DNA of 64,000 bases from Micromonospora cabrerizensis (GTDB lineage Bacteria; Actinomycetota; Actinomycetes; Mycobacteriales; Micromonosporaceae): the NCBI RefSeq assembly GCF_022230955.1, contig NZ_JAKKFI010000045.1, positions 62,001-126,000 of the forward strand, written 5' to 3'. The notes under the pieces were generated by a model that did no database searches, was not told where the DNA came from, and saw only the letters and a program-made list of their open reading frames with translations. Both the position numbers and the translations under genes were made by a program. Of this stretch, positions 1-64,000 are shown in pieces (the first letter of the stretch is position 1; every line of letters begins with the position of its first letter).

Positions 1-269
1 CCCGCCCGGTCCTCGGGGATGGTGGAGAAGTCCGGCGCGTAGTCGAGGTGGTACTGGATGCCCGCGAGGGTCGACGTGGACGCCAGCTCGAGCCGACCCG
101 CCCGCAGCCCGTCGACCACCAGCAGGAGATCACGCAGGTCGGCCGGGAGACTCGCCGGGACGACGTCGATGGCGGCGCCCTCGCCGAACTCGGCGTACGC
201 CAGGCTGGCCGGCTGGTCGGCCAGGTCGGCCCGCAGCTCCTCGATGAGCTGCCGCAGCTCGGGGTTCAC
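1..269 (-). CDS. Hypothetical protein, N-terminal part (runs off the left edge)
   Basis: Reading leftward from a GTG at 269-267, with a GAGGTGG ribosome site at 273-279, the frame stays open to the window edge (about 89 codons). The visible part begins VNPELRQLIEELRADL and is acidic and soluble, with no signal peptide or membrane segment. It weakly recalls small SMI1/KNR4-like (SUKH) immunity-type proteins, but I cannot assign a family. The opposite strand also has long open frames here, as expected for GC-rich coding DNA; the ribosome site decides the strand. Confidence 0.6.
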   Translation of the reverse strand, partial: MNPELRQLIEELRADLADQPASLAYAEFGEGAAIDVVPASLPADLRDLLLVVDGLRAGRLELASTSTLAGIQYHLDYAPDFSTIPEDRA

Positions 270-448
270 TGCACCACCTCTGTTCGGATGAGGTCCTGTC
301 CGGCAAAGCTCCCGGCTGCCCGGAGACCTGCGAGCCGATGTGCGGATTGGTTCTACCACGCGGCGGCTTCCCGGGGCGTCACCTCGCCGAATCCGCCCAC
401 GTCGGCGCACACCATGCCCGTCCGGGCCGCTGGCGTCGAGCCCTTTCC

Positions 449-919
449 TCAGTTGACGATCGCGTCGACCGGGCCGACGCGCAGGGTGCCGTCGTTGAGG
501 GGGGTGCAGCGGATGCCACCGGTGGTGCGCAGCGCCTTCCACGTCCCCGGGCCGACGGTGACGTCCATCCAGGCGCAGGGCCGGGCCGCCCGGTTGACGC
601 GCAGGCTGACCGGGCCGTCGCCGGAGTCCAGCACCAGCACCCTGCCGATCAGCTCGTCCACGGCGATCCCGGCGGTGAGGATGTTGCGCCGCACCTCCGC
701 CAGGCCGATGCCGACCGGCAGCGACTCCTGGGCGATGACTGTGACGCTGGCGTCGCGGTGCGCCTGTTGGCCGAAGTACCGGTCGCCGACGATGCCGAGG
801 TCGGCCCGGATCCGGACCGCCTCGACCAGCTCACCGGGCGGGGCCGGGGCCGGGCCGTCGGCGGGCCGGCCCAGGAAGCGGTGCACGGGCGAGGCCAGCA
901 ACTCGACGATCTCCGGCAT
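449..919 (-). CDS. MOSC domain-containing protein
   Basis: This 156-residue protein begins MPEIVELLASPVHRFLGRP. The short N-terminal strand (residues 1-20, resembling the MOSC N-terminal domain), the central VIAQESLPVGIGLAEVRRNI and the RPCAWMDV segment with its conserved cysteine are typical of small standalone MOSC proteins. These are related to the molybdenum-cofactor sulfurase C-terminus and are thought to handle sulfur or Moco ligands. The ATG at 919 was chosen because the homologous region starts there; the frame remains open far upstream inside the neighbouring gene's shadow. It is probably a single-gene unit. Physiological substrate unknown. Confidence 0.8.
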   Translation of the reverse strand: MPEIVELLASPVHRFLGRPADGPAPAPPGELVEAVRIRADLGIVGDRYFGQQAHRDASVTVIAQESLPVGIGLAEVRRNILTAGIAVDELIGRVLVLDSGDGPVSLRVNRAARPCAWMDVTVGPGTWKALRTTGGIRCTPLNDGTLRVGPVDAIVN

Positions 920-974
920 GGCAGGAATTGTACGAAGCGGACCGGACTCTCCGGGGCAGGTCCACGGATGACCC

Positions 975-1009
975 GGTGGGACGGCGGCACGTTCGCCGCC
1001 GTCCCCACC
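975..1009 (-). terminator. GC-rich hairpin after the dehydrogenase gene
   Basis: The arms at 975-988 and 995-1009 pair over about 14 bp with one bulged base and a 6-base loop (ACGTTC). The hairpin lies 9 bases beyond the minus-strand stop at 1018. No U-run follows, as is common for actinomycete terminators. Confidence 0.5.
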
Positions 1010-1017
1010 GTCACGGT

Positions 1018-3120
1018 TCAGGCCGGCGTGCCGGTCACCGTCAGGTTCCGTACCCGGCCCACGTTGTCGAACGAGCCGAAACCCACCCGCCCGGAGCCGA
1101 ACGTGGTGTCCTTCGCGGTCATCAGCGGGTCCTTGTGACCGTCGACGTAGACCGCGATCTCGCCGGTCGTCGGCAGGTGCACCACCCGGACGCGGTGCCA
1201 GTCGGCATCGGTGATCGCCGGGTTGGCGCCTCGGGACCGGCCGTTCCACTGGTGGTCGATGCGCTCCCGGTCGGCATTGTCGACCTTGAAGATGCCGTTG
1301 TGCGGGTAGATGGTGTTGTCGGTGGAGAGGTGGGCGTAGTAGAACTCGGTGTCCGAGCGCCAACCGAAGACGATGATCACGTCGCGGTTGCTGACCTCCA
1401 CCGGCGTGTCGAGGCGTACGCGGGCGTCGACCTGCACCGACGACCAGGCCGGGCCGGCGGTCAGCACGGCGTACTCGAAGGGCCGGCGCGGCCCCGGCCG
1501 GCTCTCCCCGGCCTCGGCGAGGATGACCTCGTCGCGGGTGAACTGCCACTTCGCCGGGGTCACCGGCGCCCAGTTGGACGCCCCGGCGGTGCGGCGCAGG
1601 GTGGTGTCGCCGACGTCGCCGTCGGCGAACTCCCTCGTGCCGGTGACCTTCCAGATCTTTCCGTTGGCCTTCGCGACGAGGTAGAGCTCACCGGCGGCGT
1701 CGGTGCCGAAGCGCAGGTCCACCCGGTTGGGGTCGCCGGGCGCGCCGGGCCCGGAGAGGTCCCGCATCCGGACCGGGCCGCCCGCCGCGTCGAAGAGCGC
1801 GAGTTGGTGGATCGGGGCCAGGCCCTGGCCGCGGCGCATCTCGTTGGCCTCCGTGTAGAGCACCCGGCCGTCGACCAGGTCGCCGAAGACGTACTTGCCG
1901 CGCAGCGCCGGCAGCGTGCGCCCCCGGTAGACGAACCCGCCGGCCACCGCGACACCGACGTCGTCGGTGCAGTTCCAGCCCGGGGCGGGGTCGTGGTCGT
2001 ACGCGGCGACGGGGTACGTGTAGCCGTACCGGTCGTCGTCGGCGGGCAGCGGGAGCAGCCGGTCGCAGGGGCTCGTGGCGGCCTTGTCGAAGACGAAGGA
2101 GCCCTCGCGCTCGCTCCAACCGAAGTTGTCGCCGGCGCGGACCTCGTAGATCGCCTCGACGGCGTGCTCACCGATGTGCCCGAGGTACATCCGGCCGGTG
2201 GCCCGGTCCCAGCTGAACCGGTGCGGGTCACGGAAACCGAGGGCGTAGATCTCGCCGAGCGCGCCGGCCTGCCCGACGAACGGGTTCCCGGGCGGGATGC
2301 CGTAACGCCCGTTGGCAGAGTTGGTGCCCCGAGGGTCGATCCGCAGCAGCTTGCCGTGCGGCAGGGCCAGGTTCTGCGGGTCGGTGTTGCGGGCGCCCTG
2401 GCCGCCGTCGCCCACCGCGAGGTACAGCAGGCCGTAGTCGCGGTCGTGACGCTTGGCCGTGGGGTTGAAGTTGATTTCCTGGATGCCGTGCACCTGGCCG
2501 CCGAAGCCGATGCGCAGCACCTCCCGGTGCGTACCGGCGAAGGTGGCGGCGCTCGGATCGGTCGCCGTCCACTCGGTGATGACACCGTGGAAGAGCGAGT
2601 TGGGCTGAGCGTAATCCGGTGTGGTGGTCGTCGTGGACGCCAGCTCGGTGTGGATGGTGTAGAACCGGCCGTTGACGCCGAACTCCGGGTGGAAGGCGAC
2701 GTAGCCGAAGCCCTGGCCCAGCCCGCGACCGGAGAAGAACCGCGGCGCGAACGTCGCCGCCACGTCCAGGTAGACGTGCGGCACGCCGCCCTCGACCAGG
2801 TAGAGGCTGCCGTTCAGGTCGGGCACCGCCCGCCGGCCGGAGCCGTCGGGCAGCTCCATCACGGTGTTGATCCGGGCGGTCCGCATGAGGCGGGGATCGG
2901 TCGGGGCGGGCGTGGGGTACGACTGCGGGAAGCTGGCGTACTCGCTGAGGACCAGCCCGATCCGGGACTGGACCGGCATCTCGGGGATCGGGTCGTCGAC
3001 GGCGTCGGCGGCCCGGGCGGGCGACGCGAGCAGAGTGGACAGGACCAGCACGAGGGCGGTGAGGCCGGCCGTCAGCGCGGGTCGGCGGGCACCTCGGGCG
3101 CGGCGGTGGAGGACGAGCAC
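1018..3120 (-). CDS. Secreted PQQ-type sorbosone/glucose dehydrogenase-like protein with C-terminal lectin-like domain
   Basis: A 700-residue exported protein. Residues 1-37 form a Sec signal peptide ending ASPARA-A. Residues about 50-500 are a glucose/sorbosone dehydrogenase beta-propeller (GFGYVAFHPEFGVNGRFY, LAVGDGGQGARNTDPQN, ALGFRDPHRFSWD, GYTYPVAAYDHD). Residues about 520-700 form a jelly-roll domain of the DUF1080/LamG type (YVDGHKDPLM, FGSGRVGFGSFDNVG). It likely oxidises or binds an extracellular sugar with PQQ; substrate unknown. The GTG at 3120 is preceded by GAAGGAGA. It lies 37 bases behind the LamG gene, so the two form an operon read away from the lacI-type gene. The tandem operator at 4144-4171 probably controls both. 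Confidence 0.85.
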   Translation of the reverse strand: MLVLHRRARGARRPALTAGLTALVLVLSTLLASPARAADAVDDPIPEMPVQSRIGLVLSEYASFPQSYPTPAPTDPRLMRTARINTVMELPDGSGRRAVPDLNGSLYLVEGGVPHVYLDVAATFAPRFFSGRGLGQGFGYVAFHPEFGVNGRFYTIHTELASTTTTTPDYAQPNSLFHGVITEWTATDPSAATFAGTHREVLRIGFGGQVHGIQEINFNPTAKRHDRDYGLLYLAVGDGGQGARNTDPQNLALPHGKLLRIDPRGTNSANGRYGIPPGNPFVGQAGALGEIYALGFRDPHRFSWDRATGRMYLGHIGEHAVEAIYEVRAGDNFGWSEREGSFVFDKAATSPCDRLLPLPADDDRYGYTYPVAAYDHDPAPGWNCTDDVGVAVAGGFVYRGRTLPALRGKYVFGDLVDGRVLYTEANEMRRGQGLAPIHQLALFDAAGGPVRMRDLSGPGAPGDPNRVDLRFGTDAAGELYLVAKANGKIWKVTGTREFADGDVGDTTLRRTAGASNWAPVTPAKWQFTRDEVILAEAGESRPGPRRPFEYAVLTAGPAWSSVQVDARVRLDTPVEVSNRDVIIVFGWRSDTEFYYAHLSTDNTIYPHNGIFKVDNADRERIDHQWNGRSRGANPAITDADWHRVRVVHLPTTGEIAVYVDGHKDPLMTAKDTTFGSGRVGFGSFDNVGRVRNLTVTGTPA

Positions 3121-3157
3121 GCGTGTCTCCTTCTCGGTGGGACGGTGCCGAGGGTGG

Positions 3158-4105
3158 TCAGCGGGCCAGGTGGCGGTACTGCCTCCGCACGTCGCTCGCG
3201 GAGACCACGCTGTCGAGGAACATCAGGCCGTCCATGCGGCAGTCGCACGGGTTGCGCTCCAGGGTGTCCTGGGGGAAGCTCCCGCCGATCTTGACGCCGC
3301 GCGGGTCGGAGGCGGTGGTGAGGTGTGGGCCCGGCCCGGACACCAACCAGGGGTCGTCGGTGCGGGTGTAGAAGCCGTCCACCGGCTCGCCGTTGCGGTA
3401 GAGGGCGAGGCCGCCGGTGTCGAAGTCGAAGGTGGCGGCGAGGTGCACCCACTCCCCCACCGGCAACAGCTCGCGCCAGTCGGGGTTGGCGGCGAAGGTC
3501 TGCGAGTTGCCGCCGTCGAGTCGCCGCCCGAGCGCGACCAGGCGCAGCTCCCCGTCGACGTCGATCAGCTCCAGCAGGGCCCGGACGCCGTGGCCGTCGG
3601 AGTCGCCGGTCAGCACCCCGGCCAGCCCGATCGCGTTGTACCGGTCCGTCGGGTCAGCGGTGGTGGAGTTGGGCAGCGGGCTGTCCATGTTCAGCTTGAA
3701 CCAGCCCATCACGGTGGTGCCCGCGGTGGCACCGAAGGCGCGCAGCGTCCGCACCCCGCTGGCCGACCAGGTGCCCGCCTTCCAGTCGTCGTTGCCGGCC
3801 ACCGCCGGGTCGACCTGCCGGGTCTGCACCGCGTTGCGGCTGCCCCGGTAGGCGCGGTCCGGCACCCGCATGGCGGCACCGCCGTTGATCAACTCGATCT
3901 CGGTGCCGGAGCGCCCCTGGTCGCGTTCCAGCGCGGGGTCGCCGGGCACCGGGTGGTCGAAGTCGTACGCGGCGACCAGGTGTGCGCGCAGGGCCGGGTG
4001 GACGTCGTGCGAGATGCTCCGATCCGCCTGCGCCGGTGGCGTCCCCACGCTGGTCAGTGCGCCGATCGCCAGGAGGGAGATGGCCGCTCGGCGGGCCCTG
4101 GACAT
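3158..4105 (-). CDS. Secreted LamG-like (concanavalin jelly-roll) domain protein
   Basis: A 315-residue exported protein. The ATG at 4105 is preceded by GAGGTGA; an in-frame ATG 8 codons upstream lacks a ribosome site. Residues 1-31 are a signal peptide (MSRARRAAISLLAIGALTS, cleavage near AQA-D). The rest is one LamG/laminin-G-like fold with MGWFKLNMDSPL, GEWVHLAATFDFDTGGLALY and a closing strand MDGLMFLDSVVSASDVRRQY. Such domains bind carbohydrate at the cell surface. It is the first gene of a two-gene unit with the dehydrogenase and faces the lacI-type regulator across a 133-base gap containing the operator. Confidence 0.8.
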   Translation of the reverse strand: MSRARRAAISLLAIGALTSVGTPPAQADRSISHDVHPALRAHLVAAYDFDHPVPGDPALERDQGRSGTEIELINGGAAMRVPDRAYRGSRNAVQTRQVDPAVAGNDDWKAGTWSASGVRTLRAFGATAGTTVMGWFKLNMDSPLPNSTTADPTDRYNAIGLAGVLTGDSDGHGVRALLELIDVDGELRLVALGRRLDGGNSQTFAANPDWRELLPVGEWVHLAATFDFDTGGLALYRNGEPVDGFYTRTDDPWLVSGPGPHLTTASDPRGVKIGGSFPQDTLERNPCDCRMDGLMFLDSVVSASDVRRQYRHLAR

Positions 4106-4143
4106 GGCTGTCACCTCGTTTCGCGGCATTCCTGATGCCGGTC

Positions 4144-4171
4144 ACGTAAGCGCTTACGTAAGCGCTTACGT
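4144..4171. promoter_or_regulatory. Tandem LacI-family operator
   Basis: Two perfect copies of the palindrome GTAAGCGCTTAC lie end to end at 4146-4157 and 4158-4169. Extended, they are overlapping 16-bp palindromes ACGTAAGCGCTTACGT at 4144-4159 and 4156-4171, one period being 12 bp. The central CGCT/GCGC pattern is typical of LacI/GalR operators. The site lies between the divergent LamG/dehydrogenase operon and the LacI regulator, so it can control both. Confidence 0.85.
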
Positions 4172-4238
4172 ACCCTAGGCTTCGATGAATGCCACTCGCA
4201 ATAGATCGGGTGACATAGATGTTTCCGGAGGGTTGCGG

Positions 4239-5273
4239 ATGCCCAGGGCCAACCAGCGGCCGCGCCTCGTGGACGTCGCCGAGCACGCCGCCGTCTCGCT
4301 GGCGACCGCGTCCCGAGCCCTCGCCGGTCGCGAGGGAGTCAGCGCCGAGGTGGCCGACCGGATCCGGCAGATCGCGGCCGAGCTGGGATACGTCGCCAAC
4401 CCGTACGCCCGTACCCTCGCCGGTGGAGCCAGTTCCACAGTCGGGTTGATCGTCCACCAGGTCGACGACCCGTACTTCGCCGAGATCGCCGCCGGCGTCA
4501 TCCAGCTCGCCGCCGAACAGGGTCTGCTGGTGCAGATCTGCCAGTCCGGCCGCGACCCCGGCTACGAGCTGCAACAGCTGCGGCACCTGATCGCCCAGCG
4601 GGTCGGCATCGTCCTGATCGGCGGTTCCGGCTACGACGACCCTCGCATGGAGGCCGCCGCCCGCGCCGAGCTGGCCGCGTTCCAGAACCACGGCGGACGG
4701 GCCGCCGCCATCGGACGGCACGCGCTCGGCATCGACGCCGTCCTGCCGGACAACGAGGCCGGCGGTCACGCCCTCGCCCAGCACCTGATGGATCTCGGCC
4801 ACCGGCGGATCGCTGTCGCCGCGGGCAGCGCCGGGCTCACCACGGTCGCCGATCGGCTGGCCGGCGTGTCGTCGGCCCTGCGGCAACGCGGGCGGTCCTC
4901 GGCCGACCTCGCCGTCGTGCACAGCGACTTCACCCGCGGTGGCGGGCGCGCCGCCGCCGAGCAGATCCTCAACGAGCACCCGGACACGACGGCGATCATC
5001 GCGCTCAACGACGCGATGGCCATGGGTGTGCTGTCGACGCTGCGCACCCGCCGGGTGCCGGTGCCCGCGCGGATGTCCGTCGTCGGCTTCGACGACGTCT
5101 CCGTGGCGGCCGACCTAGCCCCCAGCCTCACCACCATCCGTCTGCCGATGACCGAGATGGGCCGCACGGCGCTCACCCTCGCCCTCAAGCCCCGCTCGAC
5201 CCGCATTCGCCGCCGTCCCACGGGGCACCTGCTGGTCGTCCGCGACTCGACCGGGCCCGCGCCGGCGACCTGA
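4239..5273 (+). CDS. LacI/GalR family transcriptional regulator
   Basis: A 344-residue regulator. The N-terminal helix-turn-helix (residues 8-55: RLVDVAEHAAVSLATASRAL followed by the hinge helix segment GYVANPYARTLAGG) matches the LacI DNA-binding domain. Residues 60-340 form a periplasmic-binding-like effector domain (TVGLIVHQVDDPYFAEIAAG, IIALNDAMAMGVL, VVGFDDVSVAADLAPSLTTI). The ATG at 4239 follows GGAGG at 4227-4231; the frame is open 18 codons further up but without a ribosome site. It is probably a repressor of the adjacent secreted sugar-processing operon through the tandem operator at 4144-4171, and of itself. Effector sugar unknown. Confidence 0.92.
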   Translation: MPRANQRPRLVDVAEHAAVSLATASRALAGREGVSAEVADRIRQIAAELGYVANPYARTLAGGASSTVGLIVHQVDDPYFAEIAAGVIQLAAEQGLLVQICQSGRDPGYELQQLRHLIAQRVGIVLIGGSGYDDPRMEAAARAELAAFQNHGGRAAAIGRHALGIDAVLPDNEAGGHALAQHLMDLGHRRIAVAAGSAGLTTVADRLAGVSSALRQRGRSSADLAVVHSDFTRGGGRAAAEQILNEHPDTTAIIALNDAMAMGVLSTLRTRRVPVPARMSVVGFDDVSVAADLAPSLTTIRLPMTEMGRTALTLALKPRSTRIRRRPTGHLLVVRDSTGPAPAT

Positions 5274-5313
5274 CGGTCGACGACGCTGCCCGCGGGTCAC
5301 ACGGCCCATCGGC

Positions 5314-6009
5314 TCAGACCGCGAGGGCCGCCCGGACGTCCCTTTCCGCCGTGACGCCACCGTCCCCCTGCGAGGTCACCCGGCCGGATTCCAGCACCTG
5401 GTAGCGGCTCGCCACCCGCAGCGCGAAGCCCAGATGCTGCTCCACGAGCAGCACGCTGAACCCGGACTGCCGGGTCAGCTCGACGATCCGTTCCTGGATC
5501 TCCGCGACCACCGACGGCTGGATGCCCTCGGTCGGCTCGTCGAGCATCAGCAGTCTCGGCCGGGTGATCAGCGCACGGGCGATGGCCAGTTGCTGGCGCT
5601 GACCGCCGGAGAGCAGCCCGGCCCGGCGTCGCAGCAGCGTGCGCAGCGCCGGAAAGAGATCCAGCACCTCCGCGGTGGCCACCGCGCCGTCGCTCCGACC
5701 GTCGGCGACCAGGCGCAGGTTCTCCGCGGCGGTCAGGTGCGGGAAGCACTGCTGCCCCTGCGGGACGTACGCCATCCCCCGCGCCACCCGCTCGTGCGGC
5801 CCGAGACGGGTGACGTCCTCGCCGTCCAGCTCGACGGTGCCGGCGCTCGGGCGCAGCAGGCCGGCCGCGACCCGCAGCAGGGTGCTCTTGCCGGCACCGT
5901 TGTGCCCGAGGACCGCGGCGACCCCGTCGGGCGGGACGGCGAGGTCGACCCCGTGCAGCACCCGAGAGCGCCCGTACCCGGCGTGCACCCCGCGCAGCGT
6001 CAGCATCAT
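5314..6009 (-). CDS. urtE: Urea ABC transporter ATP-binding protein UrtE
   Basis: The 231-residue ATPase has Walker A GHNGAGKST, the signature LLSGGQRQQLAIARAL and Walker B LLMLDEPTEGIQP; the GIQPSVV stretch is characteristic of UrtE and LivF-type subunits. The start overlaps the urtD stop by 4 bases (ATGA); a second in-frame ATG one codon on is possible. It is the last gene of urtABCDE and meets the lacI-type gene tail to tail. With UrtD it powers high-affinity urea uptake through UrtBC. Confidence 0.95.
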   Translation of the reverse strand: MMLTLRGVHAGYGRSRVLHGVDLAVPPDGVAAVLGHNGAGKSTLLRVAAGLLRPSAGTVELDGEDVTRLGPHERVARGMAYVPQGQQCFPHLTAAENLRLVADGRSDGAVATAEVLDLFPALRTLLRRRAGLLSGGQRQQLAIARALITRPRLLMLDEPTEGIQPSVVAEIQERIVELTRQSGFSVLLVEQHLGFALRVASRYQVLESGRVTSQGDGGVTAERDVRAALAV

Positions 6010-6782
6010 GCCTCCAGACCGGTGGGGGCCGACCCGGCGTCGACCGGGTGGCCCAGGTAGACCTCCTGCACGCGCGGGTCCGCCTGGACCTGCGCCACGG
6101 TGCCCTCGCTGAGCACCCGGCCGGCGTGCAGCACGGTGACGCTGCGCGCGAACCGGCGCAGGAAGTCCATGTCGTGCTCGATCACGACGACCGTGCGGTC
6201 CCGGCTCACCGTCTCCAGCAGGGCCCCGGTGGCGTCGCGTTCCTCGTGGCTCATGCCGGCGACCGGCTCGTCGAGCAGCAGCAGCCGCGCGTCCTGCACC
6301 AGCAGCATCCCGATCTCCAGCCACTGCTTCTGCCCGTGCGCGAGCGTCCCGGCGAGGTGCTCGGCCCGTTCGGCCAGACCGATGGTCTCCAGTGCCGCGG
6401 CCACCTCGTCGGGGACGCCCCGACGGCGGCGGGCCAGGGTCGCCCAGCCACGTCGGGCACCGGCCGCGATGTCGAGGTTCTGCAGCACCGACAGCTCCTC
6501 GAAGACCGAGGACGTCTGGAACGTCCGCCCGATGCCCAGTCGGCTGATCCGGTGCACCGGGCGGCCCAGCAGCTCGTCGGCACCGAAGCGGACCGAGCCG
6601 GTGGCCCGGACCAGGCCGGTGATCGCGTCGACCAGGGTGGTCTTGCCGGCGCCGTTGGGCCCGATCAGGAACCGGATGTCGCCGGCGGGCACCTCCAGCG
6701 AGACGCCGTCGACGGCGGTGAACCCGTCGAAGCTGACCCGCACGTCACGGACGGACAACCCGTCCAGTCGGTCGCCGCTCAT
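6006..6782 (-). CDS. urtD: Urea ABC transporter ATP-binding protein UrtD
   Basis: The 258-residue ATPase begins MSGDRLDGLSVRDVRVSFDG. Walker A is GPNGAGKTT, the signature is in the variant form LAHGQKQWLEIGM that is usual for UrtD, and Walker B is LLLLDEPVAGMS. The start overlaps the urtC stop (ATGA), which fixes it against a much longer upstream open frame. It is a cytoplasmic ATPase subunit that pairs with UrtE. Confidence 0.95.
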   Translation of the reverse strand: MSGDRLDGLSVRDVRVSFDGFTAVDGVSLEVPAGDIRFLIGPNGAGKTTLVDAITGLVRATGSVRFGADELLGRPVHRISRLGIGRTFQTSSVFEELSVLQNLDIAAGARRGWATLARRRRGVPDEVAAALETIGLAERAEHLAGTLAHGQKQWLEIGMLLVQDARLLLLDEPVAGMSHEERDATGALLETVSRDRTVVVIEHDMDFLRRFARSVTVLHAGRVLSEGTVAQVQADPRVQEVYLGHPVDAGSAPTGLEA

Positions 6783-7969
6783 GCCGCCGGCACCTCCGTC
6801 CGCCGCGCGGCACGTCTCCGGGCCAGCGGTGACCACCCGCGCCGGGCCGGTGCCGCGCTGCCGTCGCGGCGGCGGGCCAGCGCCCACAGCGATGCCAGGC
6901 CGCCGGGAAGGAACGCCACCACGACCACGAAGAGCAACCCCTGAAGGTACGTCCAGGTGCCCGGGAACCGCTCCGAGAGGGCGGTACGGGCCCAGGCCAC
7001 CGCCACCGCGCCGAGCACCGGACCGAGCAGGGTCGCCCGACCGCCCACCGCGACCCCGATGACGAACTCGATCGACGGGACGATGCCGATCAGCGCGGGC
7101 GAGATGATGCCCACCGCGGGCACGAACAGCGCCCCGGCCAGGCCGGCCATCCCGGCCGCGACCACGTACGCGACCAGCTTGACCGAGGCCGGGTCGTAGC
7201 CGAGGAAGCGGACCCGTTCCTCGCCGTCGCGGACCGCCACCAGCAGCTCGCCGTAACGGCTGTGGATCAGCTGACGGGCCAGCGCGAGCAACGCCAGCAG
7301 GGTCCCGGCGATGATGAAGTAGACCATCCGCTGGTTGACCGGGTCGTCCAGGTCGTACCCGAAGAAGCCCTTGATGTCGGTGAGCCCGTTGGTGCCGCCC
7401 GTGGTGCCCTGCTGCCCGATCAGCAGGATCACCATCGCCGCGGCGAGGGCCTGGCTGAGGATCGCGAAGTACGCGCCCCGCACGCGGCGGCGGAACACCA
7501 GCGAGCCGAGCCCGAAGGCGACCGCCATCGGCAGCAGCACCGTCGCGGGCAGCGCGAACCACGGGCTGGCGAACGGCCTCCACCACAGCGGCAGCTCGTC
7601 GAGCTGCCCGTACAGCTGCATGAAGTCCGGCATCCCGGCCGGGCCCGCGTCGGCGAGCTTGAGGTGCATGGCCATGGCGTAGCCGCCGAGGCCGAAGAAG
7701 ACGCCCTGGCCGAGGGTGAGCATGCCGCCCCGCCCCCAGGCGATCCCGATGCCGACGGCGACCATGGCGACGCAGAGGTACTTGGCGAGCAGGGAGAGCC
7801 GGAAGTCCGACAGCACCAGGGGCGCGACGGCGAACAGCAACGCCGCACCGAACGCGAAGCCGGCCGCCGTCCGCAGTCGCGGTCGGCCCCCGGGCCGGCT
7901 CGGCGGTACGGCGCTGACGGGTGCCGGGTCGACGGCGGTGCTGGGCGGCGCGGGGGTGACGGCGGTCAT
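6779..7969 (-). CDS. urtC: Urea ABC transporter permease UrtC
   Basis: A 396-residue LivM-type permease with about ten hydrophobic segments and the conserved stretches WGRGGMLTLGQGVFFGLGGY and GTTGGTNGLTD. A long Ala/Pro-rich N-terminus (about 35 residues) precedes the first membrane helix. The ATG at 7969 overlaps the urtB stop by 4 bases and is preceded by AGGAG within urtB; a start 15 codons upstream is less likely. It forms the membrane channel with UrtB. Confidence 0.95.
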   Translation of the reverse strand: MTAVTPAPPSTAVDPAPVSAVPPSRPGGRPRLRTAAGFAFGAALLFAVAPLVLSDFRLSLLAKYLCVAMVAVGIGIAWGRGGMLTLGQGVFFGLGGYAMAMHLKLADAGPAGMPDFMQLYGQLDELPLWWRPFASPWFALPATVLLPMAVAFGLGSLVFRRRVRGAYFAILSQALAAAMVILLIGQQGTTGGTNGLTDIKGFFGYDLDDPVNQRMVYFIIAGTLLALLALARQLIHSRYGELLVAVRDGEERVRFLGYDPASVKLVAYVVAAGMAGLAGALFVPAVGIISPALIGIVPSIEFVIGVAVGGRATLLGPVLGAVAVAWARTALSERFPGTWTYLQGLLFVVVVAFLPGGLASLWALARRRDGSAAPARRGWSPLARRRAARRTEVPAA

Positions 7970-8853
7970 GCGAGGCTCCTGGTCCGCAGGGTGAACATGC
8001 CCTGTGGCCGCCACTGGAGGAACGCGACGATCGCCACGAACACGATCACCTTGGCGACGCTGAGGGTGGTGAGGTACTCCCCGGTGGCCTGGAGCACGCC
8101 GAGGGCGAAGGCGACGATCACGCTGCCCTTGAGCTGGCCGATCCCGCCGACCACGACGACCAGGAAGGCGTCGATGATCAGGTTGGTGCCCATGGTCGGG
8201 CCGATCGGGCCGAGCAGGGTGAGCGCCACCCCGGCGAGCCCGGCCAGGCCGGAGCCGACGAAGAAGGTCGTCCGGTCGACCCGGGAGGTGGCGATGCCGG
8301 ACACCGCGGCGAGGTCGCGGTTCTGCACCACCGCGCGGATGCGACGTCCGAGCGGGGTGAGCCGCAGCGCGAGGGTGAGCGCCGCGACGGCGGCCAGGGC
8401 CAGGCCCAGGATGAACAGCCGGTTGTTGGCGATGGTCAGCCCGCCGGGCAGCGCCACGTTGCCGGTCAGCAGCTCCGGCGCGCGGGTCTGCACGTTCGGG
8501 CTGCCGAAGACGTCGCGGGCCAGTTGTTGCAGCATCAGCGACACACCCCAGGTGACCAGCAGGGTGTCCAGTGGCCGGGCGTACAGCCGGCGGATGAGCA
8601 GCACCTCCAGCAGCGCGCCCATCGTGCCGGCGACCACGAACGCCACCGGCAGTGCGACGACCAGCGACAAGCCGGCCCCGGTGATGCTCTGTTGCAGGAC
8701 GTACGTGGTGTACGCCCCGGCCATGATGAACTCACCGTGCGCCATGTTGATCACGTTCATCTGACCGAAGGTCAGCGCGAGGCCGAGCGCGATGAGCAGC
8801 AGCACCGCGCCGATGCTGATGCCGGTGAAGAGTTGACCGAAGAGGACTGTCAC
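7966..8853 (-). CDS. urtB: Urea ABC transporter permease UrtB
   Basis: A 295-residue LivH-type permease. It starts GTG (MTVLFGQLFTGISIGAVLLL) with CGGAG upstream and carries the typical FGQMNVINMAHGEFIMAGAY and VVVVGGIGQLKGSVI segments and about eight membrane helices. A 75-base gap containing a strong hairpin separates it from urtA; the genes after it overlap one another. Confidence 0.95.
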   Translation of the reverse strand: MTVLFGQLFTGISIGAVLLLIALGLALTFGQMNVINMAHGEFIMAGAYTTYVLQQSITGAGLSLVVALPVAFVVAGTMGALLEVLLIRRLYARPLDTLLVTWGVSLMLQQLARDVFGSPNVQTRAPELLTGNVALPGGLTIANNRLFILGLALAAVAALTLALRLTPLGRRIRAVVQNRDLAAVSGIATSRVDRTTFFVGSGLAGLAGVALTLLGPIGPTMGTNLIIDAFLVVVVGGIGQLKGSVIVAFALGVLQATGEYLTTLSVAKVIVFVAIVAFLQWRPQGMFTLRTRSLA

Positions 8854-8881
8854 GGTGGGTACTCCGTACTGCTGGTCGGGT

Positions 8882-8921
8882 GGCCCGGGCGGGGCGCGTC
8901 GCCGCGCAGCCCGCCCGGGCC
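8882..8921 (-). terminator. Intra-operon hairpin between urtA and urtB
   Basis: Perfect 12-bp arms GGCCCGGGCGGG (8882-8893) and CCCGCCCGGGCC (8910-8921) enclose a 16-base loop that can itself pair. The hairpin lies just after the urtA stop and before the urtB start. Such elements typically stabilise or partly terminate the binding-protein transcript so that UrtA is made in excess over the permease. Confidence 0.6.
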
Positions 8922-8928
8922 GGCGTCG

Positions 8929-10173
8929 TCAGCTCAGGCCACTCGCCCACGGATAGGTCTTGAGGAACGGGTCCGGCTGCACCGGTTTGCCGGAGTTCCA
9001 CACCTCGGTGATCAGACCGTCCGCGCCGATCTTGCCGATCCGGGCGGTCTTGGCGATGTGCTGGGTCTTCCCGTCCACCGTGACCATGCCCTCCGGCGCG
9101 TCGAAGGTGATCCCGTCCGAGGCGGAGCGGACCTTCTCCACGTCGAAGACGCCGGCCTTCTCGACCATCGCCTTCCAGAGGTACACCCCGACGTACGCGG
9201 CCTCCATCGGGTCGCTGGTCGGCTTGTCCGCGCCGAACTTCGCCTTGTACGCGGCCACGAACTTCGAGTTCGCCGCCCCCGGGGTGGTCTGGTAGTAGTT
9301 CCAGGCGGTCAGCTGCCCCTCCAGGTACTGGGTGCCGATGCCCTTGACCTCCTCCTCGGCGATCGAGACGGACACCACCGGCATCGCGGCGGCGGTCAGA
9401 CCGGCCGACTTGTACTCCTTGAAGAAGGCCACGTTGCTGTCGCCGTTGAGAGTGTTGAAGACGGCGTCGGCGCCGGCCGACTTGACCTTGTTGACGATGG
9501 TGCCGAACTCGGTGGAACCGAGTGGCGCGTAATCCTCACCGAGGACGGTCATCCCGTTGGCGGCCGCGTACGCCTTGATGATTTTGTTGGCGGTTCGCGG
9601 AAAGACGTAGTCGCTGCCGACCAGATAGACCGACTTCGCACCCTGCGCCTTCAGGTAGTCGAGCCCGGGAACGATCTGCTGGTTGGTCGTCGCACCGGTG
9701 TAGAAGATGTAGGGCGACTGTTCGAGCCCTTCGTACTGCACCGGGTAGAACAGCAACGCCTTGTTCTTCTCGAACACCGGCTTGACCGCCTTGCGACTGG
9801 CCGACGTCCAGCAGCCGAAGACGGCGGCAACCCGGTCCTCGGAGATGAGCTTCTCGGCCTTCTCCGCGAAGGTGGGCCAGTCCGAGGCCCCGTCCTCGCC
9901 GACCGGCTGGATCTTCTTGCCGAGGACGCCGCCGGCCGCGTTGATCTCCTCGACGGCGAGCATGATCGAGTCGCGGACGGTGACCTCGCTGATCGCCATG
10001 GTGCCGGAGAGCGAGTTGAGCAGCCCCACCTTGACGGTGTCGCCGGAGACGTCGGCGGTGACGCCGGTCGCGCCGCCCTCATCGGTGGTCTTGCTGCCGC
10101 ACGCGGTCATCGCGGCCGCGGCGACCAGGGTCATGGCGCCCGCCAGGATGCGGCGGCCCCGGAATAGTGACAT
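8929..10173 (-). CDS. urtA: Urea ABC transporter substrate-binding lipoprotein UrtA
   Basis: A 414-residue type I periplasmic-binding protein. Residues 1-25 are a lipoprotein signal peptide with lipobox MTAC at the cleavage cysteine. Features of the mature part include [53 protein letters not shown] and [13 protein letters not shown], which identify the urea-specific UrtA branch rather than LivK. The ATG at 10173 follows AGGGAG. First gene of urtABCDE; the 423-base region upstream holds candidate nitrogen-control repeats and a terminator. Confidence 0.95.
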
Positions 10174-10379
10174 CTATTCTCCCTGCGGTGCACTCAAGTG
10201 GCGAAAGGACGGTCGGTGCGGTCCGGTGGAGCTGACGTGGGCGATGCCGAGGTCGACGGGTGGACGCCGCCCGGGGCACCGGATCGGATATGGGCACCGA
10301 AAGCGTCGACCGGCATGATTGCGCGCGTGTTTCCCAGCCCTTAATTGACTGTTTCCGCGCGATGGGGCCCGCGCACACC

Positions 10380-10420
10380 AAAAACGGCCGGCACCGTTGG
10401 GGAGGAAACGGTGCCGGCCG
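10380..10420 (-). terminator. Rho-independent terminator (minus strand)
   Basis: Perfect 14-bp arms CGGCCGGCACCGTT (10385-10398) and AACGGTGCCGGCCG (10407-10420) enclose an 8-base loop. Read leftward, the stem is followed by five U (A at 10380-10384). It probably ends transcription from the sensor gene at 10597-11679 and insulates urtA. Confidence 0.75.
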
Positions 10421-10440
10421 CTCGGAAAAACGCAGAATAG

Positions 10441-10487
10441 GTGTCGCCACAATGGTCGACGGGCAATTCCGTCGACGGTGGGGACAC
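10441..10487. other. Extended imperfect stem-loop
   Basis: GTCGACGG (10455-10462) pairs with CCGTCGAC (10469-10476) around a GCAATT loop. The pairing continues outward between about 10441-10450 and 10478-10487 with one mismatch and a small bulge. It lies between the sensor gene and its terminator and may be part of the transcript end or a leader structure. Confidence 0.4.
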
Positions 10488-10596
10488 AGTGGTGAGATCC
10501 GGCCGCAGGGCCAGATACTTCACGCAGGAAGCATCTTAGGACGGCATCGGGTGGCGCTGTCAAGGGTCCGGGTGGGCCGGGCGGCGGCGCCAGGGC

Positions 10597-11679
10597 TCAG
10601 AGCTGGGCGAGCACGCTGAAGTCGAGCCCGTCGGCCTCGGCCAGGTAGATGCGCTGGCGTACGTGCCGTTGGCGTAGCCGCAACCGCCCGCGTGGCCCGT
10701 GGTAGGCCACCGTGTCAGCGGCCGTCTCGATAGCCCGTACGTCGAGGGTGCGGGCCTGGCCGATCAACGCCGCCAGCAACATCACGCCCTCGTAGCAGGA
10801 CTCCCCCAGGCTGCCCAGCGGCGGCGCCTCCACCCCGAAGCGACGGGCGAACTCGCCGTGGAAGTCGAGGTTCTCCTGGGTGACCAGCCCGGCGAAGAAG
10901 CCCGCCGTGCTGTACAACCGCCGGGTCGCGCCGGCACCACTGGCCAGCAGCATGTTCTCGTCCATCAGGGTGCTCAGCCGCAGGCACCGCTGGTCCAGGC
11001 CGGATCGGGCGAACGCCCGGTTGAACCGCACCGCGTCGGCACCGACCAGCAGCATCAGCACCCCGTCGGCGTCACTGTGCTCGATGCGGCGCAACACCTC
11101 GGTGAAGTCGTGCGCGTCCAACGGCAGGAAGTGCCGGCCCACCACCTGCCCGCCGCCGCGCAGCGCGTACCGCTGGGCCGCCCGCGCGGTACGACGCGGC
11201 CACACGTAGTCGTTGCCGACCACGAACCAGCGACGCACCCCCTGCTCTCCCGCGAGCAGCCGCATCGCGGGCCACAGTTGGGCATCCGGCGTCTCGCTGG
11301 TCAGGAAGACCCCCTCGGTACGTTCACCACCCTCGTAGAGTGCGGTGTAGACGTACGGCACCCGGTGCGCGACGCGGGGCGCCAGCGCCTGGCGCACCGA
11401 GGAGATGTGCCACCCCGTCACCCCCTGCACCGCCCCCACCGACACCAACGCCTCGACCTCGGCGGCCACCTCGGCCGGCGGTGCGCCGCCGTCGACCGGC
11501 ACCAGCCGCACCTCCCGGCCCAGCACACCGCCAGATCGGTTGATCTCCTCGACCGCGAGCTGCGCGCACAGCTCGCAGGTGGGACCGAACATGCCGGCCG
11601 GCCCGCGCATCGGGTAGACCAGCGCGATGCTGACCACGGCACGGTCGACGGTCAGCCACGGCGGTGCCGGCGCGGACAT
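10597..11679 (-). CDS. AmiC/UrtA-like cytoplasmic ligand-binding protein
   Basis: The 360-residue protein has the same type I binding-protein fold as UrtA (SIALVYPMRGPAGMFGPTCE, EEINRSGGVLGREVRLV, FVVGNDYVWPRRTARAAQRY, LGESCYEGVMLLAALI) but no signal peptide or lipobox. It therefore resembles AmiC-type intracellular amide sensors rather than a transport receptor. The VGNDYVWPRRTA segment parallels [12 protein letters not shown] of UrtA, suggesting an amide or urea ligand. No AmiR-like antiterminator is adjacent; a MarR regulator is divergent, 96 bases away. The start may instead be the GTG at 11685. Its position between urt and ure suggests a nitrogen-source sensor. Confidence 0.7.
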   Translation of the reverse strand: MSAPAPPWLTVDRAVVSIALVYPMRGPAGMFGPTCELCAQLAVEEINRSGGVLGREVRLVPVDGGAPPAEVAAEVEALVSVGAVQGVTGWHISSVRQALAPRVAHRVPYVYTALYEGGERTEGVFLTSETPDAQLWPAMRLLAGEQGVRRWFVVGNDYVWPRRTARAAQRYALRGGGQVVGRHFLPLDAHDFTEVLRRIEHSDADGVLMLLVGADAVRFNRAFARSGLDQRCLRLSTLMDENMLLASGAGATRRLYSTAGFFAGLVTQENLDFHGEFARRFGVEAPPLGSLGESCYEGVMLLAALIGQARTLDVRAIETAADTVAYHGPRGRLRLRQRHVRQRIYLAEADGLDFSVLAQL

Positions 11680-11775
11680 GAGCACATGATTGCCCGGCCC
11701 ACGACCGAAGGCCAGGACTCACCACGGACCGGGACGACTCGCTACCATGACAGGGCCACCGGACCAGGGAGTTCC

Positions 11776-12234
11776 ATGTCAGACGTGCCCGGGGCGCCAG
11801 CCGACCTGCTGCGCTCGCTCACCCGCGCCGAACGGCTGCTCTCTCGCCGGCTGGGCGCCGTCCTCGCCGAGGACGCGCTGAGCATCGAGGCATGGCGGGT
11901 GCTCTGCCTGCTCGCCGACGGCCAGGGCCACCCGATGAGCGAGGTGTCGGCCGAGGCGTCGCTGCCTCCCGGCACCCTCACCAAGCTGGTCGACCAGCTC
12001 GTCGACCGTAATCTCGTCTTCCGCCGCACCGACCCGATGGACCGTCGGCGGATCCGCGCCTATCTCACGGCCCGCGGCCGTCGCGAGCACGACCGCCTCG
12101 ACCAGCGGGTCCGGGCCAACCTCGCCGAGCTGGGCGTGCCACAGTCCGGCGAGCTGACCGGTCAGCTCGCCGACCTGATCAGTCGTCTCGACCCGGCCCG
12201 CCGCCCCGCCGAGGCGATCGCCCCACGCCGGTGA
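11776..12234 (+). CDS. MarR family transcriptional regulator
   Basis: A 152-residue winged-helix regulator. The helical N-terminus (residues 1-35), the HTH (PMSEVSAEASLPPGTLTKLV, about residues 56-75) and the wing RRTDPMDRRRIRAYLTARGR with the family DRR motif are clear. The ATG at 11776 has AGGGAG just upstream; the open frame before it is a shadow of the divergent gene. It faces the AmiC-like gene and ends 6 bases before the convergent cupin stop. Target and ligand cannot be read from the sequence. Confidence 0.9.
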   Translation: MSDVPGAPADLLRSLTRAERLLSRRLGAVLAEDALSIEAWRVLCLLADGQGHPMSEVSAEASLPPGTLTKLVDQLVDRNLVFRRTDPMDRRRIRAYLTARGRREHDRLDQRVRANLAELGVPQSGELTGQLADLISRLDPARRPAEAIAPRR

Positions 12235-12240
12235 CGAGGC

Positions 12241-12615
12241 TCAGTCCACCCTGGTGAGCAGCGGCTTGCCCTTCTCGACGACGTACGTGGCCAGTTCGAC
12301 GGCGACGCCGTCGCCGACGTTGCGAGCCTGGTGGTGGACCCCGTAGGGCACGGTCAGCGCATCACCGACGGTGCACACCACCGGCGACTGACCGTCGAGC
12401 GTGTACTCCAGAGACCCCTGGAGCACGCAGATGATCTCCTCGCCCGGGTGGAAGTGCTTGAACGGCGGCGAGTCCGGGGTGAACTCCACCCGACTCTGCA
12501 CGACCTCCCGCCCGGGGATGCTGAGATCGTGCTTCTGCAGGTCGACACGCCACAGCCCCGGCGCTGCCTCCACAGCCGTCGGACTGATGCCCTCGGGCCG
12601 ATCTCTTCCACTCAT
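12241..12615 (-). CDS. Cupin domain protein
   Basis: A 124-residue single-cupin protein starting MSGRDRPEGISPT, with GGAGG upstream at 12621-12625. Motif 1 is FKHFHPGEEIICVLQGSLEY (metal-binding His, His, Glu) and motif 2 is VPYGVHHQARNVGDG. It is probably a small metal-binding enzyme or sensor; no signal peptide. It is transcribed in the same direction as the urease cluster and lies 130 bases downstream of it, but with its own ribosome site and probably its own promoter. Confidence 0.8.
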   Translation of the reverse strand: MSGRDRPEGISPTAVEAAPGLWRVDLQKHDLSIPGREVVQSRVEFTPDSPPFKHFHPGEEIICVLQGSLEYTLDGQSPVVCTVGDALTVPYGVHHQARNVGDGVAVELATYVVEKGKPLLTRVD

Positions 12616-12745
12616 CACGGCCTCCTGTGAGCCGGCGGTCGGCTTGGCCTTCCGAGGATATGGGGCCGCAGACCCGTCCCGGGGCGGGATGGGCGAACAC
12701 GAAGGCGCACGGCGCCGCGGGGTCGAGTGGTGCGGGCGCCTCGCG

Positions 12746-13462
12746 TCACCCGGTGAGGTGGGCACGCAGGGTGTGCGCGTCGGGCGCGGTGGCGGTCCAC
12801 AGTGTCGCCGGGCCCCCGGCCAGCGGCAGTCGGGCGACTGTCCCGTCGACCGTCGCCGGTTCGGCGGGCCGCGACGGGTCGACCACCAGCAACGAGCCGG
12901 TGGCCGATGCGCCGCCGAGCACCGCGGGGCCGGCCCAGCCGGGCGCGCGCGGCCCCACCGCCAGGGACTGGCGCAGCAGCGGCCGACCACCGTAGTCGAC
13001 CTGCGTGTGCACGACGGCACCACCGGGTGCCTCGCCGTACCGGCCGCAGATCAGCTCGTCGCGCCAGCGCAGGCTCGCCCCGGCGGCCACCGCGACGCGG
13101 GACTCGGCGAGGTGCGCGCAGCCGGCCGCCGCGACCAGCTGTTCGGGGAGCCAGTGCAGCGTGGCCCCGGCGTGCACCACCGCGGACACCGCCATCCGGG
13201 ACACCGCACCGGGCCGGCCCGGCAGGGCGATCGACGCGGCCACGGTGTGCACGCGGACCGCGGCGCCCGGTCCCACCTCGATCTCCAACCGCAGGTCGTC
13301 ACCGGCGAGCGGGCCGGCCGCCCCGCCGACGAGGTGCACCGTGGCGACACCACCGTCGGTCGGGGTCTGGCGCAGCAGGAGCGGCGTCTCTCCGTGCAGC
13401 TCGACCAGGACCGTGCCACCCCGGCCGTCGGCCCGGGCGACCAGCCGGGCGAGCGCCCGCAT
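12746..13462 (-). CDS. ureD: Urease accessory protein UreD
   Basis: A 238-residue UreD/UreH homologue, somewhat short for the family (about 260-280). Diagnostic stretches are VHLVGGAAGPLAGDD, ASIALPGRPGAVSRM and LPEQLVAAAGCAHLAESRVA. It overlaps the ureG stop by one base (TGATG-type junction read on the minus strand). It scaffolds the UreDFG complex on apo-urease during nickel insertion. Last gene of ureABCFGD. Confidence 0.92.
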   Translation of the reverse strand: MRALARLVARADGRGGTVLVELHGETPLLLRQTPTDGGVATVHLVGGAAGPLAGDDLRLEIEVGPGAAVRVHTVAASIALPGRPGAVSRMAVSAVVHAGATLHWLPEQLVAAAGCAHLAESRVAVAAGASLRWRDELICGRYGEAPGGAVVHTQVDYGGRPLLRQSLAVGPRAPGWAGPAVLGGASATGSLLVVDPSRPAEPATVDGTVARLPLAGGPATLWTATAPDAHTLRAHLTG

Positions 13463-14226
13463 CAGGCCGGTCCGACCGGTACGGCGAGCGGGTGCAGGGC
13501 GGCGTGGTGGGCCAGCTCGTGCCGGATCCAGTCGGCGACCCGGCTCGCCGTCGGGTCTCCCACGATGGACAGGAAGAGGGTCGGAAGGTCACCGCGCCGG
13601 GCCCGCGCGTCACGGTCCATCACGGCGAGGTCCGCGCCCACCATCGACGCCAGGTCGGTCTTGTTGATCACGAGGAGGTCGGCGGCGGTGACCCCCGGCC
13701 CGCCCTTGCGGGGCACCTTGTCCCCGCCCGCCACGTCGACCACGAAGATCTGCCGGTCGACCAGCCCTCGGCTGAAGGTGGCGGTCAGGTTGTCTCCCCC
13801 GCTCTCCACGAGGACCAGGTCCAACGGGCCGACCGCCTCGGCCAGCTCGTCGACGGCGTCCAGGTTGGCGCCGATGTCGTCGCGGATCGCGGTGTGCGGG
13901 CAGCAGCCGGTCTCCACCGCGCGGATCCGGGCCGGGTCCAGCACGCCGGCCCGCCGCAGGAAGTCGGCGTCCTCGGTGGTGTAGATGTCGTTGGTGACGA
14001 CGCCGAGCCGCAACTCGTCGGCGAAGGCCCGGCAGAGCGCGGCCACCAGGGCCGTCTTGCCGGACCCGACCGGGCCACCGATGCCGACCCGCAGGGCACG
14101 ACCGGCACGGGCCAGCGGTGGGTGCGGGTCGACCCCCGGCTCGGGATGGGTGTGCGGGACGGTCTCGTCGTGCGGCGGGGCGGTCGGTGGCGGCGTGGTC
14201 GGGTCGACGGGCGTAGCGCTCGGCAC
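13462..14226 (-). CDS. ureG: Urease accessory GTPase UreG
   Basis: A SIMIBI GTPase that drives nickel delivery. P-loop [14 protein letters not shown], the [13 protein letters not shown] metal-binding Cys-Pro-His motif, [10 protein letters not shown], and NKTDLAS guanine-specificity motif are all present. A Pro/His-rich N-terminal tail ([12 protein letters not shown], then DPHPP) precedes the P-loop and may bind nickel; no ureE gene is present in this cluster. The start is uncertain: GTG at 14226 is used, but TTG at 14244, inside the ureF end, has a better-placed GGGAGG. It lies directly between ureF and ureD. Confidence 0.92.
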
Positions 14227-14233
14227 AACAGTC

Positions 14234-15007
14234 TCAGGACGCAAAGAGACGCACCTCCCAGGTGGCATGGATTTCGGCATGGATGTCGGCGAGTGGAGCG
14301 GCGGCGGCCGGCAGCCGCTCCGGTGGGTCGTCGGCGGCCCGGGCCGCTTCGGCAGCCGTGCCGTCGCAGGCGTCGGCGAGGCCGACCAGCAGGGCCTGGA
14401 CCTGGTACGGGTCGAGGCCGAGCAGGCGTACGCCGGCACTGGCCGCCCCGGTCACCGTCCCGTAGGCGGCGACCGTTGCGGTGTCGAGACGGGACAGCCC
14501 CGCCGCGGCGCAGAGCAGCCCGAGCACCAGCGGCTGGTGTGCGCCGCCGGGCGACGCGGGCAGATCGCCGAACGGGGCGTCCGGCCAGATGGCCCGCCCG
14601 GCCCGCAGCAGCGCCCGGCCCTGCCGGCGGGAGACGGTCCGCAACGTCGGCGCCGCGGTACGCGCGTCCAGCTCCACGTCGAGCTGGGCCAGCGTGCGCG
14701 ACCGCGCCGCGGACCGGGCCAGCGCGTCCGGCCGTCGGGCCGACCCGGCGGATTCGGCCACGCCCGCGGACCCGGCTGCCTCGTCCGCGTCGGTGATCCC
14801 GGGCACCGCGGCCCGGTGTGCGGCCGCTGCGAACGCCGCACCGACCAGCCCGGCGGTGGCAAGCCGCCCGGCCAGGAACGCCTCCAACGAGGCCAGGTCG
14901 GTGACCCGGCCGGCGGCGACGGCCGCCTCCAGCCCTCCGGAGTGCGCGTGCGCCCCGGCCGGGAAGCGCCCGTCGGCCACCAGCAACAGCAGGCTCGGCG
15001 TGGCCAT
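14234..15007 (-). CDS. ureF: Urease accessory protein UreF
   Basis: A 257-residue all-helical accessory protein. The N-terminus [20 protein letters not shown] matches the conserved UreF opening (normally S-D-x-x-F-P-x-G-x-x-x-H-S-x-G-L-E). The start overlaps the ureC stop (ATGA). UreF activates UreG GTPase in the UreDFG nickel-insertion complex. The C-terminus ends VRLFAS. Confidence 0.92.
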
Positions 15008-16710
15008 CAGAACAGGAAGTACCGCTGGGCCATCGGCAGCCGGGTCACCGGGTCCGGCTCGACCACCACACCGTCGATCCGCACCGTGAAGGTGTCCGGG
15101 TCCACCTCGATGCGCGGCATCGCGTTGTTCTCCGGCAGGTCGGCCTTTCCCCGTGACCGCACGTCGCCCACCGGCACCACCCGGCGGCGCACGTCCAGCC
15201 GAAGCCCGGCGTCCAGGGCCGCCGGCGCCACGAACGCCAGGCTGGTGGCGGCCGCCGCGGCACCGTACGCCCCGAACATCGGCCGCGGCAGCATCGGCTG
15301 CGGCGTCGGGATCGAGGCGTTCGCGTCACCCATCTGGGCGTACGCGATCATGCCGCCCTTGAGCACCAGGTGCGGTCGTACGCCGAAGAACGCCGGGTCC
15401 CAGAGGACCAGGTCGGCGAGCTTGCCCGGTTCGACCGAGCCGACCTCGTGCTCCAAGCCGTTGGCCATCGCCGCGCAGATGGTGTATTTCGCCACGTACC
15501 TTCGGGCCCGGTGGTTGTCGGCGGCGTTGTCGCCCGGCAGCGCGCCGACCCGCTCCTTCATCACGTGGGCGCTCTGCCAGGTCCGCAGGATCACCTCGCC
15601 GACCCGGCCCATCGCCTGCGCGTCGGAGCCGATGATGGAGATCGCGCCGAGGTCGTGCAGCAGGTCCTCGGCGGCCATCGTGGACGGCCGGATCCGGCTC
15701 TCGGCGAAGGCCAGGTCCTCCGGCACGGACGGGTTGAGGTGGTGGCAGACCATCAACATGTCCAGGTGCTCAGCGAGGGTGTTGGCGGTGTACGGCCGGG
15801 TCGGGTTGGTCGACGACGGCAGCACGTTCGGCTCGCTGGCCACCGTGATGATGTCCGGTGCGTGCCCGCCGCCGGCGCCCTCCGTGTGGTACGAGTGGAT
15901 CGCCCGCCCACCGATCGCGCGCAGGGTGTCGGCGACGAAGCCGGCCTCGTTGAGCGTGTCGGTGTGGATCGACACCTGGACTCCGGACGCGTCGGCCACC
16001 CGCAGGCAGGCGTCGATCGCCGCCGGCGTGGTGCCCCAGTCCTCGTGCAGCTTGAAACCGCCCGCACCGGCCCGCAACTGTTCCCAGAGCGCCTCGCTGG
16101 AGACGGTGTTGCCCTTGCCGAGCAGCAGCACGTTGACCGGCATGGTGTCCAGCGCCTCGTGCATCCGGGCCAGGTGCCAGGCGTTCGGGGTGACGGTGGT
16201 CGCCCGGGTCCCCTCGGCCGGCCCGGTGCCACCGCCGACCAACGTGGTGACACCGCTGGCCAGGGCCTCCGTGACGATCTGCGGGCAGATGAAGTGCACG
16301 TGGGTGTCGACCGCGCCAGCGGTGAGGATCCGCCCGTTGCCGGCGATCACCTCGGTGGACGGGCCGATGACCAGGTCGGGGTGGACACCGGGCATGGTGT
16401 CCGGGTTGCCGGCCCGGCCGAGCGCCACGATGCGCCCGTCGCGCAGCCCCACGTCGGCCTTGACCACTCCCCAGTGGTCGAGCACCACCGCGCCGGTGAT
16501 GACGGTGTCCAGTGCCCCCTCGGCGCGGGTGGCCCGGGACTGTCCCATCGACTCGCGGATCACCTTCCCGCCGCCGAAGACCGCCTCGTCACCACCGACG
16601 CAGTGATCAGTCTCCACCTCGATGAGCAGGTTGGTGTCGGCCAGCCGGATCCGGTCACCGGTCGTCGGCCCGTACAGGTCGATGTAGCGGTCCCGCCGCA
16701 CGGCGCTCAC
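15007..16710 (-). CDS. ureC: Urease alpha subunit UreC (catalytic)
   Basis: This 567-residue amidohydrolase matches the usual urease alpha length. It carries the nickel ligands: [14 protein letters not shown] (first His pair, about residue 137), the carbamylated lysine in [13 protein letters not shown] (about residue 220), [12 protein letters not shown], and the flap [20 protein letters not shown] with the catalytic histidine. It hydrolyses urea to ammonia and carbamate in the cytoplasm. The GTG start at 16710 overlaps the ureB stop (GTGA) and is supported by the conserved opening [20 protein letters not shown]. Confidence 0.97.
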
Positions 16711-17042
16711 TCCGGTGACCCGTCGGCCGCCGGCCGGTCCAGCGGGCCCGCGCACGCGCCGCGCAGCCCCGGCACGACGCGCGCGCCGCCGAACGGGACG
16801 AGGTCGACACTGCGGTTGATGGCCGGCTCGAACCGGACCGAGGTGCCCGCCGGCACGGCGAGCCGTTGCCCCCAGGCCGCGTCCCGGTCGAACGACAGGG
16901 CCGGGTTGGCTTCGGCGAAGTGGTAGTGCGAGCCCACCTGCACCGGCCGGTCGGCGGTGTTGACCACGAGCAGGGTGGTCACCGGACGACCCACGTTGAT
17001 CTCGACCGGGCCGGCCGCCGGCAGGATCTCCCCCGGGATCAC
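16707..17042 (-). CDS. ureB: Urease beta subunit UreB
   Basis: A 111-residue beta subunit beginning [20 protein letters not shown], with [18 protein letters not shown] and a C-terminus rich in Gly/Ala. The GTG start at 17042 overlaps the ureA stop (GTGA). The frame is open far upstream as a shadow of ureA, but homology begins at VIPGEI. Together with UreA and UreC it forms the trimeric urease unit. Confidence 0.95.
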
Positions 17043-17341
17043 GGGATCGGGTGGTGCACCGTCACGAGCTTGGTGCCGTCCGGGAACGTCGCCTCCACCT
17101 GCACCTCCCTCAGCAGCTCGGGGATGCCGTCCTGGACGTCGTCGCGGCCGAGCACGCCCCGGCCGGCCGACATCAGGTCGACCACGGAGCGGCCGTCGCG
17201 GGCCCCTTCGAGCAGGAACGCGGTGATCACCGCGACGGCTTCGGGGTAGTTGAGGCGCAGGCCGCGCTCGCGGCGGGCGCGGGCGACATCGGCCGCGACG
17301 TGGACGAGCAGGCGGTCCTGCTCGTGCGGGCTGAGAAACAC
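17039..17341 (-). CDS. ureA: Urease gamma subunit UreA
   Basis: A 100-residue gamma subunit, exactly the usual length: [60 protein letters not shown]. The GTG at 17341 has GGGAGAAG upstream; a longer frame to 17398 would encode a non-homologous tail and run through a leader hairpin, so it was not used. First gene of ureABCFGD, each joined by 1-7 base junctions. Confidence 0.95.
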
Positions 17342-17666
17342 GGGCTTCTCCCGGTGGGGTGGGCGTGCCCGGCTCGCCGTCGGCCCGCAAAGGGCCACGC
17401 CGGGCAGCAGATCACCCGGGGGTACGAGCTGGAGTCACACGACCGCCGAGTGTCCCGCCGACGGGGCGATCCGGGACTCCACCATCCCGGCCCGCGCGAC
17501 GGGCAACCGGCGGTGTCGGGTCGGATGCGGACCGCACCGCCCACCGCTGAGCCGACCGTAGAGGATCACCACCGGCCGGGGCAACAGCCGATCCGGGATC
17601 GCGCCGGCCCACTTCTGGGTGCCGGTGCTCATTCCCCTCGCCGACAACCCGGGGAATGATCACCGG
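17342..17666. promoter_or_regulatory. Divergent region upstream of ureA
   Basis: No gene is supported in these 325 bases. Near ureA a nested hairpin is possible: GCCCGGC (17367-17373) with GCCGGGC (17399-17405), and inside it GGCCC (17382-17386) with GGGCC (17392-17396). Near the other end, TCATTCCCC (17629-17637) and GGGGAATGA (17651-17659) form a perfect 9-bp inverted repeat, 7 bases before the start of the plus-strand membrane gene; this is an operator candidate. I see no convincing GlnR box. Confidence 0.4.
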
Positions 17667-18062
17667 ATGACGGCGACGAGGGGTACGCGCGCACTGCTCG
17701 GTGTTCTGTTTCTGACGGCGGCCACGGTCGGGGCGTGGCTGCTCTGGCTGGGCTGGGACACCGACTACACGGTCGACGCGCAGACCGGCGCGAGCAGCGG
17801 CCCGTACGAGCCGTGGCAGGTGATCGGCTGTGTGCTGACGCTGGTCCTGCTGGCCGCGCTCGCCGGGACGCGGCTCAGCCCGTGGCTGGTGGCGCCGGTG
17901 ATGACCGTGGCGTTCACGGCGGTCTGGTCGTGGCGGGCCGCCGGGACCGACGACAGCGGGCTGTGGGTGGTCGGGGCGATTCTGGTGCTGGTCGGGATGG
18001 CGGCCGGCAGCACTGTGGTGAGCCTCGCAGGGCGGCGGGTCGGCCAGCGGTTCGCCGGCTGA
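17667..18062 (+). CDS. Hypothetical four-helix membrane protein
   Basis: A 131-residue integral membrane protein with four hydrophobic segments (LLGVLFLTAATVGAWLLWLG, about 51-70, 77-95 and 100-122) and a basic C-terminus RRVGQRFAG. The loop after helix 1 contains DTDYTVDAQTGASSGPYEPW. It is reminiscent of small actinobacterial membrane proteins of unknown function. The ATG at 17667 was chosen over one 16 codons upstream because the upstream part is not hydrophobic and includes the inverted repeat. It is divergent from ureA; no role is evident. Confidence 0.7.
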   Translation: MTATRGTRALLGVLFLTAATVGAWLLWLGWDTDYTVDAQTGASSGPYEPWQVIGCVLTLVLLAALAGTRLSPWLVAPVMTVAFTAVWSWRAAGTDDSGLWVVGAILVLVGMAAGSTVVSLAGRRVGQRFAG

Positions 18063-18094
18063 CCTGCCGCGGGCCTGTTTCGTGAGGGCGATGC

Positions 18095-18270
18095 CTACTC
18101 CCACCAGCGGATCAGTTTCACCCCCTTGGCCAGCTCCACCCGGAAGCCGGTGGTGATCTCACCGCTGTCGCCCGGCGCGAGCGACAGTCACCAGGCCAGT
18201 TCTCCCATGGGTGCGTCACTCTCTGTGCCTTCCACGGCAATCGCAGGCGGTACGCGGTACGCGGTGGGTG
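18095..18270 (-). pseudogene. Decayed C-terminal fragment of an unidentified gene
   Basis: On the minus strand, a protein-like segment ending DAPMGELAW is followed in the same frame by one TGA (near 18187) and then LSLAPGDSGEITTGFRVELA and KGVKLIRWWE with a TAG stop at 18095. The smooth continuation across the stop suggests an inactivated gene whose 5' part is lost; the upper limit given is approximate. Family not recognised. Confidence 0.4.
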
Positions 18271-18340
18271 TACCTTGGCCAGTTGCCAGATGCGGCCCGG
18301 CCAGTTCGCCGGCAGATTGGCGGCACGAGGGGGCAGGCCG

Positions 18341-19006
18341 ATGGTCGATGACGACGTAGCGCAATTGGCTGAGATCTGGGGACCTCCAACCTGTTCCGCT
18401 CCGGTCCACGCTGATCGCCTGGCTCAGTTCGCAGGTGTCGTGCCTGAGCTACTGCTGGCCTGTTGGCGTACGTACGGATTCGCCGGCTTTGGCAGCGGGT
18501 CGTTCTGGTTGTGCGATCCCGATGTGTGGCAGCCGGCGATCGACGCGTGGACCAACGGCCTTGCCCTACCGGAAGAGGAACGATGGGTTGCCGTGAGCCG
18601 TAGTGCGTTCGGCGATGTGCAGGTGTGGGGGCAGCAGACAGGCTCACGGTTGACGATCACCGCGCAGTACGGGTGGGTAGTCCACACGGATCGGGCGGGC
18701 CGCGCGATGTCGGACGATCGCCGCGATGACCGGCTCTACGCGCTGTTGATGTGCCAGGACCGCAGCAGCGTTGACCTTCGCGGCGCCGACCGGAAGCCGT
18801 TGTTCGATCGGATACTCGCACTGCGTGGTCCGGTGGGCCCCGACACCATCTATGGCTTTGTCCCAGCCTTGGGTCTCGGCGGGGCGCTGCGTCCCGACCA
18901 GGCCGAGATCTTCGACGGACCCGTCCATCTGGAGCTGCTCGCCGAGCTCTCCGAGCGCCGCATCATGGACAAGGAAGACCTCCTGCACATGTGGATCGGT
19001 CAGTGA
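18341..19006 (+). CDS. GAD-like/DUF1851 domain protein
   Basis: A 221-residue soluble protein. ADRLAQFAGVVPELLLACWR followed by YGFAGFGSGSFWLCDPD matches the GAD-like N-terminal domain. The C-terminal half (YALLMCQDRSSVDLRGADRK, YGFVPALGLGGALRPDQAEI, KEDLLHMWIG) fits the DUF1851/Tdi1 C-terminal type that occurs in immunity proteins of contact-dependent and type VI toxins. No toxin gene is next to it. The ATG at 18341 follows GAGGGGG. It may be an orphan immunity gene; that is inference from family membership. Confidence 0.75.
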   Translation: MVDDDVAQLAEIWGPPTCSAPVHADRLAQFAGVVPELLLACWRTYGFAGFGSGSFWLCDPDVWQPAIDAWTNGLALPEEERWVAVSRSAFGDVQVWGQQTGSRLTITAQYGWVVHTDRAGRAMSDDRRDDRLYALLMCQDRSSVDLRGADRKPLFDRILALRGPVGPDTIYGFVPALGLGGALRPDQAEIFDGPVHLELLAELSERRIMDKEDLLHMWIGQ

Positions 19007-19073
19007 CCGGCCCAGGCGCCGCCGACAGCCGGACGGCAGCTGGGCACCACCGAACACGGCCGCGCCTTCGCGT

Positions 19074-19361
19074 GTGCCCGTCAACCAGCCGACCGGGCCG
19101 GCGTTGATGGTGTGGCGGCCGGTGCGGGCCACCGATACGGGCCTGAAGGGACGTGCCGCACGCCTCCTGACCAGTGACCCGACCGACGATGCCGGATGGC
19201 CTGCCGACCTGCCGGCAGGTGTGACGGACGTGGTCATCGTCGAGGACACGCCCAGCGCTACAGCCACTCTGACGGTGCAGACCAGCGGGGACGCCGCGCC
19301 GACGAGCACCCGGGTCAGGTTTGACCAGCTCGCGGTGTGCGATGCGGTCGTAGAAGGGTGA
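19074..19361 (+). CDS. Small hypothetical protein (uncertain)
   Basis: An open frame of about 95 codons from a GTG at 19074 (VPVNQPTGPALMVWRPVRAT) to a TGA at 19361. It continues upstream into the 3' end of the previous gene, so the start is unclear, and there is no clear ribosome site. Acidic and threonine-rich, no membrane segment, no family recognised. Third-position GC is lower than in neighbouring genes, so it may be a non-coding or degraded stretch. Confidence 0.3.
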   Translation: MPVNQPTGPALMVWRPVRATDTGLKGRAARLLTSDPTDDAGWPADLPAGVTDVVIVEDTPSATATLTVQTSGDAAPTSTRVRFDQLAVCDAVVEG

Positions 19362-19435
19362 CTGCGGCCCCTTCTCATCTGCGCGCCACGGCCAGCCTTG
19401 GTCGACTCAATCGCCGGTTGGCCGGAGGCAGCCGG

Positions 19436-20611
19436 TCAGCGGGATCCGGCGGGCTGCGGCGCCGGCACTCCGGCGAACGGGACGTCGACGTGGTCGGCGG
19501 TCCCGGGCTGGCCGTCGGGGTGCTGCCACAGCCCTCGGTCGCGCAGGATCGGCAGCACACCCTCACCGAACCAGTACGCCTCCTCCAGGTGCGGATAGCC
19601 GGAGAGGATGAACTCGTCGATGCCGAGCGCGTGGTACTCGGCGATCCGGTCGGCGATCTCGCGGTGGCTGCCGACCAGCGCGGTGCCGGCCCCGCCACGG
19701 ACCAGCCCGACGCCGGCCCACAGGTTGGGCGAGACCTCCAGGCTGTCGCGGGAGCCGCCGTGCAGGTCGAGCATCCGGCGCTGCCCCTCGGACTCACTGC
19801 GCCGTAGCCCGTCCTGCACCGCCCGGATGTCGGCCTCGGCGACGCCGTTGAGCAGGCGGCGGGCCTGCGCCCACGCCTCGTCGGCGGTGTCCCGGGCGAT
19901 GACGTGCAGCCGGATGCCGAACCGCAGCTCGCGCCCGGCGTCGGCGGCCAGCGCGCGGACCCGGTCCAGTTTGTCGGCGACCTGGGCCGGCGGCTCGCCC
20001 CAGGTGAGGTAGACGTCGCTGTGCCGCACGGCCACCGGCAGGGCGGCGGCGGACGAGCCACCGAAGTAGACCGGCGGCACCGGGTCGGGCAGCCGGTGCA
20101 GCCGCGCCTGCTCGACGCGCAGGTGGGCGCCGGTGTGGTCGACGGTCTCACCCCGCCACAGCGCGTGCACGACGTGCAGGAACTCGTCGGCCCGCGCGTA
20201 CCGGGAGTCCTTGTCCAGGAAGTCGCCGTACGCCCGCTGCTCCTGCGACTCGCCGCCCGTGACGACGTTGAGCAGCAGTCGGCCCCGGGACAGCCGCTGG
20301 AAGGTGGAGGCCATCTGGGCGGCCAGCGTCGGGGCCAGCAGCCCGGGTCGGAACGCGACCAGGAACCTGAGTCGCTCGGTCACCTCGGTGAGCATCGCGG
20401 TGCTCAGCCAGGCGTCCTCGCACCAGGCACCCGTCGGGGTGAGGGCGCCGACGAAGCCCAGTTGCTCGGCGGTGCGGGCGATCTGCCCGAGGTACGCCAC
20501 GCTGGCCGGGCGGGCACCTCCGGCAGCACCGGTCGGTACGCCGTGGCCGCCCCCGACGATGTCCCGGCTGTCGCCGTTGGTGGGCAGGAACCAGTGGAAG
20601 GTGAGGGTCAT
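19436..20611 (-). CDS. ssuD: FMNH2-dependent alkanesulfonate monooxygenase SsuD
   Basis: A 391-residue luciferase-like monooxygenase, close to the usual 380. MTLTFHWFLPTNGDSRDIVG, the active-site region LTPTGAWCEDAWLSTAMLTE, LLLNVVTGGESQEQRAYGDF, and FILSGYPHLEEAYWFGEGVL identify SsuD specifically within the family. It releases sulfite and an aldehyde from alkanesulfonates using reduced flavin. The ATG at 20611 follows AGGAAAG. It is divergent from ssuACB across a 190-base region with a putative sulfur-control site. No SsuE flavin reductase is present in the window. Confidence 0.92.
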   Translation of the reverse strand: MTLTFHWFLPTNGDSRDIVGGGHGVPTGAAGGARPASVAYLGQIARTAEQLGFVGALTPTGAWCEDAWLSTAMLTEVTERLRFLVAFRPGLLAPTLAAQMASTFQRLSRGRLLLNVVTGGESQEQRAYGDFLDKDSRYARADEFLHVVHALWRGETVDHTGAHLRVEQARLHRLPDPVPPVYFGGSSAAALPVAVRHSDVYLTWGEPPAQVADKLDRVRALAADAGRELRFGIRLHVIARDTADEAWAQARRLLNGVAEADIRAVQDGLRRSESEGQRRMLDLHGGSRDSLEVSPNLWAGVGLVRGGAGTALVGSHREIADRIAEYHALGIDEFILSGYPHLEEAYWFGEGVLPILRDRGLWQHPDGQPGTADHVDVPFAGVPAPQPAGSR

Positions 20612-20718
20612 CGCGGCTCTTTCCTCGGGTGCGCGGCGGGTGCGGGGACTGGTGCACGCGCCGCCGGCGGGCACCTCCTGAGGGGTGGGACGATCCCGCC
20701 GGCAGCCTACCCATAAAA

Positions 20719-20735
20719 CCTATCGGGTTAGTAGG
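20719..20735. promoter_or_regulatory. Putative sulfur-regulon operator, ssu region
   Basis: CCTATCGGGTTAGTAGG is an imperfect palindrome between ssuD and ssuA. Its reverse complement matches the site at 55570-55586, upstream of the YeiH genes, at 14 of 17 positions (CCTAC..AC.CGATAGG). Its position and recurrence suggest a shared repressor or activator, possibly of the Rrf2/CymR type; the regulator is not identified. Confidence 0.55.
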
Positions 20736-20801
20736 CTACCTGCCACGGCGCCGACGCCTGTCGATGCGCCCCAATCCGCATGTTCGACCCGAGGAGCCGC
20801 C

Positions 20802-21779
20802 ATGCCCACCCCGTCGACGAGCCGTCCACCGCATCGCCGCCTCCTGACGGCCGCCCTCACCACCGTGGCGCTGCTCGCCACGGCAGCGGTGAGCGCGTGC
20901 GGCGGGTCCGCCGATGCCGACGGCACCGCCAGCAAACTCCGGATCGGCTACCAGCGCTTCGGCGGGCTGAGTCTGGTCAAGGCGCGCGGTGCGGCGCCGG
21001 ACGTGGAGTGGTCGCTGTTCGAGAGCGGTCCGGCGCTCACCGAGGCGCTCAAGGCCGGCTCCATCGACATCGGACAGGTCGGCGAGGCGCCACCCGTCTT
21101 CGCCGCGGCCGGGAAGATCCCGTTCTCCATCATCGGCACCTCGGCGCCGATCCCGCAGGGTGAGGCCGTGCTCGTCAAGGCCGATCGAGGCTTCCGCAGC
21201 TTCGCCGACCTCAAGGGCAGAACCGTGGCCCTCAACAAGGGGTCGAACGTGCACTGGCTGCTGGTCCAGCTACTCAAGGCGAACAACATGACCCTGAAGG
21301 ACATCCAGGTCAAGTACCTCAAGCCCGCGGAGGGACGGCCCGCGTTCGACGGCGGTCAGGTCGACGCCTGGGTGATCTGGGACCCGTACTTCGCGCTGGC
21401 CGAGCAACCGGGTGTCCAGGTGCTCGCCGACGCGACCGGACTGGCGAGCAACCGCGAGTACGTCCTCGCCGCCCCGGACGCCGTCACGAAGCGACCGGAC
21501 GAGATCCGGGCCTTCCTCCAGCGCTACCGCGAGGTGACCGACTGGGGCATCGCCCATCCCGAGGAGCGGGCCAGCACGCTCGCCCCAGAGCTGAAGATTC
21601 CGCAGGACGTCACCAGCCGGGCCCTGGCCCGCAGCGCCAGACCCCTCGCCCCCGTCACCCCGGCCATCGGCGACGAACTTCAGGCCATCACCGACAGCTT
21701 CATCGCCCTGGACCTCATCCCGGGGCCGGTCGACATCCGGACCCGGGTGGACAGCCGGTTCAGTGAGGTGTTCCAGTGA
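20802..21779 (+). CDS. ssuA: Aliphatic sulfonate ABC transporter substrate-binding lipoprotein SsuA
   Basis: A 325-residue binding protein. Residues 1-33 are a lipoprotein signal (LLATAAVSAC with the lipobox cysteine). The mature part has LRIGYQRFGGLSLVKARG, ALKAGSIDIGQVGEAPPVFA, LNKGSNVHWLLVQLLKANNM and DAWVIWDPYFALAE, the hallmarks of SsuA-type sulfonate binders. The ATG at 20802 is preceded by GAGGAG; a longer upstream frame lacks one. First gene of ssuACB; the TGA overlaps the GTG of ssuC. Confidence 0.92.
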   Translation: MPTPSTSRPPHRRLLTAALTTVALLATAAVSACGGSADADGTASKLRIGYQRFGGLSLVKARGAAPDVEWSLFESGPALTEALKAGSIDIGQVGEAPPVFAAAGKIPFSIIGTSAPIPQGEAVLVKADRGFRSFADLKGRTVALNKGSNVHWLLVQLLKANNMTLKDIQVKYLKPAEGRPAFDGGQVDAWVIWDPYFALAEQPGVQVLADATGLASNREYVLAAPDAVTKRPDEIRAFLQRYREVTDWGIAHPEERASTLAPELKIPQDVTSRALARSARPLAPVTPAIGDELQAITDSFIALDLIPGPVDIRTRVDSRFSEVFQ

Positions 21780-22609
21780 GCCGTACGACGCTGGTCGAGG
21801 CGCCCGCGGAGATCGCGGCGGTGCCGGCGGTCACGCCCCGCCGTGTTCGCCCGGCCCGACGGTGGTGGCGGCTGGCCAGCCCGGTGGCGCTGGTCCTGGG
21901 CTGGGAGCTGGCCTCGCGGACCGGCCTGCTGGCACCCGAGAAACTGCCCGCGCCGAGCGACGTCCTGGCCACCGGCTGGCGGCTGAGCCAGGACGGGACG
22001 CTCGGCATCCACCTGCTGGACTCCCTCACCCGAGCCGGGGCCGGGCTGTTGATCGGCGGCGTCCTCGCCCTCGCCCTGGGCACCCTGGCAGGGCTGCTGC
22101 GGCTCGGCGACGACCTGGTCGACCCACCGGTGCAGATGGCCCGGATGCTCCCGCACCTGGGCCTGGTCCCGCTGCTGATCATCTGGGTCGGCATCGGTGA
22201 GTCACTCAAGATCAGCCTGGTGGCTCTGGGCGCGTTCTTCCCGATCTACTTCAACACCTACGCCGGCATCCGGGACATCGACGAGCGGCTGGTGGAGGCG
22301 GCCCGCACCTGCGGCCTGGGTCAGGCCGCCCGACTGCGGCACGTGGTGTTGCCGGGCGCGCTGCCGGCCCTGTTCCTCGGCCTGCGGCTGGCGATCGGGG
22401 CGGCCTGGCTCAGCCTCGTCGTCGGCGAGCAGGTCAACGCCCAGACCGGGATCGGCTTCCTGATGATGGAGGCACGGGAGTTCAGCCAGACCGACGTGGT
22501 GGTGCTGGGGCTGCTCGTCTACGCGCTGCTCGGGCTGATATCCGACCTTGCGCTGCGCGTCCTGGAGAGGAGGATGTTGACATGGCGTCGCGGACTGCGG
22601 GCCACCTGA
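21776..22609 (+). CDS. ssuC: Aliphatic sulfonate ABC transporter permease SsuC
   Basis: A 277-residue permease of the BPD-transport type with about six helices. The EAA loop is EAARTCGLGQAARLRHVVLP followed by GALPALFLGLRLAIG. The GTG start at 21776 overlaps the ssuA stop (GTGA). A 30-residue N-terminal extension precedes the first helix. It forms the channel for sulfonate import with SsuB. Confidence 0.92.
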   Translation: MSRTTLVEAPAEIAAVPAVTPRRVRPARRWWRLASPVALVLGWELASRTGLLAPEKLPAPSDVLATGWRLSQDGTLGIHLLDSLTRAGAGLLIGGVLALALGTLAGLLRLGDDLVDPPVQMARMLPHLGLVPLLIIWVGIGESLKISLVALGAFFPIYFNTYAGIRDIDERLVEAARTCGLGQAARLRHVVLPGALPALFLGLRLAIGAAWLSLVVGEQVNAQTGIGFLMMEAREFSQTDVVVLGLLVYALLGLISDLALRVLERRMLTWRRGLRAT

Positions 22610-23313
22610 ACGACCCGGCACCGGTGCTGACCGCCCACGCGGTGCGACGGTCCTTCGGGCCGACGGTCGTGCTGGCCGGGGTCGACCTGGCCATCGCACG
22701 TGGCGAGGTGGTGGCCCTGCTGGGCGGCAGCGGTTCCGGCAAGAGCACGCTCCTGCGGGTTCTCGCCGGGCTCGACGGTGAGGCCAGCGGCACGAGCGTC
22801 GTGCACGGCACCGCCGCCGTGGTCTTCCAGGAACACCGGCTGCTGCCCTGGAAACGAGTGGCGGACAACGTCGGGCTCGGGCTGTCCGGGCCGGACTCCA
22901 CCGACCGGATCCGGCGGGCGCTGGCCGAGGTCGGGCTCGCCGATCGGCACCGCGCCTGGCCAGCGGAGCTGTCCGGCGGGCAGGCGCAACGGGTGGCCGT
23001 CGCGCGGGCACTGGTGCGCGAGCCGGACGTGTTGCTGCTCGACGAGCCGTTCGGCGCCCTGGACGCGCTCACCCGCCTGCGGATGCAGATCCTGCTGCGC
23101 CGGCTGCGCGCCGAGCACGGCTTCGCGGCCCTGCTGGTCACCCACGACGTGGAAGAGGCGCTGTTGCTCGCCGACCGGATCCTGCTGCTCGACGAGGGCC
23201 GCATCGCCGCGGAGCTGCCCGTCGACCTGGCCCCCACCCGTACGCCGGACGACCCGGCCTTCGGCGCGCTGCGCCGCCACCTGCTCGACCGACTCGGCGT
23301 TCCCACCACCTGA
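22582..23313 (+). CDS. ssuB: Aliphatic sulfonate ABC transporter ATP-binding protein SsuB
   Basis: A 243-residue ATPase: Walker A GGSGSGKST, Q-loop VVFQEHRLLPWKRV, signature ELSGGQAQRVAVARAL, Walker B VLLLDEPFGALDAL and H-loop VTHDVEEAL. QEHRLLPW is characteristic of the SsuB/TauB nitrate-sulfonate family. The ATG at 22582 follows GAGAGGAGG and overlaps the end of ssuC by 28 bases. Confidence 0.93.
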   Translation: MASRTAGHLNDPAPVLTAHAVRRSFGPTVVLAGVDLAIARGEVVALLGGSGSGKSTLLRVLAGLDGEASGTSVVHGTAAVVFQEHRLLPWKRVADNVGLGLSGPDSTDRIRRALAEVGLADRHRAWPAELSGGQAQRVAVARALVREPDVLLLDEPFGALDALTRLRMQILLRRLRAEHGFAALLVTHDVEEALLLADRILLLDEGRIAAELPVDLAPTRTPDDPAFGALRRHLLDRLGVPTT

Positions 23314-23327
23314 CGAGCGGAGATGCG

Positions 23328-24734
23328 ATGACCCGCTGGACCCCCGACCCCACGTTCTACCCGTCGCCCCGCGAGGCGGTGACCGCACCGGCGGAGAAGC
23401 TCGCCTACGTGGCCGCCTTCGACCGTACGGCCAGCCGCCCGGACGCCATCGTGGTGTTGGACACCGACCCGGACTCCCCCGACTACGGCCGGGTGGTGGG
23501 CTGGACCGACCTACCCCACGTCGGCGACGAGCTGCACCACTTCGGTTGGAACGCGTGCAGCAGCGCGCTCTGTCCGACCGCCCCGCACCCGCACGTCGAG
23601 CGGCGCTACCTGATCGTGCCCGGCCTGCGGTCCTCGCGGATCCACGTGATCGACACCCAGCCGGACCCGCGTCAGCCGCGGGTCATCAAGGTGATCGGCC
23701 CGGAGGAGCTGGCGAAACGCGCCGGCTACTCGCGCCCGCACACGGTGCACTGTGGGCCGGACGGGATCTACCTCTCCGCGCTCGGGGGCGCCGACGGCGC
23801 GGAGGGCCCCGGGGGCATCGCCATCCTCGACCACACCACGTTCGAGGTCCGCGGGGCGTGGGAGGCCGACCGGGGCCCGCAGTTCCTGGCGTACGACCTG
23901 TGGTGGCACCTCACCCAGGACGTGCTGGTCACCAGCGAGTGGGGCACGCCGTCGATGATCGAGGACGGGATCATCGGCGAGTTGCTGCTGGGTCGACGCT
24001 ACGGTCACGCCATCCACTTCTGGGACCTGGCGAAACGTCGGCACGTCCAGCGGGTCGACCTGGGCGATCAATATCAGATGCCGCTGGAGCTGCGCCCGGC
24101 GCACGACCCGTCGGCGTCGTACGGGTTCGTCGGGGTGGTGATCAGCGTCGAGGACCTGTCCGCCTCGGTCTGGCTGTGGCACCGCGACGGCGACGCCTGG
24201 GCGGTCACCAAGGTGATCGACATCCCGGCCGAGCCGGCCGACCCGGCGGATCTGCCCGACCTGCTCAAGCCGTTCGGGGCGGTGCCACCACTGGTGACCG
24301 ACATCGACCTGTCCGTCGACGACCGATTCCTGTACGTCTCCTGCTGGGGCACCGGAGAGCTGCGCCAGTACGACGTCAGCGACCCACTGCACCCCGTGCT
24401 GACCGGCTCCGTGCATCTCGGTGGGATCGTGCGTCGCACGGCGCACCCGTCCGCCCCGGACGAGGCCCTGGCCGGCGGCCCGCAGATGGTGGAGGTGAGC
24501 CGGGACGGGCGGCGGGTCTACGTCAGCAACTCGCTCTACGGCGCGTGGGACGACCAGTTCTACCCCGACGGGGTGGGTGCCTGGCTGGCCAAGCTCGACG
24601 TGGACGTCGAGGCCGGCGGGCTCACCCCCGACGAGCGGTTCTTCCCGCACGGGGAGGAGTTCCGGGGCCTGCGGGTGCACCAGACCCGGTTGCAGGGCGG
24701 CGATGCGTCCTCCGACTCGTACTGCTTTCCGTGA
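23328..24734 (+). CDS. Selenium-binding protein / methanethiol oxidase family (SELENBP1-like)
   Basis: A 468-residue cytosolic beta-propeller protein of full family length. Conserved stretches include DELHHFGWNACSSALCP, RPHTVHCGPDGIYLSALGG, VTSEWGTPSMIEDGI, DIDLSVDDRFLYVSCWGTG and the C-terminal HQTRLQGGDASSDSYCFP. Members with known activity oxidise methanethiol to H2S, formaldehyde and H2O2 with copper. Its place 14 bases behind ssuB, in the same operon, suggests it handles organosulfur fragments. Substrate in this organism is inferred. The last codons overlap the following membrane-protein gene. Confidence 0.88.
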   Translation: MTRWTPDPTFYPSPREAVTAPAEKLAYVAAFDRTASRPDAIVVLDTDPDSPDYGRVVGWTDLPHVGDELHHFGWNACSSALCPTAPHPHVERRYLIVPGLRSSRIHVIDTQPDPRQPRVIKVIGPEELAKRAGYSRPHTVHCGPDGIYLSALGGADGAEGPGGIAILDHTTFEVRGAWEADRGPQFLAYDLWWHLTQDVLVTSEWGTPSMIEDGIIGELLLGRRYGHAIHFWDLAKRRHVQRVDLGDQYQMPLELRPAHDPSASYGFVGVVISVEDLSASVWLWHRDGDAWAVTKVIDIPAEPADPADLPDLLKPFGAVPPLVTDIDLSVDDRFLYVSCWGTGELRQYDVSDPLHPVLTGSVHLGGIVRRTAHPSAPDEALAGGPQMVEVSRDGRRVYVSNSLYGAWDDQFYPDGVGAWLAKLDVDVEAGGLTPDERFFPHGEEFRGLRVHQTRLQGGDASSDSYCFP

Positions 24735-25360
24735 CCGTCTCCACCCTGGCGACGCTTGCCGCGCTCGGCGCGTTCCATGGTCTGAACCCGGCGATGGGTT
24801 GGCTGTTCGCGGTGGCCCGGGGCCTGCAGGAGCGCAGCCGGTCGGCGCTGCTGCGCGCCCTGTCGCCGATCGCGGCCGGCCACCTCGCCTCGGTGGGGAT
24901 CGTCGCGGCACTGGTCACCGCGACGCGTTCGGTGACGGCGAGCACCGCCCTCGCGGTGGTCGGCGGCGTGCTGCTGGTGGCGTTCGGGTTGTGGCGGCTG
25001 CTCTCCGAGCGGCACTTCCGCTGGGCGGGGATGCGGCTGTCCGCGGCGCAGCTCGCCGGCTGGTCGTTCCTCATGTCGTCGGCCCACGGCGCGGGTCTGA
25101 TGCTGTTGCCGGTGCTGGTGGCCGAGCCGGTGCCCGCGGGTCACTCCGGGCACCTGTCCAGCGCGCCGGCGGGTGCGCTGCCCGGGCTCGCCGCCGCCGG
25201 CGTGCACACCGTGGCGATGCTCGGCACCGCCCTGGTCATCGCCATGCTGGTCTACCAGGTGCTCGGGGTCGGGGTGCTGCGTCGGGCGTGGTTCAACGTC
25301 GATCGGCTCTGGGCCGGGGTGCTGGTGGCCGCCGGGTTGGTCACGCTGCTGCGGGCGTAG
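24731..25360 (+). CDS. Multi-pass membrane protein linked to the SELENBP1 homologue
   Basis: A 209-residue protein with about six membrane helices. The GTG at 24731 overlaps the previous stop (GTGA), indicating translational coupling. Buried histidines occur in GAFHGLNPAMGWLFAVARGL and SFLMSSAHGAGLMLLPVLVA, and a His-rich loop GHSGHLSS lies between helices; these features recall NicO/UreH-like metal permeases. A role in metal supply to the copper-dependent oxidase upstream is a guess from coupling and histidines. No family assigned with confidence. Confidence 0.7.
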   Translation: MTVSTLATLAALGAFHGLNPAMGWLFAVARGLQERSRSALLRALSPIAAGHLASVGIVAALVTATRSVTASTALAVVGGVLLVAFGLWRLLSERHFRWAGMRLSAAQLAGWSFLMSSAHGAGLMLLPVLVAEPVPAGHSGHLSSAPAGALPGLAAAGVHTVAMLGTALVIAMLVYQVLGVGVLRRAWFNVDRLWAGVLVAAGLVTLLRA

Positions 25361-25403
25361 ATCGCCCATCGTGGACGGACGTGATCTGTGGTCTCATGAC
25401 GGC

Positions 25404-26420
25404 ATGATCACTCCGACTCCCCTCATGCGTCTGGTGGCTGGTGTGTGGGGGTTCAAGACCCTCGCGGCCGGCGTCGAACTCGGTCTGTTCACCCGGCTCG
25501 CCGGGGGTCGGACGATGACCGTCGAGCAGGCCGCCGCCGAATTCGGGCTGCCCAACCGGCCCGCGGACCTGCTGCTGGCCGCCAGTGCGTCACTCGGCCT
25601 GTTGGAGAAGGCCGGCGACGGTTACCGCAATTCCGAGTTGGCCGAGCAGTTCCTCGTCGAGGGCCGCCCGTACTACTTCGGGGCGCAGGTCCGCTACTCG
25701 GACCTACGCACCTACCTGCCCTGGCACCGCATCGGCGAGGCCCTGCGCACGGATCGGCCGTTGACCTGGGACCCGGAGGCCCAGCAGTCGATGTTCGACA
25801 CCGAGGACCCGGAGATGCTGGCCCAGTTCTGGGACGCGATGTTCTCCACGTCCAGCTTCACCGCCGCCGCGCTGGCCGACGCGTACGACTTCTCCGCCCA
25901 CCGCCGACTGCTCGACGTCGGCGGTGGGGCCGGGGCGTTCCCCATCGAGTTCTGCCGCCGGCTGCCCGAGCTGCGGGCCACCGTCCTGGACCTGCCGCAC
26001 GTCTGCGTACGGGCACAGGAGCGGATCGCCGAGGCCGGCCTGACCGGGCGGATCGACGCGGTGAGCGGCGACTTCCTCGCCGACCCGGCGCTGCCGGACG
26101 GGCACGACGTCATCCTGCTCAGCATGATCCTGCACGACTGGGACGAGCCGACGAACCGGGCGCTGCTGGCCCGGTGCCACGCGGCGCTGCCGCCCGGCGG
26201 GGCGATCGTCGTCTGCGAGCTGCTGCTCAACGACGAGCGGACCGGGCCGCCGGAGGCCGCGCTGATGGGGATGAACATGCTGGTCGAGACCGAGGGCGGC
26301 CGCAACTACTCGGGTGCCGAGTATGCCGCCTGGCTCACCGACGCCGGTTTCGTGGACGTGCGTACCGTGCCGTTCGACGCCCCGGGCGCCAACGGCGCGG
26401 TGGTGGCCCGGCGGGCCTGA
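25404..26420 (+). CDS. O-methyltransferase family 2 protein (SAM-dependent)
   Basis: A 338-residue enzyme. An N-terminal winged-helix dimerisation domain (GVELGLFTRLAGG, VEQAAAEFGLPNRPADLLLA) is followed by a Rossmann methyltransferase domain with motif I RRLLDVGGGAGAFPIEFCRR, the acidic VLDLPHV, SGDFLADPALPDGHDVILLS and the catalytic-region MILHDWDEPTNRALL. This is the family of hydroxyneurosporene, acetylserotonin and antibiotic O-methyltransferases. The ATG at 25404 lies 43 bases behind the membrane gene, same strand, with a weak ribosome site; it may be in the ssu operon or separate. Acceptor unknown. Confidence 0.85.
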   Translation: MITPTPLMRLVAGVWGFKTLAAGVELGLFTRLAGGRTMTVEQAAAEFGLPNRPADLLLAASASLGLLEKAGDGYRNSELAEQFLVEGRPYYFGAQVRYSDLRTYLPWHRIGEALRTDRPLTWDPEAQQSMFDTEDPEMLAQFWDAMFSTSSFTAAALADAYDFSAHRRLLDVGGGAGAFPIEFCRRLPELRATVLDLPHVCVRAQERIAEAGLTGRIDAVSGDFLADPALPDGHDVILLSMILHDWDEPTNRALLARCHAALPPGGAIVVCELLLNDERTGPPEAALMGMNMLVETEGGRNYSGAEYAAWLTDAGFVDVRTVPFDAPGANGAVVARRA

Positions 26421-26427
26421 CCGACGA

Positions 26428-26466
26428 CGACACCCGGCCCCGGTGCGAACCGTGGGCCGGGTGTCG
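26428..26466. terminator. Bidirectional terminator hairpin
   Basis: Perfect 13-bp arms CGACACCCGGCCC (26428-26440) and GGGCCGGGTGTCG (26454-26466) with a 13-base loop lie between the convergent methyltransferase and hydrolase genes. No U-run on either side. Confidence 0.65.
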
Positions 26467-26509
26467 CGGCGCCTCACGGCGCGGGCGTCCGATCGGCTAC
26501 CGGGACGGG

Positions 26510-27361
26510 TCAGGCGCGAGCCTTCGCCGGCTGCTTCATGAAGTCCATGATCGCCTTGTTGACCTCGTCGGCGTGGGTCCACGGGATGCCGTGCGGCGCG
26601 CCCTTGAGCGTGATGAGGTTGGCGGTCGGCATCATCGGCCCGAGCCGCTGACCGGTGACCGGGTAGGGCAGCACGTTGTCCTTGTCACCCTGCACGATCA
26701 GGATCGGCACGTCGATCTTCGGCAGGTCGGGGCGGAAGTCCTCCTGCCAGGCGTCCACGCTGTCGTGGGTCGCCCTGGCCGAGGCCATCGCGCCGATCTG
26801 CCAGTGCCCCCGGTACGCGTCCTCACTGACCAGCTTGCCCTTGTTCTCGCTGTAGTTGAAGAACGCGTCGCAGAACTGGGTCAGGTAGGCGTAGCGGTCC
26901 TTGATGATGGCCTGCTGGAATCCCTTGAAGAGGCTCGTGTCGACACCCTCCGGGTTGTCCTTCGCCTTGGCCAGCATGGGCTGCAGCGGGCTGAGCAGAA
27001 CACCGCGGCTCACTCGCTGGGAGCCGTAGTTGCCCAGGTAGCGAACGACCTCGCCGGTGCCCATCGAGTGACCGACCAGGGTCACGTCGTTCAGGTTCAG
27101 CTCGGTCATCAGCACGTCCAGGTCCGCCGCGAACGTGTTGTAGTCGTACCCGAACGTCGGCTGGGCCGAGTTGCCGTAACCGCGTCGATCGTAGGTGATC
27201 GTCCGGTATCCGGCGTTGAGCAGCGCGTTGGTCGCCTTCTCGAAGGTCGCCCCGTTGAACGGGAAGCCTGCGATCAGCACGACCGGCTTACCGGAACCGT
27301 GATCCTCGTAGTACAGGTCGATGGGCGCGGAGTTTTCCGTCCCCACGGTGATGAAAGGCAT
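26510..27361 (-). CDS. Alpha/beta hydrolase (non-heme chloroperoxidase/esterase family)
   Basis: A 283-residue alpha/beta hydrolase. The oxyanion region is VVLIAGFPFNGATFEK, the nucleophile elbow TLVGHSMGTGEVVRYLGNYG (Ser), the acid PILIVQGDKDNVLPY (Asp) and the terminal histidine KGAPHGIPWTHADEVN. The family includes cofactor-free haloperoxidases and esterases such as bromoperoxidase BPO-A2. No signal peptide. The ATG at 27361 follows GGAGACAAAC. It stands alone; the 600 bases upstream hold only gene remnants. Confidence 0.88.
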   Translation of the reverse strand: MPFITVGTENSAPIDLYYEDHGSGKPVVLIAGFPFNGATFEKATNALLNAGYRTITYDRRGYGNSAQPTFGYDYNTFAADLDVLMTELNLNDVTLVGHSMGTGEVVRYLGNYGSQRVSRGVLLSPLQPMLAKAKDNPEGVDTSLFKGFQQAIIKDRYAYLTQFCDAFFNYSENKGKLVSEDAYRGHWQIGAMASARATHDSVDAWQEDFRPDLPKIDVPILIVQGDKDNVLPYPVTGQRLGPMMPTANLITLKGAPHGIPWTHADEVNKAIMDFMKQPAKARA

Positions 27362-27501
27362 GTTTGTCTCCTGCTCCGGTCTCGGGCTCTCGGACGCCCC
27401 GCGCTTTCCCGTCGGGTCGCCGGATATGCCGGCCGTCGACAGCACAGCCCGACCACTCAGCCATCGACAGTTATCGACACCTTCGGTAGGGTCGGCGGTA
27501 G

Positions 27502-27612
27502 GAGAGTTTCGCGCACCCGGTCTACAACGGGTGGGCCGCATCGTTCGACTTCGGCCCCAACGACTGGGGCTACCTGCGCGCCGAGTGCATCGGCGGGTAC
27601 GACTCGTGGTGA
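27502..27612 (+). pseudogene. C-terminal remnant of a secreted-type protein
   Basis: After a TAG at 27499-27501 the frame reads ESFAHPVYNGWAASFDFGPN then DWGYLRAECIGGYDSW and stops. The aromatic, Gly-rich, Cys-containing character is that of the C-terminus of small secreted actinomycete proteins. No start codon belongs to it, so it is a truncated fragment. The stop overlaps a GTG that opens a second remnant. Confidence 0.45.
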
Positions 27613-27674
27613 GCGGCCGGCGCACCCGAGCGACAGCCGGCCTGCTGACCGCAGTCGTCGCCGCGACAGCGTGA
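27609..27674 (+). pseudogene. Signal-peptide-only gene remnant
   Basis: GTG at 27609 overlaps the stop of the preceding fragment and reads VSGRRTRATAGLLTAVVAAT then A and a TGA at 27672. This is a typical signal-peptide start cut off by a stop. With the preceding remnant it looks like the junction of a two-gene operon from which both flanks have decayed. Confidence 0.35.
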
Positions 27675-27695
27675 GCCGCCGAGATCGACTCGGTT

Positions 27696-27744
27696 TTCAG
27701 AAAGTCGGGGTGTCCCATCGACGTCGACACCGCGACTTCCTGAA
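27696..27744. repeat. Large imperfect palindrome
   Basis: Arms 27696-27714 and 27726-27744 (19 bp, 17 matching) enclose an 11-base loop; the core is GAAGTCGCGGTGTC-like. It lies in a gene-free, remnant-containing stretch. It could be a REP-like or MITE-like element; its copy number cannot be judged from this window. Confidence 0.5.
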
Positions 27745-27960
27745 ACGCGGGTTGATCATCGTCGCGGTCTCGATGAGTGGGAGGATTTTTCCGGATGCTG
27801 GACGCCGCCCCAGCCAGACGGTGAGCGGCTACCCGAGGTCCGACGACGCGGGCGCGGGCGCGGCCGCCGACAGGGGCGATGCGTTCCCGCCCTGGCCGCG
27901 TGTCCGGCGAGGCCCGAGCGGGCGGCCGCCGCTCCCCCGGCGGCCGCCCTGCTCGCCCGG
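27745..27960. other. Gene-free stretch
   Basis: Between the palindrome and the end of the glycoside-hydrolase gene I see no ribosome site, conserved protein or hairpin that I can support. Open frames here are GC-driven shadows. Confidence 0.4.
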
Positions 27961-30351
27961 TCAGCTCTGGTAGACCTCCAGCGCCGCCAGTTGCCCCGCC
28001 GGCCAGCCGGTGTTGCCGGTGACCGTGATGCGCAGGTAACGCGTCTGCGCGGCGGTGAAGGTGATGCTCACCTGGTTGCCGGTGGCGGGGTTGAAGGTGC
28101 GTCCCGCCGAGCCGGCCAGCGTGCCGAAGCTGCCGCCGTCGGTGCTGCCCTGAACGGCCAGGGTCTGCGTCCGGCTGGCCCACGCCGACGAAGGGGGCAG
28201 CTTGAGCACCACCCGCCCGACCGTGCGCGCGGCGCCCAGGTCGACCTGCACCCACTGCGGGAACGCACTGTTGGCGCTCTCCCAGTAGCTGTTCGCGTCA
28301 CCGTCGACCACGTTGCCGGAGGCGTAACTCTGGACGTGACTGCTCTCCAACGTGGGTCGACCCCGGGCGAGGTCCGAGTTGGCGGCGGCGTCCGTGGTGG
28401 CGGTGACCGCGTTGGAGGCCGCCGAGGTGTTGCCGGCGGCGTCGCGGGCGGTCACCGTGAAGGTGTACGCGGTGGCCGGGTTGAGCCCGCTCACCGTTGC
28501 CGTGGTGCCCGTGACGGTGGCGACCACCGCGCCGCCCTGACGTACCTGGTAACCGGTCACCCCGGTGTCGTCGGTGGACGCCGTCCACGTCAGCGACACA
28601 CTGGTCGACGTCTTGCCGGTGACCGTGAGGCCGCTCGGGGTGGTCGGTGGGTTGTCCGGGACGGTGGTGCCCGCGTACACCTCGACCTGGGCGAGTTGGG
28701 CGGCCTGCCAGCCGGTGTTGCCGCTGATGCTGAGGCGGACGTAGCGGGCCGTGGTGGTCGTCAGCGTGCGGGTGACGGTGTTGCCGGTCGCCGGGTCGAA
28801 GGTGAACGCGGAGGCCCCGGCGATGGTGGCGAAGGAGCCACCGTCGACGCTGCCCTGCACGGTGATGGTCTGGGTACGCGCGCCCCAGCCGGTGGGCAGC
28901 CGCAGCACCAGCTTGTTGACCTGGTGGCTGGCGCCGAGGTCGACCTGCCACCAGTGCGGGAAGGCGCCGCCGCTGCTCTCCCAGTAGCTGCCGACGTTCG
29001 AGTCCACCGCGTTCGACGCCGGGAACCCGCCGCCCTGGCTGCTCGCCGAGGTGGGCCGGCCGGCGGCCAGGTTCCCGCCGGTCGGTGGCGGCGGGGTGCC
29101 GATCATCGGTGGTGTGGGACGGACCGCGGTGAGCGCCAGCTGCCCCTTGAGCATCCGGCCGCCGTCGGCCGTGATCCGCAGGTAGTAGTCGGAGGAGCAG
29201 GCGACGCCGTCCTCGTCCAGCGCCCGGATGTTCGCCCCGGCCGGGGTGGTGGCCTGGGTCTCGGAGGTCTTGGCGATCTGGTTGCCCTCGTTGTACTCGT
29301 CGAACATGGACACGTAGAGGCCCTGGGAGCCGAGCCGGACCATGTTGTAGATGTGCCGCCAGTAGAAGTCGCCGTGCTTGCGGTGGCCCCCGGCGAGGTC
29401 GCCGGGCATCACGCAGGGCAAATAGTCGATGCCGCGCGCCGCGCAGTCGGCCATGTCGCCGACGTTGACGTTGTTGTAGTACGAGTCCAGCTCCTCCACC
29501 GTCCTGGCCCGGTAGACCATCCACGGCGAGATCGCGTGGAACGCGTGGTAGACGTCGAGGAAGCCGGGGCGGGAGTCCTCGATGCCCTGCCGCCACCAGG
29601 TGGGCACGCCACCGATGACGTAGCAGCCCTGCGCCTTGAACCAGTTGATGACCTCCAGGCAGGGCCCGGGGGTGAAGGGTCGGCTGGGCTCGCTGAAGCC
29701 GAACCCCCAGATGCAGACGACCGGTTTGCCGTTCTGCCGGGCGTACGCGGAGGACGCGGTGTACGCGGCCATCTTCGTCGTCCAGTCGGTCTTGATGTCC
29801 GCCTGGAAGGTCAACCAGTCGGTGACGTCGTACATGATGTAGAACTTGCGGTTGTGGCGCTCGGCGGCGGAGCGGACCTTCTGCGTCATCGCGTCGCGGG
29901 TGGGGCCCTCGTCGCCCATCGGGTTGAACCGTTGCAGCGCGGCGGTGTCGCAGCCGTTCTCCTGCATCCAGCGGAAGTGGGTGTCCACTGTCTGCTGGTC
30001 GTAGGAGGAGAAGAGGGTGGCCGGCTGGCCGTTGCCGAGATTGGGGTACGCGGTGGGATAGGTGCGCGTGTACTCGCGCATGTCCGGCCAGGACACGATG
30101 GTGGTGTTGGCGGGCGAGGGCGGCTGGAAACGGTCACGGCTCCAGTGCCACCAACCGCCGATCGGCGCCGAGTCACCGGGGGCGCTGAACCAGCCCTGGT
30201 AGCCGACCGTCACCTTGCCGACCACGTCCCCGGGGGGACTGGCGGCGGAGGCGGGGCTAGCCAGGGTGGTGAGCAGCTCGGTGCTGGAGGCGGCGGCGAG
30301 GGCGGACCCCGCCATCACCGATGTGACGAACCTACGGCGGGAGACCGCCAT
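27961..30351 (-). CDS. Tat-exported GH71/GH99-like protein with two F5/8C (discoidin) domains and FN3
   Basis: A 796-residue exported protein. The twin-arginine signal MAVSRRRFVTSVMAGSALAA is at residues 1-35. Residues about 45-390 are a GH71/99-like catalytic domain (VTVGYQGWFSAPGDSAPIGG, RFNPMGDEGPTRDAM, KFYIMYDVTDW, YVSMFDEYNEGNQIAK), seen in xylosidase/endo-mannosidase-like proteins. Then come an F5/8 type C (CBM32-like) domain at about 410-545 (SYWESSGGAFPHWWQVDLG), a fibronectin III domain at about 555-645, and a second F5/8C at about 650-796. It likely degrades an extracellular polysaccharide. The ATG at 30351 follows GGAGTGG; an ATG 13 codons upstream would disturb the Tat signal. Confidence 0.88.
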   Translation of the reverse strand: MAVSRRRFVTSVMAGSALAAASSTELLTTLASPASAASPPGDVVGKVTVGYQGWFSAPGDSAPIGGWWHWSRDRFQPPSPANTTIVSWPDMREYTRTYPTAYPNLGNGQPATLFSSYDQQTVDTHFRWMQENGCDTAALQRFNPMGDEGPTRDAMTQKVRSAAERHNRKFYIMYDVTDWLTFQADIKTDWTTKMAAYTASSAYARQNGKPVVCIWGFGFSEPSRPFTPGPCLEVINWFKAQGCYVIGGVPTWWRQGIEDSRPGFLDVYHAFHAISPWMVYRARTVEELDSYYNNVNVGDMADCAARGIDYLPCVMPGDLAGGHRKHGDFYWRHIYNMVRLGSQGLYVSMFDEYNEGNQIAKTSETQATTPAGANIRALDEDGVACSSDYYLRITADGGRMLKGQLALTAVRPTPPMIGTPPPPTGGNLAAGRPTSASSQGGGFPASNAVDSNVGSYWESSGGAFPHWWQVDLGASHQVNKLVLRLPTGWGARTQTITVQGSVDGGSFATIAGASAFTFDPATGNTVTRTLTTTTARYVRLSISGNTGWQAAQLAQVEVYAGTTVPDNPPTTPSGLTVTGKTSTSVSLTWTASTDDTGVTGYQVRQGGAVVATVTGTTATVSGLNPATAYTFTVTARDAAGNTSAASNAVTATTDAAANSDLARGRPTLESSHVQSYASGNVVDGDANSYWESANSAFPQWVQVDLGAARTVGRVVLKLPPSSAWASRTQTLAVQGSTDGGSFGTLAGSAGRTFNPATGNQVSITFTAAQTRYLRITVTGNTGWPAGQLAALEVYQS

Positions 30352-30426
30352 GACGACCACTCCTTCGGGACGGAAGGCATTGACGGCCATCGTGGCAGCA
30401 GTGGATGCCGACCCGCAAGAGTTAGA

Positions 30427-30450
30427 CTGATCGATGAAAATCCCGATCAG
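30427..30450. promoter_or_regulatory. Inverted repeat upstream of the GH71/99-like gene
   Basis: CTGATCG (30427-30433) and CGATCAG (30444-30450) form a perfect 7-bp inverted repeat with a 10-base AT-rich spacer, 76 bases before the start. It is an operator candidate only. Confidence 0.3.
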
Positions 30451-30475
30451 ATGACGGGAATTACCCGCTGAGCCA

Positions 30476-31528
30476 TCAGTGGGTCAGGGCCTGGTCCAGG
30501 GCGCGCACCGGGGACAGGATCTGGCTGCCGGCCTGGCGACGGCGGGCGTCGCGCACCGTCATCCGTACACCCTCGGTGAAGCCGACCTTCGGGTGCCAAC
30601 CGAGCAGCTCGCGCGCCTTTCTGGTGTCCAGCGCCATGTTGCGGACCTCCCCCGGCCAGGGCAACGGCTCGTAGCGGGCCGCGTTGCCGACGCCGGACGC
30701 CTCGCGGACGGTGTCGTACACCTCGTTGATGCTCGTCTGCCGACCCGAGGCGATGTTGACCATTCCGACCCCGTTGTTGTGGCTGGCGACGGCCACCGCC
30801 TCGGCGACGTCACTGACGTGGATGAAGTCCCGTGTCTGCGTGCCGTCGTCGTAGATCACGACCTGGCGGCCACCGAGCAGGGCGTCGGCCATCAGGGACA
30901 CGACCCCGCAGTCGCCGCCCTCCTGCCGGGGCCCGTAGACGTTGCCGAAGACCATCGACGTGTACGACAGGCCGTGCTGGCGTCCGTACCAGTCGAGATA
31001 GTGCACGCCGGCGGCCTTGCTGATGCCGTACGGGCTCACCGGTGCGATCGGGTGGTCCTCGCGGACCGGCAGGTCGTGGGCGGGGACGCTGCCGAAGATG
31101 GCGCTGCTGGCCGCGTTGACCACCAGCCGTACGCCGCTGCGGGCGCACGCGTCCAACACGTTGACGGTGCCGAAGACGTTCACGTCGGCGTCGTAGAGCG
31201 GTGATCGGCGACCCGCGGGAACGCTCGGTTGCGCGGCGAGGTGCACCACGACGTCCGGCTGCCACTGGTGGATGACCTCGACACCTTCCGGCGTCCGCAC
31301 GTCACCGGAGACGACGTCCGCCTCGGTCAGCCCGCCATAGGCGGCATCGGCCAGATTCTCCAGCCGGCCGGTGGAGAAGTTGTCGAGCACCCGGACCTGA
31401 CTGCCCATCAGCATCAGTCGGGCGACCACGTGGCTGCCGATGAAGCCGGCGCCTCCCGTGACCAGGACACGCCGGGGGGTGAGGTCGGTCGACGGGTCGA
31501 CACCGACGGCGGTAGCTGGCAGATCCAT
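30476..31528 (-). CDS. NAD-dependent epimerase/dehydratase (UDP-glucose 4-epimerase-like)
   Basis: A 350-residue extended SDR enzyme. The nucleotide-binding motif RVLVTGGAGFIGSHVVARL begins at about residue 20; the Tyr-Lys catalytic pair is in SPYGISKAAG and FGNVYGPRQEGGDCGVVSLM is typical of NDP-sugar 4-epimerases. The ATG at 31528 follows AAGGAG. It probably provides an epimerised sugar nucleotide (such as a galactose-type donor) for the polysaccharide locus that starts divergently 248 bases away. Confidence 0.88.
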   Translation of the reverse strand: MDLPATAVGVDPSTDLTPRRVLVTGGAGFIGSHVVARLMLMGSQVRVLDNFSTGRLENLADAAYGGLTEADVVSGDVRTPEGVEVIHQWQPDVVVHLAAQPSVPAGRRSPLYDADVNVFGTVNVLDACARSGVRLVVNAASSAIFGSVPAHDLPVREDHPIAPVSPYGISKAAGVHYLDWYGRQHGLSYTSMVFGNVYGPRQEGGDCGVVSLMADALLGGRQVVIYDDGTQTRDFIHVSDVAEAVAVASHNNGVGMVNIASGRQTSINEVYDTVREASGVGNAARYEPLPWPGEVRNMALDTRKARELLGWHPKVGFTEGVRMTVRDARRRQAGSQILSPVRALDQALTH

Positions 31529-31776
31529 GCGGAACTCCTTGGAACGACAGGGCTGTCGGCCCGCTCCGGAAACCAGGACGGCCGGGCACGACAGTAACCC
31601 ACCAAACAACCATCAAAAGGACTTTTGCCCCAACCGCGGGGGCAGGTATGCGTGCTTCATGGTTAGAAGTCCTATTTTTGCGCATCCGGCACTATTGGGG
31701 CTTTTGTCGCTAGTAATTTACTCCCGGGGTGCTGGTCGGCATGCCCGGCAGGCACCGGACGGAGGAGGAGGTCGGC
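31529..31776. promoter_or_regulatory. AT-rich divergent promoter region of the polysaccharide locus
   Basis: This 248-base stretch is notably less GC-rich than its surroundings between 31590 and 31730. It contains the palindrome CAAAAGGACTTTTG (31614-31627). It must contain the promoters for both the epimerase and the long plus-strand operon; I cannot assign -10/-35 boxes. Confidence 0.4.
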
Positions 31777-32856
31777 GTGTTGAGGAAGACCCCAGGTCCC
31801 GTCGCGGCAGACACATCCCCGGTACTGGGCATCGACGGGGCGGCCACGTACGACGTCACCACCCCCCGATCACCGTCGGCGTCCGGCCTGGGCATTCCGA
31901 CCCGACTCGAGGAACTCCTCGACCGCGCTGAGCGGGCCACCCGATCGGACCAGAACGGGCGGCGGACCCGCGTCGTGGTGCTCGAGCCCAACGACACCGT
32001 CACGCCACCCGACCGCCTCGACGAGGAGTTCGACGTGGCCGCCCGACTCCCGGTGCCGGCCTGCGCCGAGGATCTCGTACGGCTCCTGGTCCGCGTCCGC
32101 CCCCGGCTCCTGCTGCTCAAGCACTCACTGGACAGCATCGACGAGCGCATCATGACCAGCTGCATGAGCGTCGGCGTCGAGATCATGGTGCTGGCCCGGC
32201 CGGTCTACGGCCTGCTGCGGGCACCCGCCATGGCTCGTTTCGGTGGGCTGCCGTGGATCCGGCTGGGATCAGGCGCGGGCCGACCCCGCCGCGAGTGGCC
32301 GAAGCGGTTCTTCGACCTCAGCGTGATCCTGCTCAGCGCCGTCGTGGTGGTCCCGCTGATCGTCGCGATCATCGCCGTCGTGTCGTTCACCGGCCCGCCG
32401 TTCTATCTCCAGCAACGCGTCGGAGCGGGTGGCCGGCTGTTCCGGGTGGTCAAGTTCCGGACCATGCGGGTCGGCGCCGAGCAGGCCACCGGCCCGGTCC
32501 TGGCCCAGCGGGACGACGTCCGGATCACGCGGGTCGGACGCTGGCTGCGACGGTCCCGTCTGGACGAGCTCCCCCAGCTGTGGAACGTGGTGCGCGGCGA
32601 CATGAGCCTGGTCGGGCCCCGCCCCGAACGCCCGGAGTTCATCGCCGGCTTCGAACGGCTGCCCCACTACGACCTGCGGCACCTGATCCGACCGGGGCTG
32701 ACCGGCATCGCACAGCTCACCGGCGGGTACGCGGCAACCGTCGAGGACAAGCTCCGGTGCGACCTGCTCTACCTCAACTGCCGCTCGGTGCGCGTCGACC
32801 TGGCCCTGCTCCTGCTGACCGTCGTCGAGCTGTTCCGGGGGTTCCCCCGTGGCTAG
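31777..32856 (+). CDS. Initiating sugar-phosphate transferase (polyprenyl glycosylphosphotransferase)
   Basis: A 359-residue enzyme. The C-terminal half is a complete bacterial sugar transferase domain: KRFFDLSVILLSAVVVVPLI membrane helix, FRVVKFRTMRVGAE, SRLDELPQLWNVVRGDMSLV followed by GPRPERPEF. The N-terminal 170 residues lack the usual four membrane helices of WbaP/WcaJ-type enzymes and instead form a soluble Rossmann-like domain (TRVVVLEPNDTVT, RLLLLKHSLDSIDERIM). The GTG at 31777 follows GGAGGAGG; ATGs at 31729 and 31741 are alternatives. It starts repeat-unit assembly by putting sugar-phosphate on undecaprenyl phosphate. First gene of the long operon; stop overlaps the flippase start. 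Confidence 0.9.
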   Translation: MLRKTPGPVAADTSPVLGIDGAATYDVTTPRSPSASGLGIPTRLEELLDRAERATRSDQNGRRTRVVVLEPNDTVTPPDRLDEEFDVAARLPVPACAEDLVRLLVRVRPRLLLLKHSLDSIDERIMTSCMSVGVEIMVLARPVYGLLRAPAMARFGGLPWIRLGSGAGRPRREWPKRFFDLSVILLSAVVVVPLIVAIIAVVSFTGPPFYLQQRVGAGGRLFRVVKFRTMRVGAEQATGPVLAQRDDVRITRVGRWLRRSRLDELPQLWNVVRGDMSLVGPRPERPEFIAGFERLPHYDLRHLIRPGLTGIAQLTGGYAATVEDKLRCDLLYLNCRSVRVDLALLLLTVVELFRGFPRG

Positions 32857-34414
32857 CGCCGCCACCGCGGTCGGGACCCGGGTCACCCGCAACACCGCCA
32901 GTATGCTGGCCGCGCGGGTGATCATGGCGCTGTCCGGGCTGGTCTCGGTGCCGGTCATCTACCAGCACCTCGGGCCGCAGGAGTTCGGGATCTGGGTGGT
33001 GCTGGCCGGTCTGCTGGCAATGGCCGCGCTGATCGACCTCGGACTCGGCTCCGCGCTCGTGCGCGAGGTGGCCCGGGCCGAGAGCGCGGCCGACCGCGAG
33101 CTGGTGCGACGACTGCTCGGGCTGGGGCTGGGCTGGGCCGTGCTGCTGGGCCTGCTCACCCTGGGGGCGATCGGCGCCTGCTGGCCGTGGCTCGCCGGGC
33201 TGCTGCGCCTCGGGAACCTGGCCGACGAGGCGTGGCACGCCACCCTCTGGTTGGTCGTCGGCCTGGTGGCCGGTGCCGTGGAGCTGCCGTGGCGGGCCGT
33301 GCTCGAAGGCGGTCAGCGCTACGGGTCACTCGCGGCGATCACCGCCGGCACCGCGATCCTCGCGGCCGCGCTGGCCATCCTGGTCGTACGCCTCGGTGGC
33401 GGCCTGGTGGCGTTGGCCGCCTCGGCCGCCGCGACCGGCGCTCTGCGCACCCTCCTGCTGGCCTCGGCCACCCACCGCCAGTGCCCGGACCTGTCCCCCC
33501 GCTGGGGGCGGATCGACCTGGGCGACGTACGCCGGATCGGTGGCTACGGCATGCGGGTGCAGGTTTCCAGCGGCGCCGGCATGGTCAACGTGGAACTCGA
33601 CCGCCTCGTCCTCGGTGGCGTCTTCGGCCCCGCCGTCGCCGGCGGCTTCGACCTGGGCAGTCGCCTGCTCAACCTGCTCCGCCTACCGCCGGGTTTCGCC
33701 CTCATCGTGCTGTTCCCCGCCGCCGTCGCCCGCACGGTCACCCGGGGTGCCGGCTGGTTGGACCGGTTCTACCTGGTCACCACCCGTTATCTCGCGCTGT
33801 TTCTCGCCCCGGCCACCGCGGCCCTCATGGTGAGCGCCGATCCGCTGGTCCGGCTGTGGCTGGGGCACCAGGTCTCCTGGGCCGCGGCGAACATCGTGAT
33901 CCTCGCGCCCGCGTACGCCCTCAACCTGATCACGGGGGCGGCGACGATCGTCGCCCGCGCCGAGGGTCGACCCGGGTTGGAGACGCGGTACGTGCTGCTC
34001 TCCGTCGTCCTCAACCTCGCCCTCACGGTGCCGCTGCTGCTGCTGTGCGGGCCACTGGGCGTACCGCTGTCGACCGCGCTGGCGGTGGTGCTCAGCACCG
34101 GGTACTTCCTGGCGTACTTCCACGCGGCCACGGCCCGGCCGCTGGCGCCGCTGGTGCGGGCGGTCTGGCCGCCGGTCGCCGCGGCGGTCGCGGCCGGGGT
34201 GGTCACCGCGGCGGCCAGCCAGTTCCTGCCGGACGGGCCGGGACGACTCGACGCCGCCCTCGCCGTGTCCACCCGGGTGGGTCTGACCCTGCTCGTCGCC
34301 GCCGCGTTGCTGGCCGCCAGCGGGCACGTGGGCGCGAGCGACCGGATGCGGCTGCACCGGCTGCTGCGCGCCCCCGCAGCCCTACTGTCGCCGACGACAG
34401 GCGGCCCGCGATGA
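32849..34414 (+). CDS. Oligosaccharide flippase (Wzx/MATE-like)
   Basis: A 521-residue integral membrane protein with about 12-14 helices and the family opening NTASMLAARVIMALSGLVSV then YQHLGPQEFGIWVVLAG. Mid-protein RIGGYGMRVQVSSGAGMVN and DRLVLGGVFGPAVAGGFDL are typical of polysaccharide biosynthesis flippases. The GTG at 32849 overlaps the preceding stop by 8 bases. It likely moves the lipid-linked repeat unit across the membrane. Confidence 0.88.
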   Translation: MASAATAVGTRVTRNTASMLAARVIMALSGLVSVPVIYQHLGPQEFGIWVVLAGLLAMAALIDLGLGSALVREVARAESAADRELVRRLLGLGLGWAVLLGLLTLGAIGACWPWLAGLLRLGNLADEAWHATLWLVVGLVAGAVELPWRAVLEGGQRYGSLAAITAGTAILAAALAILVVRLGGGLVALAASAAATGALRTLLLASATHRQCPDLSPRWGRIDLGDVRRIGGYGMRVQVSSGAGMVNVELDRLVLGGVFGPAVAGGFDLGSRLLNLLRLPPGFALIVLFPAAVARTVTRGAGWLDRFYLVTTRYLALFLAPATAALMVSADPLVRLWLGHQVSWAAANIVILAPAYALNLITGAATIVARAEGRPGLETRYVLLSVVLNLALTVPLLLLCGPLGVPLSTALAVVLSTGYFLAYFHAATARPLAPLVRAVWPPVAAAVAAGVVTAAASQFLPDGPGRLDAALAVSTRVGLTLLVAAALLAASGHVGASDRMRLHRLLRAPAALLSPTTGGPR

Positions 34415-35259
34415 GCGTCGACCACCGCACCGCTCGGTGCCTGGTGTGTGGGCCACGGCAGGAGCACCGGCCCCGACTCGGCGGACTGCTGCGCCGCTGC
34501 GAGGCCTGCGGGTTCAGCTGGACCGCGCAGGAGCAGGCCGGGGTGGACGGGCTCTACGACGAGGACTACTTCGCGGCCGGCGGCTACGACGACTACTTCC
34601 GGGCCGAGCCCCGCCGGTTCGAGGCGAACAGACGGCTGCGCTGGCTGCTGTCCACCGTCCGCCCCGGGGTCCTGCTCGAAGCTGGTCCCGCGGGCGGCTA
34701 CTTCCTGGAAGCCGCCCAGCAGGCCGGCATCACCGCCAGCGGCATCGAGGTCAGCCACGCCGCCGCCCGCTTCGCCCGCGACCACCTGCACGTGCCCGTA
34801 CGCCAGGGGCACTTCGAGGACATCGCACCCACCCTCACCGCCGACGTCGTCTGCGCCTTCCACGTCCTCGAACACGTCGAAGACCCCCGCGCCTTCCTGC
34901 ACGCCGCCCACGACGCCCTCACCCCCGGCGGCTGGCTCGCCCTCGAAGTGCCCAACATCGCCTCCGCCGCCGCCCAGCGCCTCGGCACCGCCTGGCCGGG
35001 TCTGCAACCGCGCTACCACCGTTGGCACTTCACCCCGGACACGCTGGTCCGGCTGGTGACCGACGCCGGCTTCGAGGTGGTCCAGCAGGACACCACGGTC
35101 TTTCGCTACTACATGCCGCTGCGCTACCGGCTGCGGCACGCACGACACCTCCTACCCGCCGACCTGATCGGGCTCCGCTCACCGCGGCTGACCCATCCAC
35201 GCCTCGGCGATCTGCTCCGGGTGATCGCCCGGACGCCACGAACCAGACGGAGTACCTGA
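34411..35259 (+). CDS. Class I SAM methyltransferase with N-terminal zinc-knuckle (copy 1)
   Basis: A 282-residue protein. An N-terminal Cys4 knuckle (CLVC near residue 10, CEACG near residue 31) precedes a Rossmann methyltransferase domain: motif I region LLEAGPAGGYFLEAAQQAG, FHVLEHVEDPRAFL and LTPGGWLALEVPNIASAAAQ. Motif I carries Pro where copy 2 has Cys (EAGPAGG against EAGCAGG). It starts inside the flippase stop (ATGA). A stretch of about 180 bases is nearly identical to the next gene. Probably modifies a sugar of the surface polymer; acceptor unknown. Confidence 0.85.
   Translation: MSVDHRTARCLVCGPRQEHRPRLGGLLRRCEACGFSWTAQEQAGVDGLYDEDYFAAGGYDDYFRAEPRRFEANRRLRWLLSTVRPGVLLEAGPAGGYFLEAAQQAGITASGIEVSHAAARFARDHLHVPVRQGHFEDIAPTLTADVVCAFHVLEHVEDPRAFLHAAHDALTPGGWLALEVPNIASAAAQRLGTAWPGLQPRYHRWHFTPDTLVRLVTDAGFEVVQQDTTVFRYYMPLRYRLRHARHLLPADLIGLRSPRLTHPRLGDLLRVIARTPRTRRST
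34811..34991 (+). repeat. Near-identical block in methyltransferase copy 1
   Basis: Bases 34811-34991 match 35665-35845 in the next gene with a single difference (G at 34950, A at 35804), synonymous codon positions included. Flanking parts of the two genes are clearly diverged. Confidence 0.85.
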
Positions 35260-36110
35260 TGAAACTGGATGGGATCGAGCTGGTCCGTTGCCAGCTCTGC
35301 GGCCGCGCCGGCGGGCACTCGCCGACCCTCGGCGACCTGCTGTGGAGCTGCCCCGACTGCGGCTTCGTCTGGACCGCCGGCAGCGCCCCGGCGCCGGAGG
35401 AGCTGTACGACGAGGCGTACTACACGACGGACGGGTACCAGGACTACTTCACCTCCGCCGACCAACGCCGGTTCGAGGCGGGCCGGCGGCTGCGCTGGCT
35501 GCGGTCCACCGTCCGCCCCGGCGTCCTTCTCGAGGCCGGCTGCGCCGGTGGCTACTTCCTGGAGGCGGCCCACCGCGCCGGCATCAGCGCCAGCGGCATC
35601 GAGGTCAGCCACGCGGCGGCAGGTTTCGCCCGCGACCACCTGCACATGCCCGTACGCCAGGGCTACTTCGAGGACATCGCACCCACCCTCACCGCCGACG
35701 TCGTCTGCGCCTTCCACGTCCTCGAACACGTCGAAGACCCCCGCGCCTTCCTGCACGCCGCCCACGACGCCCTCACCCCCGGCGGCTGGCTCGCCCTCGA
35801 AGTACCCAACATCGCCTCCGCCGCCGCCCAGCGCCTCGGCACCGCGTGGCCCGCGATCGCCCCGGCGTACCACCGCTGGCACTTCACCCCGGACACGCTG
35901 AGCAAGATGCTGGTGGAGTCCGGGTTCCGCGTGATCGCCCACGACACGGTGTTCTCGCGGTTCTACTGGCGTCCCTGGGGGCGGCTGCGCAACGCGAGGG
36001 ATCTGCTGGTCGCCGACGTGGCGGCCAGCGGCTCGCCCCGCGTGACGCATCCGCAGCTCGGCGATCTGCTGCGGGTCTTCGCCCGGCGCGACGACCGGGC
36101 GGTGGCGTGA
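35259..36110 (+). CDS. Class I SAM methyltransferase with N-terminal zinc-knuckle (copy 2)
   Basis: A 283-residue tandem paralogue of the preceding gene: Cys knuckle CQLCG and CPDCG, motif I LLEAGCAGGYFLEAAHRAG, then the shared FHVLEHVEDPRAFLHAAHDA and EVPNIASAAAQRLGTAW. The two differ mainly in the N-terminal 90 and C-terminal 80 residues, so they probably act on different acceptors. Start and stop junctions are one-base overlaps (TGATG), as throughout this operon. Confidence 0.85.
   Translation: MKLDGIELVRCQLCGRAGGHSPTLGDLLWSCPDCGFVWTAGSAPAPEELYDEAYYTTDGYQDYFTSADQRRFEAGRRLRWLRSTVRPGVLLEAGCAGGYFLEAAHRAGISASGIEVSHAAAGFARDHLHMPVRQGYFEDIAPTLTADVVCAFHVLEHVEDPRAFLHAAHDALTPGGWLALEVPNIASAAAQRLGTAWPAIAPAYHRWHFTPDTLSKMLVESGFRVIAHDTVFSRFYWRPWGRLRNARDLLVADVAASGSPRVTHPQLGDLLRVFARRDDRAVA
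35665..35845 (+). repeat. Near-identical block in methyltransferase copy 2
   Basis: Partner of 34811-34991 at an offset of 854 bases. It covers the centre of the SAM domain. Confidence 0.85.
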
Positions 36111-37417
36111 TGAGTACACCCCACCTGTCGGTGCTGCTGGTCAGCTGGAACACCCGAGAGCAGACCCGGCAGTGCCTGGAGTCGCTGGCCGCGACCGCCG
36201 ACGCCGACCTGGACTACGAGGTGGTGGCGGTCGACAACGGCTCGTCCGACGGTTCGGCGGACCTGCTGGCCGGCCAACCCCGGGTGCGCCTGATCCGCAA
36301 CAACCACAACACCGGGTTCGCCGCCGCGGTGAACCAGGCGTACCGCCGGGCGACCGGGGAGCTGATCCTGCTGCTCAACAGCGACGTCCGGTTCCACCCG
36401 GGCGCGCTGTCCCGGATGATCGACTACCTGCGGGAGCGGCCGGACGTGGCGGGGGTCAGCCCGCTGTACCTCAACCCGGACGGCACGTTCCAGCAGCACT
36501 ACGTCCAACAGCCGAGTTTCGTCGCGACCATCGCGCTGGTCACCGCGCTGCGCCGACTGCCCGGGTTCCGGCAGGCGCTGCACCGCTTCCAGATGCGCGG
36601 TGAGGATTTCAGCCGTCCGCGGCAACTCGCCTCGGGCAGTTGCATGCTGCTGCGCCGTGGGGTGCTCGGGCAGCAGACCATCTTCGACGAGACCTTCCCC
36701 GTCTACTGGAACGACGCTGTCCTCGCCCGCCAGCTCGACCAGGCCGGGCACGAGCTGTGGATGCTCCCGGACGCGGTGGTGACGCACAGCCGGGGCGCCT
36801 CGTGCCGGCTGCTCGGGCCGACCATCCGCTTCCGACACCTCCTGGGCAGCCTGGTCGGCTATCTGCGGATGACCCAGCCTCGGCACCGGATGATGGCGTT
36901 CCGGGCCGCCCTGCTCGCCGACCACCTGGTCAAGCGGCTCTTCGGCCGACCCGTACAACTGGGCCTGACCGACCTGCTGGCCGCGCTGCGCGGCGACGTC
37001 GGCCCGCTGCCCGACGGCGACACCCGCGACTGGGTGGTGCTGTTCAGCCGCTCCCGCTGGTCCGTCGACGGCCATTCCTCGGTGCTGGGGCAGTTGGCGG
37101 GTGGGCAGCGGTTGCTCTTCGTCGATCCGCCGGCACGGCGTCCCCGCTGGCGGTGCGAGGTGACCCCGATCGGCTCGGCGGCCTGGCACGCGGCGCCACC
37201 GACCGCGCTGCCCCTGGGCGACTCGGTGCCCCTGATCAACTGGATCAACCGTCGGGTCGCCGCCAGTGCGCTGCGGGGCTGGCTCGACCGCCAGGCCGGC
37301 GCCCGCCTGCTGCGACTCGACGACGAGCGCGCCCGCCCGGTGCTCGGCCGGCTGGGCGAGGACGAGCTGCTGCCGACCGGAGCGCCCCGGCCGATGGAAC
37401 GGACGGGCCGTGGCTGA
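36110..37417 (+). CDS. GT2 glycosyltransferase fused to a half GT-B domain
   Basis: A 435-residue protein. Residues 1-300 form a GT-A family 2 transferase of the rhamnosyltransferase type: LSVLLVSWNTREQTRQCLES, VDNGSSDGSADLL, NTGFAAAVNQA and the DxD-like LLLNSDVRFHPG. Residues 306-415 (RDWVVLFSRSRWSVDGHSSV, RLLFVDPPARRPRWR, LGDSVPLINWINRR) resemble residues 24-140 of the next gene, the N-terminal half of a GT4 enzyme, but the donor-binding C-terminal half is missing. The extra piece may be a relic or a docking domain. Start overlaps the previous stop (TGATG). Confidence 0.88.
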   Translation: MSTPHLSVLLVSWNTREQTRQCLESLAATADADLDYEVVAVDNGSSDGSADLLAGQPRVRLIRNNHNTGFAAAVNQAYRRATGELILLLNSDVRFHPGALSRMIDYLRERPDVAGVSPLYLNPDGTFQQHYVQQPSFVATIALVTALRRLPGFRQALHRFQMRGEDFSRPRQLASGSCMLLRRGVLGQQTIFDETFPVYWNDAVLARQLDQAGHELWMLPDAVVTHSRGASCRLLGPTIRFRHLLGSLVGYLRMTQPRHRMMAFRAALLADHLVKRLFGRPVQLGLTDLLAALRGDVGPLPDGDTRDWVVLFSRSRWSVDGHSSVLGQLAGGQRLLFVDPPARRPRWRCEVTPIGSAAWHAAPPTALPLGDSVPLINWINRRVAASALRGWLDRQAGARLLRLDDERARPVLGRLGEDELLPTGAPRPMERTGRG

Positions 37418-38576
37418 GCACGCGACCCTGCCACCGGCGGCCCGACCGGCACCCACGGTCGTCACCCCCACCGACGACCGGGACTGGGTGGTCGTCTTCA
37501 GCGGCACCCCGTGGGCGAACGGCGCCCACCGGCAGCACGCGCTGGCCCGTCAGATGACTGTGGACCACCGGGTGCTCTTCGTCGACCCGGCCGGGCACCT
37601 CCCCCGGTGGCGCGTCCGCGTCCGGCAGGTCGCCGACGGCCTGTGGCAGTGCGCCGGGCCGGCGCTGCTTCCGCTCGGCCGCCACCTGCCGCTGGTCAAC
37701 CGGGCCAACCGCTGGTTCGCCGCGCGCCTGCTCCGCCGGTGGTTCCGGCAGCGCGCCGATTCGGTACGACTGCTGTGGCTGGACGAGGACCTGGCCGCGC
37801 CGGTCGCCGCCCGGCTGGACGCGGCCGCCGTGGTGTACGACGCCACCGACCTGGACTGGACGTTCACCCGACGCTGGAACCGTCGGCACCTCCGCCGCGC
37901 GCTGCGCTCGGCCGTGGGCGCCGCCGACCTCGTGCTCGCCTCGTCCAGCGCGCTGCCGGAACGGATGCCCGCCTTCGATCCGGCGCCGGTCGTGCTGCCC
38001 AACGGATGCGACCCGGAGCACTTCTCGCCGGACGGCCCGGTCGCGCCCTGGCTGACCGGGCTGCGCCGGCCCCTGATCGCTTACAGCGGAGCGGTCGACA
38101 CCCGTGCCTTCGACGCGGACCTGGTCGCCGAGGTCGCCCGGGCGCACCCGGAGTGGACCTTCCTGCTCATCGGCCCGTCGACCCGCGCCGGCCGCGCTCC
38201 GCTGACCCAGTTGTCCAATGTGGAGCTTGTCGACGCCGTCGGATTCGCGGACGTTCCGGCCATCCTGCGGGCCTGCGACGTCACGATCATCCCCTACCGG
38301 GTCGGCGGCCTGGTCGACTACGTGCACCCGAAGAAGTGCTACGAGTACCTCGCCCTCGGCAAGCCCGTCGTCGCGACGCCGCTGCCGGCGCTGCGGGCGT
38401 TGGCCGACACCATCGCCCTCGCCGGCGACGCGCCGAGCTTCGCCGCCGCCATCGGCGACGCGCTGGGTGCCGGTTCACCGGAGCAGGCGGCCCGACGCCG
38501 GGCGCTCGCCACCCGCAACAGCTGGTCGGCCCGGGGCGTACAGCTGCGCTCACTGCTGGCGGGGTTGCCCCGATGA
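37410..38576 (+). CDS. GT4-like glycosyltransferase
   Basis: A 388-residue GT-B enzyme. N-terminal Rossmann domain: RDWVVVFSGTPWANGAHRQH, HRVLFVDPAGHLPRWRVRV; linker VVLPNGCDPEHFSPD; C-terminal domain: PLIAYSGAVDTRAFDADLV, TFLLIGPSTRAGRAPL and the donor site YVHPKKCYEYLALGKPVVAT. The GTG at 37410 overlaps the previous stop by 8 bases. Retaining sugar transfer to the lipid-linked intermediate on the cytoplasmic face is likely; the sugar is unknown. Confidence 0.88.
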   Translation: MAEHATLPPAARPAPTVVTPTDDRDWVVVFSGTPWANGAHRQHALARQMTVDHRVLFVDPAGHLPRWRVRVRQVADGLWQCAGPALLPLGRHLPLVNRANRWFAARLLRRWFRQRADSVRLLWLDEDLAAPVAARLDAAAVVYDATDLDWTFTRRWNRRHLRRALRSAVGAADLVLASSSALPERMPAFDPAPVVLPNGCDPEHFSPDGPVAPWLTGLRRPLIAYSGAVDTRAFDADLVAEVARAHPEWTFLLIGPSTRAGRAPLTQLSNVELVDAVGFADVPAILRACDVTIIPYRVGGLVDYVHPKKCYEYLALGKPVVATPLPALRALADTIALAGDAPSFAAAIGDALGAGSPEQAARRRALATRNSWSARGVQLRSLLAGLPR

Positions 38577-39889
38577 GAGTGCCGATCGTCGCACCCACCG
38601 TGCTGCTCGGTGGCGCCGGGCTGGGCGGTCTGGTGACCGTGGTGACCCTGCTGCCCGGGCCGATCGGCCTGGCCGCCGCCGTCGCGGTGCTGAGCTGGGG
38701 CGTGTTCCTGCTCTGGCCCTGGGCCGTGCTGCCGGTCGGAATCGTCGGCGGCGCCGTGGTCGGCGCCCTGCTCAGCGGCGGGGACGTGCGCGGGTTCATC
38801 GCGGTGAAGGTGCTGCTGCTGGCCACCGGCGGTGCCGCGCTGGCCCTACGCCACTGGCTGCGGGTGGAGGCGCCACCGCGACGCACCGCCGCCGACCTGG
38901 GCATGCTGGGCCTGATCGGCCTGACCGTCGTGGCGGCGATCTACGGTCTGGCCGTCGGCAACCTCCCGACGGAGGTGCTGGTCGCCGCGTACCAGGTGGC
39001 CACGATCCCGGTGTACTTCTTCGTCGCGACCCACACCCTCACCACGCCCCGTCGCGTCCTGGCCGCCGGTGTCCTGTACGTGGTGCTGGCGGCCGCCTTC
39101 ACCGCCATCTCGGTCGCCGCGCCGGGGCGGCACGGCGGACTCATCACACTCATGGCGATCCCGGCGCTGATCTGGGTCGCCGGCCGGTTGAGGGGTTGGC
39201 GTCGCAACGGCGTCCTCCTGCTCGGCGGGTTCTTCGCCGTCGACGTGCTGCTCGCGTCGTACCGGGGAATCTGGCTCGCCGCCGCGCTGACCTTGCTGAT
39301 CATGCTGGTCCGCGGTGGCCGCACCGTCCGGACCGGCCTGGCCGCCACCGCCGTCGCGGCGGTCGCGGTGGCGTCGGTCCTCGCCCTGCAACCGGGGGTA
39401 CGCGAGAGAGCCGGCGAGATCACCAAGGGATTCCAGCAGTCGGCCGGCTACCGGGGTGTGGAGTCGTCGGTGGGCCTGAACGTCTTCGCCGACCAGCCGT
39501 TGGTCGGGGCCGGGCTCGGCCAGACCACGCCGGACATCTACCTGTCCGGCTTCACCTTCACCGACGTCGGGCCGGTCTACCACGCCTTCTACGTCACCGT
39601 GTTGGCCAACCTGGGGCTGGTCGGCCTTCTGCTGGTCCTCTGGCCGATCCTGCGCAGCATCCTCGTCGGACTGCGCGGTCGCGACGGGATCACGCTGCCG
39701 TTCGCGGCGCTGTCCTGCGGTTTCCTGGCCGCCGCCGTCTTCGCCGCGCCGACCGACGGGCACTGGGAGCTGGGCCTCCTGCCGGCGCTGACCCTCCTCA
39801 CGGCCCAGCAGGACGGTGAGCGGCTCCGGCGACTCGCCGGAGCCCCGCTCCTGCGCCGGCAACTGCACCGGACGGGAGTCACGGCATGA
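38573..39889 (+). CDS. O-antigen polymerase/ligase family membrane protein (Wzy/WaaL-like)
   Basis: A 438-residue protein with about 12 membrane helices. The Wzy_C-type region includes DVLLASYRGIWLAAALTLLI, and the periplasmic loop with FADQPLVGAGLGQTTPDIYL, then YHAFYVTVLANLGLVGLLLV (the usual H-N-x-x-x-x-x-x-x-G-x-x-G pattern with His). It would polymerise repeat units outside the membrane. Start overlaps the previous stop (ATGA). Confidence 0.85.
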   Translation: MRVPIVAPTVLLGGAGLGGLVTVVTLLPGPIGLAAAVAVLSWGVFLLWPWAVLPVGIVGGAVVGALLSGGDVRGFIAVKVLLLATGGAALALRHWLRVEAPPRRTAADLGMLGLIGLTVVAAIYGLAVGNLPTEVLVAAYQVATIPVYFFVATHTLTTPRRVLAAGVLYVVLAAAFTAISVAAPGRHGGLITLMAIPALIWVAGRLRGWRRNGVLLLGGFFAVDVLLASYRGIWLAAALTLLIMLVRGGRTVRTGLAATAVAAVAVASVLALQPGVRERAGEITKGFQQSAGYRGVESSVGLNVFADQPLVGAGLGQTTPDIYLSGFTFTDVGPVYHAFYVTVLANLGLVGLLLVLWPILRSILVGLRGRDGITLPFAALSCGFLAAAVFAAPTDGHWELGLLPALTLLTAQQDGERLRRLAGAPLLRRQLHRTGVTA

Positions 39890-40833
39890 GACAGCCCGCC
39901 GCCACCGCCGTCGTGGTCACCCACAACTCGGAGCGACAGATCGTCGCCGCCCTGACCGCGCTGCGGCAGGCCGAGCTGCCGGTGCGGTTGGTGGACAACG
40001 CCTCCACCGACGGCACGGTCGAGCTCGTCCGACGCCGCTTTCCGGAGGTGACGGTCCTCGCCAGCCCGACCAACACCGGGTTCGCCACTGCCGTGAACCG
40101 GGCCGCGGCCGGAGTCGACACCGATGTGGTGCTCCTGGTCAACCCGGACTGTGTGGTCACTCCCGGCACGGTGGCGGAGCTGGTCCGGGTCATCCGTGCC
40201 CGAGGATCGGTGGGCATCGTGGGACCACGGCTCATCGACGCGCACGGCCGGATCGCGATCAGCGCCCACCGGTTCGAATCCCTCGTCACGGTGCTGGCCA
40301 GCCGCTTCGGTGGGGCGCTGGTGCCGGTCGGGCTCCGGCGGCTGCTCAGCGGCCGGCAGCGCCGGGCCGCGTACGACGCCTGTGTGCGGGGTGCGCAGCC
40401 GGTGGCGGTGGACTGGCTCTCCGGTGCCTGCCTGGCGGTGCGGACCGACCTGTTCGTGGCGATCGGCGGGCTCGACGAGGGCTACTTCCTGTACTACGAG
40501 GACGAGGAGCTGTGCCTACAGGCCGCCCGCCGTGGCGCCGAGGTGCTGTACGTGCCCTCGGTGACCGCCGTGCACACCGGCGGCGCGAGCAGCTCCGACC
40601 CGGCCTGGATCTGGCCACACCTGTACCGCAGCATGCTGCGGTTCTTCGCCCGCCACCGAGCCGGCACCCTGCGCGCCGTACGCGGTGCCGTGCTCCTGCG
40701 CGCGCTGATCGGTATCGGTCTGGCCGGGGTGCGGTGGCCCGTACAACCCCGCGCCGGAAGGGCACGACTGCGGGCCTGGGCCCGCGTCGGCCGAATCGCG
40801 ATCACCCGACCTGAGACGAGAGGAGGAGCGTGA
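39886..40833 (+). CDS. GT2 glycosyltransferase (rhamnosyltransferase-type)
   Basis: A 315-residue GT-A family 2 enzyme: TAVVVTHNSERQIVAALTAL, LVDNASTDGTVELV, SPTNTGFATAVNRA, DVVLLVNPDCVVTPG (metal-binding region) and VDWLSGACLAVRTDLFVAIG followed by GLDEGYFLYYEDEELC. It resembles WbbL-type rhamnosyltransferases. The C-terminal 70 residues are strongly basic. Overlaps both neighbours by 1-4 bases. Confidence 0.88.
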   Translation: MRQPAATAVVVTHNSERQIVAALTALRQAELPVRLVDNASTDGTVELVRRRFPEVTVLASPTNTGFATAVNRAAAGVDTDVVLLVNPDCVVTPGTVAELVRVIRARGSVGIVGPRLIDAHGRIAISAHRFESLVTVLASRFGGALVPVGLRRLLSGRQRRAAYDACVRGAQPVAVDWLSGACLAVRTDLFVAIGGLDEGYFLYYEDEELCLQAARRGAEVLYVPSVTAVHTGGASSSDPAWIWPHLYRSMLRFFARHRAGTLRAVRGAVLLRALIGIGLAGVRWPVQPRAGRARLRAWARVGRIAITRPETRGGA

Positions 40834-42032
40834 TGCACGTCCTGACCACGGTCGTCGGCAAGCGCACCGAGCACTGGACGGACCTGTTCGACGTGCTGTG
40901 CGAACAGCCGGACGTCACCCTGACCGTGCTCGCCGCGGACGTGTCCCCGACGACGCGACGCGAGCTGGCCCGGCTGGCTCGCAGACACCACCGGCTGCGG
41001 TACCACGTCGTCCCGCACCTGCTCGGCGAGTCGCTGACCGGGCACATGGCGTCGGTGCTGTTCCGGCTGCCCGGCCAGCACGACGTGACCACCGCCCGTC
41101 CCGACATCCTGCACGTCATCGGTGAGGCGGCGTACCTCACCACCTGGCAGGCGCTGCGGCTGCGTCAGCGCTGCTGGGCCGGGGTCCCCACCACGTTGTA
41201 CGCCGCGCAGAACGTGGTCACGCGCTTTCCGGTGCCGTTTCCCCGGATCGAGCGGCAGTCCTACCTGTCCGTGAACCACGCCTTCCCGATCACTCCCGCC
41301 GCGCTTAACGTGCTGCGGGTCAAGGGCTACCGGGGCCCGGCGACGATCGTGCCGCTCGGCGTGGACACCCGGGTCTTCCGCCCACTGCCCACCGATTCGG
41401 CCACGCGCCCGTTCACGGTCGGGTTCGTCGGGCGGTTCGAACCGCACAAGGGCGTGGCCGACCTGCTGCGCGCCGCCGAGCTGGTCAACTGCGACGTGTC
41501 GCTGGTCGGGGACGGCAGCCTGAGCGGCGAGATCGAGCGGGCCGCCGCGCGGCGTCCCGGCCGGGTGCACCGGCACGGCTGGGCCGGGCACGCCGAGCTG
41601 CCCGCCCTGCTGAACCGGATGGACGCGCTGGCGATGCCGTCGGTCGAGGTGGTGCAACGCAACACCCTGCCGTGGATCGGCATTCCGCTGCGTGAGCAGT
41701 TCGGTCGGGTGCTGGTCGAGGCCATGGCCTGTGGCGTACCCGTCGTGGGCAGCGACGTCGGCGAGATCCCGTACGTGGTGGGCGACGCCGGTCTCGTCTT
41801 CCCCGCCGGCGACGTCCCCGCGCTGGCCGCCCGCCTCGCGCGACTGCGCGACGATCCCGCACTCGCCGGCAAGCTGGCGAACCGAGGGCTGCACCGAGCC
41901 GGCACGGAGTTCGGCTGGGACCGCATCGCCGAAACCCTCTGCACGACCTGGCGCGGACTGCGGTCCCCCACCCGCTCCCTTCGCACACCGCCCGCCGAGG
42001 CCGGGCAACCAACAAGAGAGGCGATCGCCTGA
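40833..42032 (+). CDS. GT4 glycosyltransferase
   Basis: A 399-residue GT-B enzyme. Acceptor domain residues 1-180 (PDILHVIGEAAYLTTWQALR, TTLYAAQNVVTRFP); donor domain with FTVGFVGRFEPHKGVADLLR, and the E-x7-E motif in EQFGRVLVEAMACGVPVVGS followed by DVGEIPYVVGDAGLVFPAGD. ATG at 40833 with GAGGAG upstream; the GTG one codon earlier is also possible. Stop overlaps the next start (TGATG). Confidence 0.9.
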   Translation: MHVLTTVVGKRTEHWTDLFDVLCEQPDVTLTVLAADVSPTTRRELARLARRHHRLRYHVVPHLLGESLTGHMASVLFRLPGQHDVTTARPDILHVIGEAAYLTTWQALRLRQRCWAGVPTTLYAAQNVVTRFPVPFPRIERQSYLSVNHAFPITPAALNVLRVKGYRGPATIVPLGVDTRVFRPLPTDSATRPFTVGFVGRFEPHKGVADLLRAAELVNCDVSLVGDGSLSGEIERAAARRPGRVHRHGWAGHAELPALLNRMDALAMPSVEVVQRNTLPWIGIPLREQFGRVLVEAMACGVPVVGSDVGEIPYVVGDAGLVFPAGDVPALAARLARLRDDPALAGKLANRGLHRAGTEFGWDRIAETLCTTWRGLRSPTRSLRTPPAEAGQPTREAIA

Positions 42033-44125
42033 TGAGCGCGTCGATAGATGTCAAGGGCCTGCTCGGTGTCTCCTGGCGCCGGGTGGGCGTACCGCTGATC
42101 GGCCTGTGCGCGGGCCTGGCCGCCGCCCAGGGAGTCACCCAGCTCCTCCCGGCACGCTACGAGGCCGAGGCGTCCGTGCTGGTCAGCGCCGAGCAGACCG
42201 AGGAGGACAAGCCGGCGGACCTAGCCCTCGCGCAGAACCTCACGCCGACCATCGCCCGGCTGGTCGGATCCCGGGAGGTCGCGATCGAGGCGGCACGCTC
42301 GCTGCAACTGCCCGAGCACGCGGTGCTCGGGCACGTCAGCGGAGAGTACGAACTCGGTCTCCAGATCATCACCGTGCACGCGAGCGCCGGCACCGGTACG
42401 CAGGCCGCCGCGATCGCGAACGCGGCCTCCCGTGCCGTCAGCCAGCAGTTGAGCCGATTGGACATGGGCGGCTCGACCAGCATCAACGCCCGGGTGCTCG
42501 ACACCGCCAGCCCGCCGGTCACGCCCGCCTTCCCGAAGCCGATGTTGAACGGCGTGCTCGGGGCCCTGGCCGGTCTGCTGGCGGGGTGGGGCGCGACCCT
42601 TCTCCGTGACCGGTTCGACAGCCGGCTGCGCGACGTCGGGCAGATCGAGGCGCGCCTGGGCCTGCCGGTCCTCGGAGTGCTGCCGAAGCTGCCGCGCCGG
42701 TTCGCCCGCCACCACGCGGCCGCGCTGTACCGCCGCACCGACGTCGCCGACGCCGTACGCGCCACGATCTCGACGCTCAGCGTGCTCACCGCCCCGCTGC
42801 CACGTCGGAGGCTGCTGGTGACCAGCGCCCACGACGACGACGGCAAGGCGTTGGTGACCGCGCTGCTCGGTCTCGGCATGGCCGACGAGCACTGCCGCGC
42901 CACACTGGTGGACGGGGCGGTCCGGGACCCGGTGCTGTCCGGTCACTTCCCGGAGGCGCCGCACACCTGGCAGCAGGTGCTGACGCAGAAGTGCCCGCCG
43001 GTGCGTCTGGTCGACTTCCCCACCCTGACCGTGCTGCCCGCCGAGCCCCGCGAGGGCTCCGACACGCAGGCCCTGCACGATCTGGGCGGGCTGCTCAACA
43101 CCCTGGGCGAGGACGAGGACTGCGTGCTCGTGCACGCTCCGCCGATCCTGGCGGGGCGGGAGATCTCGGCGTTCGCCCAGCACGCGGACGGCGTGCTGCT
43201 GGTCGTACGGGCTGGTCGGACCAACCTTGACGACAGCACCCGGGCGGCCCGACTCGTCCAGCGGCTCGGGCTTCCGCTGGCCGGTGTCGTGGTGATCGGC
43301 GCGGTGTCCCGGACGGACCACCGGCAGGGCGGCGAGCAGCCGGACCTGGTGCCGGACACGGTCCAGAACACCCTGGCGCTGCCGGCGGCAAGAGCGGGCG
43401 CCCAGGGCGCCGTCATCCGGGAACTGGTCAGCGCTCTCGTCGAGGACTCCTCCGGCAGCACGCCCGGGCGGCACCGCCGACAGACCCGGGACCCGGGCGA
43501 AGCGGCGGGCGCGACCGGACACGGCCGGACGGTCGAGGGCACCACTGTGGAGGGCACGACGGCACGGCACGCGCCGGTCAGGCACACAACGCCGGTGCAG
43601 AACGTGACGCCGTCGCAGAACGTGAAGCCGGTCGAGCGCGCAACGCCGGTTCAGAGCGCGACACCGGTCGAGCGCCCGACGCCGGCCGAGCGCACCCCGG
43701 CCGGCCCGACACCCGGTCCCGTCGACGCACCGGTCGAGTCGAGCCGGTTCGAGGATGCCATCACCCAGCCCAACCCGGTGGTGCGGGACGTCCCGGATCA
43801 CCCCGGGCCGGTGGCGACGCCGAGCGTCCAGCCTGATCCCACCGAGGCCCCTCCGGTCTGGGGCGGCCCCGCCGTGGTGGGCGTCCGCGGGCGACCGCTG
43901 GCCCAGCCCGAGGCGACCCGGAGGCCGCCGACGGCCGAGGCAGCGGCCGAGGCGACGGCGACGGAGCAGTCCCCGGACGCATCGATGTCCAACCTCGCGG
44001 AGCGCTGGCCGGTCTACGGGCAGGCGCTTCTCGCTGCCGCACGGTCGAGCACGGAACGACCCTCCTCCGGGTCCATCGTCCTGCGCCGGGCGGTGGCCGT
44101 CGGCGATGCCGAGCGCCGGAGCTGA
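42032..44125 (+). CDS. Wzz/chain-length-determinant protein with degenerate BY-kinase domain and repeat tail
   Basis: A 697-residue protein. A Wzz-type region with flanking helices (VGVPLIGLCAGLAAAQG near 18-35; LNGVLGALAGLLAGWGATLL near 172-191) is followed by a cytoplasmic tyrosine-kinase-like domain (240-450). Its nucleotide motifs are eroded: Walker A position reads TSAHDDDGKALVTA with no Ser/Thr after Lys, the A' site reads VDGAVRDP instead of DADxRxP, and Walker B reads VLVHAPPIL with His in place of Asp. There is no tyrosine cluster. Residues 519-554 are six 6-residue repeats of the TPVER type in a disordered Pro/Thr-rich tail. It is probably a chain-length or export scaffold without kinase activity. 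Confidence 0.85.
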   Translation: MSASIDVKGLLGVSWRRVGVPLIGLCAGLAAAQGVTQLLPARYEAEASVLVSAEQTEEDKPADLALAQNLTPTIARLVGSREVAIEAARSLQLPEHAVLGHVSGEYELGLQIITVHASAGTGTQAAAIANAASRAVSQQLSRLDMGGSTSINARVLDTASPPVTPAFPKPMLNGVLGALAGLLAGWGATLLRDRFDSRLRDVGQIEARLGLPVLGVLPKLPRRFARHHAAALYRRTDVADAVRATISTLSVLTAPLPRRRLLVTSAHDDDGKALVTALLGLGMADEHCRATLVDGAVRDPVLSGHFPEAPHTWQQVLTQKCPPVRLVDFPTLTVLPAEPREGSDTQALHDLGGLLNTLGEDEDCVLVHAPPILAGREISAFAQHADGVLLVVRAGRTNLDDSTRAARLVQRLGLPLAGVVVIGAVSRTDHRQGGEQPDLVPDTVQNTLALPAARAGAQGAVIRELVSALVEDSSGSTPGRHRRQTRDPGEAAGATGHGRTVEGTTVEGTTARHAPVRHTTPVQNVTPSQNVKPVERATPVQSATPVERPTPAERTPAGPTPGPVDAPVESSRFEDAITQPNPVVRDVPDHPGPVATPSVQPDPTEAPPVWGGPAVVGVRGRPLAQPEATRRPPTAEAAAEATATEQSPDASMSNLAERWPVYGQALLAAARSSTERPSSGSIVLRRAVAVGDAERRS
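43586..43693 (+). repeat. Six 18-base tandem repeats in coding sequence
   Basis: Six consecutive degenerate units encode TTPVQN, VTPSQN, VKPVER, ATPVQS, ATPVER and PTPAER in the tail of the Wzz-like protein. Confidence 0.75.
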
Positions 44126-44212
44126 CGACGGCTGGGACGACCGCCTCCGGCCCGCAGGGATCAGGCGGACCGCCCAGATGACTACCCGAGACACCGATAA
44201 GGAGATCTGCCG

Positions 44213-45076
44213 ATGAGTGAGATGTTGGTGCCGACACAGGCGTCCGAGCCGATGCTGGACGACCCGCGCGCCCTCTACTGCGACCTGCTCAAGAAAGCGC
44301 TGACCAGGTACGTCTTCCGCGAGACGTGGATGCCCTACCAGCCGCGCCGGGGGTCCCTGCACGGCAAGCTCTACCAGCGTGGCCGGCACCTGCTGCAACG
44401 CAAGGGGCTGGAGCTGGTCCTCCAGTTCCCGTTCGACGAGGAGGCACGGGCCACCGGCCGGGACTGGCCGCCGGAGGCCGAGACCATGATCGGTCTGCGC
44501 CGGCTGGACAATCTGGAGCGGTGCATCGCGGACGTGCTGGACCGGGGCGTGCCCGGCGACCTGATCGAGACCGGCGTGTGGCGGGGCGGGGCGGTCATCT
44601 TCATGCGCGGGATGCTGCGCGCCTACGGTGACCGGGACCGGACGGTGTGGGTCGCGGACTCGTTCCGGGGTCTGCCGAAGCCGGCGCCCCACCGGATCGA
44701 GGACGTCGAGGACGGGCTCTGGCAGGTGCCCTTCCTGGCCGTGTCGCTGGAGCAGGTGAAGGCCAACTTCGACCGGTACGGGCTGCTCGACGACCAGGTC
44801 CGCTTCCTCAAGGGCTGGTTCGCCGACACCCTGCCGGACGCGCCCGTGGAGCAGATCTCGGTGATGCGTCTCGACGGAGACCTCTACGACTCGACGATGG
44901 TGGCGCTGCGCTCGCTCTACCCGAAGCTCTCGGTCGGCGGGTACGTGATCATCGACGACTACCACGCGGTACGCGGCTGCAAGCAGGCCGTCGACGACTT
45001 CCGCGCCGCGCACGGCATCGTGGACGAGCTGCACCAGGTCGACTGGACGTGCCGCTACTGGCGGCGGTCGCGCTAG
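44213..45076 (+). CDS. TylF/MycF-family O-methyltransferase
   Basis: A 287-residue member of the macrocin O-methyltransferase family, which methylates sugar hydroxyls. Conserved pieces: LERCIADVLDRGVPGDLIET then GVWRGGA (SAM site), VWVADSFRGLPKP, VRFLKGWFADTLPDAP, the metal site SVMRLDGDLYDSTM and GGYVIIDDYH, and a C-terminal HQVDWTCRYWRR. ATG at 44213 follows AAGGAG. It lies 87 bases behind the Wzz-like gene and ends the operon before a strong hairpin; likely decorates a polymer sugar. Confidence 0.9.
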   Translation: MSEMLVPTQASEPMLDDPRALYCDLLKKALTRYVFRETWMPYQPRRGSLHGKLYQRGRHLLQRKGLELVLQFPFDEEARATGRDWPPEAETMIGLRRLDNLERCIADVLDRGVPGDLIETGVWRGGAVIFMRGMLRAYGDRDRTVWVADSFRGLPKPAPHRIEDVEDGLWQVPFLAVSLEQVKANFDRYGLLDDQVRFLKGWFADTLPDAPVEQISVMRLDGDLYDSTMVALRSLYPKLSVGGYVIIDDYHAVRGCKQAVDDFRAAHGIVDELHQVDWTCRYWRRSR

Positions 45077-45093
45077 GTCTGCCCCGGCGAGGT

Positions 45094-45129
45094 CGGCGGG
45101 TGGGAGGTTCGAGGACTTCCCACCCGCCG
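45094..45129 (+). terminator. Terminator of the main polysaccharide operon
   Basis: Perfect 12-bp arms CGGCGGGTGGGA (45094-45105) and TCCCACCCGCCG (45118-45129), 12-base loop, 17 bases after the stop and followed by TTGT. Confidence 0.7.
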
Positions 45130-45203
45130 TTGTCGTGCGGTCAGGATGCCACGGCCGACGGTCTGAGGCTCGAGATCGTGCGCGCCTGCCGCACTGTGGC
45201 CTT

Positions 45204-45572
45204 TCAGCCCCGCGGTGCGACCCGGATACGGTTCCCGTCAGGATCGGCGGCGAGGAAGGTCAGCCCAAATCCCGCATCATGAGGCTCCCGCAGGATCGTG
45301 ACCCCCTGGGACTGCCACTGCTTGAAGATCGCGTTGACCTCGTCGGGTCCACCGCCGCCGATGGCCAGGCACACCTCACTGGTACGCGGAACGTCCGGCG
45401 ACAGACCCTCGAACTGGCCGGACCAGACAGCGAGGTCAGCGCCCGGCCCGAGGTCAAAGGTGATGTATCCCGGAGTCTCGAACGAGGGCCTCAGGTCAAG
45501 GAGCTCGCCGTAGAAACGAGCTGCGGCGGGAGCGTCGTTCACGTAGACGATGGACACGACGGATCTGGTCAT
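45204..45572 (-). CDS. VOC/glyoxalase superfamily protein
   Basis: A 122-residue vicinal-oxygen-chelate protein with two beta-alpha-beta-beta-beta units (SIVYVNDAPAAARFYGELLD, LREPHDAGFGLTFLAADPDG). Some usual metal ligands are not obvious, so it may be a binding protein rather than an enzyme. It is divergent from a WYL regulator 94 bases away, which probably controls it. This pair interrupts the polysaccharide locus. Confidence 0.82.
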   Translation of the reverse strand: MTRSVVSIVYVNDAPAAARFYGELLDLRPSFETPGYITFDLGPGADLAVWSGQFEGLSPDVPRTSEVCLAIGGGGPDEVNAIFKQWQSQGVTILREPHDAGFGLTFLAADPDGNRIRVAPRG

Positions 45573-45665
45573 GGTTGTTCCTTCTCACGGCTCGTAGGTG
45601 TGCATCCACCAGCCTGGCTGGAATATGCGCCGCATCGTGTCGCAATTTCCTGGAAAGCTCCGCGT

Positions 45666-46631
45666 GTGAACCCGGACCGTTTCTTCGCACTGATGCTGCT
45701 GCTCGAATCGAGGGATGGCGCGACCACCCAGGAACTTGCCTCGGCGCTCGGGGTTTCCCTCCGAACCATCACCCGGGACCTGAACTGGCTCCGTGACGCC
45801 GGTCTGCCGGTGACCGCCCACCGGGGCCGCCTCGGCGGCGTGACCATGCTGCCCGGGTCCGGGCTCGACCTCACACGACTCACGCCTGGCGAGCATGACC
45901 ATCTTTCGCTCATCGGGCTGGATGAGAAGCAACGCGCGGACCTCAACGCATCGGCCGAGAGCCGACGCGCGCTCGCCAAGCTCGCCGCGAGACAGTCACG
46001 TCGAGTTCATGAGCTCCTGCCGCTCACCGACGTCGTGCACGTGGACAGCCGTCCCTGGCACCAGAGACGCGCTTCCGGCACGAGTCCGGCTTCACTGATC
46101 GGCGCGGTGCGGCGAGGTCGCCAGCTACGGATTGAGTACGACAGCCCCCGCGAGCCGTCCCCACGCGACCTGGTCGTGGATCCCTACGGGCTGCTCGCCA
46201 AGGCCGGCATCTGGTACCTCGTCGCCGACCGTGCCCGGGTGCCACGGATGTACCGACTCGAACGGATCACCACGTGGAAAGAAGTCGACCAGCCACGACG
46301 GCTCCGCGAGAACCACACCCTGGCCACCGTCGCCGCAGCGCTCACTGATCAGTGGGAGCACCACCACGCGCTAGAGGTCAGCGCCACCATCGACCGGACC
46401 CAGATCGAGCGAGCGCAACGGATCTTCGGCCTACGACTCGTCCGGGACGACGATGAGGAATCCGGGAACGGCCACAAGGTAACGATTCGCTTCCCGCATC
46501 TGGAGGACGTGCGAGCACTACTGCCGTTCGGGAACGCCGTCACTGTGCACGGCCCCACCGAAGCCAGGGCTCACCTCCGCGACCTCGCCACCAACCTTGC
46601 CCACCACTACGCGCCGGCACCAACGTCCTGA
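45666..46631 (+). CDS. HTH-WYL domain transcriptional regulator
   Basis: A 321-residue regulator of the YafY/DeoR-like WYL type. The N-terminal HTH_11 (residues 3-55: FFALMLLLESRDGATTQELA, LGVSLRTITRDLNWLRDAG) is followed by the WYL domain (about 140-210; PYGLLAKAGIWYLVADRARV, MYRLERITTW) and a WCX C-terminal extension (from about 235). GTG at 45666 was chosen for the typical opening VNPDRFFAL with GGAAAG upstream. Likely regulates the divergent VOC gene. Confidence 0.88.
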   Translation: MNPDRFFALMLLLESRDGATTQELASALGVSLRTITRDLNWLRDAGLPVTAHRGRLGGVTMLPGSGLDLTRLTPGEHDHLSLIGLDEKQRADLNASAESRRALAKLAARQSRRVHELLPLTDVVHVDSRPWHQRRASGTSPASLIGAVRRGRQLRIEYDSPREPSPRDLVVDPYGLLAKAGIWYLVADRARVPRMYRLERITTWKEVDQPRRLRENHTLATVAAALTDQWEHHHALEVSATIDRTQIERAQRIFGLRLVRDDDEESGNGHKVTIRFPHLEDVRALLPFGNAVTVHGPTEARAHLRDLATNLAHHYAPAPTS

Positions 46632-46644
46632 ACAGCAACACCCA

Positions 46645-46729
46645 GCGCTGTCGGGCAAGGAGGGCTCGTCGCCGCAGGCGAGATCCGCGCCCGGCCGACG
46701 AGGACGAGTAGCCCTCGGGCTGACAGCGC
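46645..46729. terminator. Nested stem-loop between convergent genes
   Basis: Outer arms GCGCTGTC (46645-46652) and GACAGCGC (46722-46729), inner arms GAGGGCT (46660-46666) and AGCCCTC (46710-46716), with further pairing of CTCGTCG-type sequence inside. It lies between the convergent WYL and LCP genes and probably terminates one or both. Confidence 0.5.
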
Positions 46730-46733
46730 CGTC

Positions 46734-47786
46734 CTAGTTCGCCGGTGGCGTCTGCGGGTTGGCCGCGAGCCACTGCGCCACGCGGTCGTCGCGCAGGGCC
46801 GTGAAGAGCGCCGGGGCCCGGACCTCGTCCAGCCGTACCGCGGACCCGGCGGGGGTCTGCAGGTTGGCGTCACTGAAGGGGACGGTGACGAACTGGACCG
46901 TCTCGGGCTTCACCTTGCGCAGCGCGAGGGTGAGGTCGGCCAGATTGAGGTCGCGGTCGACGATCAGCGACTCCGCTGCCGTGGTGAGCACCCGGTCGAG
47001 CCGGGTCGGGCTGGTGAGCAGACTCGTCGCGGTGACCCGCTCGGCGAGGGCACGCACCACGAGCTGCTGGTCGTGGATGCGCCCGAAGTCACCGCCGGGC
47101 ACGCCGTGCCGCTGCCGCATCAGGTCGTCGGCCGCCTTGCCGTCCAGGTCGTGACAGCCGGCGAGCCAGGTGACGCCGGTGTCCGAGGACTTGACGGTGT
47201 ACGGCAGGCACACGTTGATGCCCTCCACCGCGTCGACGAGCTTGCGGACGGCGGCGAAGTTCGCCACCAGCACTCCGTCCAGCGGCAGGCCGGTGAGTCT
47301 GGCGACCGTCTCGGCGGCCAGCGCGGCCCCACCGAACGCGAACGCGGCGTTGATCTTGTTCGGTCCGCCGGACCAGGTCTGCCCCGCGGCGGGCACGTGG
47401 ACGTAGCTGTCCCGGGGGATGGAGACGACGGTGGCACCGTCGCGGGCGGCGTTGACGTGCACCAGCATGATGGTGTCCGACCGCTCCCCCGGATAGAGGG
47501 CCTGGTCCGGCTCGCCGTCGCGGGAGTCCGACCCGAGCAGCAGGAGGTTGAGCGGTCCCGACTTCCACCGGCGCTCGTCGCGGGGGCCGGTGCCCTGACC
47601 GAGGATGTCCTCGCGCTGCACCCGGCTCTCGTACCGGTGCTTCAGGCCGAAGCCGACCGTGACGACGCCCCCGCAGAGCACGCCGAACAACGCGATCAGG
47701 GCGACCATGGCCTTCTTCCAGCGCGCCACGGCCCGCCATCGCGACGTCGCGGGCGGGACCGTCCGGCGGGGGTTTCCGGGCACCAT
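46734..47786 (-). CDS. LytR-CpsA-Psr (LCP) family glycopolymer transferase
   Basis: A 350-residue membrane-anchored enzyme with an N-terminal helix (KKAMVALIALFGVLCGGVVT, about 19-45) and an extracellular LCP domain: LNLLLLGSDSRDGEPDQ, ERSDTIMLVHVNAARDGAT, VVSIPRDSYVHVP, NKINAAFAFGG, and RQRHGVPGGDFGRIHDQQ with the conserved arginines and acidic residues for pyrophosphate/Mg binding. LCP proteins attach lipid-linked glycopolymers to peptidoglycan. ATG at 47786 follows GAGGTGG. It is divergent from the exosortase operon and probably anchors the polymer made by this locus. Confidence 0.92.
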   Translation of the reverse strand: MVPGNPRRTVPPATSRWRAVARWKKAMVALIALFGVLCGGVVTVGFGLKHRYESRVQREDILGQGTGPRDERRWKSGPLNLLLLGSDSRDGEPDQALYPGERSDTIMLVHVNAARDGATVVSIPRDSYVHVPAAGQTWSGGPNKINAAFAFGGAALAAETVARLTGLPLDGVLVANFAAVRKLVDAVEGINVCLPYTVKSSDTGVTWLAGCHDLDGKAADDLMRQRHGVPGGDFGRIHDQQLVVRALAERVTATSLLTSPTRLDRVLTTAAESLIVDRDLNLADLTLALRKVKPETVQFVTVPFSDANLQTPAGSAVRLDEVRAPALFTALRDDRVAQWLAANPQTPPAN

Positions 47787-47978
47787 CTTGACCACCTCTG
47801 ACCAACCTGTCGGGACGCCTGAACCTGTTGCGGGGCAAGGGAAGTCGGCGTGAGCGGCTGACACCCTTCCACCTAAGGAGTATTTAATCACTCTTTAGGG
47901 TTTCCATGCCGCTTTATCCTCTTTGCCCGATTCACCCGATGCCATTCTGGCCTCCGGGTTAGCGAGGGGGGTTTGGGC
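47787..47978. promoter_or_regulatory. AT-rich divergent promoter region of LCP and exosortase genes
   Basis: This 192-base region is locally AT-rich between about 47870 and 47925 (TTTAATCACTC then TTTAGGG). No coding potential seen. It must carry promoters for the LCP gene leftward and the micro-protein/exosortase operon rightward. Confidence 0.4.
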
Positions 47979-48128
47979 ATGTACGGAGTACCCACCAAGG
48001 GGCCACACATCGGCGGCGGTCTCGCCGCCACCGGGGTCGCCATTCAGTCGTGGTTGCTGGTCGGCGTCGGGCTGGTCGTGCTGGGCCTGGCGTTGTGGTT
48101 CGTCGCGATGTTGGGCCGCGAGCGATGA
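47979..48128 (+). CDS. 49-residue membrane micro-protein with LAATG motif, upstream of the exosortase gene
   Basis: MYGVPTKGPHIGGGLAATG is followed by one hydrophobic helix (about residues 20-43) and the basic end LGRER. This is the three-part layout of a cell-wall sorting signal: LAxTG (class E sortase type), helix, positive tail, but with almost nothing in front of it. A GAGGGGGG ribosome site precedes the ATG, and the TGA overlaps the ATG of the exosortase gene (ATGA), so translation is coupled. It could be a decoy, regulator or partner of the sorting enzyme. Function not known; I know of no named family. Confidence 0.7.
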   Translation: MYGVPTKGPHIGGGLAATGVAIQSWLLVGVGLVVLGLALWFVAMLGRER

Positions 48129-48667
48129 CGGCTTCCCCACGGGGGGCGTGGTTGCGCGCCAGTGCGGGGATCCTGTTCGGCATCGCCGTCGCCGCCGCCA
48201 CCCTGTGGCGGTGGCACGACATCGCCAGCGGCGAGGCGTGGCTCAACGCCAGGCTGGTCGACGCGGTCGGGTTGGCCGACGCCAGGTCGATCGGCGCGGC
48301 CGTCATCTTCCCGCTGGACGAGCGCTGGGTCGGCTTCATGGTCTCCAGCGGCTGCTCGGTCGCCATGTTGCTCATCCCGCCGATCGTGCTGGCCTCGACG
48401 CTCGTCGGCTTCCGGCGCATCTCGGTGTCCCGCGGGCTGAACGCCCTGGCGATGGCCATCGTGCTGCTGGTCACGGTGAACCAGTTCCGGCTCGCCGCGG
48501 TGGTGGTCTCGATGCAGACCTGGGGCTTCCGGCTCGGCTACGAGCGCAGCCACGTGCTGATCGGCTCGGTGATCACGACCGCTGGCCTGATCGCTGTCGC
48601 GATCCTGTTCGTGGTCCTGGTCAGCCGCACCAAGCGGCTCCGTGGAGGGATCGCCGGTGTCCACTGA
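48125..48667 (+). CDS. Exosortase/archaeosortase-family transpeptidase-like protein (XrtP-like)
   Basis: A 180-residue integral membrane protein with four clear helices (about 10-28, 67-95, 104-130, 144-167). The family's catalytic triad is visible in order: Cys77 in VSSGCSVAMLLIPPIVL, Arg122 in VTVNQFRLAAVVV, His143 in GYERSHVLIGSVI. It is much shorter than proteobacterial exosortases (usually 250 or more residues) and fits compact actinobacterial/archaeal sortase relatives. Such enzymes cut and anchor proteins with C-terminal sorting signals; a candidate substrate with such a signal lies two genes downstream. Start fixed by the ATGA overlap. Calling it exosortase P is from memory of the choice-of-anchor P association. 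Confidence 0.85.
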   Translation: MTASPRGAWLRASAGILFGIAVAAATLWRWHDIASGEAWLNARLVDAVGLADARSIGAAVIFPLDERWVGFMVSSGCSVAMLLIPPIVLASTLVGFRRISVSRGLNALAMAIVLLVTVNQFRLAAVVVSMQTWGFRLGYERSHVLIGSVITTAGLIAVAILFVVLVSRTKRLRGGIAGVH

Positions 48668-50189
48668 GACCCAGTCCCTCGCACTGCTCAACACGGCGGC
48701 GTTCCTGCTGTGTGTCAGCTTCTGCGCGTACGTGCTGAGCATCCTGGTGTTCCACCTCAAGAGCCGACGTAGTCGGGGCGGCAGCCCGGACGGCTTCGAC
48801 TGGCACATCATCGTGCCGTGCCGCAACGAGGCCTCGGTCGTCGGCGGCACGGTCCGGCGACTGCTCAGCGACTTTCCCCAGGCAACCGTCTGGTGCGTCG
48901 ACGACGCCTCCGACGACGGCACGCTCGCCGAACTGGCCGCCTTCGCCGACCAGCCTCGGGTGCACGTCATCGAGCGTCAGCTGCCGGACGCGCGGCAGGG
49001 CAAGGGCGCCGCTCTCAACGCCGCCTGGCGCCGCATCGAGCAGTGGTTGCCGGCCAACGCCGACCGCACCCGGGTGATCGTGGGCGTCCTGGACGCGGAC
49101 AGCCGACTCGACCCGCAGGGTCCCGTCGCCCTCTCCGGGCGGCAGTACTTCGGCGGGGAGGAGGTCGGCGCCGTGCAGGTGGAGGTGCGGATGCTCCAGT
49201 GCGCACCCCGTCGGTACGCCCCGACGACCGAGGTCAGCGGCTGGGGACGGCTGCTGATCCGGTTGCAGGACATGGAGTTCCGCGCACCGATCGCCGCCAT
49301 GCAGTCCCTACGCCGACGGACCGGCAGTGTCGCGATGGGCGGCAACGGCCAGTTCACCCGGCTGTCGCTGCTCAACGAGATCGCCGACGAGCACGGCACA
49401 CCGTGGCACGGGGCCCTGCTGGAGGACTTCGAGCTGGGCCTGCACATCCTGCTGGCCGGTGGGCGCACCGAGTACTGCTCGGAGAGCTGGGTGGCCCAGG
49501 AGGCACTGACCCGGATCGGGCCGCTGGTGCGGCAACGCACCCGCTGGGCTCAGGGGTCGATGCAGTGCGGCCGCTACCTCGGCAGGGTGCTGCGGTCACC
49601 GCGGATCCGCAACTCCGCGACCCTGGAGATCGCCCACTTCCTGGCCGCACCGTGGACCCAACTGCTCGGTACGCCGGTCTATCTCGCCTGCCTCGTGGTG
49701 ATGAGCTACTACATCGACAACACCACCGGTGGGTTGCAGGGCTGGTGGAGCAGTGGCGGCTGGGGCGTACCCCCGCTGGTGCTCGTCTTCGGTGTCGGGC
49801 CGTTCGCCCTGTGGGGCATCGTCTACCGCTCCCGGTGTGAGCCGCAGTTGTCGGTGACCAGAGCGTTGCTGCTCGGTGTCTGCCACTGGCTCTACAGCTA
49901 CGCCCAGTCGTTGGCGGTCTGGCTGGCCTTCGCCCGCATGGTGACCGCCCGCACCGACTGGCAGAAGACCGCGCGTGCCGCGGATCCGCCCACACCACCG
50001 GCCCCGGTCCGGGCCGTGGGTCGAGTGGCCGTGCCGGCCCAGCCGCGCCGGGTGCAACCGCCGCGCAGATCTGGTCGCGCCGACGGACCCCGCTCGATCA
50101 GGCCGCCCCGGCACCTGACCCACCTCTCGCACCTCACCACCACCCCCACCACCACAGACCGCCCCACAATCGCCCACGTCAGAAAGTAG
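48657..50189 (+). CDS. Processive GT2 glycosyltransferase (cellulose/hyaluronan-synthase-like)
   Basis: A 510-residue membrane glycosyltransferase. An N-terminal helix (about 10-35) is followed by the GT-A domain: HIIVPCRNEASVVGGTVRRL, WCVDDASDDGTLAEL, VGVLDADSRLDPQG (DxD), EDFELGLHILLAGG (TED-like) and the processive QRTRWAQGSMQCGRYL (QxxRW). Three or four C-terminal helices and a basic Pro-rich tail of about 75 residues follow. GTG at 48657 has GGAGGG 7 bases upstream; the gene overlaps the exosortase stop. It may make a polymer or glycolipid used with the sorted protein. Confidence 0.88.
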   Translation: MSTETQSLALLNTAAFLLCVSFCAYVLSILVFHLKSRRSRGGSPDGFDWHIIVPCRNEASVVGGTVRRLLSDFPQATVWCVDDASDDGTLAELAAFADQPRVHVIERQLPDARQGKGAALNAAWRRIEQWLPANADRTRVIVGVLDADSRLDPQGPVALSGRQYFGGEEVGAVQVEVRMLQCAPRRYAPTTEVSGWGRLLIRLQDMEFRAPIAAMQSLRRRTGSVAMGGNGQFTRLSLLNEIADEHGTPWHGALLEDFELGLHILLAGGRTEYCSESWVAQEALTRIGPLVRQRTRWAQGSMQCGRYLGRVLRSPRIRNSATLEIAHFLAAPWTQLLGTPVYLACLVVMSYYIDNTTGGLQGWWSSGGWGVPPLVLVFGVGPFALWGIVYRSRCEPQLSVTRALLLGVCHWLYSYAQSLAVWLAFARMVTARTDWQKTARAADPPTPPAPVRAVGRVAVPAQPRRVQPPRRSGRADGPRSIRPPRHLTHLSHLTTTPTTTDRPTIAHVRK

Positions 50190-50195
50190 ACATCT

Positions 50196-51059
50196 ATGCC
50201 ACGAGTTAGATCCGGTCTCGCCCGTACCGCCGCGGTGCTGGCCGGTGGCCTCGCCATGGTCGTCCTGGCGGCCTCTCCGGCCATGGCCGACACCTCCCAG
50301 TCCTCAGCCTCCGCACTACAGATCAGCCTGCTCGGTGGTGGCCTCGCGAGTTCCGGCACCGCGTCGGCCACGAACGACGGCACCACCGAGTCGATCTCCG
50401 GAAACCAGACTCCCCCTCTGGGCGTGCTCGGCGGGCAGACCGTCATCACCGCCGGGGTGTTGGTCCAGAACGTCCGGGCCTTCAACGACGGCACCTCGGC
50501 GGCCTGCGCCGGCGTGCTCGGCGTCGGCGGCACGGTGACCATCGGTCCCGGCGGGTCGTGCCTCGTCACGCCCGGCGCCGGGGTGTCGCTGGTCCTCGGG
50601 ACCAGCGGCCTCGCCTCGATCGCCCTGGTGGCCGACGCCATCACCTCGCAGTGCACGGCCACCAGCAGCCCGTCGGCGACGGGTTCGACGAGCCTGGTGA
50701 ACGCCCGGATCACGTCGACGCTGCTCGGCATCGAGACGACGCTGCTCAGCCTGCCGGTCAACCCGGCGCCCAACACCGGGCTGAACGTCCCGGGGCTGCT
50801 CAACCTGACCCTCAACGCACAGTCCAGCTCGGGTGTCGGTCAGTTGACCGTCACGGCGCTGAACCTGACGGCGCTCGGTGGAGCGCTGGCAGGGGTGACC
50901 ATCGGCACGTCCAGCTGCGGTGCCAACGCGATCGCACCCCCCATTCCGGTGATCCCGCTGGCCGGGGCACCGATCGCGCTCGGTATCGGCGCACTCGTGG
51001 CCGGCACCACCGGCGGGTTCTCGCTCTGGCGGCGTCGCCGCGCGGCAGCCAGGAGCTGA
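50196..51059 (+). CDS. Secreted choice-of-anchor-type protein with exosortase-like C-terminal sorting signal
   Basis: A 287-residue exported protein. Residues 1-31 are a Sec signal (AVLAGGLAMVVLAASPAMA-D). The body (about 32-245) is Ser/Thr/Gly-rich, beta-type, low in charge, with Cys pairs. The C-terminus (248-287) is a three-part sorting signal: proline-rich PPIPVIPLAGAP, one hydrophobic helix ending TTGGFSL, then WRRRRAAARS. It contains no LPxTG. This fits the choice-of-anchor P class and makes it the evident substrate of the exosortase encoded two genes upstream. It begins 6 bases after the glycosyltransferase stop. Confidence 0.85.
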   Translation: MPRVRSGLARTAAVLAGGLAMVVLAASPAMADTSQSSASALQISLLGGGLASSGTASATNDGTTESISGNQTPPLGVLGGQTVITAGVLVQNVRAFNDGTSAACAGVLGVGGTVTIGPGGSCLVTPGAGVSLVLGTSGLASIALVADAITSQCTATSSPSATGSTSLVNARITSTLLGIETTLLSLPVNPAPNTGLNVPGLLNLTLNAQSSSGVGQLTVTALNLTALGGALAGVTIGTSSCGANAIAPPIPVIPLAGAPIALGIGALVAGTTGGFSLWRRRRAAARS

Positions 51060-51065
51060 CCCGAC

Positions 51066-52226
51066 ATGTGTGCGAGCAGATCGACATCACGAGAGGTTTT
51101 GATCCTGGCCGGCACCAGGCCGGAAGGGGTCAAGACCGCGCCTCTGATCCGCCGTCTCCTCGATGACCCGAGGTTCACGGTGCGGGTGGCGGACACCGGT
51201 CAACAGCCGGGACGCGTCGCTGAGGCACTCGCCCCGTTCGGCCTCCACCCGGAGGTGAGCCTGCGCCCGCAACGGCACACCGGCTCGCTGGCGGAGTTGG
51301 CGGCGGCACTGATCACGGGGATCGACGATCTGGTCACACACCACCGTCCAGCGGCGGTCGTGGTGCAGGGGGACACCACGACCGCCCTGGCCGGCGGGAC
51401 GGTCGCGTTCTGGCGGCGCGTTCCCGTCGTACACCTGGAGGCCGGGCTGCGGACGGGCGACCTGGATCGGCCGTTCCCGGAGGAGGCTAACCGGGCCATG
51501 CTCGCGCGCATCGCGGCGCTGCACCTGGCGCCGACCCCGGCGGCCAGGGCGAACCTCATCGGCGAGGGCATCCCCTCGGACGCGATCGTGGTGACCGGCA
51601 ACACGGTCGTGGACGCGCTCCAGGATCTGGTCGAGCGAGGCACGGCCCAACCACCGACCTGGGTCGACCCGGGCCGGAAGCTGGTGGTGGCGACCGTGCA
51701 CCGCCGGGAGAACTGGGGTCACGGGGTGGCCGCCACACTGGACGGTCTGAGCCGGTTGGCGCGACGCTGCCCCGAGGTTCAGATCGTGATGGTCGCCCAT
51801 CCCAACCCGCAGGTCAGCGCAGCGGTCACCGCGGGGCTGACCGGCATCGCCAATGCCCGAGTCACTCCACCACTGCCCTACCCGCAGATGATCGGGCTGC
51901 TGCGGGTGGCCGACCTGATCGTCACCGACTCGGGTGGGCTTCAGGAGGAGGCCGCCACCCTGGGGGTCCCGTTACTGGTCACCAGGGACACCACGGAACG
52001 GCCGGAGGCCCTGACCGCGGGCCGCGGCGAGCTCGTCGGCACCGACCCGGAGCGGCTCGTGTCGGCCGGGCTTCGGTACCTCGCCGTCGGGCGCGGCGGC
52101 GCGGTCGGCTCGCCGTTCGGCGACGGGAAGGCCAGCGAACGCTCGGTCGCCGCCATGGCGGGGCTGTTGAGCCTGCCGGTCCCCCGCGTGGCGCAGCGTC
52201 GCCGGGTCGTCTCCCCCGCCGCCTGA
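51066..52226 (+). CDS. wecB: UDP-N-acetylglucosamine 2-epimerase (non-hydrolysing)
   Basis: A 386-residue WecB/MnaA-type enzyme converting UDP-GlcNAc to UDP-ManNAc. Motifs: LILAGTRPEGVKTAPLIRRL, VVVQGDTTTALAG, VHLEAGLRTGDLDRPFPEEA, VVATVHRRENWG, IVMVAHPNPQV and TDSGGLQEEAATLGVPLLV. It starts 6 bases after the anchor-protein gene, in one operon with the exosortase group, so ManNAc-type sugar is probably a component of this locus's polymer. A 12-residue N-terminal extension precedes the fold. Confidence 0.92.
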   Translation: MCASRSTSREVLILAGTRPEGVKTAPLIRRLLDDPRFTVRVADTGQQPGRVAEALAPFGLHPEVSLRPQRHTGSLAELAAALITGIDDLVTHHRPAAVVVQGDTTTALAGGTVAFWRRVPVVHLEAGLRTGDLDRPFPEEANRAMLARIAALHLAPTPAARANLIGEGIPSDAIVVTGNTVVDALQDLVERGTAQPPTWVDPGRKLVVATVHRRENWGHGVAATLDGLSRLARRCPEVQIVMVAHPNPQVSAAVTAGLTGIANARVTPPLPYPQMIGLLRVADLIVTDSGGLQEEAATLGVPLLVTRDTTERPEALTAGRGELVGTDPERLVSAGLRYLAVGRGGAVGSPFGDGKASERSVAAMAGLLSLPVPRVAQRRRVVSPAA

Positions 52227-52354
52227 AGGTTCGAGAATCGGGACAATCACCCATTACGGGGACAAACCTCCTTTACGCACTGATAATTGGCACATCGACC
52301 GGCGGCGTTCCGCTCTGTCGATCCCCACCATTCAGTGATCAGAGGAGTCGTCAG

Positions 52355-53839
52355 GTGCAGGCGTGGTTCAACGGGCAGCGATCCCCGACGCTGGAGGGCC
52401 GGTATTCGGCCCAGCACAACGCCTTCGGCGTGCTTCGCCTGGCGATGGCGTGCGGCGTGATCGTCGCGCACGCCGGGCCGCTGGGCTTCGGTCAGGCGAA
52501 CGTCGGAGCGGCGACATTCGGCCGGCAGAGTGACCTCGGCACCATGTGCCTGTACGGATTCTTCCTGATCTCCGGATATCTCATCACCGAAAGCGCACTG
52601 CGCTCCACGCTGCGCCAGTACGTCCGCGCCCGGGTGCTGCGCGTCTTTCCGGGACTGTGGGCCTGCCTGCTCGTCACCGCGTTCGTCTTCGCCCCCCTGG
52701 CGGCGCTGTACGAGAACGGCAACCTCGACGGCTTCTGGGGGCACCCGGAGGGGCCCTTCGACTACGTCCTGACGAACCTCGTCGCCTCGATGGAGCAGTT
52801 CCCCATCTCCGGGCTGCTGGCCGACACCCCGTACGGGCAGATCGTCGGCGGACCCAGCGCGTTCGACGGGTCACTGTGGACCCTGCGGTACGACCTGGCC
52901 CTCTACGCCGTCGTCGGCATCCTCGTGGTGACCTCGGTCCTGCACAAGGCGCCTCGCGCGGTGCTGGTCCTGACCGCCGGCTCGTACGCGCTGATCCTGG
53001 CGGACTTCTTCACGGCACCGACCTGGAGCTCCCGGCCGCCGCAGCACGGCGCGATCGGACCGTTCCCGCTGATCGGCGCCTTCGCCGCCGACTGGACGTT
53101 GATGCTCGGCTTCCTGTTCCTGCTCGGTGCCGCCGCACGGCTCTACGCGCACCGGATCCCCGTGAACCGGGAGCTGGCCGTACTGGCCTCGGTGGTGCTG
53201 GTCGGATCACTGTGGCTGGGCGGGTTCTTCGCGGTCGGCCTGCCGGCGTTCGCTTACCTCGTGCTGTACGCGGCGGTCGCGCTGCCGAAGCGGCTGTCCA
53301 CGATCAGCCGCCGGCACGACTACACGTACGGCATCTACATCTACGGCTTCCCGGTGCAGCAGCTGGTCGCCCTGTTCGGCGGCGCCCGGTTCGGGATCGT
53401 CGTCTACATCGTGCTGAGCCTGCTCGGCGCCCTGCTCTTCGCCATGCTGTCCTGGCACCTGGTGGAACGCCCGGCCCTCGGCCTCAAGACCGGCAGTGGG
53501 CGCGCCCGGCACCGCCAGACCAGCCGCGCCGCCAGCCCGCCCGCCCTGCCGATCCCCGCACCGGTGACCGCCGCGGCCACCATTCCGCGTCCCGACACGG
53601 CCGACACCGGACGGCGCAGGGCCGGCGCCCGGCACAGCCGGTCGACGAAGATCGAGCAGCCCGCGGTGACCGTGCCGAGTGGTGCGGGTCAAGCCTATGT
53701 CGACAGTCTGCCCTTCCTGGCCCGGCCCGAACGGGTCAGGACGGAAGCCCTGCCGGGCTCGACGAAGAAGCCGACCTCGCACGCGCGATCGGGGCGGGCA
53801 CGCCACGCGCAGCCAGCCTCGAAGACACCCTCTCAGTGA
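52355..53839 (+). CDS. Acyltransferase 3 family membrane protein
   Basis: A 494-residue protein. About ten membrane helices in residues 20-375 with FGVLRLAMACGVIVAHAGPL (conserved Arg/His), LYGFFLISGYLITES, RVLRVFPGLWACLL and SLWTLRYDLALYAVVGI are the hallmarks of OafA/ExoZ-type O-acyltransferases. A disordered basic tail of about 115 residues (SRAASPPALPIPAPVTAAAT and on) is unusual. GTG at 52355 follows GAGGAG. It lies 128 bases behind wecB with an AT-richer gap that may hold its own promoter. Likely acylates the surface polymer. Confidence 0.87.
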   Translation: MQAWFNGQRSPTLEGRYSAQHNAFGVLRLAMACGVIVAHAGPLGFGQANVGAATFGRQSDLGTMCLYGFFLISGYLITESALRSTLRQYVRARVLRVFPGLWACLLVTAFVFAPLAALYENGNLDGFWGHPEGPFDYVLTNLVASMEQFPISGLLADTPYGQIVGGPSAFDGSLWTLRYDLALYAVVGILVVTSVLHKAPRAVLVLTAGSYALILADFFTAPTWSSRPPQHGAIGPFPLIGAFAADWTLMLGFLFLLGAAARLYAHRIPVNRELAVLASVVLVGSLWLGGFFAVGLPAFAYLVLYAAVALPKRLSTISRRHDYTYGIYIYGFPVQQLVALFGGARFGIVVYIVLSLLGALLFAMLSWHLVERPALGLKTGSGRARHRQTSRAASPPALPIPAPVTAAATIPRPDTADTGRRRAGARHSRSTKIEQPAVTVPSGAGQAYVDSLPFLARPERVRTEALPGSTKKPTSHARSGRARHAQPASKTPSQ

Positions 53840-53844
53840 GTGCG

Positions 53845-53884
53845 ACCGGCGGGGCCGGAGCCGACCCGGCCCGGCCCCGCCGGT
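53845..53884. terminator. Bidirectional terminator hairpin
   Basis: Perfect 14-bp arms ACCGGCGGGGCCGG (53845-53858) and CCGGCCCCGCCGGT (53871-53884), 12-base loop, between the convergent acyltransferase and yeiH-type genes. Confidence 0.7.
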
Positions 53885-53926
53885 GCACCCACGACCGTCC
53901 GCAGGCCACGACGGTGACGCGTCGAC

Positions 53927-55156
53927 TCAAGCCGAGAAGTTGCGGAACAGCAGCGACGCCAGGCCCAGTGCCAACGCCAGGTTGAAGACGGTGGCACTGG
54001 CGAACACCGCCACCGGCCGCCAACCGGCCTCCCGCAACGACGCGACCCGGACCTCCAGGCCGATGCTGACGAAGGCCAGGATCAGGAACCAGACGCGCAG
54101 GTCGTTGACGATGGCGATGGTCGCCTTGCCGTCCGCGCCCGCCGCGTCGAGGTACCACGTCGCGATGACCGAGGCGGCGATGAAGCCCAGGACGAACTTG
54201 GGAAACCGCGTCCACAGCTCGCCGAGGCCCGGTCGGGCCGCGCCGGGCCGCCGCTCCACCCGCAGGGTGAAGTACGCGGTGAGGGCGACCGCGACGACAC
54301 CCATCAACGCGTTCTGGGTCACCTTGACGATGCTGGCGATCTGGAGCGCCTCCTCGCCGGCGAGCGCCCCCGCGGCAGTGACCGCGGCGGTGGTGTCGAT
54401 GTTGCCGCCGATCCAGGCGCCGGCCACCGCGTCGGACAGCCCGAACACGTCGGCGAGCCAGGGCAGGATGAAGATCGACGGCAGCGCGAAGATGATGACC
54501 AGGCTCGCCGTGTAGGCCAACTGCTCCCGGCGCGCACGAACCGCGCCGGCCGCGGCGATAGCCGCGCTGACCCCGCAGATCGACACCGCCGACGCGAGCA
54601 ACGCGCGCAGCTTGTCGTCGAGGCCGAATTTGCCGGCCAGCCACCAGGTGAACAGGAAGACCCCGCTGATCAGCAGGATCGCCTGGGCGATGGCCGGCCC
54701 GGCCGCGCTGGCGATCACGGCCAGGTTGATCGAGGCTCCGAGCAGCACGAGGCCGGTCTTGATGAAGAACTCGGTCCGGAAGGCCGCGGCGATGCGGTCC
54801 CGCCATCCGAGCAGCGTGACGGCGACGTTGCCCAGCAGACCCAGCAGGATGGCGTAGACCGGGTACTCGATCGCCGCGCCGACATCCTCGACCGCGCTGC
54901 CCTCGGCCCACCCCGGAACGTTCTGCTCCAGGTAGCGGGTGAGCGCGGCGAGGCCCACCACGATCACCAGGCCGAGCAGGGTCCAGGCCCAGAACCCGCC
55001 GCCACGCGCCGCGGTGGTGGTCGGGTCGGCGGGATCGCCGGTGGTCGGCGGCCCACTGCCCGGGACTGGCACGGCGGCGTCGGCGGGTGCCGCGCCGCCC
55101 CGGGTGGCGTCGACCGTCCGGGTCTCGTCACCGGTGCGGGTCGCGTCCGTGGTCAT
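53927..55156 (-). CDS. YeiH/UPF0324 family transporter (putative sulfate/sulfur-anion exporter)
   Basis: A 409-residue membrane protein with about ten helices. Family signatures: FFIKTGLVLLGASINLAVIA, LDDKLRALLASAVSICGVSA, and GNIDTTAAVTAAGA, EEALQIASIVKVTQNALMG. The N-terminal 50 residues are a Thr/Pro-rich soluble tail. The family is annotated as putative sulfate exporter; direct evidence for substrate is thin. It overlaps the upstream 48-residue gene (ATGA). A leader peptide with cysteine and a predicted operator shared with ssu support a sulfur role. Confidence 0.88.
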   Translation of the reverse strand: MTTDATRTGDETRTVDATRGGAAPADAAVPVPGSGPPTTGDPADPTTTAARGGGFWAWTLLGLVIVVGLAALTRYLEQNVPGWAEGSAVEDVGAAIEYPVYAILLGLLGNVAVTLLGWRDRIAAAFRTEFFIKTGLVLLGASINLAVIASAAGPAIAQAILLISGVFLFTWWLAGKFGLDDKLRALLASAVSICGVSAAIAAAGAVRARREQLAYTASLVIIFALPSIFILPWLADVFGLSDAVAGAWIGGNIDTTAAVTAAGALAGEEALQIASIVKVTQNALMGVVAVALTAYFTLRVERRPGAARPGLGELWTRFPKFVLGFIAASVIATWYLDAAGADGKATIAIVNDLRVWFLILAFVSIGLEVRVASLREAGWRPVAVFASATVFNLALALGLASLLFRNFSA

Positions 55157-55302
55157 CAGGGCACCAGCCCGGCGGGGATGGCACCGAGCAGGACCAGTGC
55201 GAGCAGGGCCAGGCCGAGGATGGTCGCCACCCAGTCCTCGTTGAACGACAGCCGGGACTCCCCGGCCGTCGGTGGGGTGGGCGGTGACGGGTCGGTGGTC
55301 AT
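55156..55302 (-). CDS. Small single-helix membrane protein coupled to the YeiH gene
   Basis: 48 residues: a Pro-rich start MTTDPSPPTPPTAG, then LSFNEDWVATILGLALLALV and a short end GAIPAGLVP. GGAGG precedes the ATG at 55302, and its stop overlaps the yeiH-type start. The EDW-x-A-x-x-x-G-L-x-L-L pattern resembles the first helix found fused in many larger YeiH-family proteins, so it may be a split-off N-terminal segment acting as a subunit. No named family known to me. Confidence 0.7.
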   Translation of the reverse strand: MTTDPSPPTPPTAGESRLSFNEDWVATILGLALLALVLLGAIPAGLVP

Positions 55303-55465
55303 GGCGTACCTCCAGGGGTGACCGGATCCGGGCGTGCCGGATCGGCGGAGAAGCGGGACACGGAAACGCGAGGGCCTCGACGACCGCGCGGAAGAGCGCC
55401 GGGGGCCGGAGCCCCGCGGACGGCGCACGATCCGGCCACGACGGCCGGATGAGAGACGGCGGCGG

Positions 55466-55558
55466 TCAGTCGATCGCTGGTGAGCCCGGACAGAGTTCCG
55501 AGGCGACGCGCATCAGGTCCACGACCCGACGCGAGGTGAGGAGCGGACCGACCGGCAT
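55466..55558 (-). CDS. Cysteine-containing leader peptide upstream of the YeiH genes
   Basis: A 30-residue peptide starting MPVGPLLTSRRVVDLMRVAS and ending ELCPGSPAID, with AGGTGA before the ATG at 55558. The LTSRRxxDLxRVxSxLC pattern is that of the short leader peptides found before sulfur-assimilation genes in Streptomyces and relatives. Translation through the Cys codon could sense cysteine supply and control the downstream genes 164 bases further on. It begins 11 bases after the predicted operator. Confidence 0.65.
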   Translation of the reverse strand: MPVGPLLTSRRVVDLMRVASELCPGSPAID

Positions 55559-55569
55559 TCACCTATTTT

Positions 55570-55586
55570 CCTACCGACACGATAGG
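55570..55586. promoter_or_regulatory. Putative sulfur-regulon operator, YeiH region
   Basis: CCTACCGACACGATAGG, an imperfect palindrome just upstream of the leader peptide. It matches the reverse complement of the ssu-region site (20719-20735) at 14 of 17 positions, including both outer five- and seven-base blocks. Local sequence is AT-rich, as in a promoter. Confidence 0.6.
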
Positions 55587-55690
55587 AATTCAAGACCGAT
55601 CGAGCGCGGATTGGATCCGTTGGCCCCGTTCCACAGCCGACGGGGCCGGGAGCCATACCGGCCCCGGCCCCGTCGGTACGCGCGAGATCC

Positions 55691-57565
55691 CTACGAGACC
55701 GGGTACTGCTTGAGGTAGACCGGTACGCCGACCTTGGTCATGTCGGCCGCCTCACCGACGCCGTTGACCACGTGGTCGATCGTGCCGGCACTGAGGTTGA
55801 CGGTCATGATGTGGTGCAGCTTCACGCCCGGCCGGTTCGGCACCTCGAAGCCGTTCTCGGTGTGGATCGACGGGTTGTTCTGGTTGAACACGTACACCCC
55901 GCCGCCGTGCAGGGTGTGGTGACGCACCCGGTCACCGACCTTGTACCCGGCCCAACCCTCGACCGCGCCGTTCATCCAGTCGGCCTGGGTCGGCGGGTCG
56001 TACGGCAGCTCGTTCTGGTACAGGATCGTGGTGCCGTGCTCGCCGTTCCAGACCGTGTTGTAGCGCTGGAAGTGCTCCACGAACAGGCCGGTCGCGGTCA
56101 CGTGGTCGCCATTGATGACAGCGCCGTAGCGACCGGTGTTGGTGCGCCAGCGGTCGGTGTCACCGTTGACGCCCTCGGTGAAGCCCTCGACGCCGTGGTC
56201 ACCGCGCCAGACCCAGGTGTGGTCGATGAGCACGTTGTCGCTGTTGACCTCCAGCGCGGTGTTCGTCCGGCCGATGTGCGGGCCACCGACCCGGAAGTAC
56301 ACGTCCGACAGCGTAGTCGGGTTGTGCGGGCTGCTGGCGTTGTGGCCGTGCTGGCGCCCGACCCGCAGCAGGACCGGCGACTCGACCAGACCGGCGTCGA
56401 TCGTGACACCGGCGACGATCACGCCGGGGACACCGGCGACGTCGAGCGGGATGGCGCCGTTCACCGCGGTGAGCGTCGCGTGGCCGATCCCGAGCACCAC
56501 CGTGCCCGGACGCCGGACCTCGATGCTGCGGGCGATGTCGTACGTGCCGGGGGTGAGCAGCAGGTGCTTGCCGCGCGCGAGCTGGGCGTTGATGACGCGT
56601 ACCGGGTCGGACGGCTTGGCGACGAAGAAGTCGCCGATGCCGATCGTCCGCCCCGGCGTCATGCCGTCGGCCCAGGAGACACCCCGGGTGTCACGCTGCG
56701 CGGCGGGCACCCGTACGTGGTAGCGGCCCTTGCCGTCGACGAAGAGGTACGGCTTCTCCCGGCTCAGCGGGGTGGTCTCCAGGGTGGTGTACGGCGGGTC
56801 GGGGAACGTGGCGTCGTCCGGTGCGCCCTCGACGCCCGCGAAGACCTGGTTCCACACCGCGTTGGACCAGCTGCCGACCTCGCTGTTACGGGTCAGCCAC
56901 TGCTGCTGCGAGCCGTTGGTGGTGGCCGGCAGCCGCGAGTCGGCGATGAATCCGCCGCTGGCGAACTGCGGGCCGGCCGTGCAGTAGTCCATCAGCGACA
57001 GACCGCCGCCGCCGATGTTCAGTCGGCGCATCGACACCGCCTGGGACACCGCCCAGAAGTTCGCCGTCGACCGGCAGCCGTCCTGACCGGCGGCGTTGAC
57101 GGTGAGCGACAGGTTGGACAGGGTGCGCCAGAAGTTGACCAGCGCGAGGCAGTTGCCGGTGCCACCGTCGGCCAGGCAGCGGTTGTAGACCTCGAGTTTG
57201 CCGTTGACGGTGACGTCGGTGGGCGAGGCGCCCAGACCGGAGACCTCGGTGTAGTAGCCGACCTTGGCCTGCAACGGCTGCTCGGCCGTGCCGTACGTGC
57301 CCGGCTTGAACAGGTAGGCGTGCCGCTCGGTGCCCATCTCGTTGTCGACCTGCCGGGCGTGGGCCGCGTCCAGGGTCTGCTGGATCTCGGCGACCGGCAT
57401 ACCCGGGTCGAAGATCGTCACGTTGGGGCCGAAGTCCGGTGCGCCGGACGGCGGACGGCCGGCGCTGGCGGCGGTGCTGGTCACCACGACGGCGGTGGCC
57501 ACCACCAGAGCGAGGAGAAGGGTACGACCGGAGGTCCGGCGAACCCGTCGGGGCGGGACTGTCAT
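55691..57565 (-). CDS. Secreted right-handed beta-helix protein (pectate-lyase/GH55-like, often labelled adenylyl cyclase)
   Basis: A 624-residue exported protein. Residues 1-37 are a signal peptide (TLLLALVVATAVVVTSTAAS). The body shows two beta-helical halves: GPNVTIFDPGMPVAEIQQTL and HAYLFKPGTYGTAEQPLQAK in the first, LLLTPGTYDIARSIEVRRPG and VLIDHTWVWRGDHGVEG in the second, matching pectate-lyase-3/GH55-like proteins. In databases close relatives carry the doubtful label adenylyl cyclase; nothing here supports nucleotide cyclase activity. ATG at 57565 with GAGAGGAC upstream. Likely acts on an extracellular glycan. Confidence 0.8.
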   Translation of the reverse strand: MTVPPRRVRRTSGRTLLLALVVATAVVVTSTAASAGRPPSGAPDFGPNVTIFDPGMPVAEIQQTLDAAHARQVDNEMGTERHAYLFKPGTYGTAEQPLQAKVGYYTEVSGLGASPTDVTVNGKLEVYNRCLADGGTGNCLALVNFWRTLSNLSLTVNAAGQDGCRSTANFWAVSQAVSMRRLNIGGGGLSLMDYCTAGPQFASGGFIADSRLPATTNGSQQQWLTRNSEVGSWSNAVWNQVFAGVEGAPDDATFPDPPYTTLETTPLSREKPYLFVDGKGRYHVRVPAAQRDTRGVSWADGMTPGRTIGIGDFFVAKPSDPVRVINAQLARGKHLLLTPGTYDIARSIEVRRPGTVVLGIGHATLTAVNGAIPLDVAGVPGVIVAGVTIDAGLVESPVLLRVGRQHGHNASSPHNPTTLSDVYFRVGGPHIGRTNTALEVNSDNVLIDHTWVWRGDHGVEGFTEGVNGDTDRWRTNTGRYGAVINGDHVTATGLFVEHFQRYNTVWNGEHGTTILYQNELPYDPPTQADWMNGAVEGWAGYKVGDRVRHHTLHGGGVYVFNQNNPSIHTENGFEVPNRPGVKLHHIMTVNLSAGTIDHVVNGVGEAADMTKVGVPVYLKQYPVS

Positions 57566-57742
57566 GTGGTTCGTCCTCTCCGCTGGCCGGACCTCGTACC
57601 TCCGGCACAGCTGGGGCGGTGAGAGCGCTCTCTGACCCCTCCGGCCGGGGTGGGGCCGGGACGCAGGGGTTGACATGTTTCTACCCGCTAAATCGACCGC
57701 ACGCCATCAGCCGCCCACCGCGAATGTCGACGCGGACCGTGC

Positions 57743-57775
57743 CGGCGGTACGTCGGCGGTACGTCGGCGGTACGA
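57743..57775. repeat. Three 11-base tandem repeats in a promoter region
   Basis: CGGCGGTACGT at 57743-57753 and 57754-57764, then CGGCGGTACGA at 57765-57775, ending 31 bases before the start of the secreted protein gene. The 11-base period puts the units on one face of the helix, as in SARP-type binding sites. Confidence 0.55.
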
Positions 57776-57806
57776 AAAGGGAACGCGGCGCTGGTCTGCT
57801 CGGGTC

Positions 57807-58757
57807 ATGCGAGTACGCAGGACACCTGGACCACTCCGGCCCCGACGGCGGGCACTCGTCGCGGTCACCGCCGTCGTCGCCGTCGCGCTGCCGCTGGCCG
57901 CGACGTCGATCGCGGGAGCCTGGCCCGGCTCGACCTCGGCCGGCCCGGTGTCGACCCGCACGGCCCCGGCCGACCCGGCCCCCGCCGGACCCGTCACGGC
58001 GGAGGAACGACAGCTCCTGAGCCGCGCCGAGTCGCTTCTCACCCGAGACTGCATGACCCGCGCGGGATTCCAGATGTGGCTGGACGCGTCGCCGCCGGCC
58101 GACGAGCTGCGCTCCTTTCCGTACATCGTCGACGACCTCGCGTGGGCGCGCCGGCACGGTTTCGGCTCGGACCTGGTGGAGGCGGTGGACGCCCGCCGGC
58201 TCGCCGACCCCAACCAGCGCTACGTCAGTGGCCTCTCCCCCGAGCGCAGGGAAGCACTGCTGGCCGCGCTCAACGGTCCTCGGCCGGAGGGCCTGGAGGC
58301 GCGGCTCCCCTCCGGTGGGGTGATGCGCCGCAGCGCCGAGGGGTGCACGTCCGAGGCGCAGCGTCAGCTCTACGGCGACCTGGCGCAGTGGTACCGGGCG
58401 AACAAGGTGGTCGCCGACCTGAGCTACCTGCGGCAGCGCCGGGTCCTCGCCGACCCCGCCTGGACGGCCGCGCTGCGGCCGTGGGCGCGGTGCCTGCGGC
58501 AGCAGGGGTACGCCGCCGACAGCCCGCAACGACTGCGGGAGAGCGTCGGCGACCGCGGCCGGGAAGCCGAGATCGCCGCCGCGGTCGCCGAGGCACGGTG
58601 CGCCCAGGACGGGCTCGCCGCGACGGCACGGGAGCTGGACGCCCGCCACGGCGACGAGCTGGCGGCGGCTCACCACCAGGACGTGGCGACCAGGAACCGG
58701 CTGGAGCACGGGGCGATCCCTCGGGCCCGGGCCGTGGTCGCCAGCGAGCAGGAATGA
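57807..58757 (+). CDS. Secreted hypothetical protein
   Basis: A 316-residue exported protein. Residues 1-40 include a basic start (MRVRRTPGPLRPRRR) and the hydrophobic ALVAVTAVVAVALPLAATSI. The mature part is helical and charged, with cysteines in TRDCMTRAGFQMWL, SAEGCTSEAQRQLYG, WARCLRQQGYAA and EARCAQDG. The CMxxxGF-type opening and paired cysteines recur in unannotated actinomycete secreted proteins, sometimes near lantibiotic or peptidoglycan genes. ATG at 57807 chosen for the signal peptide; ribosome site weak. It may be co-transcribed with the I36-like gene 39 bases downstream. Function unknown. Confidence 0.75.
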   Translation: MRVRRTPGPLRPRRRALVAVTAVVAVALPLAATSIAGAWPGSTSAGPVSTRTAPADPAPAGPVTAEERQLLSRAESLLTRDCMTRAGFQMWLDASPPADELRSFPYIVDDLAWARRHGFGSDLVEAVDARRLADPNQRYVSGLSPERREALLAALNGPRPEGLEARLPSGGVMRRSAEGCTSEAQRQLYGDLAQWYRANKVVADLSYLRQRRVLADPAWTAALRPWARCLRQQGYAADSPQRLRESVGDRGREAEIAAAVAEARCAQDGLAATARELDARHGDELAAAHHQDVATRNRLEHGAIPRARAVVASEQE

Positions 58758-58796
58758 ACGCCGAGGCGATGGTCGCCCGGCGAGAAGGAGGACGAG

Positions 58797-59351
58797 ATGA
58801 GACGTATCCACCTGGTCATGGCGGGGGCCGCGATGCTCGCGATGCTGCTGTCCGGCGCACCGGCGGCCGCATCCCCCGCGCAACCCGACTCGGTCGGGTC
58901 GGCCAGTCAGGCCGCACCGGTCGACCGGGACGGCCGGGCCGAGCGGGTCGACCTACCCCGGAGAACCCCGGCGGACGGCGCGCGGACGGCCGCGGAGGGC
59001 AACGGCTACTTCTACGCCTACGAGCACGCCTACTGGGGTGGTGGCTGGTGCGCGTGGGCGGGCAACGCGAAGAACTGGATCAACCCGGGCGGCGCCGGCA
59101 CCAGCGGCCAGTGGGGCTGCGGCGGTAACTACGGCTTCGACAACATCGCCACGTCGGTGTGGAACAACGGGGTCCGCCACAACTACGACGCGGTACGGAT
59201 GCACGTCGGGACGTTCCACAGCGGTGGCAGCATGTGCCTGTCCCGCGGCGACTCCTGGGCCGACTTCACCCTCGGCTGGCAGGTCTTCAACGACGGCACC
59301 GCCGCCGACAACCAGATCAGTTCGCACTACTGGGGCGTCTCCTGCGTATGA
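58797..59351 (+). CDS. Secreted I36-like (beta/gamma-crystallin fold) protein, putative protease inhibitor
   Basis: A 184-residue exported protein: signal peptide 1-26 (MLAMLLSGAPAAAS), a charged pro-region to about 60, and a compact aromatic, Cys-containing domain: YFYAYEHAYWGGGWCAWAG, CGGNYGFDNIATSVWNNGV, MCLSRGDSWADFTLG, YWGVSC. This layout matches the peptidase inhibitor I36/SMI type in which crystallin-like folds block metalloproteases. GGAGGACG precedes the ATG. Target protease not known; spore-coat or hyphal surface roles are also possible. Confidence 0.75.
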   Translation: MRRIHLVMAGAAMLAMLLSGAPAAASPAQPDSVGSASQAAPVDRDGRAERVDLPRRTPADGARTAAEGNGYFYAYEHAYWGGGWCAWAGNAKNWINPGGAGTSGQWGCGGNYGFDNIATSVWNNGVRHNYDAVRMHVGTFHSGGSMCLSRGDSWADFTLGWQVFNDGTAADNQISSHYWGVSCV

Positions 59352-59358
59352 CGCCCAG

Positions 59359-59390
59359 CCGGGCGGGGGCCATCGAGCCCCCGCCCGGCA
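59359..59390. terminator. Bidirectional terminator hairpin
   Basis: Perfect 13-bp arms GCCGGGCGGGGGC (59359-59371) and GCCCCCGCCCGGC (59378-59390) with a 6-base loop, between the convergent I36-like and SARP genes. Confidence 0.75.
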
Positions 59391-59399
59391 CCACCACGC

Positions 59400-60134
59400 T
59401 CAGCAGGGGACATCACCGGACAGCAGCGCACGGTGCAGGTCACGCAGCTCCCGACCCGGCTCGATGGCGAGCTGCGCCGACAGCTCCGCCCGCCAGTCCC
59501 GGTAGACCCCCAGGCCGTCGGCGGTACGGCCACTGTGGTGCAGGGCCAGCATCAACTGACCACGCAGTCGCTCCCGGTACGGGTGCCGGCGTACCAGCGT
59601 GACCAGTTCCCCGACCACCTGCGGGTGGTGGCACAAGGCCAACCGCGCGGCCACCCGCTGCTCGACGGCGGCAAGCCGTGCCTCCTCCAGTTGCGGCGCC
59701 TCGGCGTCGGTCAGCTCGTCGGTGCCGTCGGCCAGCGCCGGCCCGCGCCACCACCCCAGACCCGCGGTCAGCGCGTCCGACGCCTCGGCCGCCCGCCCCG
59801 CACGGAGCAGCAGGTCGGCTCGCCGCACCTCGTCGAGGAACCGGTCGAGGTCGAGCTCACCCGGTGCCACGCGCAGCGCGTACCCGTCCCGCCAGGACCG
59901 GATGCGGTCGGCCCCGAGCGACGCGCGCAGCCCGCTGATCCGCTTGCGCAGCTGGGTACGCGCCGTCGCGGGCGGTCGCTCGGCCCACAGCAGGCGTACC
60001 AGCCGATCCACCGACACCATCCGGCCGCGCGCGAGCAGCAGCGCGGCCAGTACCGAACGCTGCTGCGGGCCGGCCAGGCGCACCGGCCGACCCGCCCGGA
60101 CGGCCTCGATCGGCCCCAGGATGCGAAAGTCCAT
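59400..60134 (-). CDS. SARP family regulator (OmpR-type winged helix plus BTAD)
   Basis: A 244-residue AfsR/DnrI/RedD-type activator. N-terminal winged helix (FRILGPIEAVRAGRPVRLAG, SVLAALLLARGRMVSVDRLV, RTQLRKRISGLRASLGADRI) and the bacterial transcriptional activation domain (residues about 100-240: DLDRFLDEVRRADLLLRAGR, GELVTLVRRHPYRERLRGQL, MLALHHSGRTADGLGVYRD). ATG at 60134 follows AGGTGA; a GTG at 60167 is possible. Divergent from a large AfsR-like gene. Such short SARPs usually activate secondary-metabolite clusters; none is visible in the window. Confidence 0.9.
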   Translation of the reverse strand: MDFRILGPIEAVRAGRPVRLAGPQQRSVLAALLLARGRMVSVDRLVRLLWAERPPATARTQLRKRISGLRASLGADRIRSWRDGYALRVAPGELDLDRFLDEVRRADLLLRAGRAAEASDALTAGLGWWRGPALADGTDELTDAEAPQLEEARLAAVEQRVAARLALCHHPQVVGELVTLVRRHPYRERLRGQLMLALHHSGRTADGLGVYRDWRAELSAQLAIEPGRELRDLHRALLSGDVPC

Positions 60135-60331
60135 CTGCGTCACCTGTTCCTCCTCGTCGCCGAGCACACGGTCGCAGCGGGCGTCGTCGAAGCGCTGTCA
60201 TCGCGCTGTCACGGCCCTTCCCGTGGGCGAACACCGTGCGTCACGGTCACACCGTCGTGTCGGACCGTCGTGTTACCGTCGCTCTCGGTCGGTGCCGTGC
60301 GGCGTCTGGTCGTCCCGACCCTGGGGGCTTC

Positions 60332-63300
60332 GTGGAGTGGGACTTCGCCGTGCTCGGCACGCTTCGCGTCACCCGGCACGACCGCGTGATCCCCGTCCCG
60401 GCCAACCGGCAGCGGGCGTTGCTGGCGACGCTGCTGCTCAACCGGGGTGAGACGGTCAGCGTCCCCGCCCTCGTCGACCGGGTCTGGGGCTCCCGGGCAC
60501 CCGCCCACGCAAAGGCGGCGCTGCACTCACTGGTCCGGCGGCTGCGCAGCACCCTCACCATCGAGGACCACCCGGGCGAGCTGATTGCGACGCGGGCCAG
60601 CGGCTACGTCCTCGACCTGCCCCCGGCCGCCCTCGACCTCGCCCGCTTCGACACGCTCGTGGCGGCCGGCCTGCCCGCCGACCCACACCGCCGCGCCGAC
60701 CTGCTGCGCGACGCCCTGGCGCTGTGGCGCGGTGACCCGTTGGCAGACGTCGACTCCGAGGTGCTGCACCGCGAGGATGTGCCGGCCCTGACCGAGCGGT
60801 GGGCGCGCGCCACCGAGGTCTTCTTCGACACCGAGCTGACCCTCGGCCGGCACACCGAGATCGTCGCGGAGCTGCGACAGGCGACCCGGCGCAGCCCGTT
60901 GCGCGAGGGGCTGTGGGCACAGCTGATGCTCGCGCTGTATCGCAGCGGGCGGCAGGCCGAAGCCCTCGACGCCTTCCATCGGCTCGCCGCGATCCTCGCC
61001 GACGAGTTGGGCGTCGACCCGGGGCCGGCGGTGCTGAAGCTGCGCGACGGCGTGCTCCGCGCGGACCCCGCGCTGAGCTGGCGACCACCCGCGGCGACGC
61101 CCACCGTCACTCCCGCCGCACCACCGATGTTCCAACTGCCGGCCGACACCGGCGGGCTGCACGGTCGCGCCGCGACGGTCGCGGCCATCCGGCGGTCCAT
61201 CGGCACGGCCGTCAGCGAGGGACGCCTGCCGCTGGTGTCCGTCTCGGGTGCCCCGGGCGTCGGCAAGACCGCCCTCGCCGTCCACCTCGGACACCAGCTC
61301 GCCGACGAGTTTCCCGACGGCCAGTGGTACGTCCGTCTGCGCGGCCAGCAGCAGACCCACGCTCGCCCGCTCGACGTCCTCGCCGAGTTGCTCACCTACT
61401 CGGGCGTGCGTGGTGCGGCCCAACCCGCCACGGCCGACGCGCGCGCCACCGCGCTGCGGGCGGCTCTCGCCGGCCGCCGCGTCCTCATCGTCCTGGACGA
61501 CGCCGCCTCGGCGGAGCAGGTCGAGCCGCTGCTGCCCGGTGCCGGTGGCTGCGCGGTGATCGTGACCAGCCGCAGCACGCTCGGCGCGCTGGTGGCGCTG
61601 CACGGTGGCCGTGCCATCGGTCTTGACCCGCTCAGTCCGCAGGACGCGGTCGACCTGCTCACCGCGGTGTTCCAGGATCACGGTTTCTCCGTCGCGCCGG
61701 ACGTCGTGCGCGACCTGGCCGGGCTCTGCGGCAACCTCCCGCTGGCACTGCGCATCGTGGCGGCCAACCTGGCCACGGCCGGCCCGACCGACGCGCACGC
61801 GTACGTGCGGCGACTGCGCGACGGCGACCGACTCGGCGGCCTGTCGGTGCCCGGTGATCCGCGAGTGACGCTGCGCGCCGCGATCGCGCCGTCCTACCAG
61901 CGGCTCGGCGCAGCGGAGCGGCGGGCGCTGCGGCTGCTCGGGTCGACGCCCACCGACTGCTTCACCATCGAGGACCTCGCGGCCCTCACGGACGTCGACT
62001 GGCCCGTCGCGGACGCGCTGCTGCGCACCCTGACCAGCAGCCACCTGGTCCGCCCCGCCCGGGGCGGCCGGTTCGCCACCCACGACCTGATCCGCCTGTA
62101 CGCCGCCGAGCAGTCCCACCTCGAGGACACCGCCGACCAGCGCGCCGAAGCCCTCAGCCGGCTGTTCCACGGTTACCTGGCCACCGCCGACGCGCTGGCG
62201 CGGCGCAGCTATCCCCGGATGGCGTTCCTCCCGCAACCCGCCGGGCCGGTCCGGCGCACGGCCGCGGCGGCACTACCGGAGCAACCGGGCTGGTTCCGCG
62301 CCGAGTACGCCAATCTGCTGGCCGCGATCCGGCACCTGGCGCAGCACGGCCCGCGGGAGATCGCCTGGCACCTCGCCGACCGGATGCGCGGCTATCTCCA
62401 GGAGACCGGGGCACACGGCGAGTGGCGGTCGGTCGCCGAGCTGGGTCTGGCCCAGGCCCACCTTGAGGGCGACGACCAGGGGGTCGCCGCGATGCAGGCG
62501 AGCCTGGCGACGCTGAGCGCCAGCCGGGCCGACTACGCCGACGCGCGGCGGCGGTTCACCACGGCACTGACCATCCAGCTCCGTCTGGGCAACCGGGTCG
62601 GGCAGGCGTCCATCCTCAACAACCTCGGCATCGTGCACCGGGAGGAGGGCCGGCTGACCGAGGCCGGCGAGTGCTACGCGCAGGCCCTACGGCTCTACCG
62701 CGAGCTGGGCAACCGCTACGCCGAGTGGAGCTGCCTGGGCAACGTCGGTGTCGTCCAGCTGGAGTTGGACCAACTGCCCGACGCGGTCCGGGCGCAGCAG
62801 GCCGCGCTGGACGGTTACACGTCCCTGGCCGTCGCCGAGCAGCCGCTCAACGACATCGCCAACGTGCTGCACAACCTGGCCGTCGGCCTGCGCGCCCTCG
62901 GTCAACCCAGCCTGGCGGTGCTGCACCTCACCCGGGCCCTGGTGATCCGCCGGCAGGTGGGCAACCGCTACGGCGCCGCCACGGACCTGGATCAGCTCGC
63001 CGCCGCGTACGTCGACCTCGGCTACCACGCCAAGGCGCAGGACCTCGCCGAGGAGTGCCTGAGCATCGCCCGTGCGATCGGTCGACGCCGCGTCGAGGCG
63101 GAGGCGCTGGCCACCCTGGGCGCCGTCGCGCTCGGCCTGCACGGCCCGGCGGCGGCACTCGATCTGCTGCACCGGGCGCTGCGGCTGGCCCGCGAGATCG
63201 GTTACCGCCGGGCCGAGGTCAACGCCCATCTCGGCCTGGCCGCCGCGTACCGGGTGGCCGACCGGCACCGGGAGGCGGCGAGCCACGCCCAGATGGGCGA

Positions 63301-63400
63301 ACAGCTCGCCCACGCGGCCCAACACCACCTGCTGGCCCGGCAGGCCCGGGCGTTGCGCGGGCCGGGCGAGCCCGAGACGCTGCTGCGGGCGGCCTGCTGA
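60332..63400 (+). CDS. AfsR-like regulator: BTAD, NB-ARC ATPase and TPR repeats
   Basis: A 1,022-residue multidomain regulator. Winged helix and BTAD (1-245: FAVLGTLRVTRHDRVIPVPA, QLMLALYRSGRQAEALDAFH), then an NB-ARC STAND ATPase (about 285-560; Walker A SVSGAPGVGKTALAVHLG, Walker B RRVLIVLDDAAS, LCGNLPLALRIVAANLA as the GLPL motif, RFATHDLIRLYAAEQ) and C-terminal TPR repeats (about 690-1010: ILNNLGIVHREEGRLTEAGE, LGNVGVVQLELDQLPDAV). GTG at 60332 was chosen where homology begins; the upstream frame is open but unlike the family. A signal-gated activator of antibiotic-type pathways; target unknown. Confidence 0.9.
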   Translation: MEWDFAVLGTLRVTRHDRVIPVPANRQRALLATLLLNRGETVSVPALVDRVWGSRAPAHAKAALHSLVRRLRSTLTIEDHPGELIATRASGYVLDLPPAALDLARFDTLVAAGLPADPHRRADLLRDALALWRGDPLADVDSEVLHREDVPALTERWARATEVFFDTELTLGRHTEIVAELRQATRRSPLREGLWAQLMLALYRSGRQAEALDAFHRLAAILADELGVDPGPAVLKLRDGVLRADPALSWRPPAATPTVTPAAPPMFQLPADTGGLHGRAATVAAIRRSIGTAVSEGRLPLVSVSGAPGVGKTALAVHLGHQLADEFPDGQWYVRLRGQQQTHARPLDVLAELLTYSGVRGAAQPATADARATALRAALAGRRVLIVLDDAASAEQVEPLLPGAGGCAVIVTSRSTLGALVALHGGRAIGLDPLSPQDAVDLLTAVFQDHGFSVAPDVVRDLAGLCGNLPLALRIVAANLATAGPTDAHAYVRRLRDGDRLGGLSVPGDPRVTLRAAIAPSYQRLGAAERRALRLLGSTPTDCFTIEDLAALTDVDWPVADALLRTLTSSHLVRPARGGRFATHDLIRLYAAEQSHLEDTADQRAEALSRLFHGYLATADALARRSYPRMAFLPQPAGPVRRTAAAALPEQPGWFRAEYANLLAAIRHLAQHGPREIAWHLADRMRGYLQETGAHGEWRSVAELGLAQAHLEGDDQGVAAMQASLATLSASRADYADARRRFTTALTIQLRLGNRVGQASILNNLGIVHREEGRLTEAGECYAQALRLYRELGNRYAEWSCLGNVGVVQLELDQLPDAVRAQQAALDGYTSLAVAEQPLNDIANVLHNLAVGLRALGQPSLAVLHLTRALVIRRQVGNRYGAATDLDQLAAAYVDLGYHAKAQDLAEECLSIARAIGRRRVEAEALATLGAVALGLHGPAAALDLLHRALRLAREIGYRRAEVNAHLGLAAAYRVADRHREAASHAQMGEQLAHAAQHHLLARQARALRGPGEPETLLRAAC

Positions 63401-63461
63401 GCGCCGCCACGGCCGGGCCCGACGTCGCCGGCCGACCTCCGGTCACCGTCACGCGGTTAGG

Positions 63462-64000
63462 ATGACCGCCGTGCAGTTCGGGGTGCTGGGGCCGCTCGCC
63501 GTGACCACGGACGCCGGCGAGCCGGTGGTGGTGCCCGGCACGAAGGTACGCGCGCTGCTGGCCGACCTGCTGGCCAACCGAAACCAGGTGGTCTCGGCGG
63601 ACCGGCTCATCGACGACCTGTGGGGCGAGGACAGCCCCGCCAACCCCGCCGGCGCCCTCCAGGTGCGGGTGTCCCAGTTGCGCAAGGCGCTCAACGACGC
63701 CGAGCCGGGCGCCCGCGAGCTGGTCGAGTCGCGGCCACCGGGCTACCTGCTGCGGGTTGACGCCGTCGACGTGGCGCGGTTCGACGAGCTGGCCCGGTGC
63801 ACCGACGTCGAGCGGTTGACCGATGCCCTCGCGTTGTGGCGCGGCGAGGCGTACGCCGACGTGGCCGACGCCGAGTTCGTCCGCGCGGAGGCGACCCGCC
63901 TCGCCGAGCAGCGCCTCGCCGTCCACGAGCGGTTGGCCGAGGCCCGGCTGGCCCGGGGTGAACACGACCTGGTCGCCGCCGACCTCGCCGAATTGGTCAC
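63462..64000 (+). CDS. AfsR/SARP family regulator, N-terminal part (runs off the right edge)
   Basis: An open frame from ATG 63462 (or GTG 63471) to the window end, at least 179 codons: VQFGVLGPLAVTTDAGEPVV, VRALLADLLANRNQVVSADR, VSQLRKALNDAEPG and RPPGYLLRVDAVDVARFDEL form the winged helix and early BTAD. It lies 62 bases behind the AfsR-like gene, same strand. Full length and any NB-ARC/TPR part lie outside the window. Confidence 0.85.
   Translation, partial: MTAVQFGVLGPLAVTTDAGEPVVVPGTKVRALLADLLANRNQVVSADRLIDDLWGEDSPANPAGALQVRVSQLRKALNDAEPGARELVESRPPGYLLRVDAVDVARFDELARCTDVERLTDALALWRGEAYADVADAEFVRAEATRLAEQRLAVHERLAEARLARGEHDLVAADLAELV

Follow-up and report, generated by a model that had tools for sequence, protein, structure and literature searches.

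A conserved gene set of a compact exosortase, a GT2 glycosyltransferase and a single substrate-like anchor protein in Micromonospora cabrerizensis

The DNA analyzed here (the window) is a 64,000-nucleotide stretch of a Micromonospora cabrerizensis contig. Its forward strand carries, in this order and with tight spacing, genes for a LAxTG microprotein (47979..48128), a compact exosortase (48125..48667), a membrane GT2 glycosyltransferase (48657..50189), a choice-of-anchor-P protein (50196..51059) and WecB (51066..52226). The end of the microprotein gene overlaps the start of the exosortase gene by 4 bases, and among nine tabulated loci an overlap of 4 bases was observed in all nine and one of 11 bases in eight. 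The five genes likely form one operon. WecB, whose gene had been expected to follow that of the anchor protein, was identified as a non-hydrolysing UDP-GlcNAc 2-epimerase (UDP-ManNAc supply) by its match to TIGR00236 (319.8 bits, cut-off 210.15).

The original prediction placed an exosortase with Cys77, Arg122 and His143 in the 180-codon frame at 48125-48667, and both the frame and the conservation of the triad uphold it. The protein has several hydrophobic segments, so that the polytopic membrane character and the invariant triad of the superfamily are found together. A profile check had been proposed: the exosortase/archaeosortase model TIGR04178 gave 23.7 bits (25.5 in the genome search), 0.7 bits above its cut-off of 23, and Pfam PF09721 (Exosortase_EpsH) gave 18.2, below the gathering score of 25.7. 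The scores obtained with XrtR (68.9 bits, cut-off 150), XrtS (64.2, cut-off 145) and XrtP (54.3, cut-off 200) were all below threshold. At 21 exosortase loci, each of these three models matched every exosortase at E ≤ 0.001, and TIGR04178 matched 19 of the 21; at least one of them, the L076 protein, scored 18.0 with TIGR04178 when tested alone, below the cut-off. The XrtR cut-off was reached in none of 354 family genomes, and the XrtP cut-off in none of 396 phylum genomes. The Cys/Arg/His triad is invariant in all 21 locus copies, the other 20 being 24-89% identical to that of the window. Its loss in close homologues had been named as grounds for rejection, and in an alignment of such proteins it is complete in 27 of 28, the exception being that of Micromonospora sp. 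DT233, in which Tyr replaces Cys and Leu replaces His. From both alignments it can be deduced that the triad is not a product of chance. The predicted structure is helical (mean pLDDT 83.3), and structure searches returned no informative fold. The genome of the window contains one exosortase.

The anchor protein (287 residues, predicted to be secreted) matched the choice-of-anchor-P model NF040603 with 45.8 bits (cut-off 27). It consists of an N-terminal hydrophobic segment, a beta domain with four invariant Cys residues, and a tail in which PVIPLAG (P..P..G) is followed by a hydrophobic helix and an Arg-rich end (RRRR). As predicted, the C-terminus is proline-rich, helical and Arg-rich, and the protein of 50196-51059 has no LPxTG. 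The tail contains no Pro-Glu-Pro, the mark of PEP-CTERM proteins, and has PVIPLAG in its place. The alignment comprised 32 proteins, 13 of them taken from 91 homologues (the L073 and L076 proteins are two of these 13). Every one of the 19 locus anchors in the alignment has P..P..G; 20 loci have an anchor, and that of L009 was not aligned. When the genome of the window was searched for such tails, the anchor scored 72.1 bits and the next match 21.7, so that only one strong tail was found, and the genome has one choice-of-anchor-P protein; the expectation of a single dedicated substrate-like protein thus holds. The choice-of-anchor-P domain occurs in 15 of 70 examined Micromonosporaceae genomes outside the genus that have no strong exosortase, and hence it is also found independently of the enzyme. 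Five anchor-P paralogues located outside exosortase loci and with readable C-termini (L144-L147 and L151) have no tail, and L151 comes from an exosortase-bearing genome. It seems that only the tail of the anchor is tied to the exosortase.

The best start of the GT2 gene is at 48657, a GTG preceded by GGAGG. Its product matched NF053846, "XrtP-associated glycosyltransferase", with 510.5 bits (510.9 in the genome search), below the cut-off of 520. The next best model was that of the polymer synthase PgaC, at 39 bits and far below its cut-off of 422.3, and several models of non-polymer GT2s also matched weakly. The motifs DD (82-83), DxD (146-148), ED (256-257) and QRxRW (293-297) were located; QRxRW is the signature of processive GT2s. 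All four are invariant in 24 aligned relatives, of which 19 represent exosortase loci (all 21 except L009 and L086) and five come from exosortase-free loci, in agreement with the processive GT2 predicted between the exosortase and the secreted protein. Among the 354 family genomes, the NF053846 cut-off was passed in two. In G337 (531 bits) an exosortase adjoins the GT2 gene. In G321 (609.6 bits) a microprotein but no exosortase adjoins it, and the genome has no match to the XrtR model. Since a GT2 with a LAxTG or LPxTG microprotein and without an adjoining exosortase was found in G321 and at three of 11 inspected weaker GT2 loci, the synthase can do without the exosortase.

The 49-codon microprotein gene was overlooked in the original prediction. 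Substitutions at codon positions 1, 2 and 3, counted over all pairs of eight copies (that of the window and seven relatives), number 215, 69 and 541, a pattern which indicates that the gene is coding. The product has a short N-terminus (MYG..KGP..GGG), LAATG, one transmembrane segment and an RER end, and matched NF058583 (LAXTG_small_WW) with 28.4 bits (cut-off 65). It shows the LAxTG motif, membrane segment and basic end of class E sortase substrates; no signal peptide is present, the sole hydrophobic segment lying at 26-44, after the motif. In 19 aligned copies only L15, T18, G19 and G36 are invariant, motif position 2 is Ala or Pro by turns, as in sortase motifs, and the C-terminal flank is net positive in every tabulated copy. 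We predict an N-out peptide resembling a sortase substrate, on which a sortase may act. All 21 genomes examined for them carry sortase genes; this establishes the availability of the enzyme and no more. The eight sortase matches in the genome of the window are all on contigs other than that of the locus. In strain DT233 the microprotein is kept, although the exosortase copy lacks Cys and His.

Of 354 family genomes, 29 matched the XrtR model, and those above 45 bits (19 genomes, 20 loci) were kept. Of the 21 exosortase loci, the GT2 gene adjoins the exosortase gene at 21, and the anchor gene is present at 20, wecB at 19 and the microprotein gene at 16; the predicted association of exosortase, anchor, GT2 and wecB as one conserved gene set in a Gram-positive is thereby supported. 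WecB is absent beside the core in L080 and L123, L087 carries a different secreted protein, and at the five loci without a microprotein a different gene stands upstream; in both of those tested, it encodes a GAF domain. Microprotein matches occur in 133 of 160 Micromonospora genomes, but exceed 75 bits in nine (next best 44.5), to which the count was restricted; the strong exosortase, GT2, microprotein and anchor matches coincide in the same nine genomes. At the G734 locus, from the same phylum but not the same class, the exosortase again adjoins a GT2. Since the two genes adjoin even in distant relatives, the likely role of the cluster is to attach protein and polysaccharide to the cell surface.

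The exosortase resembles XrtP, XrtR and XrtS (NF012139, NF012138 and NF033767) in its 155-160-position length class, near full-length alignment and triad region, but its 54-69 bits fall short of cut-offs of 145-200. The arrangement had been called little-described. The name of NF053846 implies that curators have already paired exosortase and glycosyltransferase, and with this model (the window GT2 lying slightly below its cut-off) and choice-of-anchor P in NCBIfam, the kind is known to them, so that the arrangement does not count as fully undescribed; in the open-licence literature, our search found no paper on such an exosortase-GT2-anchor operon. The PEP-CTERM/EpsH system, as presented in PMC1569441, shares the tripartite tail, the Cys/Arg/His enzyme and nearby polysaccharide genes. 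It differs in that its enzyme has at least eight transmembrane helices, against 180 residues here, where there is no PEP motif and one substrate; that 2006 paper reports none in Gram-positives, and the present host is Gram-positive. It also recounts that methanolan production was unaffected by epsH disruption. The LAXTG substrates of class E sortases described in PMC5148588 share the motif, transmembrane segment and basic end with the microprotein, which differs in that it lacks a signal peptide, that its motif is preceded by only 14 residues, and that it shares a gene set with an exosortase. In Methanosarcina, archaeosortase A likewise adjoins an acceptor-making gene (PssA/PssD), according to PMC7157517, but the pathway there is one of lipid and here one of glycan.

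We read the conserved gene set, with a probability of about 0.5, as a system dedicated to protein sorting and surface glycan. WecB would feed the GT2 with UDP-ManNAc or UDP-GlcNAc, and the GT2 would extrude an amino-sugar polymer. The anchor protein would cross the membrane via Sec, halt at its tail and be cleaved by Cys77 of the exosortase near P..P..G, and its new C-terminus would pass to an amine acceptor that the neighbouring enzymes make, either the glycan or the lipid-linked beginning of it. The exosortase may in this way link the anchor to the GT2 product. The N-out microprotein would be cut at LAxTG, likely by a class E sortase, which cleaves LAXTG as described in PMC5148588, and would tether the complex to the cell wall. 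Precedents appear in the literature: the archaeosortase neighbour PssA is required for lipid attachment and cleavage (PMC7157517), type IX secretion joins a C-terminus by an amide bond to a linking sugar (PMC7468200), and for cyanobacterial CrtB the authors hypothesise that the protein is joined to polysaccharide or another molecule (PMC12188702). That two unrelated sorting enzymes serve one synthase, a sortase linking the 18-residue outer peptide of the signal-less microprotein to the wall and a new exosortase clade covalently conjugating the anchor to the amino-sugar polymer, with a wall-tethered protein-polysaccharide conjugate as the product, we regard as quite unlikely.

Other readings were weighed. 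The microprotein could be a small structural or regulatory GT2 subunit that is never cut, its LAxTG being incidental. It accompanies the GT2 also where the exosortase is absent, has no signal peptide, and in the genome of the window is encoded on a different contig from all eight sortase matches, and we place this reading only a little short of even; the limitation of invariance to L15, T18, G19 and G36, the Ala/Pro alternation and the positive flank argue against it. Rather unlikely, though a real contender, is that the exosortase cuts the anchor and puts it on a membrane lipid, as has been proposed for archaeosortase A, and that the anchor holds the polymer non-covalently. The lipid anchors of ArtA substrates (PMC7157517) and the PEP-CTERM protein that retains EPS on Aquincola cells, as described in PMC9850573, are consistent with this; the conserved neighbours are, however, GT2 (21 of 21) and wecB (19 of 21), with no lipid enzyme among those of the compared loci.

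It is unlikely that the GT2 makes a short glycolipid acceptor for the exosortase instead of a polymer. The core encodes no separate exporter and the GT2 is weakly matched by non-polymer models, but QRxRW is invariant in 24 of 24 proteins and PgaC is the second-best model, albeit at 39 bits against a cut-off of 422.3. A dead or repurposed exosortase homologue, to which the DT233 copy with its retained microprotein would point, is very improbable given a triad that is invariant in all 21 locus copies at identities down to 24%.

For the favoured reading, a protein-sorting and surface-glycan system, the acceptor is of particular interest. A single gene set here comprises the entire system, with an enzyme, a substrate, a synthase and a sugar epimerase, one of each. 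With so minimal a system in a culturable actinomycete host that has no outer membrane, mass spectrometry could show directly what the acceptor is; M. chokoriensis and M. wenchangensis are culturable species that carry the module. The microprotein moreover presents a puzzling connection of sortase-type with exosortase-type sorting.

Two flanking genes are not part of the core. The divergent gene for an LCP-family glycopolymer transferase (46734..47891, reverse strand; TIGR00350, 126.3 bits), for which the gene caller preferred a start at 47786, is indeed present beside the module, as predicted; its membership of the module did not hold, for it lies within the fetched stretch at six of 21 loci, all from close relatives. 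The forward strand at 52355..53839 encodes an acyltransferase-3 membrane protein (PF01757), a possible polymer modifier; of the 21 loci, 10 show this gene in the fetched stretch.

The genes of the set stand in the order microprotein (47979-48128), exosortase (48125-48667), GT2 (48657-50189), anchor (50196-51059) and wecB (51066-52226). Successive genes overlap by 4 and 11 bases and are then separated by gaps of 6 and 6 bases, and this tight spacing suggests that the five form one operon. The exosortase open reading frame (+ strand) encodes 180 residues with C77, R122 and H143. In a profile search it scored just above the cut-off of the general exosortase/archaeosortase model (23.7 bits, cut-off 23), in line with the family assignment made in the original prediction, and it was the sole match to this model in its genome. 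With the Pfam EpsH model the protein remained below the gathering score. Residues 20-169, most of its length, align to the XrtR, XrtS and XrtP models with 68.9, 64.2 and 54.3 bits, far under the cut-offs of 150, 145 and 200; by score, its clade falls outside the curators' named subfamilies. The 27 homologues are mostly named "hypothetical protein" by NCBI and "exosortase/archaeosortase family protein" by JGI, and the named organisms among them are Micromonospora or Plantactinospora. The GT2 reached 510.5 bits with NF053846 ("XrtP-associated glycosyltransferase"; cut-off 520), and all 24 relatives aligned with it keep its motifs DD, DxD, ED and QRxRW unchanged. The model names alone (NF053846, NF040603, NF012138 and NF012139) show that the kind is already known to family curators.

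The predicted Cys/Arg/His triad was invariant in all 21 exosortase loci compared, but was altered in one copy outside this set. In Micromonospora sp. DT233 the exosortase (P0019) has Tyr in place of Cys and Leu in place of His, and the microprotein (P0125), on a contig of equal length, is intact; as read from its sequence, P0019 is a natural active-site loss. The neighbourhood is conserved, with the GT2 at 21, the anchor at 20, wecB at 19 (upstream in G142) and the microprotein at 16 of the 21 loci. The L075 anchor was located by tblastn, and several microproteins by pattern search instead of the gene caller. Within the fetched stretches an acyltransferase was counted at 10/21 loci. The LCP gene, proposed as part of the arrangement, is indeed divergent beside the window's set, but within these stretches it occurs at only 6/21 loci.

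When 354 Micromonosporaceae genomes were surveyed with the GT2 and XrtR models, exosortase matches above 45 bits were observed at 20 loci in 19 genomes, GT2 matches above 400 bits also at 20 loci in 19 genomes, and the two were adjacent at 19 loci. The exosortase of G142 is paired with a 282-bit GT2. Genome G321 carries the top-scoring GT2 (609.6 bits) and a microprotein; no exosortase was found beside this GT2, and no XrtR-model match anywhere in the genome. Many family genomes that lack an exosortase have wecB together with a related GT2 of about 300 bits (L030-L040, L088-L090); an LPVTG microprotein lies directly upstream of the GT2 in 3 of the 11 best exosortase-less loci, and a DUF2334 protein follows at L090. 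At L069 (G310), a 227-aa protein with a weak XrtR-model match (21.6 bits) directly adjoins another GT2, possibly a further diverged pair. Among 396 genomes drawn from the phylum, the XrtP model (E ≤ 1e-6) matched in two, the window's own and G734, which is listed in another class and keeps the gene order from the microprotein through the exosortase and GT2 to the anchor.

Within the genus, 160 Micromonospora genomes were searched with thresholds of 65 bits for the exosortase, 450 for the GT2 and 75 for the microprotein, the anchor being taken as a choice-of-anchor-P protein. Each was found in nine genomes, one and the same set. Because the genes are a single locus, this co-occurrence reflects joint gain and loss rather than independent events. 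The best microprotein match under the 75-bit group scored 44.5 bits; at E ≤ 0.001 some match was present in 133/160 genomes, the weak ones mostly in long open frames.

All pairs of eight microprotein copies gave 215, 69 and 541 substitutions at codon positions 1, 2 and 3, with 447 synonymous and 225 nonsynonymous codon differences, which shows that the microprotein is a gene. Only L15, T18, G19 and G36 were invariant in 19 copies. The second motif position is Ala at the microprotein-bearing exosortase loci except G142, and also in G321; it is Pro in the three other exosortase-less loci where a microprotein was found. Every copy tabulated has a net positive charge on its C-terminal flank and a neutral 15-residue stretch ahead of the transmembrane segment, which predicts an N-out orientation. 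LAXTG is the class E sortase signal (PMC5148588). Sortase genes were present in 21/21 genomes examined, and none of the eight in the window's genome is on the contig of the locus. A profile search retrieved at least 70 relatives at E ≤ 0.01, and many of them bear the name LPXTG cell wall anchor protein. At five exosortase loci (G025 twice, G096, G097 and G099) no microprotein was found. At these five (L079, L080 and L083-L085), a protein of 319-391 aa occupies its place directly upstream of the exosortase; the two tested (L079 and L083) have a GAF domain, and L083 also a weak GGDEF match. Among the matches listed from the open-licence literature, we found no paper on a regular place of the microprotein in an exosortase gene set.

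The window anchor has an N-terminal hydrophobic segment, matches the choice-of-anchor-P model with 45.8 bits (cut-off 27) and ends in the tail APPIPVIPLAGAPIALGIGALVAGTTGGFSLWRRRRAAARS. The structure model shows a beta domain, with a mean pLDDT of 78 for the whole protein and values below 60 in the tail. Four Cys are invariant across 32 aligned proteins (two of them duplicates), 28 of which have P..P..G, as do 19/19 aligned locus anchors (that of L009 left out). A profile of 14 tails was searched against 21 genomes. In the window's genome the anchor scored 72.1 bits and the next match 21.7, over profile positions 10-34 only, in agreement with the single dedicated substrate-like protein first proposed. 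In G734, a second frame of 965 codons gave a weaker match (36.4 bits, C17:36537-36635) and may be a second substrate there. At L087 (9613-12655) the anchor-P gene is absent, and two proteins follow the GT2, one of 777 aa and one of 224 aa, the latter with a hydrophobic stretch near its N-terminus and a helix and Arg tail.

Outside Micromonospora, the choice-of-anchor-P domain was detected in 23 of 80 hand-chosen genomes: 8/10 with a strong exosortase versus 15/70 without. Only 5/10 of the former had the match at the exosortase locus itself, since the model misses diverged anchors (e.g., G025 and G097). Ten loci of the domain outside the genus were inspected (L144-L153; L148 and L153 gave no clear reading). 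The proteins of L144-L147 and L151 end directly after the domain and lack the tail, and in the called frames those of L149, L150 and L152 reach the C-terminus soon past it. From the tail-less proteins of L144-L147 and L151, it seems that the tail, rather than the domain, goes with the exosortase.

The comparisons establish the anatomy, motifs and conservation of the gene set. For its function we propose that WecB would provide UDP-ManNAc, that the GT2 would make and export an amino-sugar polymer, and that C77 of the exosortase would form a thioester with the cut anchor, which could then be transferred to an amine. Work on cyanobacterial CrtB has led to the suggestion that the processed protein is joined to a polysaccharide or some other molecule (PMC12188702), and in Aquincola a PEP-CTERM protein holds EPS on the cell (PMC9850573). 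In the 2006 description, PEP-CTERM was absent from actinomycetes and confined to outer-membrane bacteria (PMC1569441).

The GT2 of one exosortase locus (L086:7594-9098, - strand) is broken across two frames, by a frameshift or a sequence error. An AT-rich block 5' of the microprotein (47880-47930; atttaatcactctttagggt...ttatcctcttt), surrounded by a window of 72% GC, is conserved in six close copies and could be a regulatory site common to the divergent pair. A polysaccharide cluster at 36107-45076 comprises two GT2s, two GT1s, a Wzy_C protein, a Wzz-like protein (under the Pfam gathering score) and a TylF methyltransferase, and gene calling placed more genes upstream of it, as far as 30476.
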